NCBI RefSeq assembly: GCF_019633745.1
Contig: NZ_CP037968.1
Coordinates: 682,001-746,000, forward strand
Reading direction: 5' to 3'
Length of the DNA stretch: 64,000 nucleotides
From: Methanofollis formosanus
GTDB taxonomy: Archaea; Halobacteriota; Methanomicrobia; Methanomicrobiales; Methanofollaceae
Of this stretch, positions 1 to 64,000 are shown one piece after another. Every line of letters begins with the position of its first letter. Positions within the stretch are counted from its first letter, which is position 1. The notes beneath the pieces were generated by a model. It was not told where the DNA came from, ran no database searches, and saw nothing but the letters and a program-made list of their open reading frames with translations. A program made the translations under genes and the position numbers.

Positions 1-48
1 GAAGCCCTCGTCGCCCTCTTCGTCCTCTCGGCGCAGAAACAGGCGTAA
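1..48 (+). CDS. C-terminal end of an unidentified protein
   Basis: The first 48 bases read as an open frame (EALVALFVLSAQKQA then TAA) that enters from outside the window. The visible tail is hydrophobic, so the gene could encode a membrane protein, but 15 residues cannot identify it. It lies 39 bases before the first mcm gene on the same strand, so the two could be co-transcribed. Confidence 0.45.
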   Translation, partial: EALVALFVLSAQKQA

Positions 49-87
49 AGAGGTGCACGACCCACTCCCCCACCACCGAGGAGGTAC

Positions 88-2211
88 ATGGCAGACAGAG
101 AGTATGCAGACGTGACCGACGTCGTCGCCGACTGGGAGAAGTTCCTCAAGCGACAGTACAACAAGAAAGAGCGGGTCGAACTCGCCAAGGAGTTCCCGCA
201 CAAGCGGTCCCTCTACATCGACTACCGGAACCTCGAGGCCTTCGGGCGGCGGGGCCTGGCCCTCGCCGACCAGCTCGTCGAGAAGCCCGAGAAGGTGATG
301 GCCGACGTCAAGGACGCCCTGGTCAGACTCGGGATCATCGGGGAGAAGGACCGCCGGCGAGTCCATATCAGGTTCACCAACCTGACCAGGAAGACGAAGA
401 TCCGGGACATCAGGTCCAACCAGATCAACACCTTCGTCGCCGTCGAGGGGATCCTCAGGAAGACCACCGAGGTGAGGCCCAGGATCACCGCCGCGGTCTT
501 CAAGTGCCTGGAGTGCGGGACGATCACGCCCCCCTACCCGCAGAGTTATGGGAAATACCAGGAGCCCTTCCGGGTCTGCGCCCAGTGCCAGAAGAAGACG
601 CCCCTCGAACTCGTCCCCGAACACTCCACCTTCGTCGACGCCCAGAAACTCAGGATCCAGGAATCGCCTGAGGGCCTGCGGGGCGGCGAACAGCCCCAGA
701 CCATCGATATCGACGTCACCGACGACCTCACGGGCTCGTCGGCGCCCGGCGACCGCGTGGTGATCAACGGGATCCTCCGTTCGTTCCAGCGGGTGAACGG
801 CGGGACCAAGTCCACGCTCTTCGATATCTATGTCGAGTGCAACGCCATCGAGGTGGCCGAGAAGGAGTTCGAGGAGGTGAACATCTCAGAGGAGGACGAG
901 GCCGAGATCCATGAACTCTCGCAGGACGATAAGATCTACTCCAAGATCGCCCGCTCCATCGCCCCGACGATCTACGGCAACACCGACGTGAAGGAGGCGG
1001 TCGCCCTCCAGCTCTTCGGCGGGATCCCCAAGGAGATGCCTGACGGTTCGCACCTCCGCGGCGACATCCACATGCTCCTGGTCGGCGACCCGGGGATCGC
1101 CAAGTCCCAGCTCCTCCGCTATATCGTGCAGCTCTCCCCGCGCGGGATCTACACCTCCGGCAAGTCCTCCACCTCGGCCGGGCTGACGGCGACGGCGGTC
1201 AAAGACGAGTTCGGCGACGGCAGATGGACCCTTGAGGCCGGGGCACTGGTCCTCGCGGACATGGGTATGGCGGCCGTCGACGAACTGGACAAGATGGACA
1301 AAGAGGACCGGAGCGCGTTGCACGAGGCGATGGAACAGCAGACGGTATCCATCGCCAAGGCCGGGATCACCGCGACGTTGAAGTCGCGCTGCGCTCTGCT
1401 GGGTGCGGCGAACCCGAAGATGGGTCGCTTCGACGAGTACGCCCCCATCGCCGAGCAGATCAACATGCCGCCCTCCCTCCTCTCGCGTTTCGACCTCATC
1501 TTCATCATGACCGACAAACCCGACTCGGCGCGGGACATGGCCATCGCCGAGCACATCCTCAAATCCCACTCGGTCGGCGAACTGATCGAGAAGAAGAAGC
1601 GAATGCCGGTCGAAGGGGTGGACGACGCCTACATCGAGCAGCAGCTCAAACCGGTCACTCCCGACATCGACCCGCTCCTCTTCAGGAAGTACATCGCGTA
1701 CGCCAAGCGGACCTGTTTCCCGACGATCGTTCCCGAGGCGAAGGAGGCGCTGCGTGACTACTATCTCAAACTCAGGGACCTCGCCGACACCAACAAACCG
1801 GTGCCGGTGACGGCGCGACAGCTCGAAGCGCTGGTCAGACTGGGCGAGGCGAGCGCACGGATCCGGCTCTCCCAGACGGTCGACATCGAGGACGCCAAGC
1901 GCGTCATCAAGATCGTCGACACCTGCCTGCGGCAGGTGGCCTACGACGCCGAGTCCGGCACCTTCGACATCGACAAGTGGACGACCGGGATCTCGAAGCA
2001 GCAGCGCGACATCGTGCGGACGGTCAAGGAAGCGATCCGCGACCTCGGCGGCGAGGACGGGTCGGCACACCTCGAACAGGTGGTCGAGGAGATGCTCAAG
2101 CAGGGCTTCACGAAGGAGAAGATCGAGGCGGCGGTCAAGATGCTCAGGAACCAGGGCGAAGTGATCGAGACGCGGCCGGGAGTCGTGCGGTTGCTGGAGC
2201 GTGACTTCTGA
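88..2211 (+). CDS. mcm: MCM replicative helicase, copy 1
   Basis: ATP-dependent hexameric helicase that unwinds DNA at the replication fork. The 707-residue protein has the full archaeal MCM layout: an N-terminal DNA-binding region with a zinc site (Cys140, Cys143, Cys164, Cys167), an AAA+ core with Walker A GDPGIAKSQ at about 333-341, Walker B ending in DELDKM near 398-403 and arginine finger SRFDLIF near Arg467, and a C-terminal winged-helix-sized region. A strong ribosome site (GAGGAGG) lies about 6 bases before the ATG. Its stop overlaps the ATG of a second, complete mcm (TGATG), so the two are translationally coupled. Every catalytic motif is present, so this copy should be active. Confidence 0.97.
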   Translation: MADREYADVTDVVADWEKFLKRQYNKKERVELAKEFPHKRSLYIDYRNLEAFGRRGLALADQLVEKPEKVMADVKDALVRLGIIGEKDRRRVHIRFTNLTRKTKIRDIRSNQINTFVAVEGILRKTTEVRPRITAAVFKCLECGTITPPYPQSYGKYQEPFRVCAQCQKKTPLELVPEHSTFVDAQKLRIQESPEGLRGGEQPQTIDIDVTDDLTGSSAPGDRVVINGILRSFQRVNGGTKSTLFDIYVECNAIEVAEKEFEEVNISEEDEAEIHELSQDDKIYSKIARSIAPTIYGNTDVKEAVALQLFGGIPKEMPDGSHLRGDIHMLLVGDPGIAKSQLLRYIVQLSPRGIYTSGKSSTSAGLTATAVKDEFGDGRWTLEAGALVLADMGMAAVDELDKMDKEDRSALHEAMEQQTVSIAKAGITATLKSRCALLGAANPKMGRFDEYAPIAEQINMPPSLLSRFDLIFIMTDKPDSARDMAIAEHILKSHSVGELIEKKKRMPVEGVDDAYIEQQLKPVTPDIDPLLFRKYIAYAKRTCFPTIVPEAKEALRDYYLKLRDLADTNKPVPVTARQLEALVRLGEASARIRLSQTVDIEDAKRVIKIVDTCLRQVAYDAESGTFDIDKWTTGISKQQRDIVRTVKEAIRDLGGEDGSAHLEQVVEEMLKQGFTKEKIEAAVKMLRNQGEVIETRPGVVRLLERDF

Positions 2212-4304
2212 TGGCCGACGAGATCACCGACGTGGTCGGCGAGTGGGTCGCTTTCCTCTCCAGGTACTGCAAGCGAGAGGTCGCGGAGGTCGAGCGCGAG
2301 TTCCCGTTCAAGCGCTCGGTGTACATCGACTACCAGACCCTGCAGGCCTCGGGCGCTTCGGGCTTGCGTCTGGCCGACGAGGTGATCGAGAAACCGGGCA
2401 AGGCGATCGGGGACATCAGGGACGCCCTGCGCCAGATGACCGTCATCGACGAGGAGAAGGTCAGGAAGGTCAACATCCGCTTCCACCATATCGAGCGGGT
2501 CACCGGGATCAGGGACATCAGGGCCTTCCACATCAACCGCTTCGTCTCGGTCCAGGGGATCATCAGGAAGACCACCGACGTCCGTCCCAGGATCATCGAG
2601 GCCTTCTTCCAGTGTCCGGGGTGCGGGACCGAGACGCGGATCCGGCAGGGCCTCGGGCAATTCGAGGAGCCCGACGAGTGCGCGAACCCGGAGTGCCGGC
2701 GGAAAAAACTGAAGATGATCCCGGCGCGGTCGCGTTTCGTCGACTCGCAGAAGGTGCGGGTGCAGGAATCCCCCGAGGGGTTGCGCGGCGGCGAGCGCCC
2801 GCAGACCCTCGACGTCGAGGTGGCCGACGACCTCACCGGTGCGATCGCTCCCGGCGACCGGGTGGTCCTCAACGGCGTCCTCCGCTCGAAACAGCGGGTG
2901 AACTACGGGACGAAGTCCACGCTCTTCGACCTCTACCTGGAATGTTCCTCGGTGGAGTCGCCTGAGAAGGAGTTCGAGGAGGTGAACATCTCAGAGGAGG
3001 ACGAGGCGACGATCCGGGCGCTCTCAGAGGATCCGGAGTTGTACCAGAAGATCACCGCCTCGATCGCCCCGTCCATCTACGGGAACACCGAGGTGAAGGA
3101 GGCGATCGCCCTGCAACTCTTCGGCGGGGTGGCGAAAGACCTGCCCGATGGGTCGCGTCTGCGCGGCGACATCCACATGCTTCTCGTCGGCGACCCGGGG
3201 ATCGCGAAGTCGCAGATGCTCCGCTATGTCGTCAAACTCTCGCCGCGGGGGATCTATACCTCCGGCAAGTCCTCCACCTCCGCGGGATTGACGGCGACGG
3301 CGGTGAAGGACGACTTCGGCGACGGGAGTTGGACCCTGGAGGCCGGTGCCCTGGTCCTCGCCGACATGGGGGTCGCGGCCGTGGACGAGATGGACAAGAT
3401 GGCCAAGGAGGACCGCAGCGCCCTGCACGAGGCGATGGAGCAGCAGACGATCTCGGTGGCGAAGGCCGGGATCACGGCGACGCTCCGCTCGCGCTGTGCG
3501 CTCCTCGGCGCGGCCAACCCCAAACTCGGGCGGTTCGATGCTTACGCACCCATCGCCGAGCAGATCAACATGCCGCCCTCGCTCCTCTCCCGCTTCGACC
3601 TCATCTTCATCATGACCGACAAGCCCGACGAGAAGCGGGACTCGGCGATCGCCAACCACATCGTCTCGGCGCACCGGGTGGGCGAGTTGATCATGCAGCA
3701 GCAGACCGGCCCGGTCTCCCCCGACCACGCCGAACTTCTGGCCGCGGAGAGCGTCACCGTCGACCCGCCTATCCCGCCCGACGTACTCCGCAAATATGTC
3801 GCGTACTCGAAGCGGTACATCACCCCCCTCATCACCGACGAGGCGCGGGAGATCCTCATCGCCTACTATCTCAAACTCCGTCACCTGGCAGACGAGAACA
3901 AACCGGTGCCGGTGACGGCGCGGCAACTCGAAGCTCTGGTCCGCCTCGGCGAGGCGAGCGCACGCATCCGGCTCTCACGCACCGTCGAACCCGCGGACGC
4001 CGAGCGCGTCGTCAAGATCGTCGACCTCTGTCTCCGGCAGGTGGCCTACGACGCCGAGACCGGCACGCTGGACATCGACAAGTGGGCGAGCGGGATCACC
4101 AAGAAGAAACGCGACCTCATCCGCACGATCAAAGACACGATCAAAGAACTCAGCGGCGAGGACGGCACGGCCAGGACCGCCGAGGTGATCGAGGCCCTGG
4201 CCCGAGAAGGCTTCGACCGCGAGGACGTCGAGGAGCAACTGGAGAAGATGTTCCGCTTCGGCCAGGCGATGCAGCCGAGGCGGGGGATCGTGCGGTTGAT
4301 CTGA
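2211..4304 (+). CDS. mcm: MCM replicative helicase, copy 2 (tandem paralogue)
   Basis: Second full-length MCM of 697 residues, closely similar to copy 1 along its whole length. Zinc ligands are Cys135, Cys138, Cys157 and Cys162, with C-x4-C in the second pair where copy 1 has C-x2-C. Walker A (GDPGIAKSQ), Walker B (DEMDKM) and the SRFDLIF arginine finger are intact. The most different parts are the extreme N-terminus, the zinc loop, a linker after the arginine-finger region and the C-terminal winged helix. A shared A in TGATG couples it to copy 1, which favours equal expression and possibly a mixed hexamer; the mixed ring is inference. Confidence 0.96.
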   Translation: MADEITDVVGEWVAFLSRYCKREVAEVEREFPFKRSVYIDYQTLQASGASGLRLADEVIEKPGKAIGDIRDALRQMTVIDEEKVRKVNIRFHHIERVTGIRDIRAFHINRFVSVQGIIRKTTDVRPRIIEAFFQCPGCGTETRIRQGLGQFEEPDECANPECRRKKLKMIPARSRFVDSQKVRVQESPEGLRGGERPQTLDVEVADDLTGAIAPGDRVVLNGVLRSKQRVNYGTKSTLFDLYLECSSVESPEKEFEEVNISEEDEATIRALSEDPELYQKITASIAPSIYGNTEVKEAIALQLFGGVAKDLPDGSRLRGDIHMLLVGDPGIAKSQMLRYVVKLSPRGIYTSGKSSTSAGLTATAVKDDFGDGSWTLEAGALVLADMGVAAVDEMDKMAKEDRSALHEAMEQQTISVAKAGITATLRSRCALLGAANPKLGRFDAYAPIAEQINMPPSLLSRFDLIFIMTDKPDEKRDSAIANHIVSAHRVGELIMQQQTGPVSPDHAELLAAESVTVDPPIPPDVLRKYVAYSKRYITPLITDEAREILIAYYLKLRHLADENKPVPVTARQLEALVRLGEASARIRLSRTVEPADAERVVKIVDLCLRQVAYDAETGTLDIDKWASGITKKKRDLIRTIKDTIKELSGEDGTARTAEVIEALAREGFDREDVEEQLEKMFRFGQAMQPRRGIVRLI

Positions 4305-4311
4305 GGGACCA

Positions 4312-4328
4312 ATGGTTTCTTTTTTTTC
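4312..4328 (+). terminator. T-rich terminator after the mcm pair
   Basis: A run of T interrupted by single C residues starts a few bases after the second mcm stop and has no strong stem before it. This is the usual archaeal transcription termination signal. It abuts the left end of the first intergenic repeat. Confidence 0.6.
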
Positions 4329-4555
4329 GGCTCTGTAGAAAACATCCTCTTTTCATCACCTCAACCCCCCGGTGAACTGAATCCATCGCCTTCCTGCATG
4401 CTCACGTTTCGGGGGGAGAGGCTCCGAGACCCCCATGATAGGGCCGGGAAGGCGGAGAAATGGCCATGAAGATGGGGTTGCAGTCCCCCCCCTATCGTGG
4501 TGCGGGGGGACTCGGGGGGGCGGCCAGCCCCCCGGAGAGAGAGCAATCCAGATGA
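4329..4555. repeat. Intergenic repeat family, copy 1
   Basis: Begins with GGCTCTGTAGAAAACATCC, the same terminus as the copies at 21152 and, inverted, at 61273. The interior matches the 21152 copy in order: an ATCGCCTTCC stretch, a G/C-rich hairpin block, GGAGAAATGRCCATGAA, then GGGGTTGCAGTCC-like sequence. No matching right terminus is visible, so this copy is probably truncated. It contains no credible gene. Confidence 0.7.
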
Positions 4556-4629
4556 TTTCAACAAAGCCCTACAAAGCCTATTTTTTCCAATATGCAGAGA
4601 CTGAGCTCACAAGCCACATATACAAATAG

Positions 4630-4668
4630 ATTTATACAACCTGCCGTGGACGCCTGAACAGACGTCCA
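4630..4668 (+). promoter_or_regulatory. Likely TATA box and leader hairpin for the subtilase gene
   Basis: TTTATACAA at 4630-4638 follows an AT-rich tract and resembles an archaeal TATA box. Just downstream TGGACG (4647-4652) pairs with CGTCCA (4663-4668) around a 10-base loop. If transcription starts near 4660, the leader before the protease ATG is roughly 145 bases, long for an archaeon. The long leader is inferred. Confidence 0.4.
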
Positions 4669-4806
4669 ACAGGGGGTCGGGCATCTTTGATCGGTGTACA
4701 CGCTCGGCCCCTTGTGACTGCCTGGAAGGCCAATCGGGTTGTTGGTTTTCATCAGAGATGGCCGTTGCGATCCTCCGCCTTCCAGGAGAAATTGGGAGGA
4801 AATCAG

Positions 4807-6762
4807 ATGAACAAAAGGACTGGGATGTGGTCATTCTCCATACTCATGGCACTGTTGCTGGTGAGTATGGCGACGGGAGCAAGTGCAGATTCTCTTTCTG
4901 AATATTCAGACGAAAACCGGATTTTCGAAGAAAAAGCCCTTAAAGTGGTTTCTGAAAGGAATAATATTCCTATAGAACAACTGGAGATCCGTCATTCGGC
5001 AGTAGCGCAGTATCCTCTCACGGGTGAGATAATACACTCATATAAAGTGCGGGATACGCAATCAGAGGAGTATTATCCAGTCAGTATAGATGAAAAGCAG
5101 AATGTCGTGGATGTCGATCGAGTTGCAGAAACAGAGCAAGCAGAGTATGCGGATCGATATGGAAAGTTCTCTCCAGATCTATACAAAAAACTCCAGAAAG
5201 CAGACCCGGATGAGAACATATCCATATGGATCTGGATGACCGAGCCAGAAAACATGCCTGAGATCGAAAAGGACGCGAGTGACAAAAAACAAGAGGAATC
5301 GCGCGAGTCCCGAACACAGATGTATCTCTCGCATGAAAAGCCGGTGATCGATCTTCTCAGGGCAGAAGGGATCGAGATCACCTATGCCAGCAAACTCTCT
5401 CCGTCGATATTTGCCGACCTGCCTCCTGATATGATACTCGAACTGAGCACAAGATCCGATGTCGTATCGATCGCCCTTTCAGGGTCGGGTAAAGTTGAAC
5501 TGAATTCTGCGGCACCGTCGGTGAAGGCACCTGATGTCTGGAATCGGGGGATCACAGGATCGGGGGTCCAAATTGCAGTTATTGAAGATCAAGGCATTGC
5601 ATTTACAAATCCATATTTAGCCGAAGGAAGTTATTACGATCCTCCAGAATCAACTTCAGATTTGAGTGATCATGCAACCTGGGTTGCTGGCATCATTGCA
5701 AGCACCCACCAGTCATATCGGGGTATTGCAAACGGCTGTCCCGCTCTCATGAGTGCAAACGCAGGAGATGAATTTACGGACAGCGATATCATTACAGCGA
5801 CAGAGTGGGCGATTGCAAACGGGGCAGATATCCTTTCATGTAGTTTTATGTGGCCGTGGAGCATCAACGATCCTCCGGAAGAACTCCATACCCTCCACAT
5901 GAACCAGATGGACCGGTATTATGATCATGTCGTCTATTATGATCATAAGACTGTCGTCAAATCTGCGGGTAATCTCGGAAGCACTGGTGGAAACATCACA
6001 AGTCCGGGACTCGCGTATAATGTGATAACTGTCGGGGCATACGACGATCACGACTCTGCAACATGGTCAGACGATGCTGTGACATACTATTCAAGTTTCA
6101 AAGATCCGATATCAAGTCATGGCGACAGGGAAAAACCCGAAGTTGTTGCACCAAGCGGAATCGACGATGAAATCAGTATGTTCTCAACATCGAGATCGAA
6201 TCCATGGATATCCGATGCAGGCGCCGGAACCAGTTTTGCCGCACCAGTCGTTTCCGGTGAAGCAGCGCTTCTCATAGACCGAGTCGATTGGCTCGAAAAC
6301 TACCCTGAATCCGTCAAAGCTGCCATCATGGCGTCTGCGATCAACAACCTCGAAGGAGAAAGTAGATTAAGTGATAGAGACGGAGCAGGCGGAGTCGACT
6401 GCTCGATAGCTGATGATATTGCAGGGGACAATCACGTTTTCCACGAAACGCTACTCTATTTTGACTTCCCAAAAGTTTATGAGATCTACGCATCAAGAGG
6501 ACAGGTGATCCGTGCTGTCCTTTGTTGGAACTCGCATCCCAATGATAATCATCCTCCGTCAAGCGATCCACTACGATCTGACCTGGACCTCACAGTTTAC
6601 GATCCTGACAGTAATTTAATTACAGATTCGGTTAGCTTCGACAATAGTTATGAGATCGTCGAATTCACAGCACCAGTCAGTGGAACATATACGATACAGG
6701 TAGATCGGAGTGATCTGGACGATGATTTTGAACGGATCGGCTTTGCATACTGTTATGCATGA
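4807..6762 (+). CDS. Secreted subtilisin-like serine protease (S8 family)
   Basis: Exported peptidase of 651 residues. The start is placed at the ATG after GGGAGGAAATCAG, because this yields a clean signal peptide (about residues 1-27); an upstream in-frame start would bury it. A propeptide-like region follows to about 230. The S8 catalytic residues are all visible: Asp261 in AVIEDQG, His289 in SDHATWVAG, Asn389 in SAGNLG, and Ser476 in GAGTSFAAP. The last 80 residues form a beta-rich C-terminal module with a PPC-like pattern (DLDLTVYDPD ... GTYTIQV). Its codons are clearly AT-richer than those of the mcm genes before it, which suggests a different history. Confidence 0.9.
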   Translation: MNKRTGMWSFSILMALLLVSMATGASADSLSEYSDENRIFEEKALKVVSERNNIPIEQLEIRHSAVAQYPLTGEIIHSYKVRDTQSEEYYPVSIDEKQNVVDVDRVAETEQAEYADRYGKFSPDLYKKLQKADPDENISIWIWMTEPENMPEIEKDASDKKQEESRESRTQMYLSHEKPVIDLLRAEGIEITYASKLSPSIFADLPPDMILELSTRSDVVSIALSGSGKVELNSAAPSVKAPDVWNRGITGSGVQIAVIEDQGIAFTNPYLAEGSYYDPPESTSDLSDHATWVAGIIASTHQSYRGIANGCPALMSANAGDEFTDSDIITATEWAIANGADILSCSFMWPWSINDPPEELHTLHMNQMDRYYDHVVYYDHKTVVKSAGNLGSTGGNITSPGLAYNVITVGAYDDHDSATWSDDAVTYYSSFKDPISSHGDREKPEVVAPSGIDDEISMFSTSRSNPWISDAGAGTSFAAPVVSGEAALLIDRVDWLENYPESVKAAIMASAINNLEGESRLSDRDGAGGVDCSIADDIAGDNHVFHETLLYFDFPKVYEIYASRGQVIRAVLCWNSHPNDNHPPSSDPLRSDLDLTVYDPDSNLITDSVSFDNSYEIVEFTAPVSGTYTIQVDRSDLDDDFERIGFAYCYA

Positions 6763-6773
6763 GATTATCAACC

Positions 6774-6780
6774 TTTTTTT
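6774..6780 (+). terminator. Poly-T terminator after the subtilase
   Basis: Seven consecutive T residues lie just past the subtilase stop codon, ahead of the next gene's ribosome site (GAGGTGAAACAATG). This fits archaeal intrinsic termination, although partial read-through into the lipoprotein gene is possible. Confidence 0.5.
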
Positions 6781-6812
6781 AGCTGCAGGAATTCATTCGA
6801 TGAGGTGAAACA

Positions 6813-7754
6813 ATGAAAAAAATTTTGCCGGCACTCATGCTGACTATCATTGCGGTAGTCATTGCGGGTTGTATGAATGCAGATATTCCACCTCCAGCAA
6901 ATATTTCCACAACCCCCTCTCCCTCTCTTGATACTCCTCTGTCTCCTACACCCACACTCCACGATGATCGTGGCGTCAGGGTGTTCACCGATCATGGGTC
7001 ATACTATATCGGCGGCATCGTGACCTTCGGGATCGAGAACAACGGACATGAAAAAATCGAGTTCCTGTTCGGTGCCCCGATCTCCACCCAGATAAAACAG
7101 AACGGCACCTGGATCAGTTTCAGGGCATTTGGCGTGAATATGGGGCCGACAGAAAATATCTGGTCTGTTCATCCCGGCGAAACGAAAACGTTCATGTGGG
7201 ATACCAGTAAAGGCTGCCGGATCGCCGACAAAAAGATGACAACCCCACCCCCTGGTCAGTACAGAATCGTCTTTCACGGGGGTTTTGCATCCGATGAGTT
7301 CACCCTCATGGAGAGGCCAGAAGGCGAACCTGCGATGTACAACATATCCACCTTCTCAGACGGTTCCCACCTGGAGATCGTCACCGATGAAACATCGTAC
7401 TCTGCCGGCGACGTCGTTACGTTCCAGGTCATAAACAATGGTGCTGAAGAAAGTCGTTTTCCTTCAAACACTCCCCTCGAGATCCAGACGAAAACAAACG
7501 GCAACTGGACCCCTGCCGAAATTCTCCCCTGCACAGACTATCATATACTGTCTAATGGCTGGAATCTTCAACCAGGTGAGACGGAAACCTACTGGTGGGA
7601 CACCGGCGGCACAAAATGCGAATCCTGGTTCGAGGAGAACATGACCGCACCTCCGGGGATATACCGGATCGTCCTCAGATTCGGCACTTACAAAGGCCCC
7701 ATCGAGTTCGTATCCGGGGAGTTCACCATTCAAGAGATCCGAAGAGGAGCATGA
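6813..7754 (+). CDS. Lipoprotein with two tandem beta-sandwich modules
   Basis: Exported lipoprotein of 313 residues. The signal segment ends in AGC, making Cys20 the likely lipidated residue, followed by a Pro/Thr/Ser spacer (about 25-50). Two copies of one module follow, at about 55-165 and 186-305. Each has a TD.xSYxxGxxVTFxxxNNG opening, QTKTNGxW-like middle, PGETxTxxWDT, and PPGxYRIV near the end, resembling immunoglobulin-like intracellular proteinase inhibitor (BsuPI-type) modules. It sits directly after the secreted subtilase, so a role in restraining or binding a protease is possible but unproven. SD is GAGGTGA, 6 bases before the ATG. Confidence 0.75.
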   Translation: MKKILPALMLTIIAVVIAGCMNADIPPPANISTTPSPSLDTPLSPTPTLHDDRGVRVFTDHGSYYIGGIVTFGIENNGHEKIEFLFGAPISTQIKQNGTWISFRAFGVNMGPTENIWSVHPGETKTFMWDTSKGCRIADKKMTTPPPGQYRIVFHGGFASDEFTLMERPEGEPAMYNISTFSDGSHLEIVTDETSYSAGDVVTFQVINNGAEESRFPSNTPLEIQTKTNGNWTPAEILPCTDYHILSNGWNLQPGETETYWWDTGGTKCESWFEENMTAPPGIYRIVLRFGTYKGPIEFVSGEFTIQEIRRGA

Positions 7755-7772
7755 GGGGAGGACAGAGGAGAA

Positions 7773-8342
7773 ATGCGAAACTTATCACTTTTACTCCTCT
7801 TTCTCGTTCTGATCTCGGCCATAGGGTGCTGTGTCGAGGAGGAGACCGAGAAGATCTCCGCCCCCGCAACCACCTCCAACCCGGCATCGACAGCGAAGGA
7901 ACAGTACGGCATCGACCTCTCCACGATTCCCGTCGACACCCCCGAACTCATCACGACGAACGGATCCTCTATCGCCGCGATCGCGCTTCAGGATAAAAGG
8001 GCACAGGAACTGATCAGGCGCGGTGGGATCCCGGAAAAAATTGCGGTGATATTCCATTCGTGTCCGCGAGATGATCCGTACTGTGATCGAGATCCGAAAC
8101 TCTTCATCAGGTACCGGGACATCCTCTTCGCCTTCATCGTCGATGAAGAGGCTGGCGAAGTGCGAGGCGGAGGTGCACAGGTACCGAATTCTCCTGATCA
8201 AAACAAACCCTCCCCGACCTATTATAAAATCAGGGATGTTTCCAACCGTACCGATTCCGTCTATCTGGGCGATACCCTGATGATGAAATATAATGACACG
8301 TCGTTCCTCTTCTTCAACGAATCATTTGAGCGGGGAGCATGA
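7773..8342 (+). CDS. Small lipoprotein of unknown function
   Basis: Protein of 189 residues with a hydrophobic signal segment ending in IGCC, so Cys19 or Cys20 is the probable lipid anchor. The mature part has a Thr/Pro-rich spacer and then a mixed domain with Cys-containing HSCPRDDPYCDRD at about 96-108. I recognise no family. It starts 18 bases after the preceding lipoprotein stop with GAGGACAGAGGAG upstream, so the two are probably one operon of surface lipoproteins. Confidence 0.65.
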   Translation: MRNLSLLLLFLVLISAIGCCVEEETEKISAPATTSNPASTAKEQYGIDLSTIPVDTPELITTNGSSIAAIALQDKRAQELIRRGGIPEKIAVIFHSCPRDDPYCDRDPKLFIRYRDILFAFIVDEEAGEVRGGGAQVPNSPDQNKPSPTYYKIRDVSNRTDSVYLGDTLMMKYNDTSFLFFNESFERGA

Positions 8343-8410
8343 ACCGAAGAGACGGCATGGGGAAAAATTCGTTCGCCATTTTTCTGGTGCTTGCCGTCCT
8401 GCGGTGAGCA

Positions 8411-8420
8411 TCTATATATA
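8411..8420 (+). promoter_or_regulatory. TATA box for the MNT-domain gene
   Basis: TCTATATATA lies about 31-40 bases before the GTG at 8451, the expected distance for a short-leader or leaderless archaeal transcript. It decides the start of the next gene, because the in-frame TTG at 8391 lies upstream of this box. Confidence 0.5.
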
Positions 8421-8450
8421 CTCCAATCTCCCAGATCCTCTCGATTAGAC

Positions 8451-8759
8451 GTGGCCATTCACCTCCAGACCGACGATCTCAGACGATTGCAGGAGCGGTC
8501 GGCCCGGATCAGAGATAACTTCGGGGTGAAGCGGATCGGGATCTTCGGCTCTGTTGCCAGAGGGGAGGAGACTCCAACGAGTGATATCGACATCCTCGTC
8601 GAATTCTCGGAAGGGAAGGCTACGTTCCGGAACTTCATGGCCCTCATCACCTACCTCGAAGACCTCTTCGGCCGGAGGGTGGACCTGATCACCACCGGCG
8701 GGATCGACCCCTACCTCAGGCCGTACATCGAAGGCGAGGTGATCTGGTGTGAAGCGTGA
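8451..8759 (+). CDS. MNT-type minimal nucleotidyltransferase (antitoxin-like)
   Basis: About 102 residues from GTG 8451, chosen because a TATA box lies just upstream. It carries the nucleotidyltransferase signature GSVARGEETPTSDIDILVEF, with GS at about 33-34 and catalytic-site Asp45 and Asp47. Proteins of this size normally pair with a HEPN/DUF86 (HepT) toxin and act as antitoxins that adenylylate the toxin (MntA family knowledge). The partner frame begins right at this stop codon but keeps only a few toxin-like residues. The antitoxin therefore appears orphaned. Confidence 0.8.
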   Translation: MAIHLQTDDLRRLQERSARIRDNFGVKRIGIFGSVARGEETPTSDIDILVEFSEGKATFRNFMALITYLEDLFGRRVDLITTGGIDPYLRPYIEGEVIWCEA

Positions 8760-8775
8760 AGAGGTCTATCTCACC
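8749..8775 (+). pseudogene. Remnant of a HEPN/DUF86 (HepT-like) toxin gene
   Basis: Starting at GTG 8749, overlapping the MNT stop, the frame reads VKREEVYLT. This matches the usual opening of DUF86/HepT proteins (MKRE-x-YL). The similarity then stops and the frame becomes hydrophobic and Pro-rich without family features. A 329-bp element with inverted ends starts 30 bases later. The rest of the toxin is absent after that element, where the next gene's 3' end begins. Calling it hepT rests on position plus about eight residues, so it is inference. Confidence 0.45.
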
Positions 8776-8804
8776 ATGCCGCCGAGCATATACCCCTTCG
8801 TCCT

Positions 8805-9133
8805 GGTTGCACTTTTGCACCCGTTTGCACTCCTTTGCACTCCGGCAGTGCTATGGAACAAGAGCCATTCTGAATTCTATTCTTTCATCAAAGAATTTTA
8901 ACCGGGATTTGATCCTCATGTGCACCCAGATCCCGATCGCACGCACACCCCCGCAGAGACCCCGACCGATCGAGCGTGCCGGGTGCTCCCTCAATCCGGT
9001 GCAATCTAGTACTATAGGAGAGAGAGATCTCTCTCCTCTCTCCTCTAAAGGTACTCGAAGGCCATTTCTCCGTCCGCTTTCATTGCACTTTTTCAGTGCA
9101 ACTTCGGTGCAAACGGGGTGCAAACATGCAACC
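8805..9133. mobile_element. Miniature element with about 50-bp inverted ends made of TTTGCAC repeats
   Basis: The left end (8805-8857) opens GGTTGCACTTTTGCACCC and repeats TTTGCAC four times. The right end (9081-9133), read on the other strand, opens GGTTGCATGTTTGCACCCC and continues with the same spacing. The two arms align over about 50 bases with a few mismatches and one gap. The 220-bp interior has no credible gene; it includes the 16-base palindrome GAGAGAGATCTCTCTC near 9020. No exact target duplication is visible. The size and ends suggest a MITE-like insertion that removed most of the toxin gene to its left. Confidence 0.55.
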
Positions 9134-9139
9134 ATCATC

Positions 9140-9934
9140 CTAATACCCGGTCGCATAATACCACCCGCCCTCTTCCCTGATATGCACCGGCACATCGAAG
9201 AGTCCGCCGATCACCTCGTCGGTCAGCACCTCCTCCTTCGGGCCGTCCCCATAGACCCGCCCGTCCTTCATCATGACCACCCGCGCAATCTCGGGGATGA
9301 TGTCGTGGAGGTGGTGGGTGACCATGATCACGCCGGTGCCTGAACAGGCGATCTTTCGCAGCACCGAGCGGAAATGATGGAGGGCGTGAAGATCGAGACC
9401 TGTGGTGGGTTCGTCGAGGACGAGCGCCTGCGGATCATGGACCAGCGCCCGCCCGATCAGGAACCGCCGCGCCTCGCCGGTGGACATCTCCGTCATGGGA
9501 CGGTTCCCGAGGTGCTCGACCTCCAGGAACCCGAGGACCTCGTCGGCCCGCTCCTCCATCGCGGCGGTGACCGCATGATGGTAGAGCCCGACACTGGCGA
9601 AGAACCCTGAGAGGACCACCTCGCGCCCGGTGATCTCGCGGGAAAAGACGGACTGCAGGTCGGAGGATACGATGCCGAGCATGGAGCGAAGTCCGCTCAC
9701 GTCCCAGACCTCCTGCCCGAGGATCCTGAACCGCCGGTCTTCCTCCGCCAGCGGGTAATACTCGCGGGTGATCGTCCTGATCAGCGACGACTTCCCGGCG
9801 CCGTTCGGCCCGAGGATCGCAAGATGTTCTCCGGCATCGACGGTGAGCGAGAGGGAGTCGATGACTTTTTTGTCCCCTCTCATCACCGTGAGGTTGGCAA
9901 AGTCCAGCAACGGAGGGGAGTGCGGGGCCTTCAT
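9140..9934 (-). CDS. ABC transporter ATP-binding protein (YlmA/ModF-like)
   Basis: A single ATP-binding cassette of 264 residues, starting at the ATG at 9934 because the first 38 codons of the longer frame look unlike an ABC protein. Motifs visible are Walker A GPNGAGKSS, a modified signature STGEARRFLIGR in place of LSGGQ, Walker B ALVLDEPTTGLD and switch His in MVTHHLHD. The REYYPL..RILGQEVWD segment and overall length fit the COG1119 group. No permease or binding protein lies beside it, so its transport partner, if any, is elsewhere. It is divergent from the methyltransferase gene, with about 90 bases between starts. Confidence 0.85.
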   Translation of the reverse strand: MKAPHSPPLLDFANLTVMRGDKKVIDSLSLTVDAGEHLAILGPNGAGKSSLIRTITREYYPLAEEDRRFRILGQEVWDVSGLRSMLGIVSSDLQSVFSREITGREVVLSGFFASVGLYHHAVTAAMEERADEVLGFLEVEHLGNRPMTEMSTGEARRFLIGRALVHDPQALVLDEPTTGLDLHALHHFRSVLRKIACSGTGVIMVTHHLHDIIPEIARVVMMKDGRVYGDGPKEEVLTDEVIGGLFDVPVHIREEGGWYYATGY

Positions 9935-10026
9935 GGTGTTCTTATCTCCGGTCTGCCCTGATACCGGTTGCGGTGTGTGGGCGCGTATCCTCACCGCAGG
10001 ACTCAAGCCTCCGCGCATCCCATGAT

Positions 10027-10617
10027 ATGACAATGCCCCTCTTCTCACGCTCCCCCGAAGACCAGGTCTACCAGCCCGCGGAGGACACCTTCCTCCTGCG
10101 TGACGCCGCCCTCGCCGAAGTGCGGTCCGACGACCGCGTCCTCGAGGTGGGGTGCGGGAGCGGGACGGTGATCGCCGCCCTCAGGGAGCGGGCCGCCGCC
10201 GTCGTCGCCACCGACATCAATCCCCACGCGGTCAGGGCCGGGCGAGAGCAGGGCGTCGAGACGGTGCGCACCGACCTCTTCGCCGGCCTCCGCGGCCCTT
10301 TCGACCTCGTCCTCTTCAACCCCCCCTACCTCCCCACCCTGCCCGAGGAGCGGATCGACGACTGGTTGGAATATGCGCTGGACGGCGGCCCGACCGGGCG
10401 GGCGACCATCGAGCGGTTCGCCGAAGAGGTCGGGCGGGTGCTCGCCCCCTTCGGCCGCGTTCTCCTCCTCGTTTCCTCGCTCACCGGCGTCGACGAGGTG
10501 CGGAAGCTTTTTGCAGACCTCGGCTATATCGTGATTCTCGTTGCTGAAGAGAGGGTGGAGGATGAAGACCTGGTCGTGCTGCGGATCGGTCGCGACCTCT
10601 GCCGCCTCACCGGGTGA
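10027..10617 (+). CDS. HemK/Mtq2-like class I methyltransferase
   Basis: SAM-dependent methyltransferase of 196 residues; the ATG at 10027 is used because the YQPAEDTFLL opening typical of the family follows it. The SAM-binding loop is VGCGSG (41-46), the acidic ribose contact lies in ATDINPHA, and the catalytic NPPY is at 98-101. NPPY enzymes of this short type methylate the glutamine of release factor aRF1 in archaea, so that is the likely substrate. Its last ten bases overlap the 3' end of the convergent histidine kinase gene. Confidence 0.85.
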   Translation: MTMPLFSRSPEDQVYQPAEDTFLLRDAALAEVRSDDRVLEVGCGSGTVIAALRERAAAVVATDINPHAVRAGREQGVETVRTDLFAGLRGPFDLVLFNPPYLPTLPEERIDDWLEYALDGGPTGRATIERFAEEVGRVLAPFGRVLLLVSSLTGVDEVRKLFADLGYIVILVAEERVEDEDLVVLRIGRDLCRLTG

Positions 10618-12328
10618 CGACGTCCTCTCCGGTGCGATCGATCCTGAAGCACCCGGGTGGCACCATGATCGCAAAACATGCGCCCGACCCCGCGGTCCCG
10701 GTCTCTCTGATCGTCATGCCGGTGATTCCGAGGATCTCCCTCACCATAAAGAGCCCGAGGCCGGTGTGCTTCCCGACACCATGCCTGAAGATGATCTCCT
10801 TCTCCTCGTCTGGAATACCGATGCCGTTGTCCCCCACGAATAGAACCAGTCCGTCCCCCGCGAGTGTGCACGAGATCCTGAACTCAGTCGCCGTCCTGCT
10901 GTAGGCGACGGCGTTGTGAGCCAGATTGAAGAGGGCCCGTTCGATGAGAGGATCGGCGCAGATCTTCACGCCATTGCAGGAGATGCCGGCCTGCATCCCG
11001 TTCTGTTCGGCATAGATAAGTGCCGATTGCGCCACCGCCACAAGATCAAACCACCGCGAACTTCCTCTCCCGAGTGACGAGTAGTCACGGGTAAATTCAA
11101 GCTGGTGACGTACGTTCTCAGCCGCGGCGAGCGATTTCCTGAGATCCCCCCTGATCTCACCGATATCCTCAGAATCAAGAGCGAGGTCCATGTATCCTGT
11201 GACAGCCGTGAGTTGATTGAGGATGTCGTGACGGGTGATATCCCCCAGAATCCCGATTTTTTCATTTACCTTTTTCAACGTCGCTTTTTCGTGCAGCAGG
11301 TCGGTGACGTCGTGGAGGACGATAAGATACCCGGCCATATCGCGTGAAGACTCCTTCGTCCTCTGGCACCGACTGATGAACACCCTGGCCTGACCCCCGA
11401 CCGTCATCGCCACCTCGGCCTCGCTCATCCCGGTCTCTTCGGTGCATCCGGCAACAACCGGCTTCAGGGAGGGAAAGACCCGGTCGAAAGGTATCCCTAT
11501 CGCGGCCTCTTCGGGAAGACCGGCGATCGTGGCGGCAGACGGGTTGATATCGACGATCCGCCCTGACTCATTGACCACGATCATGCTGTCGGTCGTGATC
11601 CTGGGAAGAAGGGACCGAGCCAGGGGAGTGACCGAAAAGAATTGATACCTGATCGTCGCCGCCTCCAGAGTCAGACCGGTGACAAGAAAACCAACGGGCG
11701 TCAGGTCAAGTCCGGGAACAGGCCCGATCTTCAGGACGTAGAGTACATTGGCGATGAGCGGCACGATGAAGGCGATGAGGAGGAGACCGATCTGGCTCCG
11801 GTAGGCTGCCGGGGCATCGAACAGATGAGTGATCAGGAGGACGAGTGCAGCGAGGATCAGGAGTGCCGCGATACTCCAGAAGATCCAGAAGAGCGGACCG
11901 TAATGGAACAGCCAGATCACGGCGCCGCCGTCGATGGAGGGGGTGAACCCGGTATAATACAGGTGATGGAGGTCATTGGAGAGCATCGCTATGATGGTGA
12001 GTGCCGGGAAGAGCGCAAGAAGGAGAACGCGACTCCTGGTGAGCAGATGTTCCCGTCCCGTGTAGGAGAGGGCAAAGGCAAGTAATGCAATGGGAACGAT
12101 TGCGATGCCGAAATATTCGATGTCGGTGAAGAGGAGGTTTGATTCCAGGTCGGCAGCGGAGAATTCCAGGGCATAGGCAGCGCTCCAGATCGTTGCAGCG
12201 GAGAGAAAGATCGTCAGCGCTACTCCGCCTGGCGACCTCCGGTTCTTCCATGCGATAAAGGCTATGACGGCGGTCAGGACTGCCGATATGAGAAGGAGGG
12301 GAGGCAGGGGGGAGTATTGCCAGATCAT
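10607..12328 (-). CDS. Membrane histidine kinase (7TM-PAS-HisKA-HATPase)
   Basis: Sensor kinase of 573 residues. The N-terminal third is a run of seven hydrophobic segments of the histidine kinase 7TM type (starting MIWQYSPLPPLLLI). A PAS domain follows (MIVVNESGRIVDINPSAATIAG). The dimerisation region has the H-box RHDILNQLTAVTGYMDLAL, and the ATPase domain has N-box ALFNLAHNAV, G1 DNGIGIPDEE and G2 HTGLGLFMV. All catalytic parts are present, unlike the two PocR sensors downstream. No response regulator is adjacent. GTGAT precedes the ATG as ribosome site. Confidence 0.92.
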   Translation of the reverse strand: MIWQYSPLPPLLLISAVLTAVIAFIAWKNRRSPGGVALTIFLSAATIWSAAYALEFSAADLESNLLFTDIEYFGIAIVPIALLAFALSYTGREHLLTRSRVLLLALFPALTIIAMLSNDLHHLYYTGFTPSIDGGAVIWLFHYGPLFWIFWSIAALLILAALVLLITHLFDAPAAYRSQIGLLLIAFIVPLIANVLYVLKIGPVPGLDLTPVGFLVTGLTLEAATIRYQFFSVTPLARSLLPRITTDSMIVVNESGRIVDINPSAATIAGLPEEAAIGIPFDRVFPSLKPVVAGCTEETGMSEAEVAMTVGGQARVFISRCQRTKESSRDMAGYLIVLHDVTDLLHEKATLKKVNEKIGILGDITRHDILNQLTAVTGYMDLALDSEDIGEIRGDLRKSLAAAENVRHQLEFTRDYSSLGRGSSRWFDLVAVAQSALIYAEQNGMQAGISCNGVKICADPLIERALFNLAHNAVAYSRTATEFRISCTLAGDGLVLFVGDNGIGIPDEEKEIIFRHGVGKHTGLGLFMVREILGITGMTIRETGTAGSGACFAIMVPPGCFRIDRTGEDVVTR

Positions 12329-12440
12329 CAGGGATCACTACGTATACCAGGGCTTCATCGCTCGAGAATAAATATCATCGCCTTCGAGCTTCAGGCACGA
12401 TACGTATAATTTGTCATATAAAAATAAAATAAGTCGTATT

Positions 12441-12838
12441 TCAGGAAAGGCCATGCTCTCTGAAGCACGTGGTGTAGTGCGTGTCGCTCCCGGTGATGTG
12501 GCCTGCAACCCAGCCGCACAGGAACTTCATCACTTCGATGGAGAGACCGAGTCGTCCAGCGGCATATGCTTTCTGAAACCCTGCAACCTCTGCGACGAAG
12601 GCATCATGCTCTTCTTTATGAGCAGCATATCCAGGGTATCCAAACTTCTGCATGTACTGTTCCTCGGTGCCGAAGTGATATTAGGTGTACGCCGCAAGTT
12701 CCCCGAGAATTTTCTCGAGCGCTTCCTTCCCCTGACCCGAACGCATGGCTTCATGAAGCCTAAGTTTGCCACTTCACTCAAATTTCTCAGATTGTGGCGG
12801 AATAGAATTTGACAGTTCCAAGTATCTGGGAAAATATC
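12441..12838 (-). pseudogene. Bacteriohemerythrin pseudogene
   Basis: The open part (12653 to 12441) matches the second half of a bacteriohemerythrin, with di-iron ligand motifs HKEEHDAFV and WVAGHITGSD. Upstream in the same frame I can read LHEAMRSGQGKEALEK and then LAAYT, a TAA stop, YHFGTEEQYM, so a nonsense codon replaces one residue before the YHF..EE ligand helix. A TGA interrupts the frame before LHEAM, and the N-terminal IDxQH ligand motif has decayed to something like IPPQSEKF. Two in-frame stops and loss of ligands indicate a dead gene. Hemerythrins bind O2 through a di-iron centre. Confidence 0.75.
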
Positions 12839-12850
12839 TCCCGAAATCTC

Positions 12851-13400
12851 GGCTCTGTAGAATCGGGCATGACCCTGGGGCTCAAGCATACGGGATGAAA
12901 ATGATCGTGGTTTTCCAGGGTGTTTGGATCCGTGTTCCTTCTTCAGAGCAGGACACCAGATGGGACCGTCACTTCATTGCCGCCCCCGCCCTATCATCTC
13001 GCGAAATACCAGAAAAGATTCTGCGATTGAAGGGCGGCCGATCATTCTGAAGGAGATTCTGTACTTCGTATATCAGTTGTGAGGGATTCCGGTGAGAAGA
13101 AATCCCCATGCAGACCTCTCGGGTTCATCGTCAGGATCATTTTCATGGTAAACCCTCAATTCCTCTTCTCCTGGCCGTGAGGGTGACGGGAACCGAGCAC
13201 TTCGCCGCCCCCGGCGAGAGAGAACAGGGTAAAATTTCTCGTTCTTCTGTGGGGCGGCCCTTCTGATCGACGTGCCTTCCCACACGTTCGCGCCGGGGGC
13301 GCTGCCCCCGGACCCCCTGGATTGTGATAGGAGCGGGAAGGCAGGCGGTGATTGTTTCGAGGGTGTTCCTGGCCTCTGCCGATCCATCACGGAGGGGCGA
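12851..13400. repeat. Intergenic repeat family, copy 2 (composite)
   Basis: Starts with GGCTCTGTAGAATCGGGCAT, followed by the CTCAAGCATACGGGATGAAAA block that marks one end of the family. A GCCGCCCCCGCCCTATC block lies near 12980. A separate hairpin block at 13284-13315 reads CGCCGGGGGCGCTGCCCCCGG in the opposite orientation, followed by a GGGAAGGCAGGCGGTGATTG stretch. It may be two nested or rearranged copies. It fills the gap between the hemerythrin pseudogene and the potassium channel and holds no credible gene. Confidence 0.6.
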
Positions 13401-13455
13401 GGGTGTGATCAGCCCCTCATATTCACGCCAGAAGAGCAATGCACCCGAGCCATAA

Positions 13456-14325
13456 TCACTGAGGGGTGTCGGCCGCTACCGGCCAGGCCGACCCGTCCTC
13501 GACACTCCCCACCGGGTTCTCGTTTTCGGCAGGAGGTTCGTCGATGCATCTCCCGCAATGCGGGCAGATACGCTTATTCTCATGCCGATTTTTGATCTCG
13601 TCCCCGAAAGCCGAGGCAAGAATCCCGGCCGGGAGCGCGAACATCCCGACCCCGAGAACAGCGATGAACCCACCGAGGAGTTTGCCGAGTGGCGTGATGG
13701 GGTAGACGTCCCCGTACCCGACGGTGGTGAGCGTCGCCACCGCCCACCACATCGCCATCGGGATACTGGAGAAGGCCTCGGGCTGGGCATGGTGCTCGAT
13801 ACAGTACATCAGCGTCGAGGCGAGGACAAGGAGAACGACGAGGACGAACCCGACAACGATGAGTGCCTCCTTCTCGGCCTTTATCACCCGCTCGAGCATT
13901 TTGAGAGCCTCGGAATAGCGGTAGAGTTTGAAGAGCCGGAAGACCCTGAGCAGACGTAGCATCCGCAGCACCCTGAGATCGATGGGGATGATCATCGGCA
14001 GATAGAAGGGCAGGATGGCCACGAGATCGATGATCGCCATGGGCGACGCGGCAAAACGCACCCGGCCGCCTCGCCCCGCAAACGCAGGGTTGCAAGGTAC
14101 CGTCCAGAGACGGAGAACATATTCCACCGTGAAGATTGCAACCGAGAGGACCTCAAACCAGTCGAAGAAGAACTGATACCTCAGATAGAGAGACGCATCG
14201 GTTCCCAGGACGACGGCGGCCACGTTGGCGACGATGAGGGCGACGATAAAGGTGTTGAACACCTCACCCACCGCACCTCCTTCGTCGGTTCCTTCAAGGA
14301 TGGTATAGAGTCGGTTCCTGAACAT
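13456..14325 (-). CDS. Voltage-gated-type potassium channel with C-terminal Cys motif
   Basis: Six-transmembrane ion channel of 289 residues. The S4 helix carries regularly spaced arginines (about 118-130: DLRVLRMLRLLRVFR) and the K+ selectivity filter is TVGYGD at 201-206, followed by the S6 helix. This is the Kv-like layout (KvAP relatives). An added cytoplasmic tail contains CPHCGRC (Cys254, Cys257, Cys260), a possible metal or redox site not part of the basic channel. The next upstream gene on the same strand also encodes a zinc-ribbon membrane protein. Confidence 0.9.
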   Translation of the reverse strand: MFRNRLYTILEGTDEGGAVGEVFNTFIVALIVANVAAVVLGTDASLYLRYQFFFDWFEVLSVAIFTVEYVLRLWTVPCNPAFAGRGGRVRFAASPMAIIDLVAILPFYLPMIIPIDLRVLRMLRLLRVFRLFKLYRYSEALKMLERVIKAEKEALIVVGFVLVVLLVLASTLMYCIEHHAQPEAFSSIPMAMWWAVATLTTVGYGDVYPITPLGKLLGGFIAVLGVGMFALPAGILASAFGDEIKNRHENKRICPHCGRCIDEPPAENENPVGSVEDGSAWPVAADTPQ

Positions 14326-14444
14326 ATCGCGCAGTACCAGTCCACGTTCATCAAAAAGGGATTTGTGATCTCAAGTGGGGAGAGTGCGAGCAGGACAACC
14401 CCTTCGAATCATATCAGGCCGTTCCCTCTCGCCGCCCCGCAGGT

Positions 14445-14717
14445 TCACATCGGTGCCAGCATCCTGCGAAGAACCCCGACGAGATAATTCAGCGCAAGGA
14501 AGACCAGGAGAAGAAGGGCGGCGATCCTGATCCAGCGGTAGACCGAGACCGATTTTTCCGTCCTGTGTTCTCCCTTCTCAGGCGACGGGAGTTCCTCCTC
14601 CGACTCGACAACGAAGGAACCGGTGTACCCGCACTGCTTGCACCGGTACCTCATGCCCGCATACCCCCCGAGCACCTGATAGAGGTCGGTGCTCCCGCAC
14701 TTCGGACACCTGAGCAT
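14445..14717 (-). CDS. Small zinc-ribbon protein with C-terminal membrane helix
   Basis: Protein of 90 residues with an N-terminal zinc ribbon (CPKCG at about 4-8 and CKQCG at about 31-35) and one transmembrane helix near residues 63-85. The ribbon should face the cytoplasm given the short basic tail, but topology is inferred. Function unknown. It lies about 120 bases upstream of the channel gene on the same strand and is divergent from the leuC-like operon. Confidence 0.7.
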   Translation of the reverse strand: MLRCPKCGSTDLYQVLGGYAGMRYRCKQCGYTGSFVVESEEELPSPEKGEHRTEKSVSVYRWIRIAALLLLVFLALNYLVGVLRRMLAPM

Positions 14718-14801
14718 GGAAGCACCTCACCCGCTACTCCTATCAATCTTGCGTCTCCCAAAAGTTGAAAAACCCCCGGAGTCCATCAAAGGTGATCATC
14801 C

Positions 14802-16055
14802 ATGGGAACGACGCTTGTCGAGAAGATCTTCTCCTCCCGGTGCGGCCGGGAGGTGCGGGCAGGCGAGGTGGTGATGGCCCCCGTGGACCGGGCAATGGTC
14901 CATGACATCACCGGCCCCCTCGCGGTCAGAGTGTTCAAAGAGATGGGCGGGGAGAAAGTCTTCGATCCGGCACGGATCGTGATGCTCTTCGACCACCAGG
15001 TCCCGGCAGACTCGGTTCCGGCGGCCGAGAACCAGCAGTTCATGCGGGTCTTCGCCCGCGAGCAGGAGATCCACAACTACGACCTTCGCGAGGGCGTCTG
15101 TCACCAGGTGCTCATGGAGAAGGGACACGCCGCCCCCGGCGAGATCGTCGTCGGTTCCGACTCGCACACCTGCACCTACGGGGCCGCAGGGGCGTTTGCG
15201 ACCGGCATCGGCTCGACCGACATGGGCTTTGTCCTCAAGTTCGGCGCCCTCTACTTCAGGGTGCCCGAATCGATCAGGGTCGAGGTCACCGGCGCCTTCG
15301 CCCCCCGCGTCGGGGCAAAAGATCTCATCCTCTCCATCGCCGGCGACATCGGCGCGGGCGGCGCCACCTACCAGGCCCTCGAATTCTGCGGCGAGACCAT
15401 CAAGACGATGCCGATGGCCGGGCGGATGACCTGCTGCAACATGGCCATCGAGATGGGGGCAAAGGCCGGGATCGTCCCGCCCGACGCCGTCACCCGCGAC
15501 TATCTCCAGGCCCGGCGGCCGGGCGCGGAGATCGCCGACCTCGCCCCTGACCTGGACGCCGTCTATGCCGACCGGCGGACATACGACGTCACCGATCTCG
15601 TCCCGCAGGTCGCGGTCCCCCACAACGTGGACCATGTCGTCGACGTCGACGAGGTCGCCGGCACCTCCATCGACCAGGTCTTCATCGGTTCGTGCACGAA
15701 CGGCCGGTACGAGGACTTCGCCGAGGCCGCCGAGGTGCTCGGCGACCGAACATTCTCCGACGAGGTGCGGGTGATCGTCGTTCCGGCCTCGAAGGAGGAG
15801 TACCTCAAGACCCTCAGGGCCGGACTGGTCGAGCGGTTCGTCGAAGCGGGTGCGCTCGTCGAGGCGCCGTGCTGCGGCCCGTGCATGGGCGGGGCCTTTG
15901 GCCTCCTTGCCCCCGGCGAAGTCTCGCTCTCCACCTCGAACCGCAACTTCAGGGGACGGCAGGGGAGCACGGAAGCGGAGGTCTACCTCTGCTCGCCGGC
16001 GACAGCGGCGGCAAGCGCGATCACCGGCGCGATCACCGACCCGAGGGAGGTGTGA
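14802..16055 (+). CDS. 3-isopropylmalate dehydratase/homoaconitase large subunit
   Basis: Catalytic [4Fe-4S] subunit of 417 residues in the LeuC/HacA branch of the aconitase family. It catalyses hydro-lyase isomerisation in leucine synthesis or in the chain-extension pathway to 2-oxosuberate for coenzyme B. The cluster cysteines are visible in [11 protein letters not shown] and CCGPCMGG, and the active-site His in [12 protein letters not shown]. An AAAGGTGATCATCC ribosome site precedes the ATG. The small subunit and a dehydrogenase follow in one operon. Leucine versus coenzyme B cannot be settled from the large subunit alone. Confidence 0.9.
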
Positions 16056-16058
16056 AGA

Positions 16059-16556
16059 ATGCGGATCTGGAAATTCGGCGACGACATCGATACGGACGCG
16101 ATCATCCCGGGACGGTTCCTCACCGAGTATGAGCCCGAAAAACTCGCAGCTCATGTCTTCGAGGGGACGAGGGACGACTGCAGGGCCGGGGTGCAGCCCG
16201 GCGACATCATCGTCGCGGGCAAGAACTTCGGCTGCGGGTCCTCCCGCGAGCACGCCCCCCTCGCCCTCCTCGGCGCGGGGGTGAAGGTCGTCGTGGCCGA
16301 GTCCTTTGCCAGGATCTTCTACCGCAACGCGGTGAACACCGGGATCCTCCCTCTGGTCTGTCACGACACCGGCGGGCTTGTCGAGGGGCACGAGGCGACG
16401 GTCGACATAGAAAAAGGTGTGCTCACGTCCGACTGCATCGACTACCCCATCGAACCGGTGCCGCCCTTCATGCAGGCGATCATCGACGCCGGGGGGCTGG
16501 TCGAATATGCAAAAGAGATGAAGGAGGTGGAATTATGTACAGGGTCGCAGCGATAG
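16059..16556 (+). CDS. 3-isopropylmalate dehydratase/homoaconitase small subunit
   Basis: Swivelling substrate-recognition subunit of 165 residues. [12 protein letters not shown] opens the protein, and [21 protein letters not shown] carries the conserved SREH. The loop that selects substrate, usually YLRT in methanogen homoaconitases and YLV-type in isopropylmalate isomerases, here reads FLTE at 20-23, so it lacks the Arg used for the long-chain acid and does not match either textbook form. It starts 3 bases after the large subunit and its end overlaps the dehydrogenase by 22 bases. Confidence 0.9.
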
Positions 16557-17647
16557 GCGGGGACGGCATCGGCCCCGAGATCCTCGACGAGGGGAAGAAA
16601 GTTCTCGATGCCGCGGGAGAGAAATACGACTTTGATATCGAGTGGACCGACTTCGATATCGGGGCCGAGCGGTACCTGGAGACCGGCGAACTGGTCACCG
16701 AGGAGGAACTCAAAGAACTCTCCGGGTACCCCGCGATCTATTTCGGGTCCATCGGCGACGACCGCGTGAAGCCCGGCATCCTGGAGAAGGGGATCCTCCT
16801 CAAGATGCGGTTCTCCTTCGACGAGTACGTGAACCTCAGGCCGATCCGTCTCCTGCATGGGATCCAGACCCCGCTCGCCGGAAAGGGGCCTGAAGATATC
16901 GACTTCGTCGTGGTGCGCGAGAACACCGAGGACTTCTATGTCGGGATCGGGTCGCGCTTCAGGCAGAGTGAGAAAAAGGAACTCGAAGTCGTCAGGGATC
17001 TCTACTCGGTGAAGTTCGGTCTCGACGTCGAGAGCGACGCCGAGGAGATCGCCTACCAGATCGGGGTGCTCTCCCGCGAGGGGTGCCGGCGGGTGATGGA
17101 GTACGCCTTCGACCTCGCCGAACGGCGGCAGCGGCGGGTCGCCTCGGTCGACAAGGCAAACGTCCTCTCAGACGTCTACGGGCTCTGGCGCGAGGTCTTC
17201 TCCGAGGTCGAGGGGCGCCACCCCGGCGTGGCGACCGAGCTCACCTTCGTCGACGCCGTGACGATGTGGTTTGTCAAGAACCCGGAGTGGTTCGATGTCG
17301 TGGTCACCCCGAACATGTTCGGCGACATCGTCACCGATCTTGGGGCGATGATCCAGGGCGGCCTCGGCCTCGCACCGGGAGGGAACATCAACCCGACGGG
17401 CACCTCGATGTTCGAGCCCATCCACGGTTCGGCCCCGAAGTACCGGGGCCTCGGCGTCGTCAACCCCATCGCCACCATCTGGGCCGGCGCCCTCCTCCTC
17501 GACCACCTCGGCGAGCACGAGGCGGCGGAAGGAGTCGTGCAGGCGATCGAGGGGACGATCCGGGACGGCGTGGTGACCCGCGACCTCGGCGGCGCGGCGA
17601 AGACCGCAGACGTCGGGGACCACGTCGCGGCGCTGCTGCGACGATAA
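16535..17647 (+). CDS. Isopropylmalate/isocitrate-family dehydrogenase (LeuB/AksF-like)
   Basis: NAD(P)-dependent beta-decarboxylating dehydrogenase of 370 residues. It shows GGDGIGPEI at the N-terminus, the RENTEDFY substrate motif, VDKANVL, the metal-binding [12 protein letters not shown], and cofactor-loop GSAPKYRG with NPIATI. At 370 residues it is longer than typical archaeal LeuB/AksF (about 325-335), with extra sequence after RENTEDFY. Its ATG lies inside the end of the small-subunit gene (GGAGGTGGAATT upstream), so it acts in the same pathway: the oxidative decarboxylation after dehydration and rehydration of the 2-alkylmalate. Confidence 0.88.
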
Positions 17648-17675
17648 CGGCCGTGGTGAAGACTGATCTGAAGTG

Positions 17676-17988
17676 CTGATGAGAGGGTGCTGGCCGCCCT
17701 TTCTTCAGGACCGTTTACGCCGCCTTCCCGGGCCTATCGCCATGCCGGGGGTCCGGGGGCAGCGCCCCCGCCACCGGGTTTCGGAAGGCGTGATGGAATG
17801 ATCAGACATGCCGCCATCATCGCAGATTATCACCGTCTCGCGCCGGGGGTTGCACCCTCGGACCCCCACAACGAAGATAGGGGGGGCGGCGATTGAGAGG
17901 GATCCACCCACATGCCGAAGCGAAGCTCAGAAAATGTTCATCGCGTATGCTTGAGCCCAGGGTTCATGCCTGATTCTCCAGGGCCGAC
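17676..17988. repeat. Intergenic repeat family, copy 3
   Basis: Contains two hairpin blocks (GGGGTCCGGGGGCAGCGCCC near 17750 and CGCGCCGGGGGTTGCACCC near 17841), the block GACATGCCGCCATCATCGC, and the diagnostic right end TCATCGCGTATGCTTGAGCC followed by GTTCATGCCTGATTCTCCAG and GGCC at 17988. The right end is the inverse of the GGCTCTGTAGAATC-type left end. The left terminus is not recognisable. No gene is present. Confidence 0.65.
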
Positions 17989-18015
17989 CTATGAGTGATG
18001 AACGAACCAGCAGCC

Positions 18016-19191
18016 CTATTCATCATCATAGTACTTTTTGAGGAACCGCCGCACCACACCGGAATCCAGCCAGCACTGGTCGAGGTCGCTGACGAGGCTG
18101 TCGATCTCTCGAGCATGCTGGATCACCTGCTCGGAGAATTCGTTGTCACCCATCTCGGCAAGCCCGACGATGACCGAGAGGGGATTTCGGATCCGATCAT
18201 TGAGCGAGGCGAGCTGCGTGAAATTCCGGTCGATCTGATCGAGCGCCTCCTTCCTGAGAACCTCCATCTTTCGGCGCTCGCTGATGTCCTGAAGAGAGAG
18301 CAGATAGAGAGACCTTCCCGGAATCTTCCCCACGGTCAGGAGCACCTCGACCTCCTTCCCGTCTGCCCGCCTGAGTACGACCTCGTACCGGTCAGGAGCG
18401 GAAACAGGATCTTCCTTTCTGCATCGGTGGATCCCATCAAGCACCTGCCGCCGGTCAGGATCGACAAATGAGGTCCAGCGCCTCCCTCTCAGGAGCCTCG
18501 AGTCTTCACCAAGGATTTCGCCGAATTGTGTATTCGCATGGAGCAGAAACCCATCGTCCCTGACCACCGCCATCGCCGTCCCGGTGTGTTCAAATGCCGT
18601 CCTCAGAATATCTTCCGAGCGTTTCAGTCGGCCTTCGACCTTTTTGCGTTCTCTGGCCTCGGTCGCGGACCGATGGGAAAGGGTCAGGCCATATGAGAGA
18701 AAATGCGCAAGAACGATGTAACCCTTCCTGGCCCGTTCAACCTCCGCCTCTGAGAATATCGGCACTTCCATCAGAGCGTCGCTGTAATCTCTGACGCGGT
18801 ACCCGTAACGCTGTGCCATGGCCAGAAAATAACCTGACCTCTGTTCCTCTTCAGAACGGAAAAAGGGTGGTCCGAGGAGGGTCGCCACATGCCTCTCTCT
18901 GATGATGATCGGGACGGCAACCCGCCAGAGGCGATGAGGGCAGAGGAATACAAAAGAATTTCTCGATGAAGCATAGGTGCCGAGTCCGGCCATGCACGTC
19001 CTGCACGTTCGCCCGCTTGCCGCATGCCCCTTATGGAACTCGGAGCAGACTCGCACCTCCCCGAGAGAGACGCACTCGCGACCCTCAAGCGTGACGATAC
19101 TGGACCTGAAACCGAGGAGTTCGCTGACCTCATTGAGTATGAGGTACAGCCTGGTGAGTTCTGGAGTTTCATCAACAAAAGGGTCTCCCAT
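18016..19191 (-). CDS. PocR-PAS sensor with kinase-like dimerisation region but no ATPase domain
   Basis: Soluble sensor of 391 residues. The N-terminal 150 residues fit the PocR ligand-binding domain, with CRTC at Cys63 and Cys66 that may bind a cofactor or metal. A PAS domain spans about 185-305 (AVVRDDGFLLHANTQFGEILG). The end resembles a histidine-kinase dimerisation helix (LNDRIRNPLSVIVGLAEM) but has no phospho-accepting His in the usual place, and the protein stops without any HATPase domain. It cannot autophosphorylate in the standard way. A close paralogue with the same layout lies 700 bases away on the same strand. Confidence 0.8.
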   Translation of the reverse strand: MGDPFVDETPELTRLYLILNEVSELLGFRSSIVTLEGRECVSLGEVRVCSEFHKGHAASGRTCRTCMAGLGTYASSRNSFVFLCPHRLWRVAVPIIIRERHVATLLGPPFFRSEEEQRSGYFLAMAQRYGYRVRDYSDALMEVPIFSEAEVERARKGYIVLAHFLSYGLTLSHRSATEARERKKVEGRLKRSEDILRTAFEHTGTAMAVVRDDGFLLHANTQFGEILGEDSRLLRGRRWTSFVDPDRRQVLDGIHRCRKEDPVSAPDRYEVVLRRADGKEVEVLLTVGKIPGRSLYLLSLQDISERRKMEVLRKEALDQIDRNFTQLASLNDRIRNPLSVIVGLAEMGDNEFSEQVIQHAREIDSLVSDLDQCWLDSGVVRRFLKKYYDDE

Positions 19192-19342
19192 ACTCGATCA
19201 ACTCCCTGCTTCTCTGAGAAGCTCTCCGTTCATCTCTCTAATCTCCGGGTTATGGTAACGAGGCTATATATTCATTCCTCTGATCCATATACGTTTTTTG
19301 AATATTATAATTATTTTACCGTTCAGATCAAATAAATAAAAG

Positions 19343-19870
19343 TATAAATATCACACTTTGAGAATCTGAGGGCTGAGAGCGGATCGCTCCAGGATCAGAG
19401 GAGCCCATTGACCTGAATCGGAGTACTTTAGATCAGGCATGAGTTGAGAGCACGCCTCAGGCATACTGGATGAAAATTTACCGTCGCTTGATCTCTCTTT
19501 TTTCAAGACTGGAGACTCGATGGAGACCTTTTTCAATCGCCGCCCCCGCCCTATCCTCGGCGTGGGAGGTCCGGGGGGCACGGCCCCCCGGCACGAGACG
19601 GCGGAGAAGATGCTGCGATTGGGGGCGGCACGCCTGATCATCACGCCTTCACCCCTCATACGCTCCGGCGGCGCCGCCTCCCTACCGCCGGGACGAAGAT
19701 CGGGGCGGGAAGGCAGAGTCCTTGATCGTTCAGAGGGTGTATTTGGTCTCTGCATACCAGTTATGGGGCTCAGCATGGTCAAATCCTCATCCGAACCGAT
19801 AGTACAGTCTTCGAGATCATTTTCATGGCAATCAGGCATGAACCCAAGGTTCATGGCCGCGTCTAACAAG
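19343..19870. repeat. Intergenic repeat family, copy 4
   Basis: Holds the ATACTGGATGAAAATTTACC and CGTCGCTTGATCTC end block, then TCGCCGCCCCCGCCCTATCC, a hairpin block GGTCCGGGGGGCACGGCCCC near 19570, and GGGGGCGGCACGCCTGATCA, in the same order as the copies at 54.4 and 60.8 kb. After this it runs into a second G/C-rich block (19667-19720). Terminal GGCTCTGTAGAA is not clearly kept. No gene is visible. Confidence 0.6.
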
Positions 19871-19886
19871 CTGTTAAGCCCTGATT

Positions 19887-21029
19887 CTACCCCCAAGGCG
19901 ATTCTGGCCGCGGACGCTCGGTGTCGTAATGTTTCTGCAGGAAGCCGCGTACGGCCTCTGATTCCAGCCAGCGCTCGTCGAGATGGGTGACGATATCGTC
20001 GATCTCCATCGCATGTTTGAGGACCGCCTCAGAGAGAACACCCCCGGCCATCCCGGCAAGGCCCACGATGGCGGTCAGGGGGTTTCGGATCTGGTCGTTG
20101 AGGACGGCGAGCTGGGTGAAGTTCCGTTCGATCTGGGCAAATGCCTCCTCCCGCATCTCTTCAAGACGCCTGCGTTCGGTCACGTCGATGAGGGAGAGCA
20201 CATAGCGGTCGCTCCCCGGGATCTTCCCGGTATGCAGGACGGCAGAGACTTCCCTGCCGTCCACGCTGGTGAGGGCGATCTCATACCCGTTCATCGAGAA
20301 GAGGGGATCGCAGTCGCGTCTTTCATGGATCTCCATGATCCTCTTTCTCTCCTCAGAGGAGACAAACAGGGTCCAGGGTATCCCACAGAGCACGCCCGGC
20401 TCGATCTTGAGCAGGTTCCCGAAGCCGATATTTGCCCGGACGATCGAACCGTCGCTCCGGACGATCGCCATCGCAGTCCCGCTGTGCTCGAAGATCGCGC
20501 GGTAGAGGCCTTCCGAATGGGAAAGACGATTTTCAGCCCGTTTTCTCTCCTCCATTTCTCTGAAAAGTTGAAAACTGTGGGTGATGCACATCGAGAGCAT
20601 CCCGGTAAAGGTGGAGATGAGAGGGAGGAACCTCGCACTCTTCTGCGGGTCAGGAGCATAACAACACTCGGTGTCCGGGCATGAAAGCGGCCCGCCAAAG
20701 AAAAATGCGACCGGCCTGCCTTCAAGGCATACGGGAGCGACGATCATGCTGAAGCCGTTCCGGCACCCGACCATGGCGGACTCTCCGCATTTCAGACCCT
20801 GGACCCGGTCAGGATCACAGCAGGAGAGGGACGGTCCCCCTGCACACCGACGGCAGGACACCATGCAGAAACGCTGTCCGCCGGCCGTGATCACCCGCGT
20901 ACCGTCGAGAGCGACGATAGAGGAGGGAACGTCGGTAAGTTCGTGGAGGTTTTTCATCAACTCCTCCAGTTTGCAGATGTCGGTGAAATCAGAGAGTCGG
21001 ATCCCTTTTTCAGGGGTACTGTGGTCCAT
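19887..21029 (-). CDS. PocR-PAS sensor paralogue with a Cys-rich sensory domain
   Basis: Paralogue of the preceding sensor, 380 residues from the ATG at 21029; the 14 codons before it look non-coding. The PocR-like domain is richer in cysteines (Cys55, 59, 62, 70, 71, 81 and 89), which would suit an iron-sulfur or other metal sensor. A PAS domain at about 185-300 (MAIVRSDGSIVRANIGFGNLL) is followed by the same pseudo-dimerisation tail (LNDQIRNPLTAIVGLAGM ... LDERWLESEAVRGFLQKHY) and no ATPase domain. How it signals is unknown; it may dimerise with a complete kinase such as the one at 10.6-12.3 kb. Confidence 0.8.
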   Translation of the reverse strand: MDHSTPEKGIRLSDFTDICKLEELMKNLHELTDVPSSIVALDGTRVITAGGQRFCMVSCRRCAGGPSLSCCDPDRVQGLKCGESAMVGCRNGFSMIVAPVCLEGRPVAFFFGGPLSCPDTECCYAPDPQKSARFLPLISTFTGMLSMCITHSFQLFREMEERKRAENRLSHSEGLYRAIFEHSGTAMAIVRSDGSIVRANIGFGNLLKIEPGVLCGIPWTLFVSSEERKRIMEIHERRDCDPLFSMNGYEIALTSVDGREVSAVLHTGKIPGSDRYVLSLIDVTERRRLEEMREEAFAQIERNFTQLAVLNDQIRNPLTAIVGLAGMAGGVLSEAVLKHAMEIDDIVTHLDERWLESEAVRGFLQKHYDTERPRPESPWG

Positions 21030-21151
21030 TGTCCTCCGTGCGGGGTTTTGCACCCATAGATAAAATTTCAATACTATTAGTAAGGTTTGCTTTATATGAT
21101 TACATGAAAGAAGACTGTTTTATTTTTTTAATCAACCATATATAGAAAAAT

Positions 21152-21451
21152 GGCTCTGTAGAAAACATCCTCTTTTCATCGCCTTCCCTCGTGCTCACGC
21201 CGGGGGCGCTGCTCCCGGACCCCCTGAATAAAGAGTGAGGCTGAAGACGGAGAAATGACCATGAAAGGGGGGTTGTAGTCCACCATCTCTCTTCGCGCGG
21301 GGGTTCGGGGGGCGGTGATTGAGTGGTAACCTCCTCGCTTCCCTGTCGTGAGGAGAGGAATTGAGGATCCTTGCACGCCCCAGAGATTCACGGTGATTTT
21401 CATTTGGTATGCTTGAGGCGTGCTTCAGTTCATGCCCGATTCTCCAGAGCC
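21152..21451. mobile_element. Intergenic repeat family, copy 5, both ends visible
   Basis: A 300-bp unit bounded by GGCTCTGTAGAA (21152-21163) and its near-inverse TTCTCCAGAGCC (21440-21451). Inside are the TCGCCTTCCCTCGTGCTCAC block, a hairpin block CGCCGGGGGCGCTGCTCCCGG, and the GGTATGCTTGAGGCGTGCTTC and GTTCATGCCCGATTCTCC end block. It codes for nothing credible. Flanks are AT-rich but show no clear target duplication. It lies between the wtpA-like gene end and the PocR-PAS gene start. Confidence 0.75.
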
Positions 21452-21470
21452 ATTATACCTTTTTTGACCG

Positions 21471-22472
21471 TCAGGCGGGGAGGGGTGTGGGCCATCCCTC
21501 GCCATGGCCCTCTGAAAACTGAGCGACCATGTAGTCCATGAACTCGCGGGCAAGCTCCGGGTGTGGAGCGGTGTTCGGGACCGTCGCCGCATAGACGATA
21601 GGGTTGCCGATCCGCTCGCTCCCGATGGAACCAAACCGCTGGAAACCGAGTTTGACCACGGCCTTCTCATACTCATCTGCATATCCCGCCGAACTGAGGT
21701 CGATCTCGGTCGGCAGGGTGACGTACTGCAGGCCGTGCCCCTCGGCGACGCTCAGGTACTCGAAGGCATAGTCCACCCCGCCGGCGTCCAGGAGCGAGAG
21801 AAGATAGATGCTCCCGTCCCGCACCCGCACCTTCTCGCCCTCGGCCTTGAGAACCTCAGGGAGGGTGATGACGGTGGTGGTTCCTTCCTGAGAGACCGCC
21901 GGTGCGGGCCTGAGATGATCGCCGAGGATGGCGCCATAGATGGATCCGTTGCCGTAGTAGTCCCCGGCAAGCGTCGTCACCATCAGCGACCGGTAGCCCG
22001 CGGCGTCGAGCATGGGGTTTGAGATCCCGACGACGACGTCGGGTCTGGCAAGGATCTCGTACCAGTTCTCCGGGGTGATCTCGTCGGCATACGTGCTCTG
22101 GTTGGTGTAGGCGACGACCATCTGGTTGGTGGCGAAGGTGGTGTACGAGTCAGTGTAGTTCCCGTCCCCCTCCTCCATCGGCCGGTACATCATGTCGGGG
22201 ATGAGTGCCTCGTCCGCGACCACCACCACGTCGATGGCGCGGTGGAGGTCGGTCACCTGTCGCACGCACTGGATGGAACCGTGCCCCTCGATCTGGACGT
22301 CCACACCAGGGTGGGACGCCTCAAACCCTGCCTCCACCTCTTCCATAGGGAGAAGAAGGCTCCCGGCCGGGACGATCCTGAGGGTGGTGGGCGTGTCGTC
22401 GCCGCCGGTGCACCCTGCGGCCAGAACAAAGACCGCCGCAAGGGCAAGGAGAACGAGGGGGGTGCCCCTCAT
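21471..22472 (-). CDS. Tungstate/molybdate-binding lipoprotein (WtpA/ModA-like), no transporter partners
   Basis: Extracellular oxyanion-binding protein of 333 residues. The ATG at 22472 is chosen because it overlaps the upstream stop (ATGA) and starts the signal segment; the lipobox AAGC makes Cys21 the anchor. The mature part follows the WtpA pattern: RIVPAGSLLLPMEEVEAGFE, DVVVVADEALIPDMMY, ATNQMVVAY and GISNPMLDAAGYRSLM. Such proteins hand tungstate or molybdate to a WtpB/WtpC transporter, but neither is here. It is the last gene of a six-gene operon of surface proteins with molybdopterin-fold-like domains. Confidence 0.88.
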   Translation of the reverse strand: MRGTPLVLLALAAVFVLAAGCTGGDDTPTTLRIVPAGSLLLPMEEVEAGFEASHPGVDVQIEGHGSIQCVRQVTDLHRAIDVVVVADEALIPDMMYRPMEEGDGNYTDSYTTFATNQMVVAYTNQSTYADEITPENWYEILARPDVVVGISNPMLDAAGYRSLMVTTLAGDYYGNGSIYGAILGDHLRPAPAVSQEGTTTVITLPEVLKAEGEKVRVRDGSIYLLSLLDAGGVDYAFEYLSVAEGHGLQYVTLPTEIDLSSAGYADEYEKAVVKLGFQRFGSIGSERIGNPIVYAATVPNTAPHPELAREFMDYMVAQFSEGHGEGWPTPLPA

Positions 22473-23053
22473 GAACGTTTCACCTCGATCCGGTCCACCC
22501 ACTTCACCCAGGCGCTTCCCTCGGTGATGGTGCCCGGTTCATCGGTGGCGACCACGATCCTGAGCGGACCGCCGTCCCCGTCAGGGATCGCCGTCCCGTT
22601 GAACTCGTAGGCGAGGATCGGAGTGAGATCAGGTGAGGGTTTCTCCTTGAGATTCTCGTCGAAGGTCACAAAACCCTTCCCGGACATCTGCTCGTCGTCG
22701 AAGACCCAGTAGTAACCGTCGGGCGCTGAAATTCCGACCTGATCGCCCTCTTCAAACCCGCCGACGAGATCGAAGAGTGTCGTGAGGGGCACGCCCTTCA
22801 CGGTGTACGGCCCGTACTTGATCCCGACCGTGGAGACCGCATAGCCATAGCCTTCCCAGGCCGGGAGTGCCTTGATCTCTGCGAAGGAGAGCACCTTCTC
22901 CTGGGTGCCGTCGGTGACCGTGAGGTTCCAGGCGATCTCGTCTCCGGCCGAAGCCGCGGGATCGGTGGTCTCGGTGGTTCCGGTACACCCGCAGGCGGCC
23001 GCCGCGCAGATGAGGGCAAAGATAGCCAGGATCCTGACGAAACTGCGCTTCAT
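22469..23053 (-). CDS. Lipoprotein with a molybdopterin-fold-like domain
   Basis: Exported lipoprotein of 194 residues from the ATG at 23053, which overlaps the previous stop (ATGA). Cys21 or Cys23 is the likely lipid site. The rest follows the pattern of the sulfite-oxidase molybdopterin-binding fold: VKGVPLTTLFDLVGG, VGISAPDGYYWVFD, LAYEFNGTAIPDGDGGPLRI and WVKWVDRIEV. No Cys occurs at the position that binds metal in true sulfite oxidases, so a cofactor need not be bound. It sits between a membrane-anchored relative and the tungstate/molybdate-binding gene, overlapping both by 4 bases. Confidence 0.75.
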   Translation of the reverse strand: MKRSFVRILAIFALICAAAACGCTGTTETTDPAASAGDEIAWNLTVTDGTQEKVLSFAEIKALPAWEGYGYAVSTVGIKYGPYTVKGVPLTTLFDLVGGFEEGDQVGISAPDGYYWVFDDEQMSGKGFVTFDENLKEKPSPDLTPILAYEFNGTAIPDGDGGPLRIVVATDEPGTITEGSAWVKWVDRIEVKRS

Positions 23054-23898
23054 CCCCGCATCCTCCATACCAGACCGGCAACACCAAGCCCGGTCAGCAG
23101 TCCGACGATCGGGGCAGGGCTCTGCGTGGTCGGCGCGGACGTCGGGATGGTCGTCTTGACCTCGGCGGATCCCTGGAGCGACTTGACCGGGACATTCTTC
23201 GCCCCGGCATACCCGCCCTCATAGATCCGCACTTCGTCGATCCACTTCACGGTGTAGCCCGAGGTCGAGGGGTAGAGGTCGTCGAAGAGGTGGAGGCGTT
23301 CGGGCGGGAAGCACTCGCGCATATCCTGGTTCCCGAAGACATGCTTGCCCTCCGGGTTGGTGGAGTTGTCGGCAAAGAAGACCAGGCGCATGGCAGCATG
23401 ATAGTCAGGCGGATAGCCGACGCCCTGCCGCTCGCCGACGGCTGCGTCCTCGCCGTTGTACCAGCAGATCCCGATCGGGCCCTGGCGCGGTGCGGGTTCG
23501 TAGACGTTCTCGTATCCGAACTCGATGTGGTAGCCGTCGCCTGCCTTGACCATCACCTCGTCGCCGGGCGCCATCCCGCCGACCAGGTCACAGAGGTCGG
23601 CAACATTCGTGCCCTTCACCGAGCCGCGGTCCTTGAAGTTGGTGGTCTCGTTTACGTCCCACTGGGTCTCTTTGTCCTCGGCAAAGACCGGGCCCTGGTG
23701 GTAATAATGAGTCACGCCGTCCCCGAGGACCGGGAGGTTCTTCTCCATCCACTGGTAGTCGACGGTCGTCTCGTTGAGCACCGTGGTGCCGTCGTCTGCA
23801 ATTTTTACTACATACACCGAGTCCGTCGGTGCGGCCTGCACCCCTGCAAAACATGCGCAGAGGAGCAGGATCAGAAATACCCTTTTTGTTCCGTTCAT
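23050..23898 (-). CDS. Membrane-anchored surface protein with one type A molybdopterin-fold-like domain
   Basis: Exported protein of 282 residues: signal peptide (about 1-22), one domain at about 27-235, a Thr/Pro spacer and a C-terminal helix with basic tail (VGLLTGLGVAGLVWRMRG). The domain, here called type A, recurs in three other proteins of this cluster. Its marks are THYYHQGPVF, LCDLVGGMAPGDEVMVKAGD, RQGPIGICWY, MRLVFFAD and HVFGNQDMRE. The general plan matches the sulfite-oxidase fold (a W/K-G...L..L strand, then DGY-like strand, then RLVF near the end), though remote. It is 4 bases downstream of the phosphatase gene and overlaps the next gene. Confidence 0.75.
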   Translation of the reverse strand: MNGTKRVFLILLLCACFAGVQAAPTDSVYVVKIADDGTTVLNETTVDYQWMEKNLPVLGDGVTHYYHQGPVFAEDKETQWDVNETTNFKDRGSVKGTNVADLCDLVGGMAPGDEVMVKAGDGYHIEFGYENVYEPAPRQGPIGICWYNGEDAAVGERQGVGYPPDYHAAMRLVFFADNSTNPEGKHVFGNQDMRECFPPERLHLFDDLYPSTSGYTVKWIDEVRIYEGGYAGAKNVPVKSLQGSAEVKTTIPTSAPTTQSPAPIVGLLTGLGVAGLVWRMRG

Positions 23899-23902
23899 AC
23901 AA

Positions 23903-25168
23903 TCACCGTTCTTTTTTCAGCCACAGTGCGGCGATACCGAATGCCGCACCGGCACAGACAGGAGAGAGGGGCGTCTGTGCGGCGCCCTCTCCCGCACGCT
24001 GCGGTGTCATCGCAACCGTCTCGAACGTGCTGTTCGGCGGGTAGAGACTCACCACCTCCCTGCTGTCCCCGGAGAGTTGGGCCACCGGCACCACCTCGGC
24101 CGTGACTCCCTCCGCGCTCGCATGGACCCGCAAGTAGGCGAGGGTGTGTTCAAGGCTGTTCGCATACCCGGCCATCTTCTCCTCTGCAAGGGAGTAGAGC
24201 GCCTCCCCGCCGCAGGGAATCACAAAGTACGCGGTCCCGTTCACCTCGTATCGCTCGTAGGCATGGACATGCCCGCTGAAGACGCCGTCGACACCGTAGC
24301 GCTCGAAGAGCGGGGTCCAGGCCTGGCGCAGGGTACGGTCTCCGCCCCAGTGCCGTTCGTTGGACGAGAAGATCGGGTGGTGGAAGGCGGCAAAGGTCCA
24401 CCGCTCCCCGGCACCGGCGAGGTCCTCTTCCAGCCATGTGGTCTCTTCGTCGAGCCGCCCCTTTGCCCAGTCATTGGAGTCGAGGACGGCGACATGGACC
24501 TGGCCGCAGTCGAAGGAGTACCACTCCGGCATCCCGAAGGTCTCGTAGTACACCGAACGGTTCCCCTCATGGTTGCCCATGGCCGGGTAGATGGTGGTAT
24601 TTGCAAGCATCTGCCGCCCTGATGCAAAGAACTGGTTCCACTCGTCGAGGTCGTGGCCGTACGTGACGAAGTCCCCGCAGTGGAGGACAAAGGAGAGGTT
24701 TTCTTCCTCTGCAATCCGGTCGGCGACAAGTTTGTGCCGCTCAAGCGGGGTGAAATACGGGGCCTGCCCCCTCGTGTCGCTATAGACCACAAAGGTGCAC
24801 GGCCCATCTCCAAAGGTCCTGAACCGGCAGTCCGGACCGGTCACGCCGTCTGTGGTCACCGCATAGTGATAGACGGTCCCTGGGGTAAGATTGGTGAGGG
24901 CGACGTGGTGAAGAGGGGTTTTCTCCAGGTCGGTCGCCTCCGCGGTATACCCGCCCTCGAAGAAGGCCGCTTCGTCGGCGTACGCCACCGCACCACCGCT
25001 CGGCCCGGGGGTTTTCCATGAGATGACCGCCGAGGTCTCGTCGGTCCCGGTGACATACGGCCCCCAGAGGAGACCGTCCCCCGCGGCGGCGACGGCGACG
25101 GGGAGGAGGAACATGGCGAGGAAGCACCATGCTCCGAGTTTCCTGTGATCAGATCTCACGCCGATCAT
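23903..25168 (-). CDS. Exported purple-acid-phosphatase-like metallophosphoesterase
   Basis: Surface enzyme of 421 residues with a signal peptide (to about residue 29), an N-terminal fibronectin-III-like domain of the purple acid phosphatase type (VSWKTP-like VISWKTPGPSGG, TNLTPGTVYHYAV) and a calcineurin-like metallophosphatase domain. Metal-site motifs are YSDTRG, CGDFVTYG, GNHEG, FHHPIF and GHVHAYER, in the right order. A C-terminal hydrophobic segment ending in WLKKER would anchor it. It overlaps the upstream 1000-residue surface gene by 4 bases, so it belongs to the operon. Substrate unknown; extracellular phosphate release is likely. Confidence 0.88.
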   Translation of the reverse strand: MIGVRSDHRKLGAWCFLAMFLLPVAVAAAGDGLLWGPYVTGTDETSAVISWKTPGPSGGAVAYADEAAFFEGGYTAEATDLEKTPLHHVALTNLTPGTVYHYAVTTDGVTGPDCRFRTFGDGPCTFVVYSDTRGQAPYFTPLERHKLVADRIAEEENLSFVLHCGDFVTYGHDLDEWNQFFASGRQMLANTTIYPAMGNHEGNRSVYYETFGMPEWYSFDCGQVHVAVLDSNDWAKGRLDEETTWLEEDLAGAGERWTFAAFHHPIFSSNERHWGGDRTLRQAWTPLFERYGVDGVFSGHVHAYERYEVNGTAYFVIPCGGEALYSLAEEKMAGYANSLEHTLAYLRVHASAEGVTAEVVPVAQLSGDSREVVSLYPPNSTFETVAMTPQRAGEGAAQTPLSPVCAGAAFGIAALWLKKER

Positions 25169-28167
25169 TCCTTCAACCTGACCTCGCAGGTGGCCATCCG
25201 GTCAGGGACGACCATCACGTCTTCGACGGTATCGGAGTCGGAGCGCCCGACCACCTTGACCGTGTACTTCCCGAGGTCCATGCCGGTGAAGAGATGCGGC
25301 GTGACTTCGCCGGTGTTCAGTCCGTAGAGGTAGATCTTCGCCCCTGCCGATGTGCTGTTCACATACAGGGCACCGTGGGCATAGGTCTCCAGATTGAATG
25401 TGACAGAACGATCGTCGGTCCCTTTCGGGATGAGAACCTCGTCCTCCTTCGGGAGGTACCCGGGCTTCGTGACCATCACGCCATGGCGGCCGTACGAGAC
25501 ATTTTCTATGAGGTACGGGGTCGCATGCCCGGTGTCGAAGCCGTCGATGAAGATCTCGGCGCCAGCCGGTTTTGAATCGACCATGAGGGTAGTGAGGCCT
25601 GGCATCTCTTTGAGAAGTACCGTCTCGCCGTCTCCGGCATATGTCGGGATCGGGACCGAGAGGTAGGCGCCGTCATGGAAGACTGAAGCAAAGGCGTTGA
25701 GGACCGGAACCTTCACCTTTGCCGGCATCTTCTTGCCGGTGGGGTGGCCGTTGACCGCACAGTACTCCCCCTTGAAGGCCGGGGCATCCAGGGTGACCGT
25801 CCGCGTCATCGACTGTTCGTAGCGGTCGAAATAGACCGGGACGATCGTGCCGGGGATCACCCAGACCTCACGGGTGTCGACCCGATACTCGGCCTTGCCT
25901 TTTTTGACTTTCACCTTGTGCCGCCCTTCTTTGAGGCCGTTGACCACCTGGGGGGTCGTCCCCTCGATCTTCTTGCTGTCGATATAGATCGTCGCCCCCT
26001 CGTCGGTGGCGTCCACATAGACCCCGCCTGAACGCAGGTCGGTCCCCTGAGCGGCGAGGCGGTCCAGACAGGCCGGGTCGACGTTGATGTTCGGGCTGGC
26101 CGATTCGAGGGCGACCGTCACGTCGGTTTCGCCGGTGAGGTCGAAGGTGGTCTCGTAGGGACGGTAGCCCTCAAGGGCCAGTTCCAGAGAGTGAGTACCG
26201 GTAGAGAGGCCCTCAAACCTGGCCGGCGTGATCATCCCGAGGTACTCGCCGTCAAGGACGACCTGCGCCCCGGCCGGGTAGGTGATGATGTTGAGGGGTG
26301 CGCTCGCCGGCAGGGAGGGTGCAGGTGTGGAGACCGGTTCGATGGCAGGCGTCGGCGTGGGTTCAGGCGGTGCGGTCACCGCTGTCGGTGCCGGGAAGAG
26401 GGCCCCGACGAGCGGGAGATTGTGCAGCCAGCCAAAAAAGCCCGACCAGAAGCCTTCCTCCTCTGCGGTCTCGACCTCGACCTCCCTGTCCTGGATGGTG
26501 GTGGGCGGCGGAGACGAGGTGGTCTGGACGGTCGGCGGCGCCGTCGTCTGGACGGTCGGCGGTTCGGGGGTCGGTTCCTCCTCGCGGGTGCCGACGACCA
26601 GGACGGCGAGACGGTTCTCCAGATAATCCCCACGCTCGTCATACGAGACGCTGAAAACCGCAAGCGTGTTGTCGCTCGACTTGAGGTACGAGGTCACCTC
26701 GGCCTCGCCGATCGAAATATTCTCCTCGCCGGCATCGAGGAGGTTCATCCACTCCCCGTCCTGGAATGTGAGGCAGTTGGTGGAGGTGTCGTTCCCGGAT
26801 GCACCAGTCGCGACCGAGAAGACCCTGGCATCGATCGCTCCGTCTCGCGGGATCTCGTCAGGGAACCAGGCCTTGCTGGTGGCGGCCTCTTCATCGACAC
26901 CGGCAGAGGGATCGGCCTCGACGGCGTCCGCACCCTCGGCCACCCAGTACGAGATGCCTCGATGATCGTCCCTGACGACCGCAAAGAGCACTCCGCCGTA
27001 CAGGGTGAGTGAGGTCTCTGCCGGGCCGTCGGATTTCACCTCTAAAGAGCGAATGCCGCGAGGAAGGGTGGCCGGAAGGTCGTAACACCAGGTTTCGACG
27101 GCCGGACTGTCACCGTTCGGGCCGCGGTCGGCATAATAGTTCGTAAGGCTGAGCCGCTGCGAATCGAGATGAGCAGAGATGTCTTCCCGTTTCGCATCGC
27201 CCTTTGCGGTGTTGTTCGTGCCGAAAAGGTACAGGCGAGCGGTCTCGACATTCTCAAGCCCGGTGGTGTTGAGCGAGAAGCGGGCGGTCTCTCCGGCCTC
27301 GATCGTCTGTGTCTCGCCGGCGGTCCGGATAAGAGCGACCGATCCGTTCACCGTCCCATGAAGGGTCCGGGTGAGTTCCGCGCCCTCAAGGCCGCGGGGC
27401 CTGGAAGACCCGCCGTCGCCAGAGGAAGAGCCCCCCTGGTCGGGGTCGATCTCGCTGTGGATGATGATGTCAGAGACCATCTGGACCGAGACGCCGCTTG
27501 CCGATGGATAGGTTCCCTGGTAGTAATACCAGTACTCCTCGTCCCATGACTCGTGCATGTCCCAGTTGCCCCAGACATGCATTCCCGCCTCGTTCGTCGT
27601 TTCGCCCAGGAAATAAAGACGCATACCCTGCCTGAAATCTTCACCGACAGTCCCGATGTCCTTGCCATGATACCAGGCGATCACCATCGGTCCCTGCCTG
27701 GGATTGGGGTTATAGACATAATCGGCAGGCCAGGTTTTCTTCAGACCGTCTTTCGCTTTTATGGTGATCGTGTCTTCTTCGGGATCGGCCCCGCCGACGA
27801 GGTCGCAGAGGTCCATGACGTCGGTGCCCATGAACTCGCCATGATCTTTGTACTCAAGATTGACATCCTCGGTCGGGTTCCAGGCGTCATAGGGTTCGCC
27901 AGGATGGACATCTTCCCATGCTCCCTCGAAGATCGGGCCCTGGGTATAGTACATCGTCTCGCCGTCTCCCTTGACGGGAAGATTATCTCTCATCCATTCC
28001 CAGGTGACGGTCTTCTGGTCGAGGACCGTTTCGTCGTCGTTTGCCAGTTTGGTGATGGTCACTTCGGTCGTCGCCGCCGAGACCGGAACGGTGATCAATG
28101 GTGCCAGAAGGAGAAAGAGTGCGGTGACGACCAGGATTCTGGTCGCCGCTCTGTGCATTCCCTTCAT
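25165..28167 (-). CDS. Large surface protein: type A domain, DUF3344, four PEGA domains
   Basis: Exported protein of 1000 residues. Layout: signal peptide 1-32; type A molybdopterin-fold-like domain 34-238 (YYTQGPIF, LCDLVGGADP, HVWGNWDMHES); DUF3344 domain about 265-527 (GGVLFAVVRDD, YWVAEGADAVE); a Pro/Thr spacer to about 560 and again 598-625; an odd hydrophobic stretch at 572-597; then PEGA domains at about 625-690, 713-782, 859-928 and 932-998. PEGA domains usually link surface proteins to the wall or S-layer. It has no C-terminal anchor helix, so attachment must use the PEGA part or another protein. It starts 7 bases after the preceding gene. Confidence 0.85.
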   Translation of the reverse strand: MKGMHRAATRILVVTALFLLLAPLITVPVSAATTEVTITKLANDDETVLDQKTVTWEWMRDNLPVKGDGETMYYTQGPIFEGAWEDVHPGEPYDAWNPTEDVNLEYKDHGEFMGTDVMDLCDLVGGADPEEDTITIKAKDGLKKTWPADYVYNPNPRQGPMVIAWYHGKDIGTVGEDFRQGMRLYFLGETTNEAGMHVWGNWDMHESWDEEYWYYYQGTYPSASGVSVQMVSDIIIHSEIDPDQGGSSSGDGGSSRPRGLEGAELTRTLHGTVNGSVALIRTAGETQTIEAGETARFSLNTTGLENVETARLYLFGTNNTAKGDAKREDISAHLDSQRLSLTNYYADRGPNGDSPAVETWCYDLPATLPRGIRSLEVKSDGPAETSLTLYGGVLFAVVRDDHRGISYWVAEGADAVEADPSAGVDEEAATSKAWFPDEIPRDGAIDARVFSVATGASGNDTSTNCLTFQDGEWMNLLDAGEENISIGEAEVTSYLKSSDNTLAVFSVSYDERGDYLENRLAVLVVGTREEEPTPEPPTVQTTAPPTVQTTSSPPPTTIQDREVEVETAEEEGFWSGFFGWLHNLPLVGALFPAPTAVTAPPEPTPTPAIEPVSTPAPSLPASAPLNIITYPAGAQVVLDGEYLGMITPARFEGLSTGTHSLELALEGYRPYETTFDLTGETDVTVALESASPNINVDPACLDRLAAQGTDLRSGGVYVDATDEGATIYIDSKKIEGTTPQVVNGLKEGRHKVKVKKGKAEYRVDTREVWVIPGTIVPVYFDRYEQSMTRTVTLDAPAFKGEYCAVNGHPTGKKMPAKVKVPVLNAFASVFHDGAYLSVPIPTYAGDGETVLLKEMPGLTTLMVDSKPAGAEIFIDGFDTGHATPYLIENVSYGRHGVMVTKPGYLPKEDEVLIPKGTDDRSVTFNLETYAHGALYVNSTSAGAKIYLYGLNTGEVTPHLFTGMDLGKYTVKVVGRSDSDTVEDVMVVPDRMATCEVRLKE

Positions 28168-28174
28168 GGTCGGT

Positions 28175-28993
28175 TCATCTCCTCAGGACAGCGACGGCAC
28201 AGAGGGCAAGAAGACCGGCCAGCGGACCGAGAGGCGACCGGGCGGCCGTCGTCGTCGGGACACTGCCGGCATCGCTTCCGGTGTCGTGTGCCGTGATCGC
28301 AAGTTCACCTACCTGCTTGACCGAAAGCCCGCTCGTCGAGGGCCAGTCCCCGCTGAAGAAATGCCATTCATCCTCAGGAAGCGTCTCTTTCATGTCGTTG
28401 TCCCCGAAGACGTGCCAGCCCCAGGGATTTGTGGAGGTGTCGGCAAAGAAGATCAGGCGCATCCCGTCATAGTAGTCAGGGACATAGCCCGAACCCTGCG
28501 GGTCGCCGGTGAGAGAGTCCTCGCCGACGTACCAGGCAAGTCCCATCGTGCCTTTCTGCGGGTTCTCTTCATAGACCGACTCATAGGAGAACTTCTTGTA
28601 GAACCCGTCCTCGGCCTTGACCTTCAGGATATCGCCGGGGGCCATGCCGCCCACCAGGTCGCAGAGAGCGCTGACCGCGGTCCCTTTGACCGCACCGTAG
28701 TCTCTCGTGTCGACATTCTGGTATTCGGCGGGATCCCATTTGTCGGACTCGTTGAAGGTCGGACCCTGGTGATAATAATGGGTCACGCCGTCCCCGAGAA
28801 CGGGAAGGTTCTTCTCCATCCAGATGTAGTCGACCGTACGCTCATCCAGGACCGTTTTCCCGTCGGGGGCGTACTTGACGACATGCACCTCGGTCGTCGC
28901 CGCGGCCGCCGGGATCATGAAAACCAGCAGGGCAAGCACCAGCCCGACGGCCTTCAATACGCCATGATCTCTCATTTTGCGATTCAACTCCAT
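28175..28993 (-). CDS. Membrane-anchored surface protein with one type A domain
   Basis: Exported protein of 272 residues and first gene of the six-gene operon that ends with the tungstate/molybdate-binding lipoprotein. Signal peptide to about residue 31, type A domain at about 33-232 (THYYHQGPTF, LCDLVGGMAPGDILKVKAED, MRLIFFADTS, HVFGDNDMKE), Thr-rich spacer, C-terminal helix ending in VAVLRR. It is the nearest relative of the 282-residue protein at 23050-23898, which suggests duplication within the operon. The start is uncertain; an in-frame ATG six codons later gives an equally good signal peptide. Confidence 0.75.
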   Translation of the reverse strand: MELNRKMRDHGVLKAVGLVLALLVFMIPAAAATTEVHVVKYAPDGKTVLDERTVDYIWMEKNLPVLGDGVTHYYHQGPTFNESDKWDPAEYQNVDTRDYGAVKGTAVSALCDLVGGMAPGDILKVKAEDGFYKKFSYESVYEENPQKGTMGLAWYVGEDSLTGDPQGSGYVPDYYDGMRLIFFADTSTNPWGWHVFGDNDMKETLPEDEWHFFSGDWPSTSGLSVKQVGELAITAHDTGSDAGSVPTTTAARSPLGPLAGLLALCAVAVLRR

Positions 28994-29017
28994 AAATATT
29001 CCATTAAAATTTTTCTT

Positions 29018-29034
29018 ACATAAAAAAAATGGGT
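29018..29034 (-). terminator. T-rich terminator after the giant surface gene
   Basis: Read on the minus strand, eight T residues lie just past the stop codon of the 1799-residue gene, before the 28993 gene starts. This separates the giant gene from the six-gene operon downstream and implies a separate promoter for the latter. Confidence 0.5.
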
Positions 29035-32000
29035 TTATTTCTTCCTGAGAACCAGGAGCGCACCGAGCGCGATGAGCGGCAGGCCCCAGAAGACCGGGGT
29101 CTTCGTCGGGGTGGTGGCCGGCACCGTCGTCTCGGTCGTCTGGGTCGCAGGCCCGGTCGGGGTCTCGGCCGGCGCCTCGACCGACGGGTGGGTCACCTCA
29201 GGTTCGGCGGCCCCGCCCTTCACGGTGGCGATGGCGAAGTACGAGAAGCCCGGAGATTCAGCACGGTAGACTGCCTCTCCACCTTCTTCGCCGAGGAACT
29301 CGGTCTCAAGGTGTTTCCAGGCACCGTCGACGTACCGCAGCATGGCGATGTCGCCTGTGCCGACACCCTGGCTCGCAAGCCAGGCCGAAGGCACGGCAAA
29401 CTCGAGGGTGATCCCATCGAAAGAGGCCGGGTCGGCGCGGTACAGGGTGATCTCCTCGAATTCATAGACCTGACCCTCGGGGGTCTTGACGTCACCCGGG
29501 AGCGAGGCCTTCTTCACCGTGACCAGAAGTTCGGAGACCGGTTCGCAGGCACCGACCGTGATCTTCGAGATCGCGGTCTCGCCTACCAGGAAGGTCTTCT
29601 TCTCACCGGTCTGGAGAGAACCGGCAAAGGCGGAGACTGCAGAAGAACTGCCGGACGAACCTGAGGCCGACTTCGGCGCGGGTGCCGCCGTGCCGCCGAC
29701 CGCGAAGTACGAGAAGCCCGGCGTGGTCGCCGTGTAATACGCAGCGCCATCGCGGTTCTCCAGGTGGGTGGTGGGGAGTTGCTGCCAGGCGTCGCCATGG
29801 TACCGGTAGAGTACTACGTCGGCCGGGGCGAGTCCCTGAGCGGAGAGCCAGGTCAGCGGGACTGAGAACCGAATCTCGGCACCATCGATGTCGTCGGAAG
29901 CTGTACCGAAGGCCGAGATCTGCATGGCCTGATAGAGCGCCTTCACCGGCGCCTTCACTTCAGGCGGAAGATCGGCGCTCCCGACCGAAAGAACAAGGTC
30001 AGGGACATCTTTCCCTACGGTGACGTTGATCCGGGAGACCGGGGAATTTTTAACGGTCACGTTGACGGCTTCGCCCTTCTTGACCGGGCCGAGATCGGTG
30101 AACTCGGTATCGAGGTTGAGCCTGATCCGCTCGACGCCGCCGATCTGCATCTCAGAGGTTACGTTGGCACCGACAAGGACCAGCGGCCACTGGACTCCCT
30201 TCTCGTTCAGGACTTTGTCATTCAGGGTATTTGCGATGATGTAGTCCCTGCTGTCGATGATATCGCGGCTTGAAAGTGTTTCGACCGAACCGTCGCGGCC
30301 GACGATGTCGATGGTATATCCTTTCAGGGCGAGTTCACGGTCGAAGGCCTTTCCAGAATGTTCATTTGCATCGTCTACCCAGCCGCAGAGGAAGTACAGC
30401 GGCATGCCGCTCCAGCGGTTGCCCTGGGCGTCGACGTACTCGGCCTCGTGGTTCGCACCCATGGTGCAGGTCAGCGCGCTCTCGAAGAAACCTTTGCTGA
30501 TGTCTCTCGTGATCGCACCTTCAAGGCTCAGGTTCCAGGGTTCCTCGGCGACGGAGTAGATCCTGATCTCGCTGATCCACTTCGGCGAGATGCCACCACA
30601 GGAGGGGTACCGGATGCCGTCGGCGGAGTAGTAGTGCCAGTAGGCCTCGTCCATGCTCTCGTGCATGTCCCACTGCCCGAAGACGTGGTCTTCAGGGGTG
30701 TAGAAGAGCCGATAGCCCTCGACATAGTCAGGGACATAGCCCTGCCTCTCGGTCCACCAGACGAGGACCGCATCGCCCTGCCTGGGGTTGGGGTCGTAGA
30801 TGTTCTTCCAGCCGAGTTTGGTCTCCCAGCCGTCTTTTGCAATGAAGGAGATCTCAGTGCCTTCGGGCATGCCGCCGACAAGGTCGACGAGGTCGCGCAC
30901 GGCGGTGCCCCTGATGACATCCTCGATCTTCGGCGGATCGAGGGCCTTGTTCTCCTCGGGGTTCCAGAGGTCGTTGGGGTCGAAGGTGACGCCCTGGAAC
31001 TTGTACAGCTGGTCGTCTCCATGTACCTCGAGGTGGTCCTTCATCCAGAGGTAGTCGACCGTCGTCTCGTTGAGAACCGTGACGCCGTCGGGAGCGAACT
31101 TGACAATCCGTACCGCGGGGACCTCGGCCGGTTTCTGGAACTCGGTCAGTTCGATGGAAGCGATGCTGCCGACACTGTTGCTGCCGGCGACGTCGGCACC
31201 GACGAGCCTCAGGGGCCAGGGCGCCTTATCTCCGTCGTTCGGGAGAGCGGTGCCGTTGAGTTTGTTTGCGACGATGTAGTTGTTGTTCCGTGCAATGTCC
31301 TTGCTCAAGAACTCCTTGGAGTACCCGTCCTTCGCGGTGACGATCACTTTGTAACCGTTATCGGCAACGAGGTCGTTGAAGCCGTTCTGGCCGTGCGGGA
31401 CACGGTCGTCGACCCAGCCGCAGAGTTCCCAGAGGGCGATACCTTCCCAGCGCTCGCCGGTCTTCTGGTTGGTCCAGCTCAGTTTGTGGTGTGAACAGGA
31501 TGCGGCCTCTTCAAAGAACGCCTGGGTACAGGTGTAATCGATCGGTCCTTTCAGGGCGAGGTTCCAGGAACCTTCCGGCGCCGGGCCGGGGATGAGGTCG
31601 ACGAGGTCGATCTCGGCGACAGCCTTCACCGACTTGGGTACGCCGTCACCGACGAGTTTGAGCGGATATGACTTGTCATCCGCAGGGATCGGCTGGCCGT
31701 CCACCAGGTTTGCAAGGATGTAACCATTGTTGCGAGCGACCTGTTTGCTCCCGTATTCCTGCGACCATCCGTCAGATGCGATGACTCTGACAGTATAGTT
31801 CGTCGCAGCAAGGTCGTCGTCGAAGGTCCAGTGGTCTTTGCTCTCGATATTGTCGGAGACGCCGACAAGGAGCCAGAGGGGTACGCCGCTCCAGACGCGG
31901 TTCTCGTTGTCGGTATACTCGACCGTGCCATGGCACCCGACTTCCTCGAACTCAGCCTGGGTGACGGTGTCGTTGACCGCGCCGCAGACCTTCAGGGTCC

Positions 32001-34434
32001 AGCCCTCGTCGGGTCCGGGGAGGCCGACGAGTTCGATGGTGGCGATAGCGCCGACCAGTTGTCCGGCGTCGGCGGCGGAGCCCTTGATCTGGAGCGGCCA
32101 GCAGGGTTTGTTCTTCTCGCCGATGGTCTCGGGGAGAGGTTCGCCGTTGAGAGTGTTCGCAACGATGAAACCGCTGTTACGAGCCATATCGGCGCTCGGG
32201 ATGTTGATCGAGTAGCCGTCCTCCGAGATGACCTTCACCGAATAGCCTTCGGCGGCCAGTTCGTCGTTGAAGGTGTAGTGGCTGCCGCTCTCCTCGTCGT
32301 CGACCATGGCGACGAGCATCCAGAGGGGCATGCCGGCCCAGACGTCGCCGGTATCGGGATCGGTCCAGCTTGCCCTGTGGCTGGACAGGCAGGCGATGCC
32401 TTTCTCGAAGTCGGCCTTTGTGACGGTCGCATCGCAGGCGCCCTTCAGGGAGAGGGTCCAGTCAGTGCCAGGCGCCGGGGGGGTACCGCCGTTGACGGTG
32501 ATCGCAACCACGGCGGTCGCCGCTTCAGGGGAACCGTCGGGGCCGTAGTAGAAGATCACTTCGTCGCCGTCATGGAGCGGGTAGTTGGGGTAGCCTTCGG
32601 TCTCGTAACTATCCCAGTAGTCGAGCATCTTGCCGTTGACATAGCACTCCCAGCCCGCCTCATGCTTCACGAACGGGAAATCCGCGATGGCGTCAAGGAT
32701 GATCTTTTCGTACTTGACATTGGTGAGGTAGTCAAAGTTGCCGGCTATCGAAGCCGCGTGGAGAGCGCCGAACGGAGTGTAGTTGTCGATCTCATAGGTC
32801 TGATCTGCGGACTCCTGCGTGTAGGTGCCCTCGGTCAGGGTGACGCCACCGTTGAAGATGACCGTCTTGCCGGCGAAGGGATCTTCTCCCACCGCGACAT
32901 CGATCAGAACCGCCGCGACTGCGTTCTCAGGAGTGACACCGTCAGGCCCATAGCAGAAGACGACCTTGTCGCCGTCCTTCAGCGGATAGTTGGGATAGCC
33001 TTCCTCGGCATAATTGCCCCAGTAGGCGAGTTTCTTGCCGTTGACATAGCACTCCCAGCCCTGGACTTTCTTTTCAAACTGATATTTATCGATGGCATCG
33101 AGGACCAGTTTGTCCTGGTTGTTGTTCACGACATAGGTAAACCCGCCTTTCGTGGCCGCGGCGTCAAGTGCACCGAATGGCGTGAGCGTGTTCACCGGGT
33201 AGGCTTCGCCGGAAACGTCCAGGTTGAAGGTACCTTCAGTCAGGGTGACTCCGTCGTTGAAGATCTCATCGGTCCTCTCTTCAGGCGGGCCGAGTTCGAT
33301 CTTCGAGATCCCTTCAAGGGCCCGCTGGGTGCCGTCGACACCGGTCCCCTGCAGGTAGAGGGGGAAGAAGACGTGATCATTAATCGGGGTCAGGTTCAGT
33401 TCGATGTCGTCGAATCTGTTCCCGAGGACATAGGTCTTCTCGCCGGCCGTCACTTCGGTGGAGTAGAAGGTGGAGACATAATCAGCACTCTTCTTCTTGC
33501 CGTAGACCTTGATGGTGTAGTTCTCCGCGGCGAGGGTCTCGTTCACGGTCGTGGGGTCGTCGTCGTCGATCAGGCCGATGACTGCAGCGAGGTTCGCGCC
33601 TTCAAGGAGGCCGTACTGGTTGTGCTCGAAGGAAGCGTAGTTGTCTGCGGCAAGGGCGACGAACTCACTCCTGGTGAGCGTGCGGTTCGTCGAACCGTTC
33701 AGGAAAATGGACCAGTCCGGCGGCACGGGGTCGTTGCTGTGGATGATGGTCCTGTTGATCATCTTGACCGAGTTGCCGCTTGCAGAAGGGTACTTGCCAC
33801 TGTAGTAATACCAGTAATCCTTGTCCCAGGACTCGTGCATGTCCCAGTTGCCCCAGACATGCATCCCGGCCTCGTTCGTTGTCTCGGCGAAGAAGTAGAG
33901 ACGCATCCCCTCATTGAAACTTTCATTCACGTAGCCGATGTCCTTGCCATGGTACCAGGCGACCACCATCGGCCCCTGCCTGGGGTTGGGGGTGTAGATG
34001 TACTCTGCCGGCAGCTTTTTGCGGAACCCGTCAGATGCTTTGATCTCGACCATCTCGTCAGGGTCGGCCCCCCCGACAAGGTTACAGAGATCCTTGACGT
34101 CGGTGCCCATGAACTCGCCGTGGTCCTTGTACTCAAGGTTGACGTCCTCGGTGGGGTTCCAGCCGTCATAGGGTTCACCGGGATGGACTTGATCCCATGC
34201 CCCTTCGAAGATGGGGCCCTGGTTGTAGTAGATCGTCTCGCCGTCCCCGAGGACCGGGAGATTATCTTTCATCCATTCCCATGATACGGTTCTCTGGTCG
34301 ATGACGGTCTGGTCGTCACTGGCCAGTTTGGTAATAGTCACTTCGGTCGTTGCTGCAGCCACGGGTGCGACGAGCATCCCTGCAACTGCAAAGACCAGAA
34401 GTGCCAGAATCATAAATCGTTCCTTCATCTTCAC
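29035..34434 (-). CDS. Giant multidomain surface protein: molybdopterin-fold-like repeats, DUF4430 pair, PGF-pre-PGF
   Basis: Exported, anchored protein of 1799 residues. Layout: signal peptide 1-28; type A domain 30-233; type B domain 240-383; two DUF4430 beta-grasp domains at about 392-512 and 525-646 (GWECYVNGK, GYPNYPL, YGPDG in both); type B domains at 658-805, 811-947 and 957-1098; a second type A domain 1107-1297; type B 1299-1441; two PGF-pre-PGF domains 1443-1581 and 1604-1735 ending in PGFSYFA; Thr/Pro spacer; C-terminal anchor from TPVFW. Type B follows the sulfite-oxidase pattern (W.G..LW.L, DGYS, ANxLNG..LP, PL.L.G). Cys682, 834, 980 and 1323 lie where the metal-ligand Cys would be expected. 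The GTG at 34434 has GAGGTGAG upstream. Confidence 0.85.
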   Translation of the reverse strand: MKMKERFMILALLVFAVAGMLVAPVAAATTEVTITKLASDDQTVIDQRTVSWEWMKDNLPVLGDGETIYYNQGPIFEGAWDQVHPGEPYDGWNPTEDVNLEYKDHGEFMGTDVKDLCNLVGGADPDEMVEIKASDGFRKKLPAEYIYTPNPRQGPMVVAWYHGKDIGYVNESFNEGMRLYFFAETTNEAGMHVWGNWDMHESWDKDYWYYYSGKYPSASGNSVKMINRTIIHSNDPVPPDWSIFLNGSTNRTLTRSEFVALAADNYASFEHNQYGLLEGANLAAVIGLIDDDDPTTVNETLAAENYTIKVYGKKKSADYVSTFYSTEVTAGEKTYVLGNRFDDIELNLTPINDHVFFPLYLQGTGVDGTQRALEGISKIELGPPEERTDEIFNDGVTLTEGTFNLDVSGEAYPVNTLTPFGALDAAATKGGFTYVVNNNQDKLVLDAIDKYQFEKKVQGWECYVNGKKLAYWGNYAEEGYPNYPLKDGDKVVFCYGPDGVTPENAVAAVLIDVAVGEDPFAGKTVIFNGGVTLTEGTYTQESADQTYEIDNYTPFGALHAASIAGNFDYLTNVKYEKIILDAIADFPFVKHEAGWECYVNGKMLDYWDSYETEGYPNYPLHDGDEVIFYYGPDGSPEAATAVVAITVNGGTPPAPGTDWTLSLKGACDATVTKADFEKGIACLSSHRASWTDPDTGDVWAGMPLWMLVAMVDDEESGSHYTFNDELAAEGYSVKVISEDGYSINIPSADMARNSGFIVANTLNGEPLPETIGEKNKPCWPLQIKGSAADAGQLVGAIATIELVGLPGPDEGWTLKVCGAVNDTVTQAEFEEVGCHGTVEYTDNENRVWSGVPLWLLVGVSDNIESKDHWTFDDDLAATNYTVRVIASDGWSQEYGSKQVARNNGYILANLVDGQPIPADDKSYPLKLVGDGVPKSVKAVAEIDLVDLIPGPAPEGSWNLALKGPIDYTCTQAFFEEAASCSHHKLSWTNQKTGERWEGIALWELCGWVDDRVPHGQNGFNDLVADNGYKVIVTAKDGYSKEFLSKDIARNNNYIVANKLNGTALPNDGDKAPWPLRLVGADVAGSNSVGSIASIELTEFQKPAEVPAVRIVKFAPDGVTVLNETTVDYLWMKDHLEVHGDDQLYKFQGVTFDPNDLWNPEENKALDPPKIEDVIRGTAVRDLVDLVGGMPEGTEISFIAKDGWETKLGWKNIYDPNPRQGDAVLVWWTERQGYVPDYVEGYRLFYTPEDHVFGQWDMHESMDEAYWHYYSADGIRYPSCGGISPKWISEIRIYSVAEEPWNLSLEGAITRDISKGFFESALTCTMGANHEAEYVDAQGNRWSGMPLYFLCGWVDDANEHSGKAFDRELALKGYTIDIVGRDGSVETLSSRDIIDSRDYIIANTLNDKVLNEKGVQWPLVLVGANVTSEMQIGGVERIRLNLDTEFTDLGPVKKGEAVNVTVKNSPVSRINVTVGKDVPDLVLSVGSADLPPEVKAPVKALYQAMQISAFGTASDDIDGAEIRFSVPLTWLSAQGLAPADVVLYRYHGDAWQQLPTTHLENRDGAAYYTATTPGFSYFAVGGTAAPAPKSASGSSGSSSAVSAFAGSLQTGEKKTFLVGETAISKITVGACEPVSELLVTVKKASLPGDVKTPEGQVYEFEEITLYRADPASFDGITLEFAVPSAWLASQGVGTGDIAMLRYVDGAWKHLETEFLGEEGGEAVYRAESPGFSYFAIATVKGGAAEPEVTHPSVEAPAETPTGPATQTTETTVPATTPTKTPVFWGLPLIALGALLVLRKK

Positions 34435-34613
34435 ATACTCACCTCGTTATCCAGAGGGGGGCCACCTTTCAAAAGGTAAACGTAATAAATCTCCCCGCGG
34501 AGACATAAAAAGGATTACTCGATTTAAAGAGTTAATTTAACCTCATTAACGGAGGCGTTTGAAAATCCAGGAATACAGCCAATTTCAAAAATAATATCAC
34601 ATACTGCCAATTT

Positions 34614-34632
34614 AATCAAAAAAAAAGAATTT
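34614..34632 (-). terminator. T-rich terminator after the 748-residue surface gene
   Basis: On the minus strand a nine-T run follows the stop at 34655 by about 25 bases, inside a 220-bp AT-rich spacer. The rest of that spacer probably holds the promoter of the giant gene; I see no gene in it. Confidence 0.5.
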
Positions 34633-34654
34633 ATACCCAAAATACAATCAAATA

Positions 34655-36901
34655 TCATACCTTTTGTCTGATCAGTACTACCGCACCGATCGCAACGAGA
34701 GATCCAGCCCATACGGGCGAGGATTGCTGCGAAGGAGTGGTGGGCACGTCGTCTCCAGACAGACCAGATGCCGCTCCCTCCTGCGCGACCTGCACCTCAT
34801 CGCCCGGCACCCCGGCGACGGCGAAGAGGGAGAGATCATCCGACGATGCCGAGAACTCCTGGTACCCGTCCCTCACGGCACCCGCATCGGTGGCGAGCGG
34901 CGTCCAGGCGGTGCCGGCATGGCGCATCAACGCGACGTCGCCGGGTTCAAGGTTCTGCTCCTCCATCCAGGAGAGGGGGACCCGGAAGGTGACCGTGACC
35001 GACGTCGGGTCGGCCCGTGCGCCATGCAGGCCGACCTCCAGGTAGCGGTAGACCGGGGCGTCAGGGGCCTGCACCGCGCCGGCGCTCTCCCGGTCATGTA
35101 CCTCGACATGGAAGGGAGCGCGCTGCTCAGGGAGAGTCACCGAGACCTTCTTGACGACTGCATTGTCGGTGATGAAGGCCCTGGTCATCGGTGCGGTCGA
35201 TGATGCGGAACCGGCATCCCCACCGCTCGGGGGGGTGCCGCGGGTCGCGACCAGAACGGCGACCCTGCTCTCCAGCACCCCGCCGCTGGCGGCATCCTTC
35301 GTCGCCCGTATCATGGCGATGTTCTCTCGCGGGAAGAGCACCGGCAGGACGTCGAGATCGGCCGTCACCACGTTACCCTGGGCCTTCAGGGCGTCGGTCC
35401 ACTCGCGGTCATTGAACCCGACGGTCCCGGTCGACCCGGTGCCTGCTATCAGGAGACGGGCGGCGGCCGTCTGGTCGAGGTCGAGGGCATCGTCGAAGAG
35501 GGCCCGACTCACGGCGTCGTCCTCGAAGACTCCGTCTTCCTCGTCGATGGCGACGGCATCGCACCCGGCCACGACCTGCCAGACGACCTCGGGGAGGGCC
35601 GGGTCTTCACGCACCACCAGGAGCACCCCGCCGTCGAGGGTGCAGACTTCATCACCGCTCCCGGTGTTCTCGACGGTGACAAACGTGTCGCCCGACCTGA
35701 TCCCGTCAAGCTTGAAGACAGAGGTCGCCGCCACCGGTGCGTCCTTCTTCCCTGCCCGGTCGGTGAAGGTCTCATCGGGCTCGACCGTCTTCCCGTCGAT
35801 CTGGACAGTCAGGTGCGGGTCGGTCCCGGCCCCGTCATCTCCTTTCTTTGCATCGCTCACGAAGAGATAGAAGACCGCGGTCTTGATCGTCCCGGTCCCG
35901 TTCCCCGGATTGAGGGTGAGGCTCGCGCGCTCGCCTGCCTTCAAGGTTCCACTGCTCCCGGCGACCGGGAGGAGCGAGACCGAGCCGTGCAGACACTCGC
36001 CGGCGGGAGCTTCCATCTCGTTTCCGGAGAGACCCGAAGCGTCCGACGTCCCGTCACTCCCGCCGTCGGGCGAGACATCGCCCCCGCCGGAAGGCGCCGT
36101 CCCGACGACCGAAAACCCGCTGCTCCCGGCCCCTGAGACGCGGTTGGTCCAGGAGATGCCCAGGCCCTGGTTGGACTGGTTGCACCAGCCATAGGAGTTG
36201 AAGGCGGCATAGGTGGGCAGATTCTCGAACTCGTACTCGATCTTGACGGCGCCGTTATCGATCATGTCCGCGATCAGAGCGTTCTCACCGAGGGTTCCGG
36301 CATGGAGATCGATATAGACGGTGTGGAAGGGGTTCGAACCGTCGGAGACGTCCTGGCCGTAATAGATCGGATATGCCCCGGGCTGATTGTTCCCGGCGGG
36401 TTTCCAGGTCTGCGGGCTGTACACAAAGTCGTCCTTCGTGATCGTCCCCTCATACGTGCCGTCGACATACTCGACCTCGTCGGCGGCGGGAGGCGTGTTC
36501 ACCACCGGCGTCGGGGTCCACTGGTAGCCGCTCGCCCTGATGTGGAGGGCGAAGTCGTCGGGGATGGTGCCGTTGACCGCGACCATCAGGATCATGTCGT
36601 CGGTGAACCCTCTCCCACCGGTGTTGGTGAGATAGAAGACACCCGACTGTTCCTCGGTGGTCGTCACCTGTCCGTACGGTTCGCTCTCCGGGTCGGTGCT
36701 GATGTGGAGGGCGTTGAGCCCGCCGCCTTCGAACTTGAAGAACTTGGTCAGCCCGTCGGAGAGCTGGAGGTCGAAATTGCTGGTGCCGGGCATCGTGATC
36801 CCGCCCACGTCGTCGGCCACGACCGGGACGACACAGACGGTGAGCAGGAGGAACGCCAGTGCAAGAAGGGATCTTCCCATTTTTTTTCCGATATCATTCA
36901 T
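34655..36901 (-). CDS. Surface protein: two-half N-terminal domain, DUF3344, PGF-pre-PGF, anchor
   Basis: Exported protein of 748 residues. Signal peptide to about 29. The N-terminal domain, called D here, has half 1 at 55-128 (GLNALHISTDP, GVFYLTNTGGRGF, VNGTIPDDFALHI) and half 2 at 154-268 (KDDFVYSPQTWKP, VYIDLHAGTL, VKIEYEFENL, GISWTN, GFSVVG). DUF3344 follows at about 300-560 (GGVLLVVRED, VVAGCDAVAID), then a PGF-pre-PGF domain at about 575-705, and a C-terminal anchor after SSPVWAGSL. Function unknown. The ribosome site is GGTGGG, 7 bases before the ATG. Confidence 0.82.
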   Translation of the reverse strand: MNDIGKKMGRSLLALAFLLLTVCVVPVVADDVGGITMPGTSNFDLQLSDGLTKFFKFEGGGLNALHISTDPESEPYGQVTTTEEQSGVFYLTNTGGRGFTDDMILMVAVNGTIPDDFALHIRASGYQWTPTPVVNTPPAADEVEYVDGTYEGTITKDDFVYSPQTWKPAGNNQPGAYPIYYGQDVSDGSNPFHTVYIDLHAGTLGENALIADMIDNGAVKIEYEFENLPTYAAFNSYGWCNQSNQGLGISWTNRVSGAGSSGFSVVGTAPSGGGDVSPDGGSDGTSDASGLSGNEMEAPAGECLHGSVSLLPVAGSSGTLKAGERASLTLNPGNGTGTIKTAVFYLFVSDAKKGDDGAGTDPHLTVQIDGKTVEPDETFTDRAGKKDAPVAATSVFKLDGIRSGDTFVTVENTGSGDEVCTLDGGVLLVVREDPALPEVVWQVVAGCDAVAIDEEDGVFEDDAVSRALFDDALDLDQTAAARLLIAGTGSTGTVGFNDREWTDALKAQGNVVTADLDVLPVLFPRENIAMIRATKDAASGGVLESRVAVLVATRGTPPSGGDAGSASSTAPMTRAFITDNAVVKKVSVTLPEQRAPFHVEVHDRESAGAVQAPDAPVYRYLEVGLHGARADPTSVTVTFRVPLSWMEEQNLEPGDVALMRHAGTAWTPLATDAGAVRDGYQEFSASSDDLSLFAVAGVPGDEVQVAQEGAASGLSGDDVPTTPSQQSSPVWAGSLVAIGAVVLIRQKV

Positions 36902-37017
36902 CGTATTCCCACCATTGGTTGAAAGAGGGTTCAGGATATGCTCCTGTATTTTCTTCTCGACAGATGAAATTTGTTTTTTGAGAGAAGTTCATGAGATCTG
37001 GTTAACTGCATTGGGGC

Positions 37018-37033
37018 GCACAAAAAAAAGAGA
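37018..37033 (-). terminator. T-rich terminator after the 921-residue surface gene
   Basis: On the minus strand a run of eight T residues follows within 20 bases of the stop codon at 37037. It suggests that the 37.0-39.8 kb gene is transcribed alone. Confidence 0.5.
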
Positions 37034-37036
37034 AGA

Positions 37037-39802
37037 TTAGTCCCTCTTCAGGAGGAAGAGGGCACCGATCGCGGCGATGGAGAGGAACCAGGGGACCGGC
37101 GACTTCTGCGTCGGCGCGGTGGTCGCGGGTGCGGTTGTCTCCTCGACCGTTGCCGGTGCATCGGTCACGGCCGGTGCCGGGGTCTCCGTCGTGGCAGAGC
37201 CTGCATCAGTCTGCACCGACGCCCCACCCTTCATCGCGGTGATGGCGAAGTACGAGAAACCCGGCGATACTGCCCGGTAATGGGCTTCTGCATCGGTTTC
37301 TTCCACAAACTCCGTCGGAAGAGCCGTCCACCGACCGTCGTGGTAGCGCATCAGTGCGACATCCTGCGTCGTCAGTTCCTGCTCCTTGAGCCAGGAGAGA
37401 GGGACCGAGAACGTAAAGACCGCTTCCTTGATCGAGGAGTCGTCGGCATGGGAGAGGTCGGCCTCAAGGGCGCGGTAGACCACTCCGGACGGTCCTTCGA
37501 CCGGGAGGGTGTCGACCGGGCGGATCGTGACCTTCAGATCGTCGGTCTTCTTCGCCACGGTCACGATCACGGTCGAGATCGGTCCCGAGTGGTAGGTCAG
37601 GGTCCTGGACGCACCGGCGTCCAGACCCTTCGTTGCAGATGGAAGTGCCCAGTCGTCGTCTCCTGAATCCGGAAGAGGAACAACACGCAGCGTGGCGGTC
37701 CCGTTGACGGTGCCGTTCGCGGCGGTGACCGTCGTCGTGCCTGCTGAGAGGGCAGAGAAGTAGCCGTGTGCGTCAACCGTGCCGACGGCTTCATCGCTGC
37801 TCGACCACGCAAGGAGCGGGGCCGGCATCTCGTTGCCGTTCTGGTCGATGGCATGTGCGGTAAGTTGTACTCCGCTCCTGGCCTGGACCGTTGCTCCGGC
37901 AGGTTCGAGGGCGATCGAGGTGAGGAATCTGGGGATGCCGACGACCGAATAGCCGCTTGCACCGATTCCGGCGACCTGGTTTGTCCAGGAGATCCCCTGG
38001 CCCTGGTTGGCGGCAAGGCACCAGCCATACCCGTTGAAGGCGGCGAAGGTCTCCAGGTTCTCGAAGGAGTACTCCACCTTCACCGCACCCCGACCGTCGT
38101 CGTCGAGTCCGGCAAACCTGCCGTCTTTCAGGGTTCCGGCATTGAGGTCGATGAACATGAGGCTGAAGGTGTTCCCCGCATCACCCACATCCTGACCCTC
38201 ATAAAGGGGAAGGCCGACCGGTCCGATTGCACCGGGCCCGGGCTTCCATGTCTGCGGACCGTATATAAAGTCCTCCTTCGTGAAGGTCTCGTCTACCAGA
38301 CCTTCCACATAGGTGTAGTTGGTCGGGGGTTGGTTTCTGACCGGGTTTGGGGTCCAGGTGTACCCGCTCGATTTGATGTGGACGGCAAAGTCGTCGGGCA
38401 CGCTCCCGTTCACCGCAAGAAGAAGAACCATGTCATCGTTAAAACCCCTGCCGCCGGTGTCGGAGACATAAAAGGTGCCGGACTGGTTGCCGCTTGTCGT
38501 GACCTGACCTGTGGGCGTTGCAGGGTCCGCAGTGATATGGAGTGCGTTTAAGCCCCCGCCGTCGGCCTTCATGTAATAAGTGTTGTTGTTCCAGACGCCG
38601 TAGACAGCGCCGTCGAGGTTGTACTTCACGCCGGCGTCATTTGCCACGTCGATGAAGATGTGGCGGTTCTGCGACATCGGGGCCATCGCGGGAACAGAGG
38701 GGGCCGTCACTGTTACGGAGGCGGTCCCGCTGACCGTACCGTTCGCGGCGGTGATCTCGGTGGTGCCCGGGGAGAGGGCCATGAAGTAGCCGTCTTCATT
38801 CACGGTACCGACCGTCTCGTCAGAACTCGACCAGGCAAAGGTGACATTCTTCATCTCCCGTCCTCTCTGCTCAAGGGCGGTCGCGGTGAACTGCACGCCG
38901 TCCCACTGCGCCACTTCCGCGGTCTCCGGGGAGACGGAAATCGACGTGAGGACCGGCGGGATGCCGATGACAGAGTAGCCGTTGGAACCGCCTCTGGCTT
39001 GATCAATGAGGTCGTTCGTCCATGATATCCCCTGACCCTGGCCTGCGTAAAGGCACCAGCCATAGACATTGAAGGCTGCCGTGGTCTCAAGGTTTTCAAA
39101 GGTGTATTCGACCTTCACCGCACCTTTCCCCTCGTCATCGAGGCCTGAATAGGCACCGTCAAGGAGGTTTCCTGCATAGAGATCGACGAACATAAACTGG
39201 AAGGTGTTCGCCGTATCACTCTGGTTCTGTCCGTAGACAAACGGCTGGATCCCTTTCCGGGGAGGACACGGTCTCTGGACCTGGGGCCCATAGATGAAGT
39301 CCTCCTTGGTGAAGACCTCGTCCACGACATCCGTGACATAGGTGTAATTGGAAGGACTATCTGATGGAGTCCAGGTGTAGCCGCTCGACTTGATATGAAC
39401 GGCGAAGTCGTCAGGGATCGTGCCGTTGACGGCGACCGCCATGATGACGTCATCAAAATAGCCCTTCCCACCGACAGATCCAACATAAAAGGTACCTGAC
39501 TGTTGATCAGATACGGTGATCTGTCCGGTTGGCGTAGCAGGGTCAGCGGTGAGACAGAGTTCGTTCAGTCCTCCGCCATCTGCCTTGATGTAGTAGGTGT
39601 CATTGTTCCCTTCGGTGCCGAAGACCGCACCATCAAGGTCGTACTTCACGCCCGCGTCGTTCGCCACATTGATGAAGATGTGGTTGGGTTCTGGTAGCGG
39701 TTCGGCCGTTGCCGGTGTGATCGCAAGAGTCATCAGGAGGAGGAACATCGCTGCAGCGATGAGCGTTCCCAGTGACCTCATGTGTTTTCGTTGGTCAATC
39801 AC
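37037..39802 (-). CDS. Surface protein with duplicated D domain and BIG2 modules
   Basis: Exported protein of 921 residues. GTG 39802 is taken as start because GGGGTGAT lies 4 bases upstream, a near-perfect match to the archaeal anti-SD. After the signal peptide comes a unit of one D domain plus one BIG2 Ig-like domain, present twice: D at about 40-280 and 380-622, BIG2 at 285-367 and 626-709. In both units the order is LHITADPATPTGQ, GTFYV, VNGTIPDDFAVHI, TKEDFIYGPQ, AVKVEY.FENLE, GISWTN, GYSVIG. A PGF-pre-PGF domain (715-854) and an anchor after KSPVPW end the protein. The repeats are alike enough to be a recent duplication. Confidence 0.85.
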   Translation of the reverse strand: MIDQRKHMRSLGTLIAAAMFLLLMTLAITPATAEPLPEPNHIFINVANDAGVKYDLDGAVFGTEGNNDTYYIKADGGGLNELCLTADPATPTGQITVSDQQSGTFYVGSVGGKGYFDDVIMAVAVNGTIPDDFAVHIKSSGYTWTPSDSPSNYTYVTDVVDEVFTKEDFIYGPQVQRPCPPRKGIQPFVYGQNQSDTANTFQFMFVDLYAGNLLDGAYSGLDDEGKGAVKVEYTFENLETTAAFNVYGWCLYAGQGQGISWTNDLIDQARGGSNGYSVIGIPPVLTSISVSPETAEVAQWDGVQFTATALEQRGREMKNVTFAWSSSDETVGTVNEDGYFMALSPGTTEITAANGTVSGTASVTVTAPSVPAMAPMSQNRHIFIDVANDAGVKYNLDGAVYGVWNNNTYYMKADGGGLNALHITADPATPTGQVTTSGNQSGTFYVSDTGGRGFNDDMVLLLAVNGSVPDDFAVHIKSSGYTWTPNPVRNQPPTNYTYVEGLVDETFTKEDFIYGPQTWKPGPGAIGPVGLPLYEGQDVGDAGNTFSLMFIDLNAGTLKDGRFAGLDDDGRGAVKVEYSFENLETFAAFNGYGWCLAANQGQGISWTNQVAGIGASGYSVVGIPRFLTSIALEPAGATVQARSGVQLTAHAIDQNGNEMPAPLLAWSSSDEAVGTVDAHGYFSALSAGTTTVTAANGTVNGTATLRVVPLPDSGDDDWALPSATKGLDAGASRTLTYHSGPISTVIVTVAKKTDDLKVTIRPVDTLPVEGPSGVVYRALEADLSHADDSSIKEAVFTFSVPLSWLKEQELTTQDVALMRYHDGRWTALPTEFVEETDAEAHYRAVSPGFSYFAITAMKGGASVQTDAGSATTETPAPAVTDAPATVEETTAPATTAPTQKSPVPWFLSIAAIGALFLLKRD

Positions 39803-39973
39803 GTAAATCACCCCGTATAATGGACAATATCATAAAAAAGGCAATATATTGTCAACATGAGACAAAATAAGCCCTAAAAATAGTTCAATACGCGATTGAT
39901 TAATCTTTGCCATTTAGAATCAAAAATTAAATGGATTAAATTAACTAATTTAAAAACAGAGAGATTGAGGTCT

Positions 39974-42900
39974 TCATCCCCTTTTCAGGATGAAAACAAC
40001 TCCAATCGCAACGAGAGATAAAGCCCAGAAGACCGGCGACTTCTGCGTCGGCGCGGTGGTCGCCGGCACAGTCGTCTCCTCGACGGCCGGCGCATCGGTC
40101 ACGGCCGGGGCAGGCGTCTCCGTCTCACCGACCTGTCCGGCGGCAGAGGCCGCCTCACCGCTCGCGATTGCGAAGTACGAGAACCCGGAGGCCTCGGCCG
40201 AGTACAGGGCCTGGCCGTTCTCTTCCTTCACGAACGCGGTCTTGAGCGGTTTCCAGGCTCCGTCCTCGTACTGGAGGAGGACGATCTTGTCGGTGGAGAG
40301 GCCGTGCGCCTTGAGCCAGGTGGAGGGCACCGAGAACTCAATGGTCACCCCGGCGATCGTGGAGGGGTCGGCCCGGTAGAGAGTGGTCTCGACGATCTCG
40401 AAGGTCGTCGGCCCGGGGGCGTCCATGTTCTTCGAGAGAGAGGCCTTCTGCACCGTCACCAGGAGGTCGCCGATCCGGTCGTCTGCCTCGACGGTGATCC
40501 TGCGGACCGCTGTCTTGCTCACCGCAAAGGTCTGCGACTCCCCGGCAGGGATGGAACCCGAGATCGCGGCGACGTCGGAACTCCCGCTTCCGCCGGAGGA
40601 GGAAGAGGTCGCCGGCGGTTCTGCGGCCTTCGTGACCGCGGTCAGACCGAAGACCGAGAGGCCCTTCGGCGAGAAGGCCTCGAAGACCATGTTGCCGTCG
40701 GCGTCGGTGCCGATGAGGACCGTCTCCAGGACTTCCTTGGTGCCGTCCTCCGCGGACCTGATGATCCGCACCGCGTCGACGCCGCCGTGCGCATCGACCC
40801 ACGCCGGGCTCACGGTCATGGTGATCGTGGCGTCGGCGATGTCCTGACCGTTCGCGAGGTTGGTCTTCTTGATGTTCATCGTGTAGGCAACCGCGTCGAG
40901 GTTCAACCCGTCGGCGGTGGCCGCGATCTGGAAGGCGCTCCGCGCGTCGGCTGAGACGTTCTGGGAGACGGTGGTCTCCAGGGCGGCGCCCGCGGGGAGG
41001 CCGGTGAGGTTCGCCGCAAGGGTTGTGGTGACCAGGCCGAGAGTATCGAACCTGGTGGCGACCGGCTTTGATTCGAGTCCGATCCCGGTGACGGTACCGT
41101 TGATGGTGTCACCCTCGACCGTGAGATTGCCGTTCATGATCAGGTCAAAGGTGCTCCGTGTGACCCTGACTCTCGTGCCGTTTTCGGAGACGGTGGCGTT
41201 GACTGCAGAAGTATTGATAGAGACCGCCTGCATCCCGCCACCACGGGGGACGACCTCACAGCCGGGGATATCAAGGGCATTCTTCTGGAACGACTCGCCG
41301 TCCGGCGAGGCGACCGCAACCCGATAGCGCTCGATCGGTTGCATGAGGGGGTAGAAGTCGATGTTGTCGTCCGTCAGATTGAACGGCGTGTCGCCAATAC
41401 CGTCGCCATTCCTGTCGACGCCAGTGTAGGTGTCCCAGTAATTGCCGACGTAGCCGGTGTAAGTGTTGCCGTCATAGACATAGGTTATGGGTTCGGTGGA
41501 GTTCCAGGTACCTGCGGACGATCTCCTTAAGGATATGCCCACCGTGTGGTTCAGCATGGTATTGAGGTACAGAATTACCGGCTCGGTATTTTTATTCAGG
41601 TACATCAATGCAGTATTATTCGAATCGATCGTATTTCCGGTGATGATGGGATTACTTTCGTACCCGATGTATAGATCGTACTTCCCGCTATCTTTAATGG
41701 AGTTGTTTGTAACGCTTACATTGAGCGATCTCGTTATACTAATGGCACTATGCCCTATATTAGAGAGGAAATTATTTTCTAAGGTAATATTTTTTGACTC
41801 TCTGATAACTAATGGTATTCCGAAACTGTAAGTGAAATCACAGAGAGAATTGTCTCTCACGGCGATATCACTGCTTTTTTGGATTGCAATACCATTGCTA
41901 CAAAACACCTCGGTAAAATTATTCTCTGAAACGATGCTTCCCTTCGAATCTTTGAGAGAGATCGATATTTTTTTGTTGTCTGTTCCACAGTTCCCGGAGA
42001 TCGTGCTGTCAATAACAAACGCTATTATGGCGTTATAACACTGCGAGATATTGTTGTTGGTGACGAGAACCCGCTCCCCTGAGATATGGATTCCGCTGGA
42101 TCTACTGCAATTATTGACGACATTGTCCCTGACGACACCGTCGGTCGCGTCCCCGTCGATTCCATCGTAGCAGTTCTCCACGATACAGTCGGATACGACA
42201 CAGTCCGGTGCACACAATATGCCGCTCTCGGTCGCTGTTCCCAGCTGATAGGTGAAACCGGTGACTGAAAAACCCCTGATCTCCACACCGCCTGCAACGA
42301 TCTTCAGACCAACAAGTATTCTGGATTCTGGTTCGTCCGGCGGCCGTTGGATGATTGTAGATTCTGGACCATTCTCCGAAATGAGGGTCAGCGACTTGTC
42401 AATCGTGACACTTTCATAGTACGTCCCGTCCTTCACGATGATCGTGTCGCCGGGCTTTGCCGCATCCACAGCATCCCGGATGGTAGTGTAGTCGGCGCCT
42501 CCGGAATCATCGACATAGTAGACAAGTTTCTCGGTCGGGAGTGTCAGTTCGATGCCGGTGATCTGGTCCACGATGTCACCGGTTCCGGTGATCGCGGAGC
42601 CCCGCATGGTAAGCGGCCAGTATACCTTCCCACCGGCGTCCCCGACCGGGATCTCCTCGCCGCCAAGACGGTTGGCAACGATATAGGCATCCGTCTCTGC
42701 GCCGGTAATCGCGACACTCTTGAATTCAGATACCTTCGGACCATTGCCGACGGTTCCGTTCACGGTGATGCGGTAGTCGTATGCCGCAAGTTTCTGGTTC
42801 ACGCTTTCGGGGTGGGAGTCATCCACGCGCCCGACCAATACTGAGAGGGGCAATCCATTCCATTCACGTCCCTTCCGGTCGGTGTACGTCACGGAATGAT

Positions 42901-44107
42901 TCTCAGCCAGTGCGAGGAAGGTTGTCCTGTTCATGATCTCGGTGCGAACCCCTTTGAGGGTGATCGTCCACTCATACTCCTCCCTGCTGAGGACCGTCAC
43001 CGTTGCCGAACCCTCGATGCCCCCGCTCGATGCCGTGATCACTGCCGTGCCCCGATTTTCGGCCAGAAATACGCCGGTCTCGGGATCGATGGTCCCGACC
43101 GTCTCGTTGTCGCTCCGCCACCCGACGGGGATCCCGTCCATCGTTCTGCCAAACTGGTCAGAACATCTCGCGGCAAATACTGTGGTGTTCCCTTCCACGA
43201 CGCGGTTGGATGAAGGGGACACGGCGATACTCTGCAGTTCTGCCGGTTCGTCGGGCACGGGCATGACAACATACCCGCTGGGGTGGGTCGCGCTCGTATC
43301 GTCGAGCCGGTTCGTAAACTGGAGCGTGGTCGGTTGTTCAGAGGTTTTATACAACGCGTAAATGTTAAATGCAGCAGTGGATTCAAGATTTTCAAAGGAA
43401 TAGTCGATCTTCAGTGCTCCACCGTCGGTGAGGGCACCGAGGTCTTTCACCCCCGTCAACACGCCGGCATTCAGATCGATGAACATCACCTGAAAAGCAT
43501 CCCCCGTATCGCTCATGTCCTGGCCATGATAGATCGGATAGGGCTGACCCGCCGGCCAGTCTCGGCCATTGTACGGCTTCCAGATCTGCGGACCATAGAC
43601 GAAGTCGTCCCTGGTGAAGGTCTCATTCAGTACTTCGTCATAGTAAATCTGGGATTGCACGTCAGGGAGGTCGGTCTTCCCCAACAGCGGGAAGACATAC
43701 CCGCTGGATTGAATGTGAGCCCTGAAGTCCTCCGGGATCGTGCCGTTTACGGCGAGCATAAGAATGATATTATGGGAACAGCCCTTCCCTCCCGTATTGG
43801 TAATATAAAATGTTCCTGACTGGCTGAAGGAAGTCGTTGCCTCCATACCCGCCAGATCTGGTGTGGGCGAGATATGGAGTGAATTGAGCCCTCCTTCCCC
43901 GGCAAACTCAACACAGTAGGTGTCGTTTCCATAGTCGTTAAAGCGTGGCCCGTTGTCATTTGCCACATGGAAATAGAGGGGGTACTGGTCAGGGAGTGGA
44001 TCAGACGCCGCTCCGGGTGTGATTATAAATGTGATCATCAGGAGAAAAAAGAAGCCCGTGATAACCCATGGCTTCCGTATTGATCCTTGATTACGTTGTT
44101 TTCTCAT
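39974..44107 (-). CDS. Surface protein: D domain, BIG2, type B domain, NosD-like beta-helix, anchor
   Basis: Exported protein of 1377 residues. ATG 44107 is favoured over the in-frame GTG at 44116 because GGTGA lies 5 bases before it. Layout: signal peptide to about 35; D domain 39-282 (FTRDDFVYGPQIWKP, LKIDYSFENLE); BIG2 292-373; type B molybdopterin-fold-like domain 379-524 without the Cys; right-handed beta-helix of the NosD type about 528-905 (YYVDDSGGADYTTIRDAVD, GDTIIVKDGTYYESV, many VxxNxI rungs); a linker domain; a PGF-pre-PGF domain; anchor after KSPVFW. Beta-helix domains of this kind often bind or cut polysaccharide. It is the one protein that joins the D and type B domain families. 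Confidence 0.85.
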   Translation of the reverse strand: MRKQRNQGSIRKPWVITGFFFLLMITFIITPGAASDPLPDQYPLYFHVANDNGPRFNDYGNDTYCVEFAGEGGLNSLHISPTPDLAGMEATTSFSQSGTFYITNTGGKGCSHNIILMLAVNGTIPEDFRAHIQSSGYVFPLLGKTDLPDVQSQIYYDEVLNETFTRDDFVYGPQIWKPYNGRDWPAGQPYPIYHGQDMSDTGDAFQVMFIDLNAGVLTGVKDLGALTDGGALKIDYSFENLESTAAFNIYALYKTSEQPTTLQFTNRLDDTSATHPSGYVVMPVPDEPAELQSIAVSPSSNRVVEGNTTVFAARCSDQFGRTMDGIPVGWRSDNETVGTIDPETGVFLAENRGTAVITASSGGIEGSATVTVLSREEYEWTITLKGVRTEIMNRTTFLALAENHSVTYTDRKGREWNGLPLSVLVGRVDDSHPESVNQKLAAYDYRITVNGTVGNGPKVSEFKSVAITGAETDAYIVANRLGGEEIPVGDAGGKVYWPLTMRGSAITGTGDIVDQITGIELTLPTEKLVYYVDDSGGADYTTIRDAVDAAKPGDTIIVKDGTYYESVTIDKSLTLISENGPESTIIQRPPDEPESRILVGLKIVAGGVEIRGFSVTGFTYQLGTATESGILCAPDCVVSDCIVENCYDGIDGDATDGVVRDNVVNNCSRSSGIHISGERVLVTNNNISQCYNAIIAFVIDSTISGNCGTDNKKISISLKDSKGSIVSENNFTEVFCSNGIAIQKSSDIAVRDNSLCDFTYSFGIPLVIRESKNITLENNFLSNIGHSAISITRSLNVSVTNNSIKDSGKYDLYIGYESNPIITGNTIDSNNTALMYLNKNTEPVILYLNTMLNHTVGISLRRSSAGTWNSTEPITYVYDGNTYTGYVGNYWDTYTGVDRNGDGIGDTPFNLTDDNIDFYPLMQPIERYRVAVASPDGESFQKNALDIPGCEVVPRGGGMQAVSINTSAVNATVSENGTRVRVTRSTFDLIMNGNLTVEGDTINGTVTGIGLESKPVATRFDTLGLVTTTLAANLTGLPAGAALETTVSQNVSADARSAFQIAATADGLNLDAVAYTMNIKKTNLANGQDIADATITMTVSPAWVDAHGGVDAVRIIRSAEDGTKEVLETVLIGTDADGNMVFEAFSPKGLSVFGLTAVTKAAEPPATSSSSGGSGSSDVAAISGSIPAGESQTFAVSKTAVRRITVEADDRIGDLLVTVQKASLSKNMDAPGPTTFEIVETTLYRADPSTIAGVTIEFSVPSTWLKAHGLSTDKIVLLQYEDGAWKPLKTAFVKEENGQALYSAEASGFSYFAIASGEAASAAGQVGETETPAPAVTDAPAVEETTVPATTAPTQKSPVFWALSLVAIGVVFILKRG

Positions 44108-44330
44108 CTTTTTCACCTTTCGTCCCTTTCAGGACAATTTTCACGGCTTGTTCATGTCCGGCAGCCGGGCACCGGTTAACAGATTTTATGGACTCTTTTT
44201 TAGAATTTGCAACATATAAGGGTATCTTTTTTAATTCAGAGCATATTAAACTGGTAAAATTAATCTTATTGATTCAATAACAATCAATCAAAAAAGAGGG
44301 AATTATCTGGACCTTTTCCAGTCCCTGCAA

Positions 44331-44909
44331 TCAGACATTGTAAAGATCGATGATGAAATCGGTGATCTCCTCGACCGATCTGTCCGTGCTACTACACCCA
44401 TATCCGTGCAACTTCAGGGGGTAGTAGTATCTCCAGGTAATCTTGGGGTCAGGATAGCCGTCTGGACTGAGGTATTCGTCGTCAAGTTTGTCGGCGACGA
44501 CAAACGCACTTGAATTCTCTGCGTCAAGTAACTCGGAACTGTAGAAGGTCGAAGTTCTCGCGACATTCTTGTTTTTCCCGACCACCTTGATGGTGTAGTT
44601 GCCCTCAGCAATAAATTCGTTAAAGGTGGATGTTGTGTCGTCATCGAAGTAGCCGATCAACCGTTCAAGTGTTGTCCCGCTCCATTCTCTCTTCTTCGGA
44701 TCGGTAAAAGTAGCCGGATCGGTCTGGGTCAGCCCAATGAAAGTGCTGTTGTCGATGGTGGTGTTCGTCCATGTGTTGTCGTCATTCAACCGGCAGAGGT
44801 TGACCGGCCAGTCAGCCGCCGAGACCGGGATGACGCAGAGTGCGACCATGAGCAGGAGCGCCGTTGCGATCGCCCATGGAGAAGAGTTGTAAAGGAAATT
44901 TTGTTTCAT
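44331..44909 (-). CDS. Small secreted protein with one type B domain
   Basis: Exported protein of 192 residues from ATG 44909, which has GGTGAG 5 bases upstream and begins the signal peptide. The mature part is one type B molybdopterin-fold-like domain (REWSGTTLERLIGYFDDD, YTIKVVGKNKNVARTSTFYS, AFVVADKLDDEYL, YYPLKLHGYG) with no Cys at the presumed ligand position. It has no anchor helix, so it is either released or held by another protein. It is most similar to the first type B domain of the giant protein, including the TSTFYS segment. Confidence 0.75.
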   Translation of the reverse strand: MKQNFLYNSSPWAIATALLLMVALCVIPVSAADWPVNLCRLNDDNTWTNTTIDNSTFIGLTQTDPATFTDPKKREWSGTTLERLIGYFDDDTTSTFNEFIAEGNYTIKVVGKNKNVARTSTFYSSELLDAENSSAFVVADKLDDEYLSPDGYPDPKITWRYYYPLKLHGYGCSSTDRSVEEITDFIIDLYNV

Positions 44910-45000
44910 GTTTCTCACCTGTTTGCTCCTGTCTGTAGAACCACTCATGAAACGACATTTCAGGTGGTTTCATGTACTCCAACAAGTGCCAGAGTTAAAT

Positions 45001-45031
45001 TCAGTTGGTTGATAGAGCGGATCAATCAACT
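45001..45031. promoter_or_regulatory. Inverted repeat upstream of the small type B gene
   Basis: CAGTTGGTTGAT (45001-45012) and ATCAATCAACTG (45020-45031) form 12-base arms with one mismatch around a 7-base spacer. It lies about 90 bases before the ATG of the 44331-44909 gene. The length and symmetry fit a dimeric regulator site or a leader hairpin; neither can be chosen from sequence alone. Confidence 0.4.
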
Positions 45032-45148
45032 GCAACATATTGATAGATCCACAGTGACACATATAATTTCCTAAATGAATCTATAATATCGCCCTATATC
45101 ACAAAAAATCAGACATAAGACCATAAAAATCAATTTCCATCACCCAGG

Positions 45149-45168
45149 GGTTCCCGTCTTCGGGAACC
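45149..45168. other. Perfect 8-bp hairpin with TCTT loop
   Basis: GGTTCCCG and CGGGAACC flank TCTT. The hairpin lies in the roughly 740-base gap between the surface cluster and the MoxR operon, where I see no gene. No T-run follows on either strand, so it is not an obvious terminator; a small RNA or bidirectional barrier is possible. Confidence 0.35.
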
Positions 45169-45427
45169 GCCCCGGTGCGTGCGTGCAGAAGAGTCCTTTT
45201 TTCCGGAGGGTAAGGACAGGGGATGCCCCCAGGGGCAGATAATGGAGGGTCTTAAACCTTGAGACTGGCCAGGACGATGATGCAGTGCAAGGGTCCTCAT
45301 GTATGAAACCAGGGCTATTCACCCGATTTCTGCCTGGCCGGGATGATTCATGGAGTGTAGTCTGCCCCGGTCCCCTGTCCGGGTGTATCCCTCGAAGGTG
45401 TGTGGTCTGCCGATCTGTTCATGGACG

Positions 45428-45465
45428 TTGATTAACATAAAGCGTTAATCAAACAATTATGTTTG
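45428..45465. promoter_or_regulatory. Two adjacent perfect palindromes
   Basis: TTGATTAAC (45428-45436) pairs with GTTAATCAA (45444-45452) across 7 bases, and CAAACA (45450-45455) pairs with TGTTTG (45460-45465) across 4 bases. They overlap slightly and lie about 185 bases upstream of the MoxR gene. They look like operator sites for an unknown regulator. Confidence 0.35.
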
Positions 45466-45647
45466 ATGATCTCAGACAAAATATATCTTTCGTTTTGCCC
45501 CCGCCGCGAGAGAGCCCATCCATGATCATTCAAAATGGAAAAAAACGTACAATATGCCCATAGACCGACCGGGGCAGATGCGGGAAACTATCTGCCCTTA
45601 ACATCGGCGACAGATCAACACGATAATATTGGCAGGTCTCAAAAACT

Positions 45648-46664
45648 ATGACACAAGGCCGTGATCCCGTGCAGAATAACACAATATCGACAGAAGAAGG
45701 AACCGCCCGGATACAGGAGTGCAGAGACGCTCTCATACAGGTAAAAGAGGAGATGCAGCGGGTGATCGTCGGGCAGGAGGAGACGATCCGAGACCTCCTC
45801 ACCGCCCTCGTCGCGGGGGGCAACGTCCTCCTCGAAGGGGTGCCGGGCCTGGCAAAGACCCTCACCGTCCGGACGCTCGCCGCCTGCACCGCCTGCTCGT
45901 TCGCCCGCATCCAGTTCACCCCCGACCTCCTCCCCTCGGATATCACCGGCACGACCGTCTATCGCCAGCACGATGGGGTCTTCTCCCTGGTGAAGGGCCC
46001 GGTCTTCCACAACATCGTCCTGGCAGACGAGATCAACCGCGCCCCGCCGAAGGTCCAGTCGGCCCTCCTCGAGGCGATGCAGGAGCGGCAGGTCACCATC
46101 CAGGGCGAGACCTGTGCCCTGCCCGATCCCTTCTTCGTCCTGGCCACCCAGAACCCGATCGAGTCCGAAGGAACCTACCCCCTCCCCGAGGCCCAGACCG
46201 ACCGCTTCCTCTTCAAACTCATCATGGACTATCCGGGCGTGGAGGACGAGGTCGAGATCCTCGACCGGTTCGCCGCCAGGACCGAGGTCGCCCCCGCCTG
46301 CGTCCTCACCGTCCCTGAACTCCAGAACATTCAGGCCACCGCGCGCGCCGTCCGCGCCGACCCGGCGGTGCGGGAGTACGCCGCCAGGATCGTGGACGCC
46401 ACCCGCCACCCCGACAAGTACGCCCTCCGGACCGGCGAGTACATCGAGTGGGGCGCCTCGCCGCGTGCCACCCTCTCCCTCGTGCTGGGGGCCAAGGCCC
46501 GCGCCCTCCTGGAAGGCCGCACCTACATCGTCCCTCACGACATCAAGGCCGTCGCCCACAACGCCCTGCGCCACCGCATCCTCCTCACCTATGCGGCAGA
46601 CGCCTGCGGGGTCAGGAGCGACGCGATCATCGACGAGGTGCTCGGCGTCGTCGAGGTGCCGTGA
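45648..46664 (+). CDS. MoxR-family AAA+ ATPase
   Basis: Cytoplasmic ATPase of 338 residues that assists folding or metal loading of partner proteins, usually with VWA-domain proteins. Walker A GVPGLAKT is near 65, Walker B VLADEINRAPP near 125, sensor 1 region FVLATQNPIE, and arginine-rich EAQTDRFLF. A TATA-like GATAATATT at 45622-45630 sits only about 20 bases before the ATG, which points to a leaderless transcript. It starts a four-gene operon of MoxR, DUF58, BatA-like VWA and a membrane BatD-like protein, coupled by TGATG to the next gene. Confidence 0.93.
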   Translation: MTQGRDPVQNNTISTEEGTARIQECRDALIQVKEEMQRVIVGQEETIRDLLTALVAGGNVLLEGVPGLAKTLTVRTLAACTACSFARIQFTPDLLPSDITGTTVYRQHDGVFSLVKGPVFHNIVLADEINRAPPKVQSALLEAMQERQVTIQGETCALPDPFFVLATQNPIESEGTYPLPEAQTDRFLFKLIMDYPGVEDEVEILDRFAARTEVAPACVLTVPELQNIQATARAVRADPAVREYAARIVDATRHPDKYALRTGEYIEWGASPRATLSLVLGAKARALLEGRTYIVPHDIKAVAHNALRHRILLTYAADACGVRSDAIIDEVLGVVEVP

Positions 46665-47527
46665 TGGAGACGGCCGCCGACCTGATCGCGCGGGTGAGAC
46701 CGGTGCCGCTGATGGCCCTCCTCCAGGCCGGCGGCACCTTTGCCGGCGGGCACCGCTCCCCCCTCGTCGGGCAGGGGATCGAGTTTGCCGGGATCAGGGC
46801 CTACGTCCCGGGCGACGACGTGCGCACCATCGACTGGAAGGTCACCGCCCGTCGCGCCGCCCCCTATGTCAGGGAATATACCGAAGACCGCGAGATGAAC
46901 CTCTACATCGCCATCGACTGCTCGGCCTCGGGAGGGTTTGCCGGGGCCGGCCAGAAAGACCGGACGATCATCGACGCGGCGGCGGCCCTCGTCCTCGGTG
47001 CCGAGTCGTGCGGCGACCGGGTGGGCCTCTGCCTCTTCTCCGACCGGATGGAGAGTCTCGTCCCGGCGCGGCGGGGACGGCGGCATGTGGCCGTCCTCCT
47101 CTCGGCCCTCCTCGCGCGGCTGCCCTTCTCGGGCCGGACCGACCTGCAGACCGCGCTCGGCGCCCTCACCCCGTCCCTTCCGCCGCTGAGCACCGTCCTC
47201 ATCATCTCGGACTTCGTCACCCCGCCCTTCACCGAGGCGCTGAAGGTGCTCGGAAAGAAGCACCGGGTGGTGCTCCTCCGCGTCACCGACCCCCACGAAG
47301 AGACTCTCCCCGACCTCGGCCTCATCTCCCTGGAGGACGCGGAGAGCGGGGAACAGATGATCGTCGACACCTCCGACCCCGCACTCAGGCGGCGTTTCAG
47401 TGAGGCCGCCGCCGGACACGCACGCACCCTCGCCCTGGCCGCCGGCGAGTGCCGGGCCCCGCTGATCCCCCTCACGGCCGGGGACGACCTCAGGGAGACC
47501 CTGATGCAAGAGCGGGGGCGGCGCTGA
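46664..47527 (+). CDS. DUF58 / VWA-like protein of the MoxR operon
   Basis: Protein of 287 residues. The ATG at 46664 shares a base with the MoxR stop, so the longer upstream frame is rejected. It has the DUF58 signature GIEFAGIRAYVPGDDVRTIDWKVTARRA near 40-67 and a VWA-like fold after it, with IAIDCSASGGF in place of the MIDAS DxSxS. DUF58 proteins are the standard partners of MoxR ATPases. Its stop is directly followed by the BatA-like gene. Confidence 0.9.
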   Translation: METAADLIARVRPVPLMALLQAGGTFAGGHRSPLVGQGIEFAGIRAYVPGDDVRTIDWKVTARRAAPYVREYTEDREMNLYIAIDCSASGGFAGAGQKDRTIIDAAAALVLGAESCGDRVGLCLFSDRMESLVPARRGRRHVAVLLSALLARLPFSGRTDLQTALGALTPSLPPLSTVLIISDFVTPPFTEALKVLGKKHRVVLLRVTDPHEETLPDLGLISLEDAESGEQMIVDTSDPALRRRFSEAAAGHARTLALAAGECRAPLIPLTAGDDLRETLMQERGRR

Positions 47528-48478
47528 ATGGCCGGATTTTCTCATCCCCTCTGGCTCCTCGGCCTCCTCGGCCTGCCCGTTCTGTATCTCCTCTACCTCA
47601 GGGCGGAGAAAAGGCGGAAGAAAGAAGCGCTGCTCTTCTCAGGTGTTTCCATACTCAAGGAGGCAATCGGGGAGACGAAACCTTCCAGGCGGCCGCAGGT
47701 CCTCTTCCTCCTCACCCTCCTTGCCGTCGCTCTCCTGATCACCGGCCTCGCCGGCCCCCACGTCCCGCTGGAAGGGATACACGAAGGCGTCTCAGTGGTG
47801 CTCGCCATCGATACCTCGGGGAGCATGGCGGCGACCGACTACCCGCCAGACCGCCTCTCGTCGGCAAAGTCGGCCGCAGAAAAACTGCTCGACGGACTGG
47901 AGAGCGAGGACTACGCGGGCGTCGTCATCTTCGAGAACGGGGCGATGAGCGCCGCCTACCTCTCTCCGGACCACGAGCGGGTCATCGGAAAACTCCAGGC
48001 CATCAAACCCCGGGACGGCCCCACCGCCCTCGGCGACGGTCTCGCCCTCGCCGTGGACATGGCCGACGCCATCCCGAACCGGAAGAAAGTGGTCGTCATC
48101 CTCTCGGACGGGATGAACAATGCCGGCATCATCTCGCCGGCGCAGGCCGCCGGGTTTGCGGTGGAGCGGGGCGTCCGGGTCTATACCGTCGGCCTCGGCT
48201 CCGCAGGCCCGGTCGCCTTCGGCACAGCCGAGGACGGGTCCACCCAGTATGCCCGCCTCGACGAGAAGACGCTCAGGGAGGTGGCGGCGACAACCGGCGG
48301 GAAGTATTTCAGGTCGGTGGACGGCGACACCCTGCAGGAGATCTATGCCGCCCTCCCGGCCGAGATCGAGCGGGAACCGGAGGAGACCGATGTCGCCGGG
48401 GCCTTCTTCGTTGCGGCCGTCCTCGTTCTCCTTGCTGAATGTTGGCTGCGATATGGAAGGGGGAGGATCCTCCCATGA
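47528..48478 (+). CDS. BatA-like VWA-domain membrane protein
   Basis: Membrane protein of 316 residues. Two N-terminal transmembrane helices (about 9-24 and 57-76) precede a VWA domain with a full MIDAS motif DTSGS at 95-99 and later ILSDGMNN; a third helix lies near the C-terminus (FFVAAVLVLLAECW). This is the BatA/BatB (Aer-Bat) layout. The VWA domain should lie outside and bind a metal-dependent partner. It begins immediately after the DUF58 stop and overlaps the next gene by 4 bases. Confidence 0.9.
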   Translation: MAGFSHPLWLLGLLGLPVLYLLYLRAEKRRKKEALLFSGVSILKEAIGETKPSRRPQVLFLLTLLAVALLITGLAGPHVPLEGIHEGVSVVLAIDTSGSMAATDYPPDRLSSAKSAAEKLLDGLESEDYAGVVIFENGAMSAAYLSPDHERVIGKLQAIKPRDGPTALGDGLALAVDMADAIPNRKKVVVILSDGMNNAGIISPAQAAGFAVERGVRVYTVGLGSAGPVAFGTAEDGSTQYARLDEKTLREVAATTGGKYFRSVDGDTLQEIYAALPAEIEREPEETDVAGAFFVAAVLVLLAECWLRYGRGRILP

Positions 48479-49941
48479 CCCGACGGTTCATGCTTCTCTT
48501 TCTCCTCCTCCTCCTTGCCATCGTCGGGATGGGGAGCGCCGGCGACGTCACCCTCTCGACACCGCAGAGCGAATACGTCTTCCAGATCGGAGAGACCGGG
48601 GAGGTCACGCTGGACGTCGCCAGCTCCCTGGCGACCGAGGTGCCCGGCACCCTCACCGTGGCGCTGACCCCGAAGGACGGAACCGTCGGCGCCGGCAGGA
48701 GTCAGGTCAGGAGCATCACGGTCGGAGCCGGGGAGAACACCCTCGCCGTCGCGCTCGGCACCTCCGACCTCCCCGCGACCTTCGGGCTTGCGGTCACCTT
48801 CGAGTACGACGGGAAGGCGGCGCATCTCTCTGGAGTGATCGTCCGCTTCGTCGAGGAGGTGACGGAAGAAGAGACCCAGGCCGAGGAGGAGACAAAGGTG
48901 ACCTCGGTCGAGACGGCGGCGCCGCAGTCCCAGGAAGGAACGAGCAGCAGCCGAACCGGATCTTCGTCGGCGACCGACCGGATGGTCCAGGCCGGGCAGA
49001 TGCCACAGGACGCCGACGCCCTCAGGGCAGGAATGGCAGAGGAGGACCGGTCGGTGCGGGAGGCGCGAGACGACCTCCTCGCCAGGGTGATGACCGATCC
49101 GGTGGTCCTGCGCCTCGACCACCGGTTGAAGATCGACGGCTTCCAGCAGGCCGGACAGGATGCCGAGCCCGAGAGCGGGACGTTCACCCTCACCTATCTG
49201 CGGGGCGAGGTCGAAGAGGCCAGGATCGACGGCGTGATGCACGACGACCTCGCCTATGCCTGCCTGGACTCGGCCGTCCCCATCCAGATCCCCGGCCTCG
49301 TGGCCGACAACCTGACCTTCCAGGAGTACGCCGGCCAGGTGACCGGCGAGGGACTTGCCCGCGGCAGGACGGTCATGAACCTCACCCACGAGGATCAGTT
49401 CTATTCCTTCTCATATGGCGAGGGGATCGCAGAGATCCGCGCCGTCCTGAGTGGGGGTAAGGTCAGGGAGGTGAGCCTGGACTGGCAGATGAACTGGGTC
49501 CCGCTCATCGGCCTGATGGCCGGATGCACCCTGCTCCTGGTCCTGGCCTACGCCACCTACCGCCGACGGCAGGATGAGGTGCCGCCTCTTCCCCTTCCTG
49601 AAGAGAAGAGCGTCCCTGCTCCCGGGCCGTCCCCGGCAGAGATCCTTGCGAGGGCCGAGGCCGACTATAAGGCCGGCGAGCGGGTGCAGGCCTACCGGGG
49701 TGCGGCGCGGGCCCTCAGAGAAGAGATCTCCATGACCCGCGGCAGGGGCAGAGAACTCACCGACGAAGAGACGATCGCACTCCTCGCAGAGGCGGATCGA
49801 ACGACTTTAAAGATCCAGAACGTGCTTTCAAAGTGTAGCCGCGTCTCTTTTGGCGGCGAAACCCCGGATAAGACGGATTTCATGACGATCGTCGCGGAGG
49901 TCAGGGAGATCATCACGAATGAAGATGAAGATGTTCAATAA
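48475..49941 (+). CDS. Membrane protein of the MoxR operon with external beta-rich and internal helical domains
   Basis: Protein of 488 residues from ATG 48475, which overlaps the BatA-like stop (ATGA) and has GGGAGGATCC upstream. Signal peptide to about 22; an immunoglobulin-like domain to about 125; a Glu/Thr/Ser-rich linker (about 130-180); a second extracellular domain; one transmembrane helix at about 342-362; and a helical cytoplasmic tail with AEILARAEADYKAGERVQAY. The plan resembles BatD plus a DUF4129-type tail, but I would not assign a name. It ends the operon. Confidence 0.8.
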   Translation: MTRRFMLLFLLLLLAIVGMGSAGDVTLSTPQSEYVFQIGETGEVTLDVASSLATEVPGTLTVALTPKDGTVGAGRSQVRSITVGAGENTLAVALGTSDLPATFGLAVTFEYDGKAAHLSGVIVRFVEEVTEEETQAEEETKVTSVETAAPQSQEGTSSSRTGSSSATDRMVQAGQMPQDADALRAGMAEEDRSVREARDDLLARVMTDPVVLRLDHRLKIDGFQQAGQDAEPESGTFTLTYLRGEVEEARIDGVMHDDLAYACLDSAVPIQIPGLVADNLTFQEYAGQVTGEGLARGRTVMNLTHEDQFYSFSYGEGIAEIRAVLSGGKVREVSLDWQMNWVPLIGLMAGCTLLLVLAYATYRRRQDEVPPLPLPEEKSVPAPGPSPAEILARAEADYKAGERVQAYRGAARALREEISMTRGRGRELTDEETIALLAEADRTTLKIQNVLSKCSRVSFGGETPDKTDFMTIVAEVREIITNEDEDVQ

Positions 49942-50020
49942 CTCCATTTAACATCCTTCATCTCCTGAACCTCCAAAATCCAACGATTTCACAGAGAGTT
50001 CCGGGATTAAATCCTGCACC

Positions 50021-50029
50021 CTTATAATC
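50021..50029 (+). promoter_or_regulatory. TATA box for the TiaS-related gene
   Basis: CTTATAATC lies about 31-39 bases before the ATG at 50060. No ribosome site stands directly before that ATG, so the transcript is probably leaderless or nearly so. Confidence 0.5.
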
Positions 50030-50059
50030 TATCCACGTGAAAAAGTACACGAGATTTCA

Positions 50060-50764
50060 ATGACAGTCTACGTAGCCATGGACGATACCGACAACCTCAA
50101 CTCCCGCGGGACCGGGAGGCTTGCCAGGTCTGTTGCAGCGGCCCTCGCCGAAGAGTATGAGGTCTTTGGCGTCACACGCCACCAGCTCTATGTCAACGAC
50201 GCCATCCCCTATACCTCGCACAACTCCTGCGCCGTCCTTCACCTCCCGCATGCCGAAAAACAGGACATCCCTGCGATCTTCGAGATGACAGAACAGATGA
50301 TGCTCGACGACTTCGTCGAGGGCAGCGACCCGGGCCTGGCCGTCGCCTCGGCCAGTCAGGTCACCCCGGCCCTCCTCGCCTTCGGCAAGGACGCCAAGTC
50401 AAAGGTGCTCACCCAGGAGATGGCACGAAGCCTTGCAAAGAACCTGGACATCAGGCTCAAGGGACTCGGCGGGACCGAAGACGGGGTCATCGGGTCCATG
50501 GCCGGAATCGGGCTTGCCCGGGCCGGGAACGACGGACGGTTCCTCCAGGTCGGACGGATCAGAGAGATCACCGGCCTGTGCACCGCCGAAGAACTTCTTG
50601 AGGCCGGGATCGATGCCATCATCACCCGTGACGGCCGGCAGGTCACAAAAGGGATCATCGAGGCACCGGAAGGAAAATCGGTGAAGCCCTGCCCGATCGG
50701 GGGCTGGGTCGTCCTCATCGTCGATGAACAGGACGGACACATCATCCCTGTGAAAAGAGATTGA
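50060..50764 (+). CDS. TiaS-related protein of unknown role
   Basis: Protein of 234 residues that opens YVAMDDTDNLNSRGTGRLAR, close to the N-terminal DDTD catalytic motif of TiaS (tRNA-Ile2 agmatidine synthase). It lacks the C-terminal OB and zinc-ribbon domains that full TiaS (over 400 residues) uses to hold tRNA, so it is not that enzyme. It continues as one alpha/beta domain with GLGGTEDGVIGSMAGIGLA. Two bases separate it from the secreted protein gene of the ECF operon, so they are likely co-transcribed, although the link in function is unclear. Confidence 0.75.
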   Translation: MTVYVAMDDTDNLNSRGTGRLARSVAAALAEEYEVFGVTRHQLYVNDAIPYTSHNSCAVLHLPHAEKQDIPAIFEMTEQMMLDDFVEGSDPGLAVASASQVTPALLAFGKDAKSKVLTQEMARSLAKNLDIRLKGLGGTEDGVIGSMAGIGLARAGNDGRFLQVGRIREITGLCTAEELLEAGIDAIITRDGRQVTKGIIEAPEGKSVKPCPIGGWVVLIVDEQDGHIIPVKRD

Positions 50765-50765
50765 G

Positions 50766-51557
50766 ATGGAATTCCGCACCAGAGTCGTCGTCGCCTTTGC
50801 GCTGCTCATCGCCATCGCAGCAACGGCTCTGGCGGTTCAGATCTCTGCCGAGGGGCTTTACGGCCCTGAAACCGGGCGGGAACCCCCGGTCAGTTCGGAC
50901 ATGACCTTCTCGCGGGCCGACTTCCTCTACGGCCCGCAGGACTGGCGTCCATACCTCACCCCCCTCTCCCTCAATATACTCCCTGCCACCGGCGAGGACG
51001 AGCAGTGGTACTTCATGCTCGTCAGACTGAACGAAACCCCACAGGGCGGCAACCCGGCCCTGTATACGACCCGCTCGGTCGCCGTCGACTATGCCTTCAA
51101 AGACCTCTCCGGCACTGCCGCCTTCTACCTGTACGGCAAAAGGGCCGGGAGCGGGAGGGCATGGACCAGCAGGCAGGACGGCTACGGGGCCTCCGGCCTC
51201 GTGGTCACGGGGACGGCCGCACCCGGACGCGGGATGCCGCAGGCCTCTCCGTTCACGCACACCGGCGAGTGGGTGGAGATGAGACTTGCCAACACCCACG
51301 GCCTCGGCCCCGACGAGATCCCCACGGCGACCGTCGCCTTCTGGTTCCCGCAGAACAAAGTCGGGCAGGACGCCCTGCATATCACCACCGACCTCGCACA
51401 ACGCAAAGGCCAGGTCACCACCGACGCCCCCTCCGCGGGACGTTTCTTCATCACCCATACGGGGGGAAGCCAGGTCGGCGCCGTGTACCTCCTCGTCGCC
51501 GTGGACCGACCCCAGCCCGACACCTTCTCGCTCAGGCTCATGACGGAGGCGGTATGA
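50766..51557 (+). CDS. Secreted accessory protein of an ECF transporter: D domain in swapped order
   Basis: Exported protein of 263 residues with a signal peptide or membrane anchor at about 5-25. It contains the two halves of the D domain of the large surface proteins, but reversed: half 2 comes first (46-149: SRADFLYGPQDWRPY, VAVDYAFKDLSGTAAFYLYG, WTSRQDGYGASGLVVTG) and half 1 second (187-259: DALHITTDLAQRKGQVTT, GRFFITHTGG, LLVAVDRPQPDTFSLRL). This is a circular permutation. It overlaps the ECF S-component gene by 4 bases, so it most likely serves that transporter at the outer face. Ligand unknown. Confidence 0.8.
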   Translation: MEFRTRVVVAFALLIAIAATALAVQISAEGLYGPETGREPPVSSDMTFSRADFLYGPQDWRPYLTPLSLNILPATGEDEQWYFMLVRLNETPQGGNPALYTTRSVAVDYAFKDLSGTAAFYLYGKRAGSGRAWTSRQDGYGASGLVVTGTAAPGRGMPQASPFTHTGEWVEMRLANTHGLGPDEIPTATVAFWFPQNKVGQDALHITTDLAQRKGQVTTDAPSAGRFFITHTGGSQVGAVYLLVAVDRPQPDTFSLRLMTEAV

Positions 51558-52108
51558 TGACCAGAAAAGAACCCTACTTCTCCCCCTATGAGATCGCCGT
51601 CCTCTCCCTCTGCGGCGCCCTCATCTTTGTCTCGAAGGTGCTGATCAAAGTCCCGCTCCACTCGCCCGGCCACTCCAGTCTCTTTGTGGTGATCCCCTTC
51701 CTCGTCGGCTGCGGCGTGGTACGGAAACCCGGAGCCGCGACCTATATCGGCCTGATCACCGGACTGCTCGCCTCCTTCTTCGGGCTCGAAGCCCTCCATC
51801 TCTTCGACGTCTTCAAGTACCTCGCCATGGGCCTGGTCATCGACGCCACCGCCCTGGTCTTCAACTTCAGGATGGACAACCCCGCCGTGGGCTTCATCGC
51901 CGGCGCCGCCGGGAGCATCGCAAAGATGGCGGTGAACTACAGCGTCCACCTCCTCCTCGGCGTCCCGGCCACCTTCATCGTCCTCGGCGTAGGGGTGGCC
52001 TCGGTGACCCATCTGGTCTTCGGCGGGATCGGCGGAGTGATCGGTGCCCTTGTCATTGCCCGCCTCATCAGAGCAGGAGTGATCGCGGGTGCGCCCTCCT
52101 CGTCCTGA
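51554..52108 (+). CDS. ECF transporter S component, substrate unknown
   Basis: Integral membrane protein of 184 residues with about six hydrophobic helices, begun at ATG 51554 where it overlaps the previous stop (ATGATGA). It has the features of an energy-coupling-factor substrate-binding subunit: an N-terminal ...YEIAVLSLCGALIFVSK helix, Gly-rich helices and a small size, and it is followed by matching ATPase and T subunits. HSPGHSSLFVVIPFLVG is a possible ligand-site segment. It is not an obvious CbiM, BioY or ThiT, so I leave the vitamin or metal open. Confidence 0.82.
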   Translation: MMTRKEPYFSPYEIAVLSLCGALIFVSKVLIKVPLHSPGHSSLFVVIPFLVGCGVVRKPGAATYIGLITGLLASFFGLEALHLFDVFKYLAMGLVIDATALVFNFRMDNPAVGFIAGAAGSIAKMAVNYSVHLLLGVPATFIVLGVGVASVTHLVFGGIGGVIGALVIARLIRAGVIAGAPSSS

Positions 52109-53540
52109 CCCCATCATCGATATCCGCGGCCTCTCATGCACCTACCAGGACCGGGGCACGGTCCTGAGAGACCTCGACCTTTCCATCAAACCGGGAGAAT
52201 TCGTTCTCCTCACCGGCCCCTCGGGTGCGGGAAAGTCCACGCTTCTCAGGTGCATCAACGGGCTCTTCCAGCATGACGGGATACAGGGCACGGCCACGGG
52301 GGACGTGCGGGTCTGCGGGAAAGACCCGGCCGCCACCCGCGTCTGCGACCTCGCACGCCTGGTCGGCACCGTCTTCCAGGACCCCGACCACCAGCTCTTC
52401 TCAAGCGATGTCGAGAGCGAGATCGCCTTCGGCCTCGAGCAACTCGGGACGGACCCCGCGAAGATGAAAGGACGGATCGATGAGGCGGCCGGAGCCGTCG
52501 GGGTCGGGCACCTCCTGCAGCGAGAGGTGAACGCCCTCTCCTGGGGAGAGCGGCAACGGGTCGCCATCGCCTCGGTCGTTGCGATGCGCCCCAGCGTCCT
52601 CCTCCTGGACGAACCGACCTCGGGGATAGACCAGAGCGGTGCGGGCCACCTCGTCTCTGTCCTGAAGAGGTTGAACGAGGAGACCGGGCTGACGATCGTC
52701 GTCGCCGAACACCGGTACGAACATTTCTCCAGGGTCTGTTCCAGACTCGTCTCGGTCCAGGACGGCGCGATCTGTTATGACGGCCCGCCGGTGAGTGCGG
52801 GGCTTCAGGCGCCTGAACGCGATCCGGCCGGCGACGGGACCGGATCGGAAGTGCCTGACCGCCCGCCTCTTCTCTCCTTTGAAGGGATCGTCTACACCTA
52901 CCCCGGCGCCGCCCGCCCGGCCCTCAACGGCGCCACCCTCACGGTCCATGCCGGGGAGGTGGTCGTCCTCGCCGGTCCGAACGGGTCCGGGAAGAGCACG
53001 CTGCTCCGCCATGTCAACGGTCTTCTCACGCCCGACCGGGGAACCGTGAGGGTCGGAGGAGAGGAGATCAGAGGAAAGTCGGTGGCCGAGATCGCCTCGT
53101 CGGTCGGATTTCTTGCACAGCATGCCGACACCCAGCTCTTTGCCGAGACGATCGAGGACGAGATCTCTTTCGCACCCGAGAACCTCGGGTTCTCCCCGGA
53201 AAAAAAGGAGGCGTCGGTCGGTCGGGTGATGAACGCCCTGGGCCTGGACCGGATCGGCCGTCTTGCCCACCCTCTCAACCTCTCGGTCGGCGAGAAACAG
53301 CGAGTGGCCATTGCAGGCATCCTTGCCATGGAGACGCCGGTGCTTGTCCTCGACGAACCCACCCTTGGCCTCGACCCGGCCCGCAAGGCCGGACTTGCAG
53401 AGGGGTTGCGCCGCTATGCGAGGGACGGAAAGGCGGTGCTCGTCACCACCCACGACCGGGAGTTCGCCGCCCTCCTCGGCGGGCGCGAGGTCAGGATACA
53501 GGACGGAACGATCGTCCAGATAGGGAGAGCAGAGCAATGA
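52089..53540 (+). CDS. ECF transporter ATPase with two fused ABC domains
   Basis: Cytoplasmic energising subunit of 483 residues. Domain 1 has Walker A GPSGAGKST, signature LSWGERQRV and Walker B VLLLDEPTSGID; domain 2 has Walker A GPNGSGKST, signature LSVGEKQRV and Walker B VLVLDEPTLGLD. The two cassettes replace the EcfA/EcfA' pair in a single chain. Start GTG 52089 overlaps the S-component end by 20 bases. It should assemble with the T subunit that follows. Confidence 0.93.
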   Translation: MRPPRPDPIIDIRGLSCTYQDRGTVLRDLDLSIKPGEFVLLTGPSGAGKSTLLRCINGLFQHDGIQGTATGDVRVCGKDPAATRVCDLARLVGTVFQDPDHQLFSSDVESEIAFGLEQLGTDPAKMKGRIDEAAGAVGVGHLLQREVNALSWGERQRVAIASVVAMRPSVLLLDEPTSGIDQSGAGHLVSVLKRLNEETGLTIVVAEHRYEHFSRVCSRLVSVQDGAICYDGPPVSAGLQAPERDPAGDGTGSEVPDRPPLLSFEGIVYTYPGAARPALNGATLTVHAGEVVVLAGPNGSGKSTLLRHVNGLLTPDRGTVRVGGEEIRGKSVAEIASSVGFLAQHADTQLFAETIEDEISFAPENLGFSPEKKEASVGRVMNALGLDRIGRLAHPLNLSVGEKQRVAIAGILAMETPVLVLDEPTLGLDPARKAGLAEGLRRYARDGKAVLVTTHDREFAALLGGREVRIQDGTIVQIGRAEQ

Positions 53541-54319
53541 AACGGCAGAGAGGGGTGCACTATATCAAGGAAAACACCTGGCTCCACCGCCTCGACCCCA
53601 GGACAAAACTGGTCGCCCTCGTCCTGTTCAGCATGGCGGCGATGGCGACCGAAGATGCCCGCCCTCTGCTCCTCGTCTTCGGGACCGTGCTCGCCATCGC
53701 CGCCCTCTCGCACCTGACCCGTCCCTTCATCAGGTCGCTGCGCCTCCTCCTCCCGGTCCTCATCTGTATCCTCGTCATCGACGCCTTCTTCCCGCGGGCC
53801 GCCTGGGGCACGACCTATTTCTCGGCCGAGGTCTGGATCTTCCACCCGGTCCTCTCCACCGGCGGGCTTCTCTTCTCGGCGGCGATGTGCCTGCGCCTCC
53901 TCGCGGTCGGAGGGTTTTCCTTTCTCTTCATCATGACGACCGCCTTCTCCGACTTTGTCAGAAGCCTGCGGGCCTCCGGCCTCCCCAACACCCTGGCCTT
54001 CTCCCTGGGCTATGCCCTCAGGTCGGTCTCGGCCCTCACCGAAGATATCGGAAACATCATGGACGCCCAGCGGTCCAGGGCCCTTGAGTTCGACAGAGGA
54101 AATCTCGTCAAGAACCGGCATAAGATCCTGGCCCTCGCCGTGCCCGCGACGGTCTCGGTCCTCTCCAGGGCGCGGCAGGTCTCCGAAGCGATGCAGTGCC
54201 GGGGCTTCGGGGCCGCCGCACGCCCGACCTGTTATCAGGTGCGGCGGACAGGGTGGGGGGAGGACGCCGCCCTGCTCGGATGTGTCCTCTTCGGCGTCGC
54301 GGCCTCCTTCCTCTTATGA
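53537..54319 (+). CDS. ECF transporter T component (EcfT/CbiQ-like)
   Basis: Transmembrane coupling subunit of 260 residues, overlapping the ATPase gene by 4 bases. Hydrophobic helices lie in the first two-thirds. The two coupling Arg motifs that fit into the ATPases are visible as AQRSRALEF and MQCRGFGAA, matching the EcfT A-R-G/S pattern. Together with the S component, double ATPase and secreted D-domain protein it makes a complete import system. Confidence 0.92.
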   Translation: MKRQRGVHYIKENTWLHRLDPRTKLVALVLFSMAAMATEDARPLLLVFGTVLAIAALSHLTRPFIRSLRLLLPVLICILVIDAFFPRAAWGTTYFSAEVWIFHPVLSTGGLLFSAAMCLRLLAVGGFSFLFIMTTAFSDFVRSLRASGLPNTLAFSLGYALRSVSALTEDIGNIMDAQRSRALEFDRGNLVKNRHKILALAVPATVSVLSRARQVSEAMQCRGFGAAARPTCYQVRRTGWGEDAALLGCVLFGVAASFLL

Positions 54320-54339
54320 GGGTTCAGCAATATTCCTCA

Positions 54340-54770
54340 TACCATCACGGTCCCATCGCCATCCTGGGGGTCGGGTAGCTGCAAGCGTAGGCGAGTATGA
54401 GAAGACCCTAGGTCTTCGAGAGCGCTATCTGAATTATCCCGAAAATTGGATCTGCAAAGTTCGGCATGAACCCCTGGTTCGAGCATACGCGACGAAAATT
54501 TTCTGAGCAACGCTTCACGTGTGGGCGGATCCCAATCCTCGAGACGGGCTATCTGGAAGATCTGGTTTCATCGCCGCCCCCGCCCATCTTCGTCGTGGGA
54601 GTCCGGGGGTGAAACCCCCGGCGCGAGACACCGGTGAAGAACCTGCGATGGGGGGCGGCACGCCTGATCATCGCGTCTTCTCCACATGCTCGTCTCGGGG
54701 ACAACACCACGGCGAAGCGCATGAGGGATAGCAGATCATCAGAGGGCCACCCTCACAAAAAAATTCACAG
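54340..54770. repeat. Intergenic repeat family, copy 6
   Basis: Shows GTTCGGCATGAACCCCTGG, then GAGCATACGCGACGAAAATT, the TCATCGCCGCCCCCGCCCAT block, the hairpin GTCCGGGGGTGAAACCCCCG near 54611, and GGGGGCGGCACGCCTGATCA, in the same order as copies 4 and 8. The terminal GGCTCTG is degenerate. It fills the gap between two convergent operons; the minus-strand T-run at 54762-54768 terminates the nitrogenase-like operon. Confidence 0.65.
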
Positions 54771-54775
54771 CACTC

Positions 54776-55873
54776 TTATGACCGACCGCAGGCATTGAGC
54801 ACCGCTTCCATCAAGGCCAGGGTCCCCTCGACACCGACGATCGGCCGGGCATGGAGACGGACCTGCCCGCGCTGCGGGAAGGTGAGCCCGACGTACGACA
54901 CCTCAGGGGCGGCGGCGTGCTCATATGAAGAGCCCAGGATGAGGTCGGGGTCGGCCGCGGCGATGCGGTCCTGCATCTCTTCCAGGGAGACCGTCGCGCC
55001 CTCGCCAGTGCGCGGGGCAAGGCAGACGATCTCTGCGTCGAGATAGCGCCGCAGGGCGCGGGCGGCAAAGTCGGCATATGCCCGCCCCCCGAAGACCGCC
55101 GCCGCCGGTGGGTCGTGACGGGCGAGAAACTTGTCGCAGAGATGGTCGATCCGCTCCTCCGCGGCCTGCGCCTCCTTCGCCACCGGGTCGGGGTCGAGGT
55201 CGCACCGGTCGGCGGCCGCCGAGACCGCGGCGACCGTCGCGTCCAGGCCGAGGAGGGAGCCCGCGTTTCTCCCGACCCCTGACGCAAGGTCCGGGTTGGT
55301 CTGGAGAGCCACCGGGCCGCACCGCTTCACCCGCTCGAGCGGGCCGGCGGCGAGGGCCGCGGCCACCTTCCCGCCTGCCAGGCTCACGAGCCGCTGCGTC
55401 TCATAAAGGTTGCCCAGGTAGAAGGGGTCGACCGGATTGAGCCCGTCGATGGTGACCCCCTCCTCCCTGTCCCCTACCTCGGGGGCGAGGGCCGCGAGCG
55501 CCCGCATATACCCTTCCTCCATCCTCCCGGCAAAACCCGGACTATCGACGACGACGACGTCCATGCCGTCGAGCGCTCCCCTGATGTCCTCGCCGATCAC
55601 CGCCGGGACGCAGGAGAGGACGACCGCCACCGGGAGGCCTGAGGACGCCACCTCGGAGACGACCGAGCGGAGGCGCTCCTCTGAACCCATGATCACCTCG
55701 TCCTCGACGAGGAGGGTGGCATGCACCGGGCGCTTGAGGAGGGAGGCCGGATAGAAGTAGCAGCCCGACGAACCGTGGATCACCACCTCCAGTCCGGTAA
55801 ATCCTGAAAGGCAGGCGACCGCCCCGGTCATCGCGCACGGCCAGAGCGGGTCGGGGCACGGACACTCAGGCAC
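54776..55873 (-). CDS. Nitrogenase-like component 1 subunit, second type (NifK/NifE/N-like)
   Basis: Protein of 365 residues in the nitrogenase component-1 superfamily. Three Cys match P-cluster-type spacing: Cys13 in WPCAMTGA, Cys38 in HGSSGCYF and Cys88 in LSCVPAVIGEDI, with further Cys at 4, 6 and 21. Later parts show AVFGGRAYADFAARALRRY and DPDLILGSSYEHAAA, the usual third-domain pattern. It is far shorter than NifD or NifK and shows no FeMo-cofactor Cys/His pair that I can identify. It overlaps the partner subunit gene by 8 bases. It probably forms a heterodimer with that partner. Confidence 0.8.
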   Translation of the reverse strand: MPECPCPDPLWPCAMTGAVACLSGFTGLEVVIHGSSGCYFYPASLLKRPVHATLLVEDEVIMGSEERLRSVVSEVASSGLPVAVVLSCVPAVIGEDIRGALDGMDVVVVDSPGFAGRMEEGYMRALAALAPEVGDREEGVTIDGLNPVDPFYLGNLYETQRLVSLAGGKVAAALAAGPLERVKRCGPVALQTNPDLASGVGRNAGSLLGLDATVAAVSAAADRCDLDPDPVAKEAQAAEERIDHLCDKFLARHDPPAAAVFGGRAYADFAARALRRYLDAEIVCLAPRTGEGATVSLEEMQDRIAAADPDLILGSSYEHAAAPEVSYVGLTFPQRGQVRLHARPIVGVEGTLALMEAVLNACGRS

Positions 55874-56909
55874 GGACTCGCCTCCTCCACCGGTGAAGCA
55901 GCCGCCTGATCCCGGCCGTCCCCACCGGCGGGCTGTACGGGAGACTGACCCCGGCGTCGTCGGAATCGACCTGCAGGTCGAGCGCCTCCATCACCCGTCG
56001 CACCGGCGTGCACTCCAGGGCCCTGAAGGTCATGGGGTCGAGAGAGAAGACCGAGCCGCGTAGGTCTGCAAACGAAGCAAGCATCGCGCGCTGCCGTTCC
56101 TCCTCCTGCCGCACCGCTTCTTCGGCCCGGAGGTCCAGGAGCACTCCCACCTCTTCGAGAAAGGCGGTGCTCCCCTCCAGACCGATGGGAAACGAGGAGA
56201 TGTACGGGGTGCCGAACCGCTCCTTCAGCATCTCGCCCACCGGCGCCAGGGACGGTTCCCTGAGAATGTTGAGCCGCCCGGCCCCGACCTGCTTGAGGTC
56301 GGCATAGCGCACATCCCGGACAAAACGAAGCCCGACCTCGAGGCCCAGGGACGCAAGCAACCGTTCCACCTCGGTGAAGTTCTCCTCCACCTCGTACTCC
56401 AGGTTCTTCTCCCCGATGACGGTGACCGTCTCCCCGGCCTCCTCGACCGGGTCGGCCAGTCCCGCCATGGCCGTGAGAGCCGCGTTCAGCCCGTCGGAAA
56501 AACACCCGCCGAGAAAACCGGCGGTCGGGAGCAGGACCACCGGGACGCCGTAGTCCTCGCTGCAGACCGAAGCGGCGTCGTCCCCGATCGTCTCGGTGAT
56601 GCAGGTGGTCAGGACAAAGATGACGCCCGGCCTCTTGTCGGCCACCGCCCTGAGGGTCGCGGCCAGGTCCTCCTCGCCGCCGAAGATCACGCCCTGCTCG
56701 GAGAGACCGGTCGGGACGATCCTCGGGACCGCGGGGCGCCCCTGCTCGGCCATGACCGCATGAAGAAGGGAGACGTTGTGGTGGGCGCAGCCCTCGGGGC
56801 CGTGGACCACCGTCACCGCGTCCTCTACCCCTGCCGTGATCGAGAGGGCGCCGGTGAGGGTGCACCCCTCATATCTCTGCGAACTGGAGTGCAAGGTCTT
56901 CGAGTTCAT
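55866..56909 (-). CDS. Nitrogenase-like component 1 subunit, first type (NifD-like)
   Basis: Protein of 347 residues from ATG 56909; the longer frame adds a basic N-terminus with no family character. The P-cluster-type Cys are Cys16 in [10 protein letters not shown], Cys41 in [10 protein letters not shown] and Cys103 in [12 protein letters not shown]. Domain-2 features include [17 protein letters not shown] and LPTAGFLGG. It lacks the active-site cofactor ligands of true nitrogenase as far as I can see. The gene overlaps the nifH-like gene by 41 bases. Candidate roles are the CfbD-type step of coenzyme F430 synthesis or a different nitrogenase-like reduction. Confidence 0.8.
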
Positions 56910-57687
56910 CCATCTCAAGAGGTGTCGGGGTCGACGTCCGGTCGTTGGTGAGGACACGCCCGGCAAGTTCCCGGTACACCGCCGCCTGCTCGGAGTCGGG
57001 GGCGTACTCCATCACCGTCTGCTTGTGGACCTCGGCGAGCTGCACGGTGCGTGAGCGCGGGATGTAGGCCACCATCTCGGAGTTGATCCGTTGCGCAAAC
57101 TCGCGGACCAGTTCCTCCTCGCCGGCCATGTTCTTCGCGTTGCAGATGACGCCGGCAAGACTGCAGGTCTGCTTCGAGCGTTTTGCAAGGCGTGCCACCG
57201 CCTTGGCGATATTGTTCGCCGCGTACAGCGACATCAGTTCGCCCGAGGTGACCAGGTAGACCTCCTCGGCATAGCCCTCCCGCATCGGCATCGCAAACCC
57301 GCCGCAGACCACGTCACCGAGGACATCGTAGACAATAACGTCGCCGTGGAGCGCTCCAAGTCGTTCCAGAAGTCTGAAGGTGGCGATGATCCCGCGGCCG
57401 GCACACCCGATCCCGGGCTCAGGGCCGCCGGCCTCCACGCACCTGACACCGGCAAAGCCCTCGCGGACCACTTCGTCGATCGAGACGCCGTCCTCCCCCT
57501 TCTCCCGGACGAGGTCGAGGACGGTCGGGATCCATGCCCCGTTCATCAGCATCCTGGTGCTGTCCCTCTTCGGGTCGCACCCGATCTGGAGCACGTCGAG
57601 TCCTCTTGCTCCCAGTGCTGCGGAGAGGTTCGCGGAGGTGGTGGACTTCCCGATCCCACCCTTCCCGTAGAGGGCGATCTGTTTCAT
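56869..57687 (-). CDS. NifH-like reductase (component 2)
   Basis: ATP-dependent iron protein of 272 residues. The P-loop GKGGIGKST is at 8-16, switch residues lie in GCDPKRDST, and both [4Fe-4S] ligands are present: Cys95 in GIGCAGRG and Cys128 in [32 protein letters not shown] ends the typical methanogen pattern. It should pass electrons to the two-subunit partner encoded downstream. No nifI or other nif gene is present, so this is not a nitrogen-fixation operon. First gene of three, with a TATA box about 27 bases upstream, so the transcript is probably leaderless. Confidence 0.92.
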
Positions 57688-57710
57688 ATCCCGGTACTAT
57701 AGGAATACAT

Positions 57711-57725
57711 CCGATATATAGTCGG
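57711..57725 (-). promoter_or_regulatory. TATA box overlapped by a short palindrome, nitrogenase-like operon
   Basis: CCGATATATAGTCGG has CCGA/TCGG arms around the TATA element, which ends about 27 bases before the nifH-like ATG. A regulator bound here would block TBP, so repression is the likely mode. The arms are only 4 bases, so the operator reading is tentative. Confidence 0.4.
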
Positions 57726-57744
57726 TTGGTTTTAACACAAGAAA

Positions 57745-58105
57745 TGTAGTTCTCTCCGATCGGAGATCCGGGCGTGATGCCGACGATACGCGGGCATGCT
57801 GGATGAACCGTTTCTGAAGCGGACCGGTCCACCCCAACGTCAAGAGAGAGAGAGCCAAGTGCGGCAAAACCGGCTTTTTAGAATTGCTCATGAGGCGAAA
57901 GCACGCCTCAAGAATACGTGATGAAAATATCATACCAGAACTGGATCGATTCTTGATCCTCACCCTGGCGTTCGAGGAGTGAATCGAAGTCGAGCATCAT
58001 GCCGCCCCCATCCATCTTCGTCGTGGGGGGTTCGGGGGGTGCAATCCCCCCGGCGCGAGGTGGCGGTGAAGATCCGACGATTGTGGGCGGCTCGTCGATC
58101 ATCAT
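57745..58105. repeat. Intergenic repeat family, copy 7
   Basis: Carries GGCTTTTTAGAATTGCTCAT (a decayed terminus), AGCACGCCTCAAGAATACGT and GATGAAAATATC, then ATGCCGCCCCCATCCATCTT, a hairpin block GGGTGCAATCCCCCCGGCGC near 58038, and GGGCGGCTCGTCGATCATCA. The order matches copies 4, 6 and 8. It lies between the nitrogenase-like operon promoter and the trkH gene end. Confidence 0.6.
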
Positions 58106-58116
58106 AGGCCTTCCCC

Positions 58117-59577
58117 TCACTCAAACCCTTTGGCAAGGCCGACGAAGAGGACCAGGATCGGCACCAGTTCCAGACGCCCGAACCACATCAGGAAGATAAA
58201 GAGCCACTTGGAACCCAGGCTCATATCGGGCGTGACAAAACCGGTGCTGATCCCGTTGTTGCAGAAGGCCGAGACGATCTCGAAGATCACATGCGAGGAC
58301 TCGAAGGGGGCGCCGTGCTCCAGGTGGAAGACAACGATGGTGCAGATGAAGACGGTGAGGAAGTAGAGGATGATGATCAGCATGTTCTTCGAGACCTCGA
58401 CCTCGGCGATGTTCTTCTGCACCGTCTTGCCCCCATGTCTGAAGGGGACGACGACCTTGCCGGAGACGAAGATCCGCTTGAACCACCAGACAAGACTTTC
58501 GAGCCCGAGGATCACCCTGGAGATCTTCATCCCACCGGCGGTCGACCCTGAAGACCCGCCGATGAGCATGAAGATCACCAGGAAGAGGACCGTGACCGAC
58601 GGCCAGGTGTAGGGGGAGGTGTTCTGGAAACCGGTGCTCGTGATCCCCGCGGTCGCCATGAAGAGGCCCTGACGGATGGCGTCCATGGTCTCTGCGCCGG
58701 TGAGGTACACGAGGTCGAGGGCGACGACCAGAAATCCCACACCGGTGAGGGCGAGGAGGGCGATGGCCTGACGGTCTCCGAAGAAGCCGAACTTGCGGTT
58801 ATGGTACATCAGGTAGTAGAGCTTGAAGGGCATCGCACCGGCGATCATCACCGGGACAAGGAGGAACTCGAGGGTCGCGTTCTGGTAGAAGGGAATCCCT
58901 TCCGAGTGGACGGTGAACCCGCCGGTGGCGATGGCGGTCATCGCAAGGTTCGTGGCATCCCAGAGCGTGACGCCGGAGAGGAGGACAAGCCCGATGGAGA
59001 GGAGCGTGATGATAATATAGATCCGCCACATCGCAAACCCGGTCGCGACGACACTCGGCATGAAGGCCTCGGTCCTGCCCTCTGAGCGGTACAGCCCCCG
59101 CTGGACCAGCCCGGAACGGCTTGCCAGGGCGATGGTGAAGGCGACGATCCCGATCCCGCCGAGCCATTGCATGAAGGACCGCCAGAAGAGAAGCGTTCTG
59201 GGAGTGGCGTCGACGTCGGGGAGGAGCGTCATGCCAGTGTCGGTCCACCCGGACATCGCCTCAAAGATGCTGTCAGTGATCGGCATCCCGAGGCCGACGA
59301 TGAAGGGAACCGACCCGATGACCGCCGAGAGAAGCCAGATGAGCGCGACGGCCGCAAGGGCCGCGGAGAGTTTGGCCTCACGGGCAGGACGGGGCACCTG
59401 CATCAGCAGCGTGCCGAAGACGACATAGATGATGGGGACGAGCCCCATGGGCAGGAGCATCTCCCACTCCTGATAGATGAGGGCGACAATGAGGGGGAGG
59501 CAGGTGACGACCCCAATAAATCTGAGGATCCTCCCGATATCTGGAGCGATAGCGGAGATATACTCTGTCCGGTCCAT
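58117..59577 (-). CDS. trkH: TrkH/KtrB-type potassium transporter
   Basis: Membrane K+ uptake subunit of 486 residues with the four M1-pore-M2 repeats of the family. The filter glycines are visible in all four: GWTDTGMTLL, ATGGFTVHS, ITSTGFQNT and NNGISTGFVTP. The GGSSGSTAGGMKISR loop typical of TrkH lies before the last repeat. Such transporters work with a cytoplasmic TrkA/KtrA regulator, which is not in this window. Confidence 0.93.
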   Translation of the reverse strand: MDRTEYISAIAPDIGRILRFIGVVTCLPLIVALIYQEWEMLLPMGLVPIIYVVFGTLLMQVPRPAREAKLSAALAAVALIWLLSAVIGSVPFIVGLGMPITDSIFEAMSGWTDTGMTLLPDVDATPRTLLFWRSFMQWLGGIGIVAFTIALASRSGLVQRGLYRSEGRTEAFMPSVVATGFAMWRIYIIITLLSIGLVLLSGVTLWDATNLAMTAIATGGFTVHSEGIPFYQNATLEFLLVPVMIAGAMPFKLYYLMYHNRKFGFFGDRQAIALLALTGVGFLVVALDLVYLTGAETMDAIRQGLFMATAGITSTGFQNTSPYTWPSVTVLFLVIFMLIGGSSGSTAGGMKISRVILGLESLVWWFKRIFVSGKVVVPFRHGGKTVQKNIAEVEVSKNMLIIILYFLTVFICTIVVFHLEHGAPFESSHVIFEIVSAFCNNGISTGFVTPDMSLGSKWLFIFLMWFGRLELVPILVLFVGLAKGFE

Positions 59578-59624
59578 CCAGACAAGGTTCTGCTCCTGAC
59601 CTCTTATCCTTTTTCTCTCCTCGG

Positions 59625-60605
59625 TCAGGGCGGGTCTCGCCGTCCTTCGCCGGTGAGCACGAACCAGCGGTTGATGATCCGCCAGGCAAGGATGAGTTCT
59701 GCGACTTCGCCGGCCGGGAGATAATGACGGTTCTGATAGACCTCCACCCCCTCGGCACTGGTCTGCTGACCGATGGTCCTGGCGAGTTTTCTGATGGCCG
59801 AATGGTTCAATTCGCCGTCGAGGGTGATCGCGCTCATCTCCCTGCCGTCGAGAGATTCGACGCTGTACCCGAGGCTGAACGGGCGGTCGGAGAGCATCAG
59901 GATCTCGCCGAGGTCGATGGATAGGCCGATCTCCATCGTCTGCCGCACCAGCGGTTTCTGATAGAGCGTGACCTGATAGATGTCATGCTCCAGGCTCGCC
60001 TCGCGCCCGTAGCCCGAGCAGGCGATCCCGATCACCACATCGGCATATCGCCGCTGGGGGGCGATGTAGCGTTCGTAGTCGGGAAGGCGGGCCTCCATCT
60101 CGGCGAGCACCTCTTCTTTCCGGTAGCCGCGCCGTTCCATGTCGCGCCGGAGTTTCCAGAGCCTCTTGACCGCCGGGTCGGGGTCGACGAAGAGCGAGAA
60201 GTCGAGGAGGCCGCGCAGGGCCGGGGTGAAGAGGGTGTGGAGGCCCTCCAGGATGAGCACCCGCGCCGGGGAGAAAGGAACCGGGTCGGCAAAAGTGCCG
60301 GCGGTGTGGTCGTAAATCGGTTTCTCGATCGATTTCCCGTCTTTCAGGCGGCTGATATGCTCGGCCAGGAGGTCGAGGTCGTTTGCTTCAGGGACGAGCG
60401 GGGTGATCCCGAGGTGCCTGCGTTCCTCGCGATCGTAGCGGTGATAGTCGTCGAGGGTGATGGTCGCGACGAGTTCGGGGCCGAAGATCGCCCTGATCGC
60501 CCGGGTAAAGGTGGTCTTCCCCGACCCGCTGTCTCCCGCCACCCCGATGGTGAAGACCCGATCCGAGCATGCGAGTTGTTCCCTGAAGTTGGGCGGTTTC
60601 ATCAT
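59625..60605 (-). CDS. prk: Phosphoribulokinase (archaeal type)
   Basis: ATP-dependent kinase of 326 residues with P-loop GDSGSGKTT at about 24-32, catalytic-site DDYHRYDREER, YDHTAGTF, and LEGLHTLFTP. The length and EGLHTLFTPALR pattern fit phosphoribulokinase rather than uridine kinase. In Methanomicrobiales such as Methanospirillum this enzyme makes ribulose-1,5-bisphosphate in the reductive hexulose-phosphate pathway. Rubisco is not in the window. The gene stands alone, about 45 bases upstream of trkH on the same strand. Confidence 0.85.
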   Translation of the reverse strand: MMKPPNFREQLACSDRVFTIGVAGDSGSGKTTFTRAIRAIFGPELVATITLDDYHRYDREERRHLGITPLVPEANDLDLLAEHISRLKDGKSIEKPIYDHTAGTFADPVPFSPARVLILEGLHTLFTPALRGLLDFSLFVDPDPAVKRLWKLRRDMERRGYRKEEVLAEMEARLPDYERYIAPQRRYADVVIGIACSGYGREASLEHDIYQVTLYQKPLVRQTMEIGLSIDLGEILMLSDRPFSLGYSVESLDGREMSAITLDGELNHSAIRKLARTIGQQTSAEGVEVYQNRHYLPAGEVAELILAWRIINRWFVLTGEGRRDPP

Positions 60606-60802
60606 CCGAACTTATGGGCCCGGATGAATAAGGCTTGCGCACCCTCTTCCACTGGAGGGGATGAAACAGAGTCTTTCGAAATCGCGGCAGAGGGGATCCT
60701 CCGGGTCACCAGGAAGAGCACTTGAAGGAGATCGGGGTTCACGGGAGATCGGGGTCGATGAACCTCTGCACAGCCGGATATTCTCGAATATAACCATATT
60801 TT

Positions 60803-61273
60803 GGCCCTGTAGAATTCACCATGAACCCCCGGCTCAAGCATACGCGATGAAAATTTCCCGTCGCTTGATCTCCCATATTCAGACAGGAGAATCGGGGGGA
60901 TCGAGTTCCATCGCCGCCCCCACCTATCTTCGTCGTGGGGGGTCCGGGGGTGCAACCCCCGGCGCGAGATTGTGAGAAAGATTTGATGATTTAGGGCAGC
61001 CAATCTATCATAGGAAGTCTCTAATCCCGGTGTATCGGCTTCAAATGAGTATGGCGAGTTCAAACTCCCATGCAAACCTGAAGAGAGGATCTTCGGGATC
61101 ATTTTCATGGTAAACCCTCACCTTTTCTGGGTGCGAATGCGATTCAACCGCCTTCTCCCATCTTCATCCCGGGGGTCCGGTGGCTGAGTCCCCGGCATAA
61201 GCATGAGGGAAGGCGATGGATGAAGGTCGCAGGAGGGTTGAGGTGATGAAAAGGGGATGTTTTCTACAGAGCC
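60803..61273. mobile_element. Intergenic repeat family, copy 8: full element with inverted ends and target duplication
   Basis: A 471-bp unit that starts GGCCCTGTAGAA (60803-60814) and ends TTCTACAGAGCC (61262-61273), inverted termini with one mismatch in 12. The flanks carry the same 7 bases, ATATTTT, at 60796-60802 and 61274-61280, consistent with a target-site duplication. Inside are the CTCAAGCATACGCGATGAAA block, the CCGCCCCCACCTATCTTCGT block, a perfect hairpin CCGGGGGTGCAACCCCCGG near 60945, and a second G/C block near 61180. No transposase is encoded. Confidence 0.75.
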
Positions 61274-61280
61274 ATATTTT

Positions 61281-61790
61281 TGGAGTCTCTCGGCCAGAAC
61301 CCGCAGATATTCCCTTCAAAATCGAGCCGATTTCCGGCCGGACTCAGGGCCCATATTTCGACGTACCGTACCCGACCAGGGTCACCATATCTCTGCCAAT
61401 CATACGGGCCCTCTGAGGGCGTCGAGAGTGCAGGTATTTTCCGGCATTTCTTGAATCGGCTCCATTCTGTCGGGATCGCAGGATATGCCCGATACGGCCC
61501 CCGATCGGAGTGGCTGATCCCAGAAAGGAGGCATATATGGTCAGATCTCCAGAGAGGTGGGGGCGGCCCATCGGTCCCCCGGAATCCACCCTCAGACAGA
61601 GGATAGGGGGGGCAGGCGAAGAGATTTCTGACCATTTCCCTCTCGCAAGGAGAAGGATCAATAGGATCAATCCTTCCACGCTCACGAAAACTGCGACATG
61701 AGATTTTCATGGAGCATATCCCAAAACTCTCTGAGGCCTGAACATCCCCTCAGATCGAAGCGCTTCATATCTGGAATTCTGAACCCTATC
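61281..61790. other. About 500-bp gap without a recognisable gene
   Basis: Between two repeat copies. Short frames exist on both strands, but none has a ribosome site, family motif or codon pattern like the neighbours. A CGGCCCATCGGTCCCCCGGA segment near 61566 resembles the G/C blocks of the repeat family, so part of this gap may be a decayed copy. Confidence 0.4.
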
Positions 61791-61794
61791 CTCC

Positions 61795-62147
61795 ACCGGA
61801 GGGCGTGCCGCCCGCGGACCCCCCGCTGATGAAGATTGGTGGAGGATCGCAGCCCATCTTCATGGCCTCTCGCCGCCTTCTCGCCCTAATCGCCATCCCT
61901 GGGGTCCGGGGGCAGCGCCCCCGGCGCGAAGATGGAGGAAGGCGTGATGATGATGATCAGGCGTGCCGCCCTCATCGCAGACTCTTCACCGCCGTCTCGC
62001 GCCGAGGGGCGGCGATAGAGTGGTGTTCACACTCACCATACCATCACACGGGAATGATCATAGACTCTTCCACACCCGAAGATTTCATCAGAAAAATTTT
62101 CATCGCGTATGCTTGAGCCGGAGGTTCACGCCTGATTCAACACAGCC
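61795..62147. repeat. Intergenic repeat family, copy 9
   Basis: Ends with TTTTCATCGCGTATGCTTGA and GCC, then GGTTCACGCCTGATTCAACA and CAGCC at 62147, the same right end as copy 3. Inside are the hairpin GTCCGGGGGCAGCGCCCCCG near 61905 and CAGGCGTGCCGCCCTCATCG. It is in the same orientation as copy 3. The left terminus is not clear. Confidence 0.65.
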
Positions 62148-62156
62148 AAAAAAAAA
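62148..62156 (-). terminator. T-rich terminator of the superoxide reductase operon
   Basis: On the minus strand a run of T follows directly after the superoxide reductase stop codon and abuts the right end of repeat copy 9. Confidence 0.5.
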
Positions 62157-62543
62157 TTATTTCCGATTCGTCCAGAGCCCGTGGATATTGCAGTAGATGC
62201 GGGTCTTTGCGTTGGTGTCGTCCACCGGGAACTCTGCCTCCGGCGCATCGCCGGGTTTGAGTTTGTGGACACAGAGTTTGCGCCCCTTCCTGACCTCGAC
62301 CCATTCGATATAGTGCTTCTCCTCCATCGGGTGGGGGACGCTTCCGATCTTGACCTTTATGCCTCCTGCAGCCTTCTCAAGGACAGGGACATGCTTCTCG
62401 CCCATCCCGGCCTCCTCCCACTGCTCCTCCATCCTGATCATCGGCCGCCCGCAACAGACCAGTTCGCCCTCGCCGGCATGGGCGATCTTCACGACGTTCC
62501 CGCATTCCTCACATTTGTAGACGTCCAGGATTTTGGTCATCAT
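62157..62543 (-). CDS. Desulfoferrodoxin / superoxide reductase (two iron centres)
   Basis: Reduces superoxide to peroxide in the cytoplasm. The 128-residue protein has both iron sites of the 2Fe type: centre I Cys11, Cys14, Cys30 and Cys31 in CEEC and VCCGRP, and centre II His51 (EKHVPV), His71, His77, Cys118 and His121 (CNIHGLW). Glu49 precedes the first His as in active enzymes. GGAGG lies 5 bases before the first ATG; a second ATG follows at once. It is the last gene after rubredoxin and the F420H2 oxidase, a complete anaerobic oxygen-defence set. Confidence 0.95.
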   Translation of the reverse strand: MMTKILDVYKCEECGNVVKIAHAGEGELVCCGRPMIRMEEQWEEAGMGEKHVPVLEKAAGGIKVKIGSVPHPMEEKHYIEWVEVRKGRKLCVHKLKPGDAPEAEFPVDDTNAKTRIYCNIHGLWTNRK

Positions 62544-62552
62544 ACATGCCTC

Positions 62553-63740
62553 CTACGATCTGGGGACTACATCTTCATGCTTTTTAACGATTGTGTCGGC
62601 GAGACCGGCCAGCGCCGCAAGGTCCTCGCCGCCCGGATAGCCCCGCACATAGACCGGTTCGATCATCTCGGCATCCAGATGGGAGAGCGTCTCCTTGAGG
62701 TGCTGCACCGTCTTCCCGCCCCAGCCGTACGAACCGATGACCGAGACGAACTTCGTCTTCGGCCTGAGGATCGAGAGGAGATACGAGGCATGGACCGCCG
62801 CCGGGTGCGGACCGAAGAGCACGGTCGGCGCCGCGAAGACGATCGTCGCGGCGTCGACGGCCGTCATCGCCACCTCACCGAGGTCCGCCCGGGTGAGGTC
62901 GTAGGGCTGCACCTCCACACCCCGCTCGATGAGGGCGTCGGTGAAGAAGGAGACCATCTTCGCGGTGCTGCCGTGCATCGAGACATAGGGGATGAGGACC
63001 AGGTTCTTCACCGCATCAGAGGTCCACTCCGCATAGGCGTCGAGGATGAGCACAGGGTTGCGGTACAGCGGCCCGTGGCTCGGGGCGATGACCTGCAGGT
63101 CCAGGGCACTCACCCGTTCGAGGGCCGCCCTCACACTCGCCCTGAAGGGCATCATGATCTCGGCATAGTAACGTTTGGCCGCGGGGCGGATCTGCATGAA
63201 GTCGTCGGCATAGAGTTCGCTCGTGGCAAGGTGAGAACCGAAGAGGTCACAGGAGAAGAGGATCCCGTCCTCGCGTTCATAGGTCATCATCGTCTCGGGC
63301 CAGTGAACCCAGGGGGTGACCATGAACTCAAGGGTCTTCCCGCCGAGGTCGAGGGCCTCTCCGTCCTTGACGATCCGGATCCGCTCCTCAGGCACGAGGA
63401 GAAGACGCAGCAGGAGGTCCCGGCACTTCTCGTCGGCGATGACCGTCGCCGCCGGGAACATCTCCAGGAGGAGCGGGAGCGTCCCGGAGTGGTCCTGCTC
63501 GGCATGGTTGATCACGATGTAGTCGAGCGAGCCGAGGCCGAGCCGCATCAGGTTCTTGAGGAGGTCTTCCTCGAACTTCGGGTCGACGGTGTCGATGAGC
63601 GCCGTCTTCTCGCTTCCCTTCACCACATAGGCATTGTAACTCGTCCCCTGCGGGGTGCCGATCAGGGCGTCGAAGAGACGCAGGTTCCAGTCGACGGCCC
63701 CCACCGCGTGGACGCCGGGTGCGATCTCACGTACCGCCAT
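62553..63740 (-). CDS. fprA: F420H2 oxidase, flavodiiron protein (FprA)
   Basis: Reduces O2 to water with reduced F420. The 395-residue protein has an N-terminal metallo-beta-lactamase-like di-iron domain with ligands His79, Glu81, Asp83 and His84 (NHAEQDHSG), His146, Asp165 and His222 (PSHGPLY), then a flavodoxin domain with FMN motifs YVSMHGSTAKM and APTVLFGPHP. All iron ligands are present. It starts 3 bases after the rubredoxin stop, and the superoxide reductase gene follows after 9 bases. Confidence 0.93.
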   Translation of the reverse strand: MAVREIAPGVHAVGAVDWNLRLFDALIGTPQGTSYNAYVVKGSEKTALIDTVDPKFEEDLLKNLMRLGLGSLDYIVINHAEQDHSGTLPLLLEMFPAATVIADEKCRDLLLRLLLVPEERIRIVKDGEALDLGGKTLEFMVTPWVHWPETMMTYEREDGILFSCDLFGSHLATSELYADDFMQIRPAAKRYYAEIMMPFRASVRAALERVSALDLQVIAPSHGPLYRNPVLILDAYAEWTSDAVKNLVLIPYVSMHGSTAKMVSFFTDALIERGVEVQPYDLTRADLGEVAMTAVDAATIVFAAPTVLFGPHPAAVHASYLLSILRPKTKFVSVIGSYGWGGKTVQHLKETLSHLDAEMIEPVYVRGYPGGEDLAALAGLADTIVKKHEDVVPRS

Positions 63741-63743
63741 CGC

Positions 63744-63905
63744 TCATCCGACCTGGTTGAACTTTGCCTTCACGGCCCCGCAGATCGGGCACGTCCATTC
63801 GTCAGGCAGGTTTACAAACCCGGTCCCTGCAGCAATACCCTGGCCGGGCTCCCCCTTTGCCGGGTCATAGATATGACCACAGATCGAGCACTTGTATTTC
63901 GTCAT
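63744..63905 (-). CDS. Rubredoxin
   Basis: Small iron electron carrier of 53 residues, too short to stand out among longer frames. Translation starts MTKYKCSICGHIYDPAKGEP; Cys6, Cys9, Cys39 and Cys42 (CPICG) bind the single iron. GGTGAT lies 3 bases before the ATG, and a TATA-like CTTATAGC about 35 bases upstream. It heads the operon with the F420H2 oxidase and superoxide reductase and probably supplies electrons to the latter. Confidence 0.95.
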   Translation of the reverse strand: MTKYKCSICGHIYDPAKGEPGQGIAAGTGFVNLPDEWTCPICGAVKAKFNQVG

Positions 63906-64000
63906 GGGATCACCTGCCCAGTCGTCATTTTCTGCTATAAGTCTTCGTATCAGGAAAGAACAGAAGATGCAGGAAGGGAAGGCCTTCCAGCCGCCGGTGA

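Follow-up and report, generated by a model that had tools for sequence, protein, structure and literature searches.

In the 64,000-nucleotide window of the Methanofollis formosanus genome analysed here, we have described a minus-strand operon (g1 to g7; Table 1) whose last gene encodes WtpA2, a tungstate/molybdate-binding lipoprotein. We propose, with a probability of about 55%, that this operon is the surface module of a tungstate/molybdate importer, gathering tungsten and molybdenum for WtpA2 and WtpBC. The enzyme that starts CO2-reducing methanogenesis needs these metals, and little of either is available where water is sulfidic and anoxic. In the proposed mechanism, Cys-less domains of the sulfite-oxidase (SUOX) fold (types A, B and T), carried by anchored, multi-domain surface proteins, would collect tungsten and molybdenum species at the cell wall with the assistance of an exported phosphatase; WtpA2 would receive the oxyanion and hand it to WtpBC, encoded beside it in some relatives and at a distance here; and a dyad-binding regulator of W/Mo uptake genes would control the module. 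Our searches of open-licence papers found no description of a linkage between these surface proteins and W/Mo uptake, and the module appears to extend a known uptake system in a way not described before.

The initial annotation had read the six genes g2 to g7 as an operon at 21471-28993, and all of them are found there as open reading frames on the minus strand. They were said to overlap mostly by 4 bases, which holds at three junctions (g7/g6, g6/g5 and g4/g3), provided that g7 and g6 start at internal ATGs, and not at the other two, which are spacers of 4 nt (g5/g4) and 7 nt (g3/g2). The unit begins with an additional gene, g1, 41 nt ahead of g2. Related domains are also encoded upstream of the unit, as far as position 44948, and u1, whose homologue sits upstream of g1 in those genus loci that extend to it, is probably a member of the same island as g1-g7, to judge from gene order.

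Table 1. Features of the operon and of the region upstream, in window coordinates
Feature	Position	Strand	Basis
g7, WtpA2, tungstate/molybdate-binding lipoprotein	21471..22502	-	TIGR03730; likely ATG start near 22472
g6, type B, lipoprotein with one SUOX-fold domain, without Mo-ligating Cys	22469..23068	-	PF00174, hhalign
g5, type A, exported SUOX/PruR-fold protein, C-terminal anchor	23050..23898	-	AlphaFold2 model, VIA
g4, exported purple-acid-phosphatase-like metallophosphoesterase, C-terminal anchor	23903..25168	-	PF00149, PF16656, motifs
g3, type A domain, DUF3344 and PEGA repeats	25165..28167	-	Pfam; type A similarity to g2/g5
g2, type A, exported SUOX/PruR-fold protein, C-terminal anchor	28175..28993	-	49% identity to g5
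g1, surface protein, 1799 aa, five type T and two type A domains	29035..34434	-	PF00174, TIGR04213, T/A matches
Dyad GTTAA-N10-TTAAC, candidate operator, 97 nt upstream of g1	34531..34550	.	pattern search
u1, DUF3344 surface protein, probable island member	34655..36901	-	PF11824; g1-upstream homologue in genus
Dyad, 1 mismatch, 86 nt upstream of u1	36987..37006	.	pattern search
u2, Big_2 surface protein, possible island member	37037..39811	-	PF02368
Dyad, 1 mismatch, 115 nt upstream of u2	39926..39945	.	pattern search
u3, NosD beta-helix protein, one type T domain (379-527)	39974..44116	-	PF05048
u4, small protein, one type T domain (43-203)	44331..44948	-	T-domain match

All three repeated domain types have the SUOX fold. 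For type B, g6 passes the PF00174 cut-off (43.0 bits against 24) and aligns to the SUOX family by hhalign with a probability of 97.0 (E 1e-10). For type A, no significant sequence alignment to SUOX was obtained and, since the Pfam search returned no family for g2, g5 or the N-terminus of g3, the earlier claim of a sulfite-oxidase-like fold in these proteins was a guess. It was borne out by the AlphaFold2 model of g5 (pLDDT 79.5), which VIA matches to sulfite oxidase (Z 10.6) and to PruR (Z 10.2), a Cys-less pterin-binding protein that is also the top Foldseek match; type A similarity ties the N-terminal domain of g3 and two domains of g1 to g2 and g5. The model of the T domain matches chicken sulfite oxidase with Z 16.1 and an rmsd of 2.3 over 130 residues. 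Type T occurs in g1 at residues 237-384, 655-805, 808-947, 953-1099 and 1296-1442; g1 itself matches PF00174 (48.6 bits) and TIGR04213 and has PGF-pre-PGF and a C-terminal anchor, and its DUF4430-like stretches score below the cut-off. Neither phmmer with g1 nor a T-profile search found a strong match among PDB sequences, and hhalign with YedY alone was too weak.

None of types A, B and T keeps the Mo-ligating Cys. By hhalign, the YedY Cys corresponds in T to Asp38, an Asp in 179 of 197 T domains, and in B to Thr80 or, on realignment, Ala77, with Cys there in 11 of 84 sequences and Ser/Thr at 79-80; type A has no conserved Cys in residues 58-100. Cys28 of T (conserved in 158/197) was considered as a Mo ligand and dropped, because the model places it at the end of a helix, ahead of a strand, and the YedY Cys aligns to Asp38, beyond that strand. 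The PF00174 membership of g1 and g6 and the nearly invariant Asp of T at the Cys-aligned position, Ser and Asp being Mo ligands in other enzymes according to the excerpted text of PMC13259868, would suit a surface Mo/W oxidoreductase whose domains hold the cofactor and catalyse a redox reaction, a reading to which we give hardly any credence, given that the Cys is absent from all three types and that the seven proteins include neither another oxidoreductase domain nor a partner for electron transfer.

The binding protein itself was correctly recognised as a WtpA/ModA-like lipoprotein: g7 scores 332.5 bits with TIGR03730 (cut-off 242.75) and is homologous to the structures MA_0280, AF_0094 and MJ1186. 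It had further been called an orphan, with no permease or ATPase gene adjoining, which is true of this locus and holds only locally, since the same genome has, at a distance of about 92 kb, another WtpA accompanied by WtpB and WtpC, and also encodes TupABC, ModABC and a MOT1-type transporter. In P. furiosus WtpA, the first metal ligand is Asp160 (PMC10221389) and the second is Glu218. The column of the Asp was set through alignment to AF_0094, MA_0280 and MJ1186 rather than directly to P. furiosus WtpA, and this ligand (D166) is kept in 78 of 78 WtpA2 homologues. The second carboxylate column, Glu in the same three structures at what is probably the position of the Glu ligand, is Ser in 78/78 WtpA2 sequences, as it is in the majority of canonical WtpA sequences from this order. 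A replacement of the Glu ligand by Tyr was considered and dropped, as indexing on AF_0094 puts Ser at this column. Since WtpA2 keeps the oxyanion-ligand Asp, the transported form would appear to fit an oxyanion better than a cofactor.

This residue thus counts against cofactor salvage, a reading that we regard as possible and rather unlikely. In this case, the surface proteins would capture pyranopterin cofactors (molybdo- or tungstopterin, or the dinucleotide forms) released from dead cells, the SUOX domains gripping the pterin, the phosphatase cleaving phosphate and, with other parts, degrading the cofactor, and the freed metal passing to WtpA2 and being imported through WtpBC. The SUOX fold does hold Moco in enzymes, and the closest Foldseek relative of type A binds pterins; however, the PruR site is described in the excerpt of PMC13259868 as truncated, binding small pterins and unlikely to hold Moco, and no cofactor-binding residue can be mapped on the domains. 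The phosphatase bears on both sides of the question. As annotated initially, it is an exported enzyme, and g4 carries the GD, GNHE and GHVHAYER motifs, with 63.2 bits for PF00149 (cut-off 21.5) and 43.0 for PF16656, the N-terminal purple acid phosphatase family (cut-off 30). It recurs in 41 of 75 related loci, and M. formosanus has, at other sites in its genome, fusions of type A with phosphatase domains, but the enzyme was not found in the other 34, some of them cut contigs. Should salvage be true, a cofactor-scavenging pathway would be common to methanogens, anaerobic methane oxidisers and some anaerobic bacteria. In the surface module of an oxyanion importer, which we prefer, the SUOX domains would bind a W/Mo species and the phosphatase would help in gathering it.

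Comparison with relatives makes the link to W/Mo uptake stronger than the initial annotation could see. Within the order, WtpA2 (at least 53% identity) and g6 are present in an identical set of 20 of 41 relatives and adjacent in all 20; the cluster is missing from half of these relatives, which rely on other importers. In the 75 loci from outside, fetched with a type A alignment from methanogens, ANME and a few bacteria, g6 lies beside an A gene in 73 and WtpA2 is present in 71, with g6 and WtpA2 within 120 nt of each other in 68. WtpB follows WtpA2 directly in 20 of the 62 loci that have at least 1000 nt beyond it. Two genomes without a canonical WtpA (G015 and G018) have the operon order g5-g6-WtpA2-WtpB-WtpC, and in a third (G016) the canonical wtpABC is the divergent neighbour of the cluster; permease and ATPase genes adjoin WtpA2 in loci L027 and L032, and MOT1, the cluster, WtpABC and TupABC all lie within 20 kb in L140. 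In M. formosanus, WtpA2 would use the distant WtpBC.

The domains might instead be structural or adhesive spacers on cell-wall proteins, as PEGA, Big_2, NosD, DUF3344 and PGF-pre-PGF are frequent in surface proteins. Neither WtpA nor WtpB is present in twenty further loci (L035-L054) that were fetched for their type A domains, so that a type A domain by itself does not mark a W/Mo locus. Given the adjacency of the A-g6-WtpA2 triplet across orders and in some bacteria, together with dyads shared with modABC/MOT1, an incidental W/Mo linkage is hard to accept, and we consider this reading improbable. A conserved, Wtp-tied surface module, in turn, would tell how these archaea, methane oxidisers and some bacteria collect W/Mo, and would assign a function to many proteins annotated merely as molybdopterin-binding surface proteins.

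The rare dyad GTTAA-N10-TTAAC points in the same direction. Of the 10 genus genomes having the cluster, 8 carry its strict form no more than 150 nt ahead of g1; this form also stands at modA/MOT1 in all six genus genomes whose modA-MOT1 region was read, and at wtpA in 4 of 12, no dyad being visible within 300 nt of the canonical wtpA of M. formosanus itself. In the outside loci (L100-L174), nine of 12 dyad matches fall at first cluster genes, and the reversed-pattern control gave one match. The dyad is not over-represented, with 65 sites in 12 genomes (36 outside the fetched loci) against 98 for the reversed pattern, and seven against 12 in the genome studied, so that only its location is informative. 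Among the 200-nt stretches that precede open reading frames in the genus loci, 17 out of 457 contain the strict dyad, which is not a clean null, as these loci were partly chosen for targets. Through this dyad, the operon is probably controlled by a regulator of W/Mo uptake genes, which may respond to the metals. ModE was rejected as the regulator, TIGR00637 giving no match in 12 genus genomes at E 0.01; the dyad could serve as a handle for mapping a W/Mo regulon in methanogens where no ModE is detected. In L084, a winged-helix gene of 77 aa has GTTAACnnnGTTAAC 9 nt ahead of it and is a regulator lead only. Control of uptake could also run through the surface proteins, with PruR-like domains sensing a surface ligand, in keeping with the role of PruR as a sensor partner (excerpt of PMC13259868) and with PocR/PAS sensor genes directly downstream of the cluster in several genus genomes; we think this very improbable, because no signalling protein was seen after the triplet outside the genus loci and so many large repeated domains would be unusual for a sensor.

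Several known systems resemble parts of this arrangement. As in ModE-type regulons, one dyad is common to several W/Mo uptake promoters, although here its sequence is its own and ModE was not detected in the 12 genus genomes. The WtpABC importers share with it a binding protein above the family cut-off, the ligand Asp and, in the testable loci, the frequent neighbourhood of WtpB, but WtpA2 here stands without WtpBC behind a block of surface proteins, with Ser at the Glu-ligand column; to our knowledge, no such block has been described for characterised WtpABC systems. With sulfite oxidase and YedY (MsrP), the PF00174 family, the operon shares the close fold match of the T domain and the Pfam scores of g6 and g1, whereas its domains lack the Mo-ligating Cys, have no catalytic partner and are repeated as surface modules. 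Finally, type A is, like PruR, a small exported SUOX-fold domain without that Cys; unlike PruR, a single sensor of ~170 aa beside a c-di-GMP enzyme, the domains of this operon are borne by many anchored multi-domain proteins beside a metal-binding importer protein.

The six genes described in the initial annotation are present in the window sequence, and the operon, transcribed from the minus strand of the single 2.97-Mb contig that makes up the genome, runs in the order g1 (1799 aa), g2, g3, g4, g5, g6, g7, with 41 nt between g1 and g2 and 4-base overlaps or 4- and 7-nt gaps at the remaining junctions. Reading of the sequence places lipoprotein signals on g6 and g7 and a C-terminal hydrophobic stretch with basic residues on g1, g2, g4 and g5, while domain-model search identifies g4 as a purple-acid-phosphatase-like protein and a curated WtpA model identifies g7 as WtpA (here WtpA2). 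These genes belong to a real and widely conserved surface module that probably serves tungsten/molybdenum (W/Mo) uptake and is undescribed within the open-licence papers that we searched. Directly downstream of g7 lie two PocR-PAS-HisKA-like sensor genes, one or both kept in several genomes of the genus, and further along the window is an ECF-type transporter, made up of a double ATPase and a CbiQ-like protein.

Positions of features in the window and in fetched loci
Feature	Sequence	Position	Context
Strict dyad	window	34531-34550	upstream of g1; window search
One-mismatch dyad	window	45417	does not suit the island
One-mismatch dyad	window	49933	does not suit the island
Two sensor genes	window	18016-21071	directly downstream of g7
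ECF-type transporter	window	52089-54319	
Dyad and Peripla_BP_2 protein	L083	2962-5291	736 aa
Upstream site and winged-helix-like gene	L084	5035-5291	77 aa
Split WtpA2 of genome G030	L034	11124-12126	two frames

WtpA2 matches the structures of MA_0280, AF_0094 and MJ1186, through which its ligand columns were assigned, and forms a group separate from canonical WtpA, with 38-42% identity to canonical rows and 53-89% inside the group. In P. furiosus WtpA, tungsten is reported to be held by Asp160 and Glu218, and a change of Asp160 to abolish selectivity (PMC10221389). The Asp column holds Asp in all 78 WtpA2 sequences. In what we take to be the Glu column, all 78 carry Ser, as do the canonical rows shown for this order. 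WtpA2 thus looks able to bind an oxyanion.

WtpA2 and g6 occur in the same 20 of 41 relatives of the order and are adjacent in every one; the usual gene succession is giant, A, A-PEGA, phosphatase, A, B, WtpA2. One WtpA2 (genome G030) is split by a frameshift or sequencing error. Two relatives (G018 and G015) lack canonical WtpA and encode wtpB and wtpC directly after WtpA2, canonical wtpABC is a divergent neighbour in G016, and G007 has an additional WtpB-like permease. Across the phylum, g6 is present in 43 of 392 sampled genomes. When genome contigs were scanned with a type A alignment, 168 matches were confirmed, and the best 80 of them fall into 75 distinct loci; as these were picked by type A similarity, the A gene is no evidence, and the evidence comes from g6, WtpA2 and WtpB. 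Among these best matches, g6 is found in 73 loci, WtpA2 in 71 and the adjacent pair in 68 (the other seven, several of them short contigs, are L106, L107, L117, L151, L170, L173 and L174), WtpB directly follows WtpA2 in 20 of the 62 loci with room for it, and 13 of 75 contain a further gene for transport of W/Mo, namely MOT1, Tup, Mod or canonical WtpA. By record label, the loci belong to Methanomicrobiales, Methanosarcinales, ANME and Argoarchaeum, with a few assigned to bacteria; among the latter, L168 and L170-L173 show 47-56% identity, and L136 and L148 probably represent archaea that were binned wrongly. In one of the 75 loci (L140, Methanoculleus sp. FWC-SCC1), the surface cluster shares 20 kb with MOT1, WtpABC and TupABC. 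None of WtpA, WtpB and g6 was found in 20 other type A loci (L035-L054), which counts against exclusivity. In ten of these (L035-L043 and L046, from this and other genomes of the genus), single proteins of ~1400-1600 aa combine type A with purple-acid-phosphatase domains, and the one in L035 also carries a NosD beta-helix; these fusion loci contain no WtpA or WtpB.

The sulfite-oxidase-like (SUOX) domains claimed initially hold up, through structure models for types A and T and through profile and PF00174 matches for type B. By sequence, PF00174 matches only g6 and g1 among the operon proteins. The AlphaFold2 model of g5 (type A; 46 sequences, pLDDT 79.5, pTM 0.76) has PruR (7kom, E 6.9e-4) as its best Foldseek match and the sole one at E <= 0.001; VIA-align gives Z 10.6 with chicken sulfite oxidase (rmsd 4.6, 155 aligned), 10.2 with PruR (rmsd 3.0, 128 aligned) and at most 6.3 outside the SUOX/PruR group. 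For type T, a model of the first strong domain in g1, built from 29 sequences (pLDDT 94.1), gives Z 16.1 with sulfite oxidase (rmsd 2.3, 130 aligned) and 14.4 with PruR. Profile comparison links type A with type B (prob 97.9) and type B with type T (98.3); against an eight-sequence SUOX family alignment, B reaches 97.0 and T 94.7, and A does not align by sequence (0.3).

A palindrome, GTTAA-N10-TTAAC or a short core of it, lies upstream of g1 homologues and is a candidate operator. With one mismatch, the window contains five sites against 0.22 expected, a number reached in 0 of 100 shuffles; the distance is 86-115 nt for the three that precede g1 (97 nt, to the core) and the neighbouring surface-protein genes u1 and u2. 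Of seven sites of the general form in the genome, one is at g1, one between MOT1 (PF16983, 181.1 bits) and modA, and one 105 nt upstream of a Peripla_BP_2 protein near an ABC transporter named as FecCD-type from sequence reading, a system that could belong to this regulon and import W/Mo or another metal; the others are at other or unclear genes. The 12 genus genomes hold 65 sites against 98 for the reversed control, and the dyad is thus not in numerical excess. Among the 29 sites that fall in fetched loci, 11 are at g1 (8 of 10 cluster-bearing genomes), six at modA/MOT1 (all six genomes in which that region was read), four at canonical wtpA (4 of 12 genomes) and eight elsewhere, including three in further type A loci. 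The 75 linkage loci, which played no part in finding the motif, give 12 matches of the N10 or N0/N1 form, nine at first cluster genes, against one of the reversed pattern; since relatives are not independent, the counts stand without a probability. ModE was not detected in the 12 genus genomes. The sequence GTTAACnnnGTTAAC stands 9 nt upstream of a winged-helix-like gene, and a site of this form is present in 9 of the 12; the encoded protein is a possible regulator with related half-sites.

The genes and their arrangement are established here; from them we infer that surface proteins with many SUOX-fold domains would concentrate W/Mo species, and that lipid-anchored g6 and WtpA2 would act as the final step ahead of the permease. 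Here, WtpBC from the remote wtpABC (~92 kb off) would serve WtpA2, as adjoining WtpBC would do elsewhere, and the phosphatase may act on phosphorylated material to set free oxyanion or cofactor, the dyad being the putative means of regulation. The ligand of the SUOX-fold domains is the point on which this reading turns. The Mo-ligating Cys is kept in none of types A, B and T: the YedY Cys aligns with Asp38 of T (Asp in 179 of 197 domains) and with Thr80 or Ala77 of B (81 of 84 sequences have Thr, and 11 of the 84 have Cys at 77), and type A has a conserved YYHQGP loop and no conserved Cys in residues 58-100. PruR likewise lacks this Cys; it is reported to have Trp in its place and to bind tetrahydromonapterin, and is regarded as too small for Moco (PMC13259868). 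With respect to the Wtp system, the surface module is a new variant of it rather than a separate new kind.
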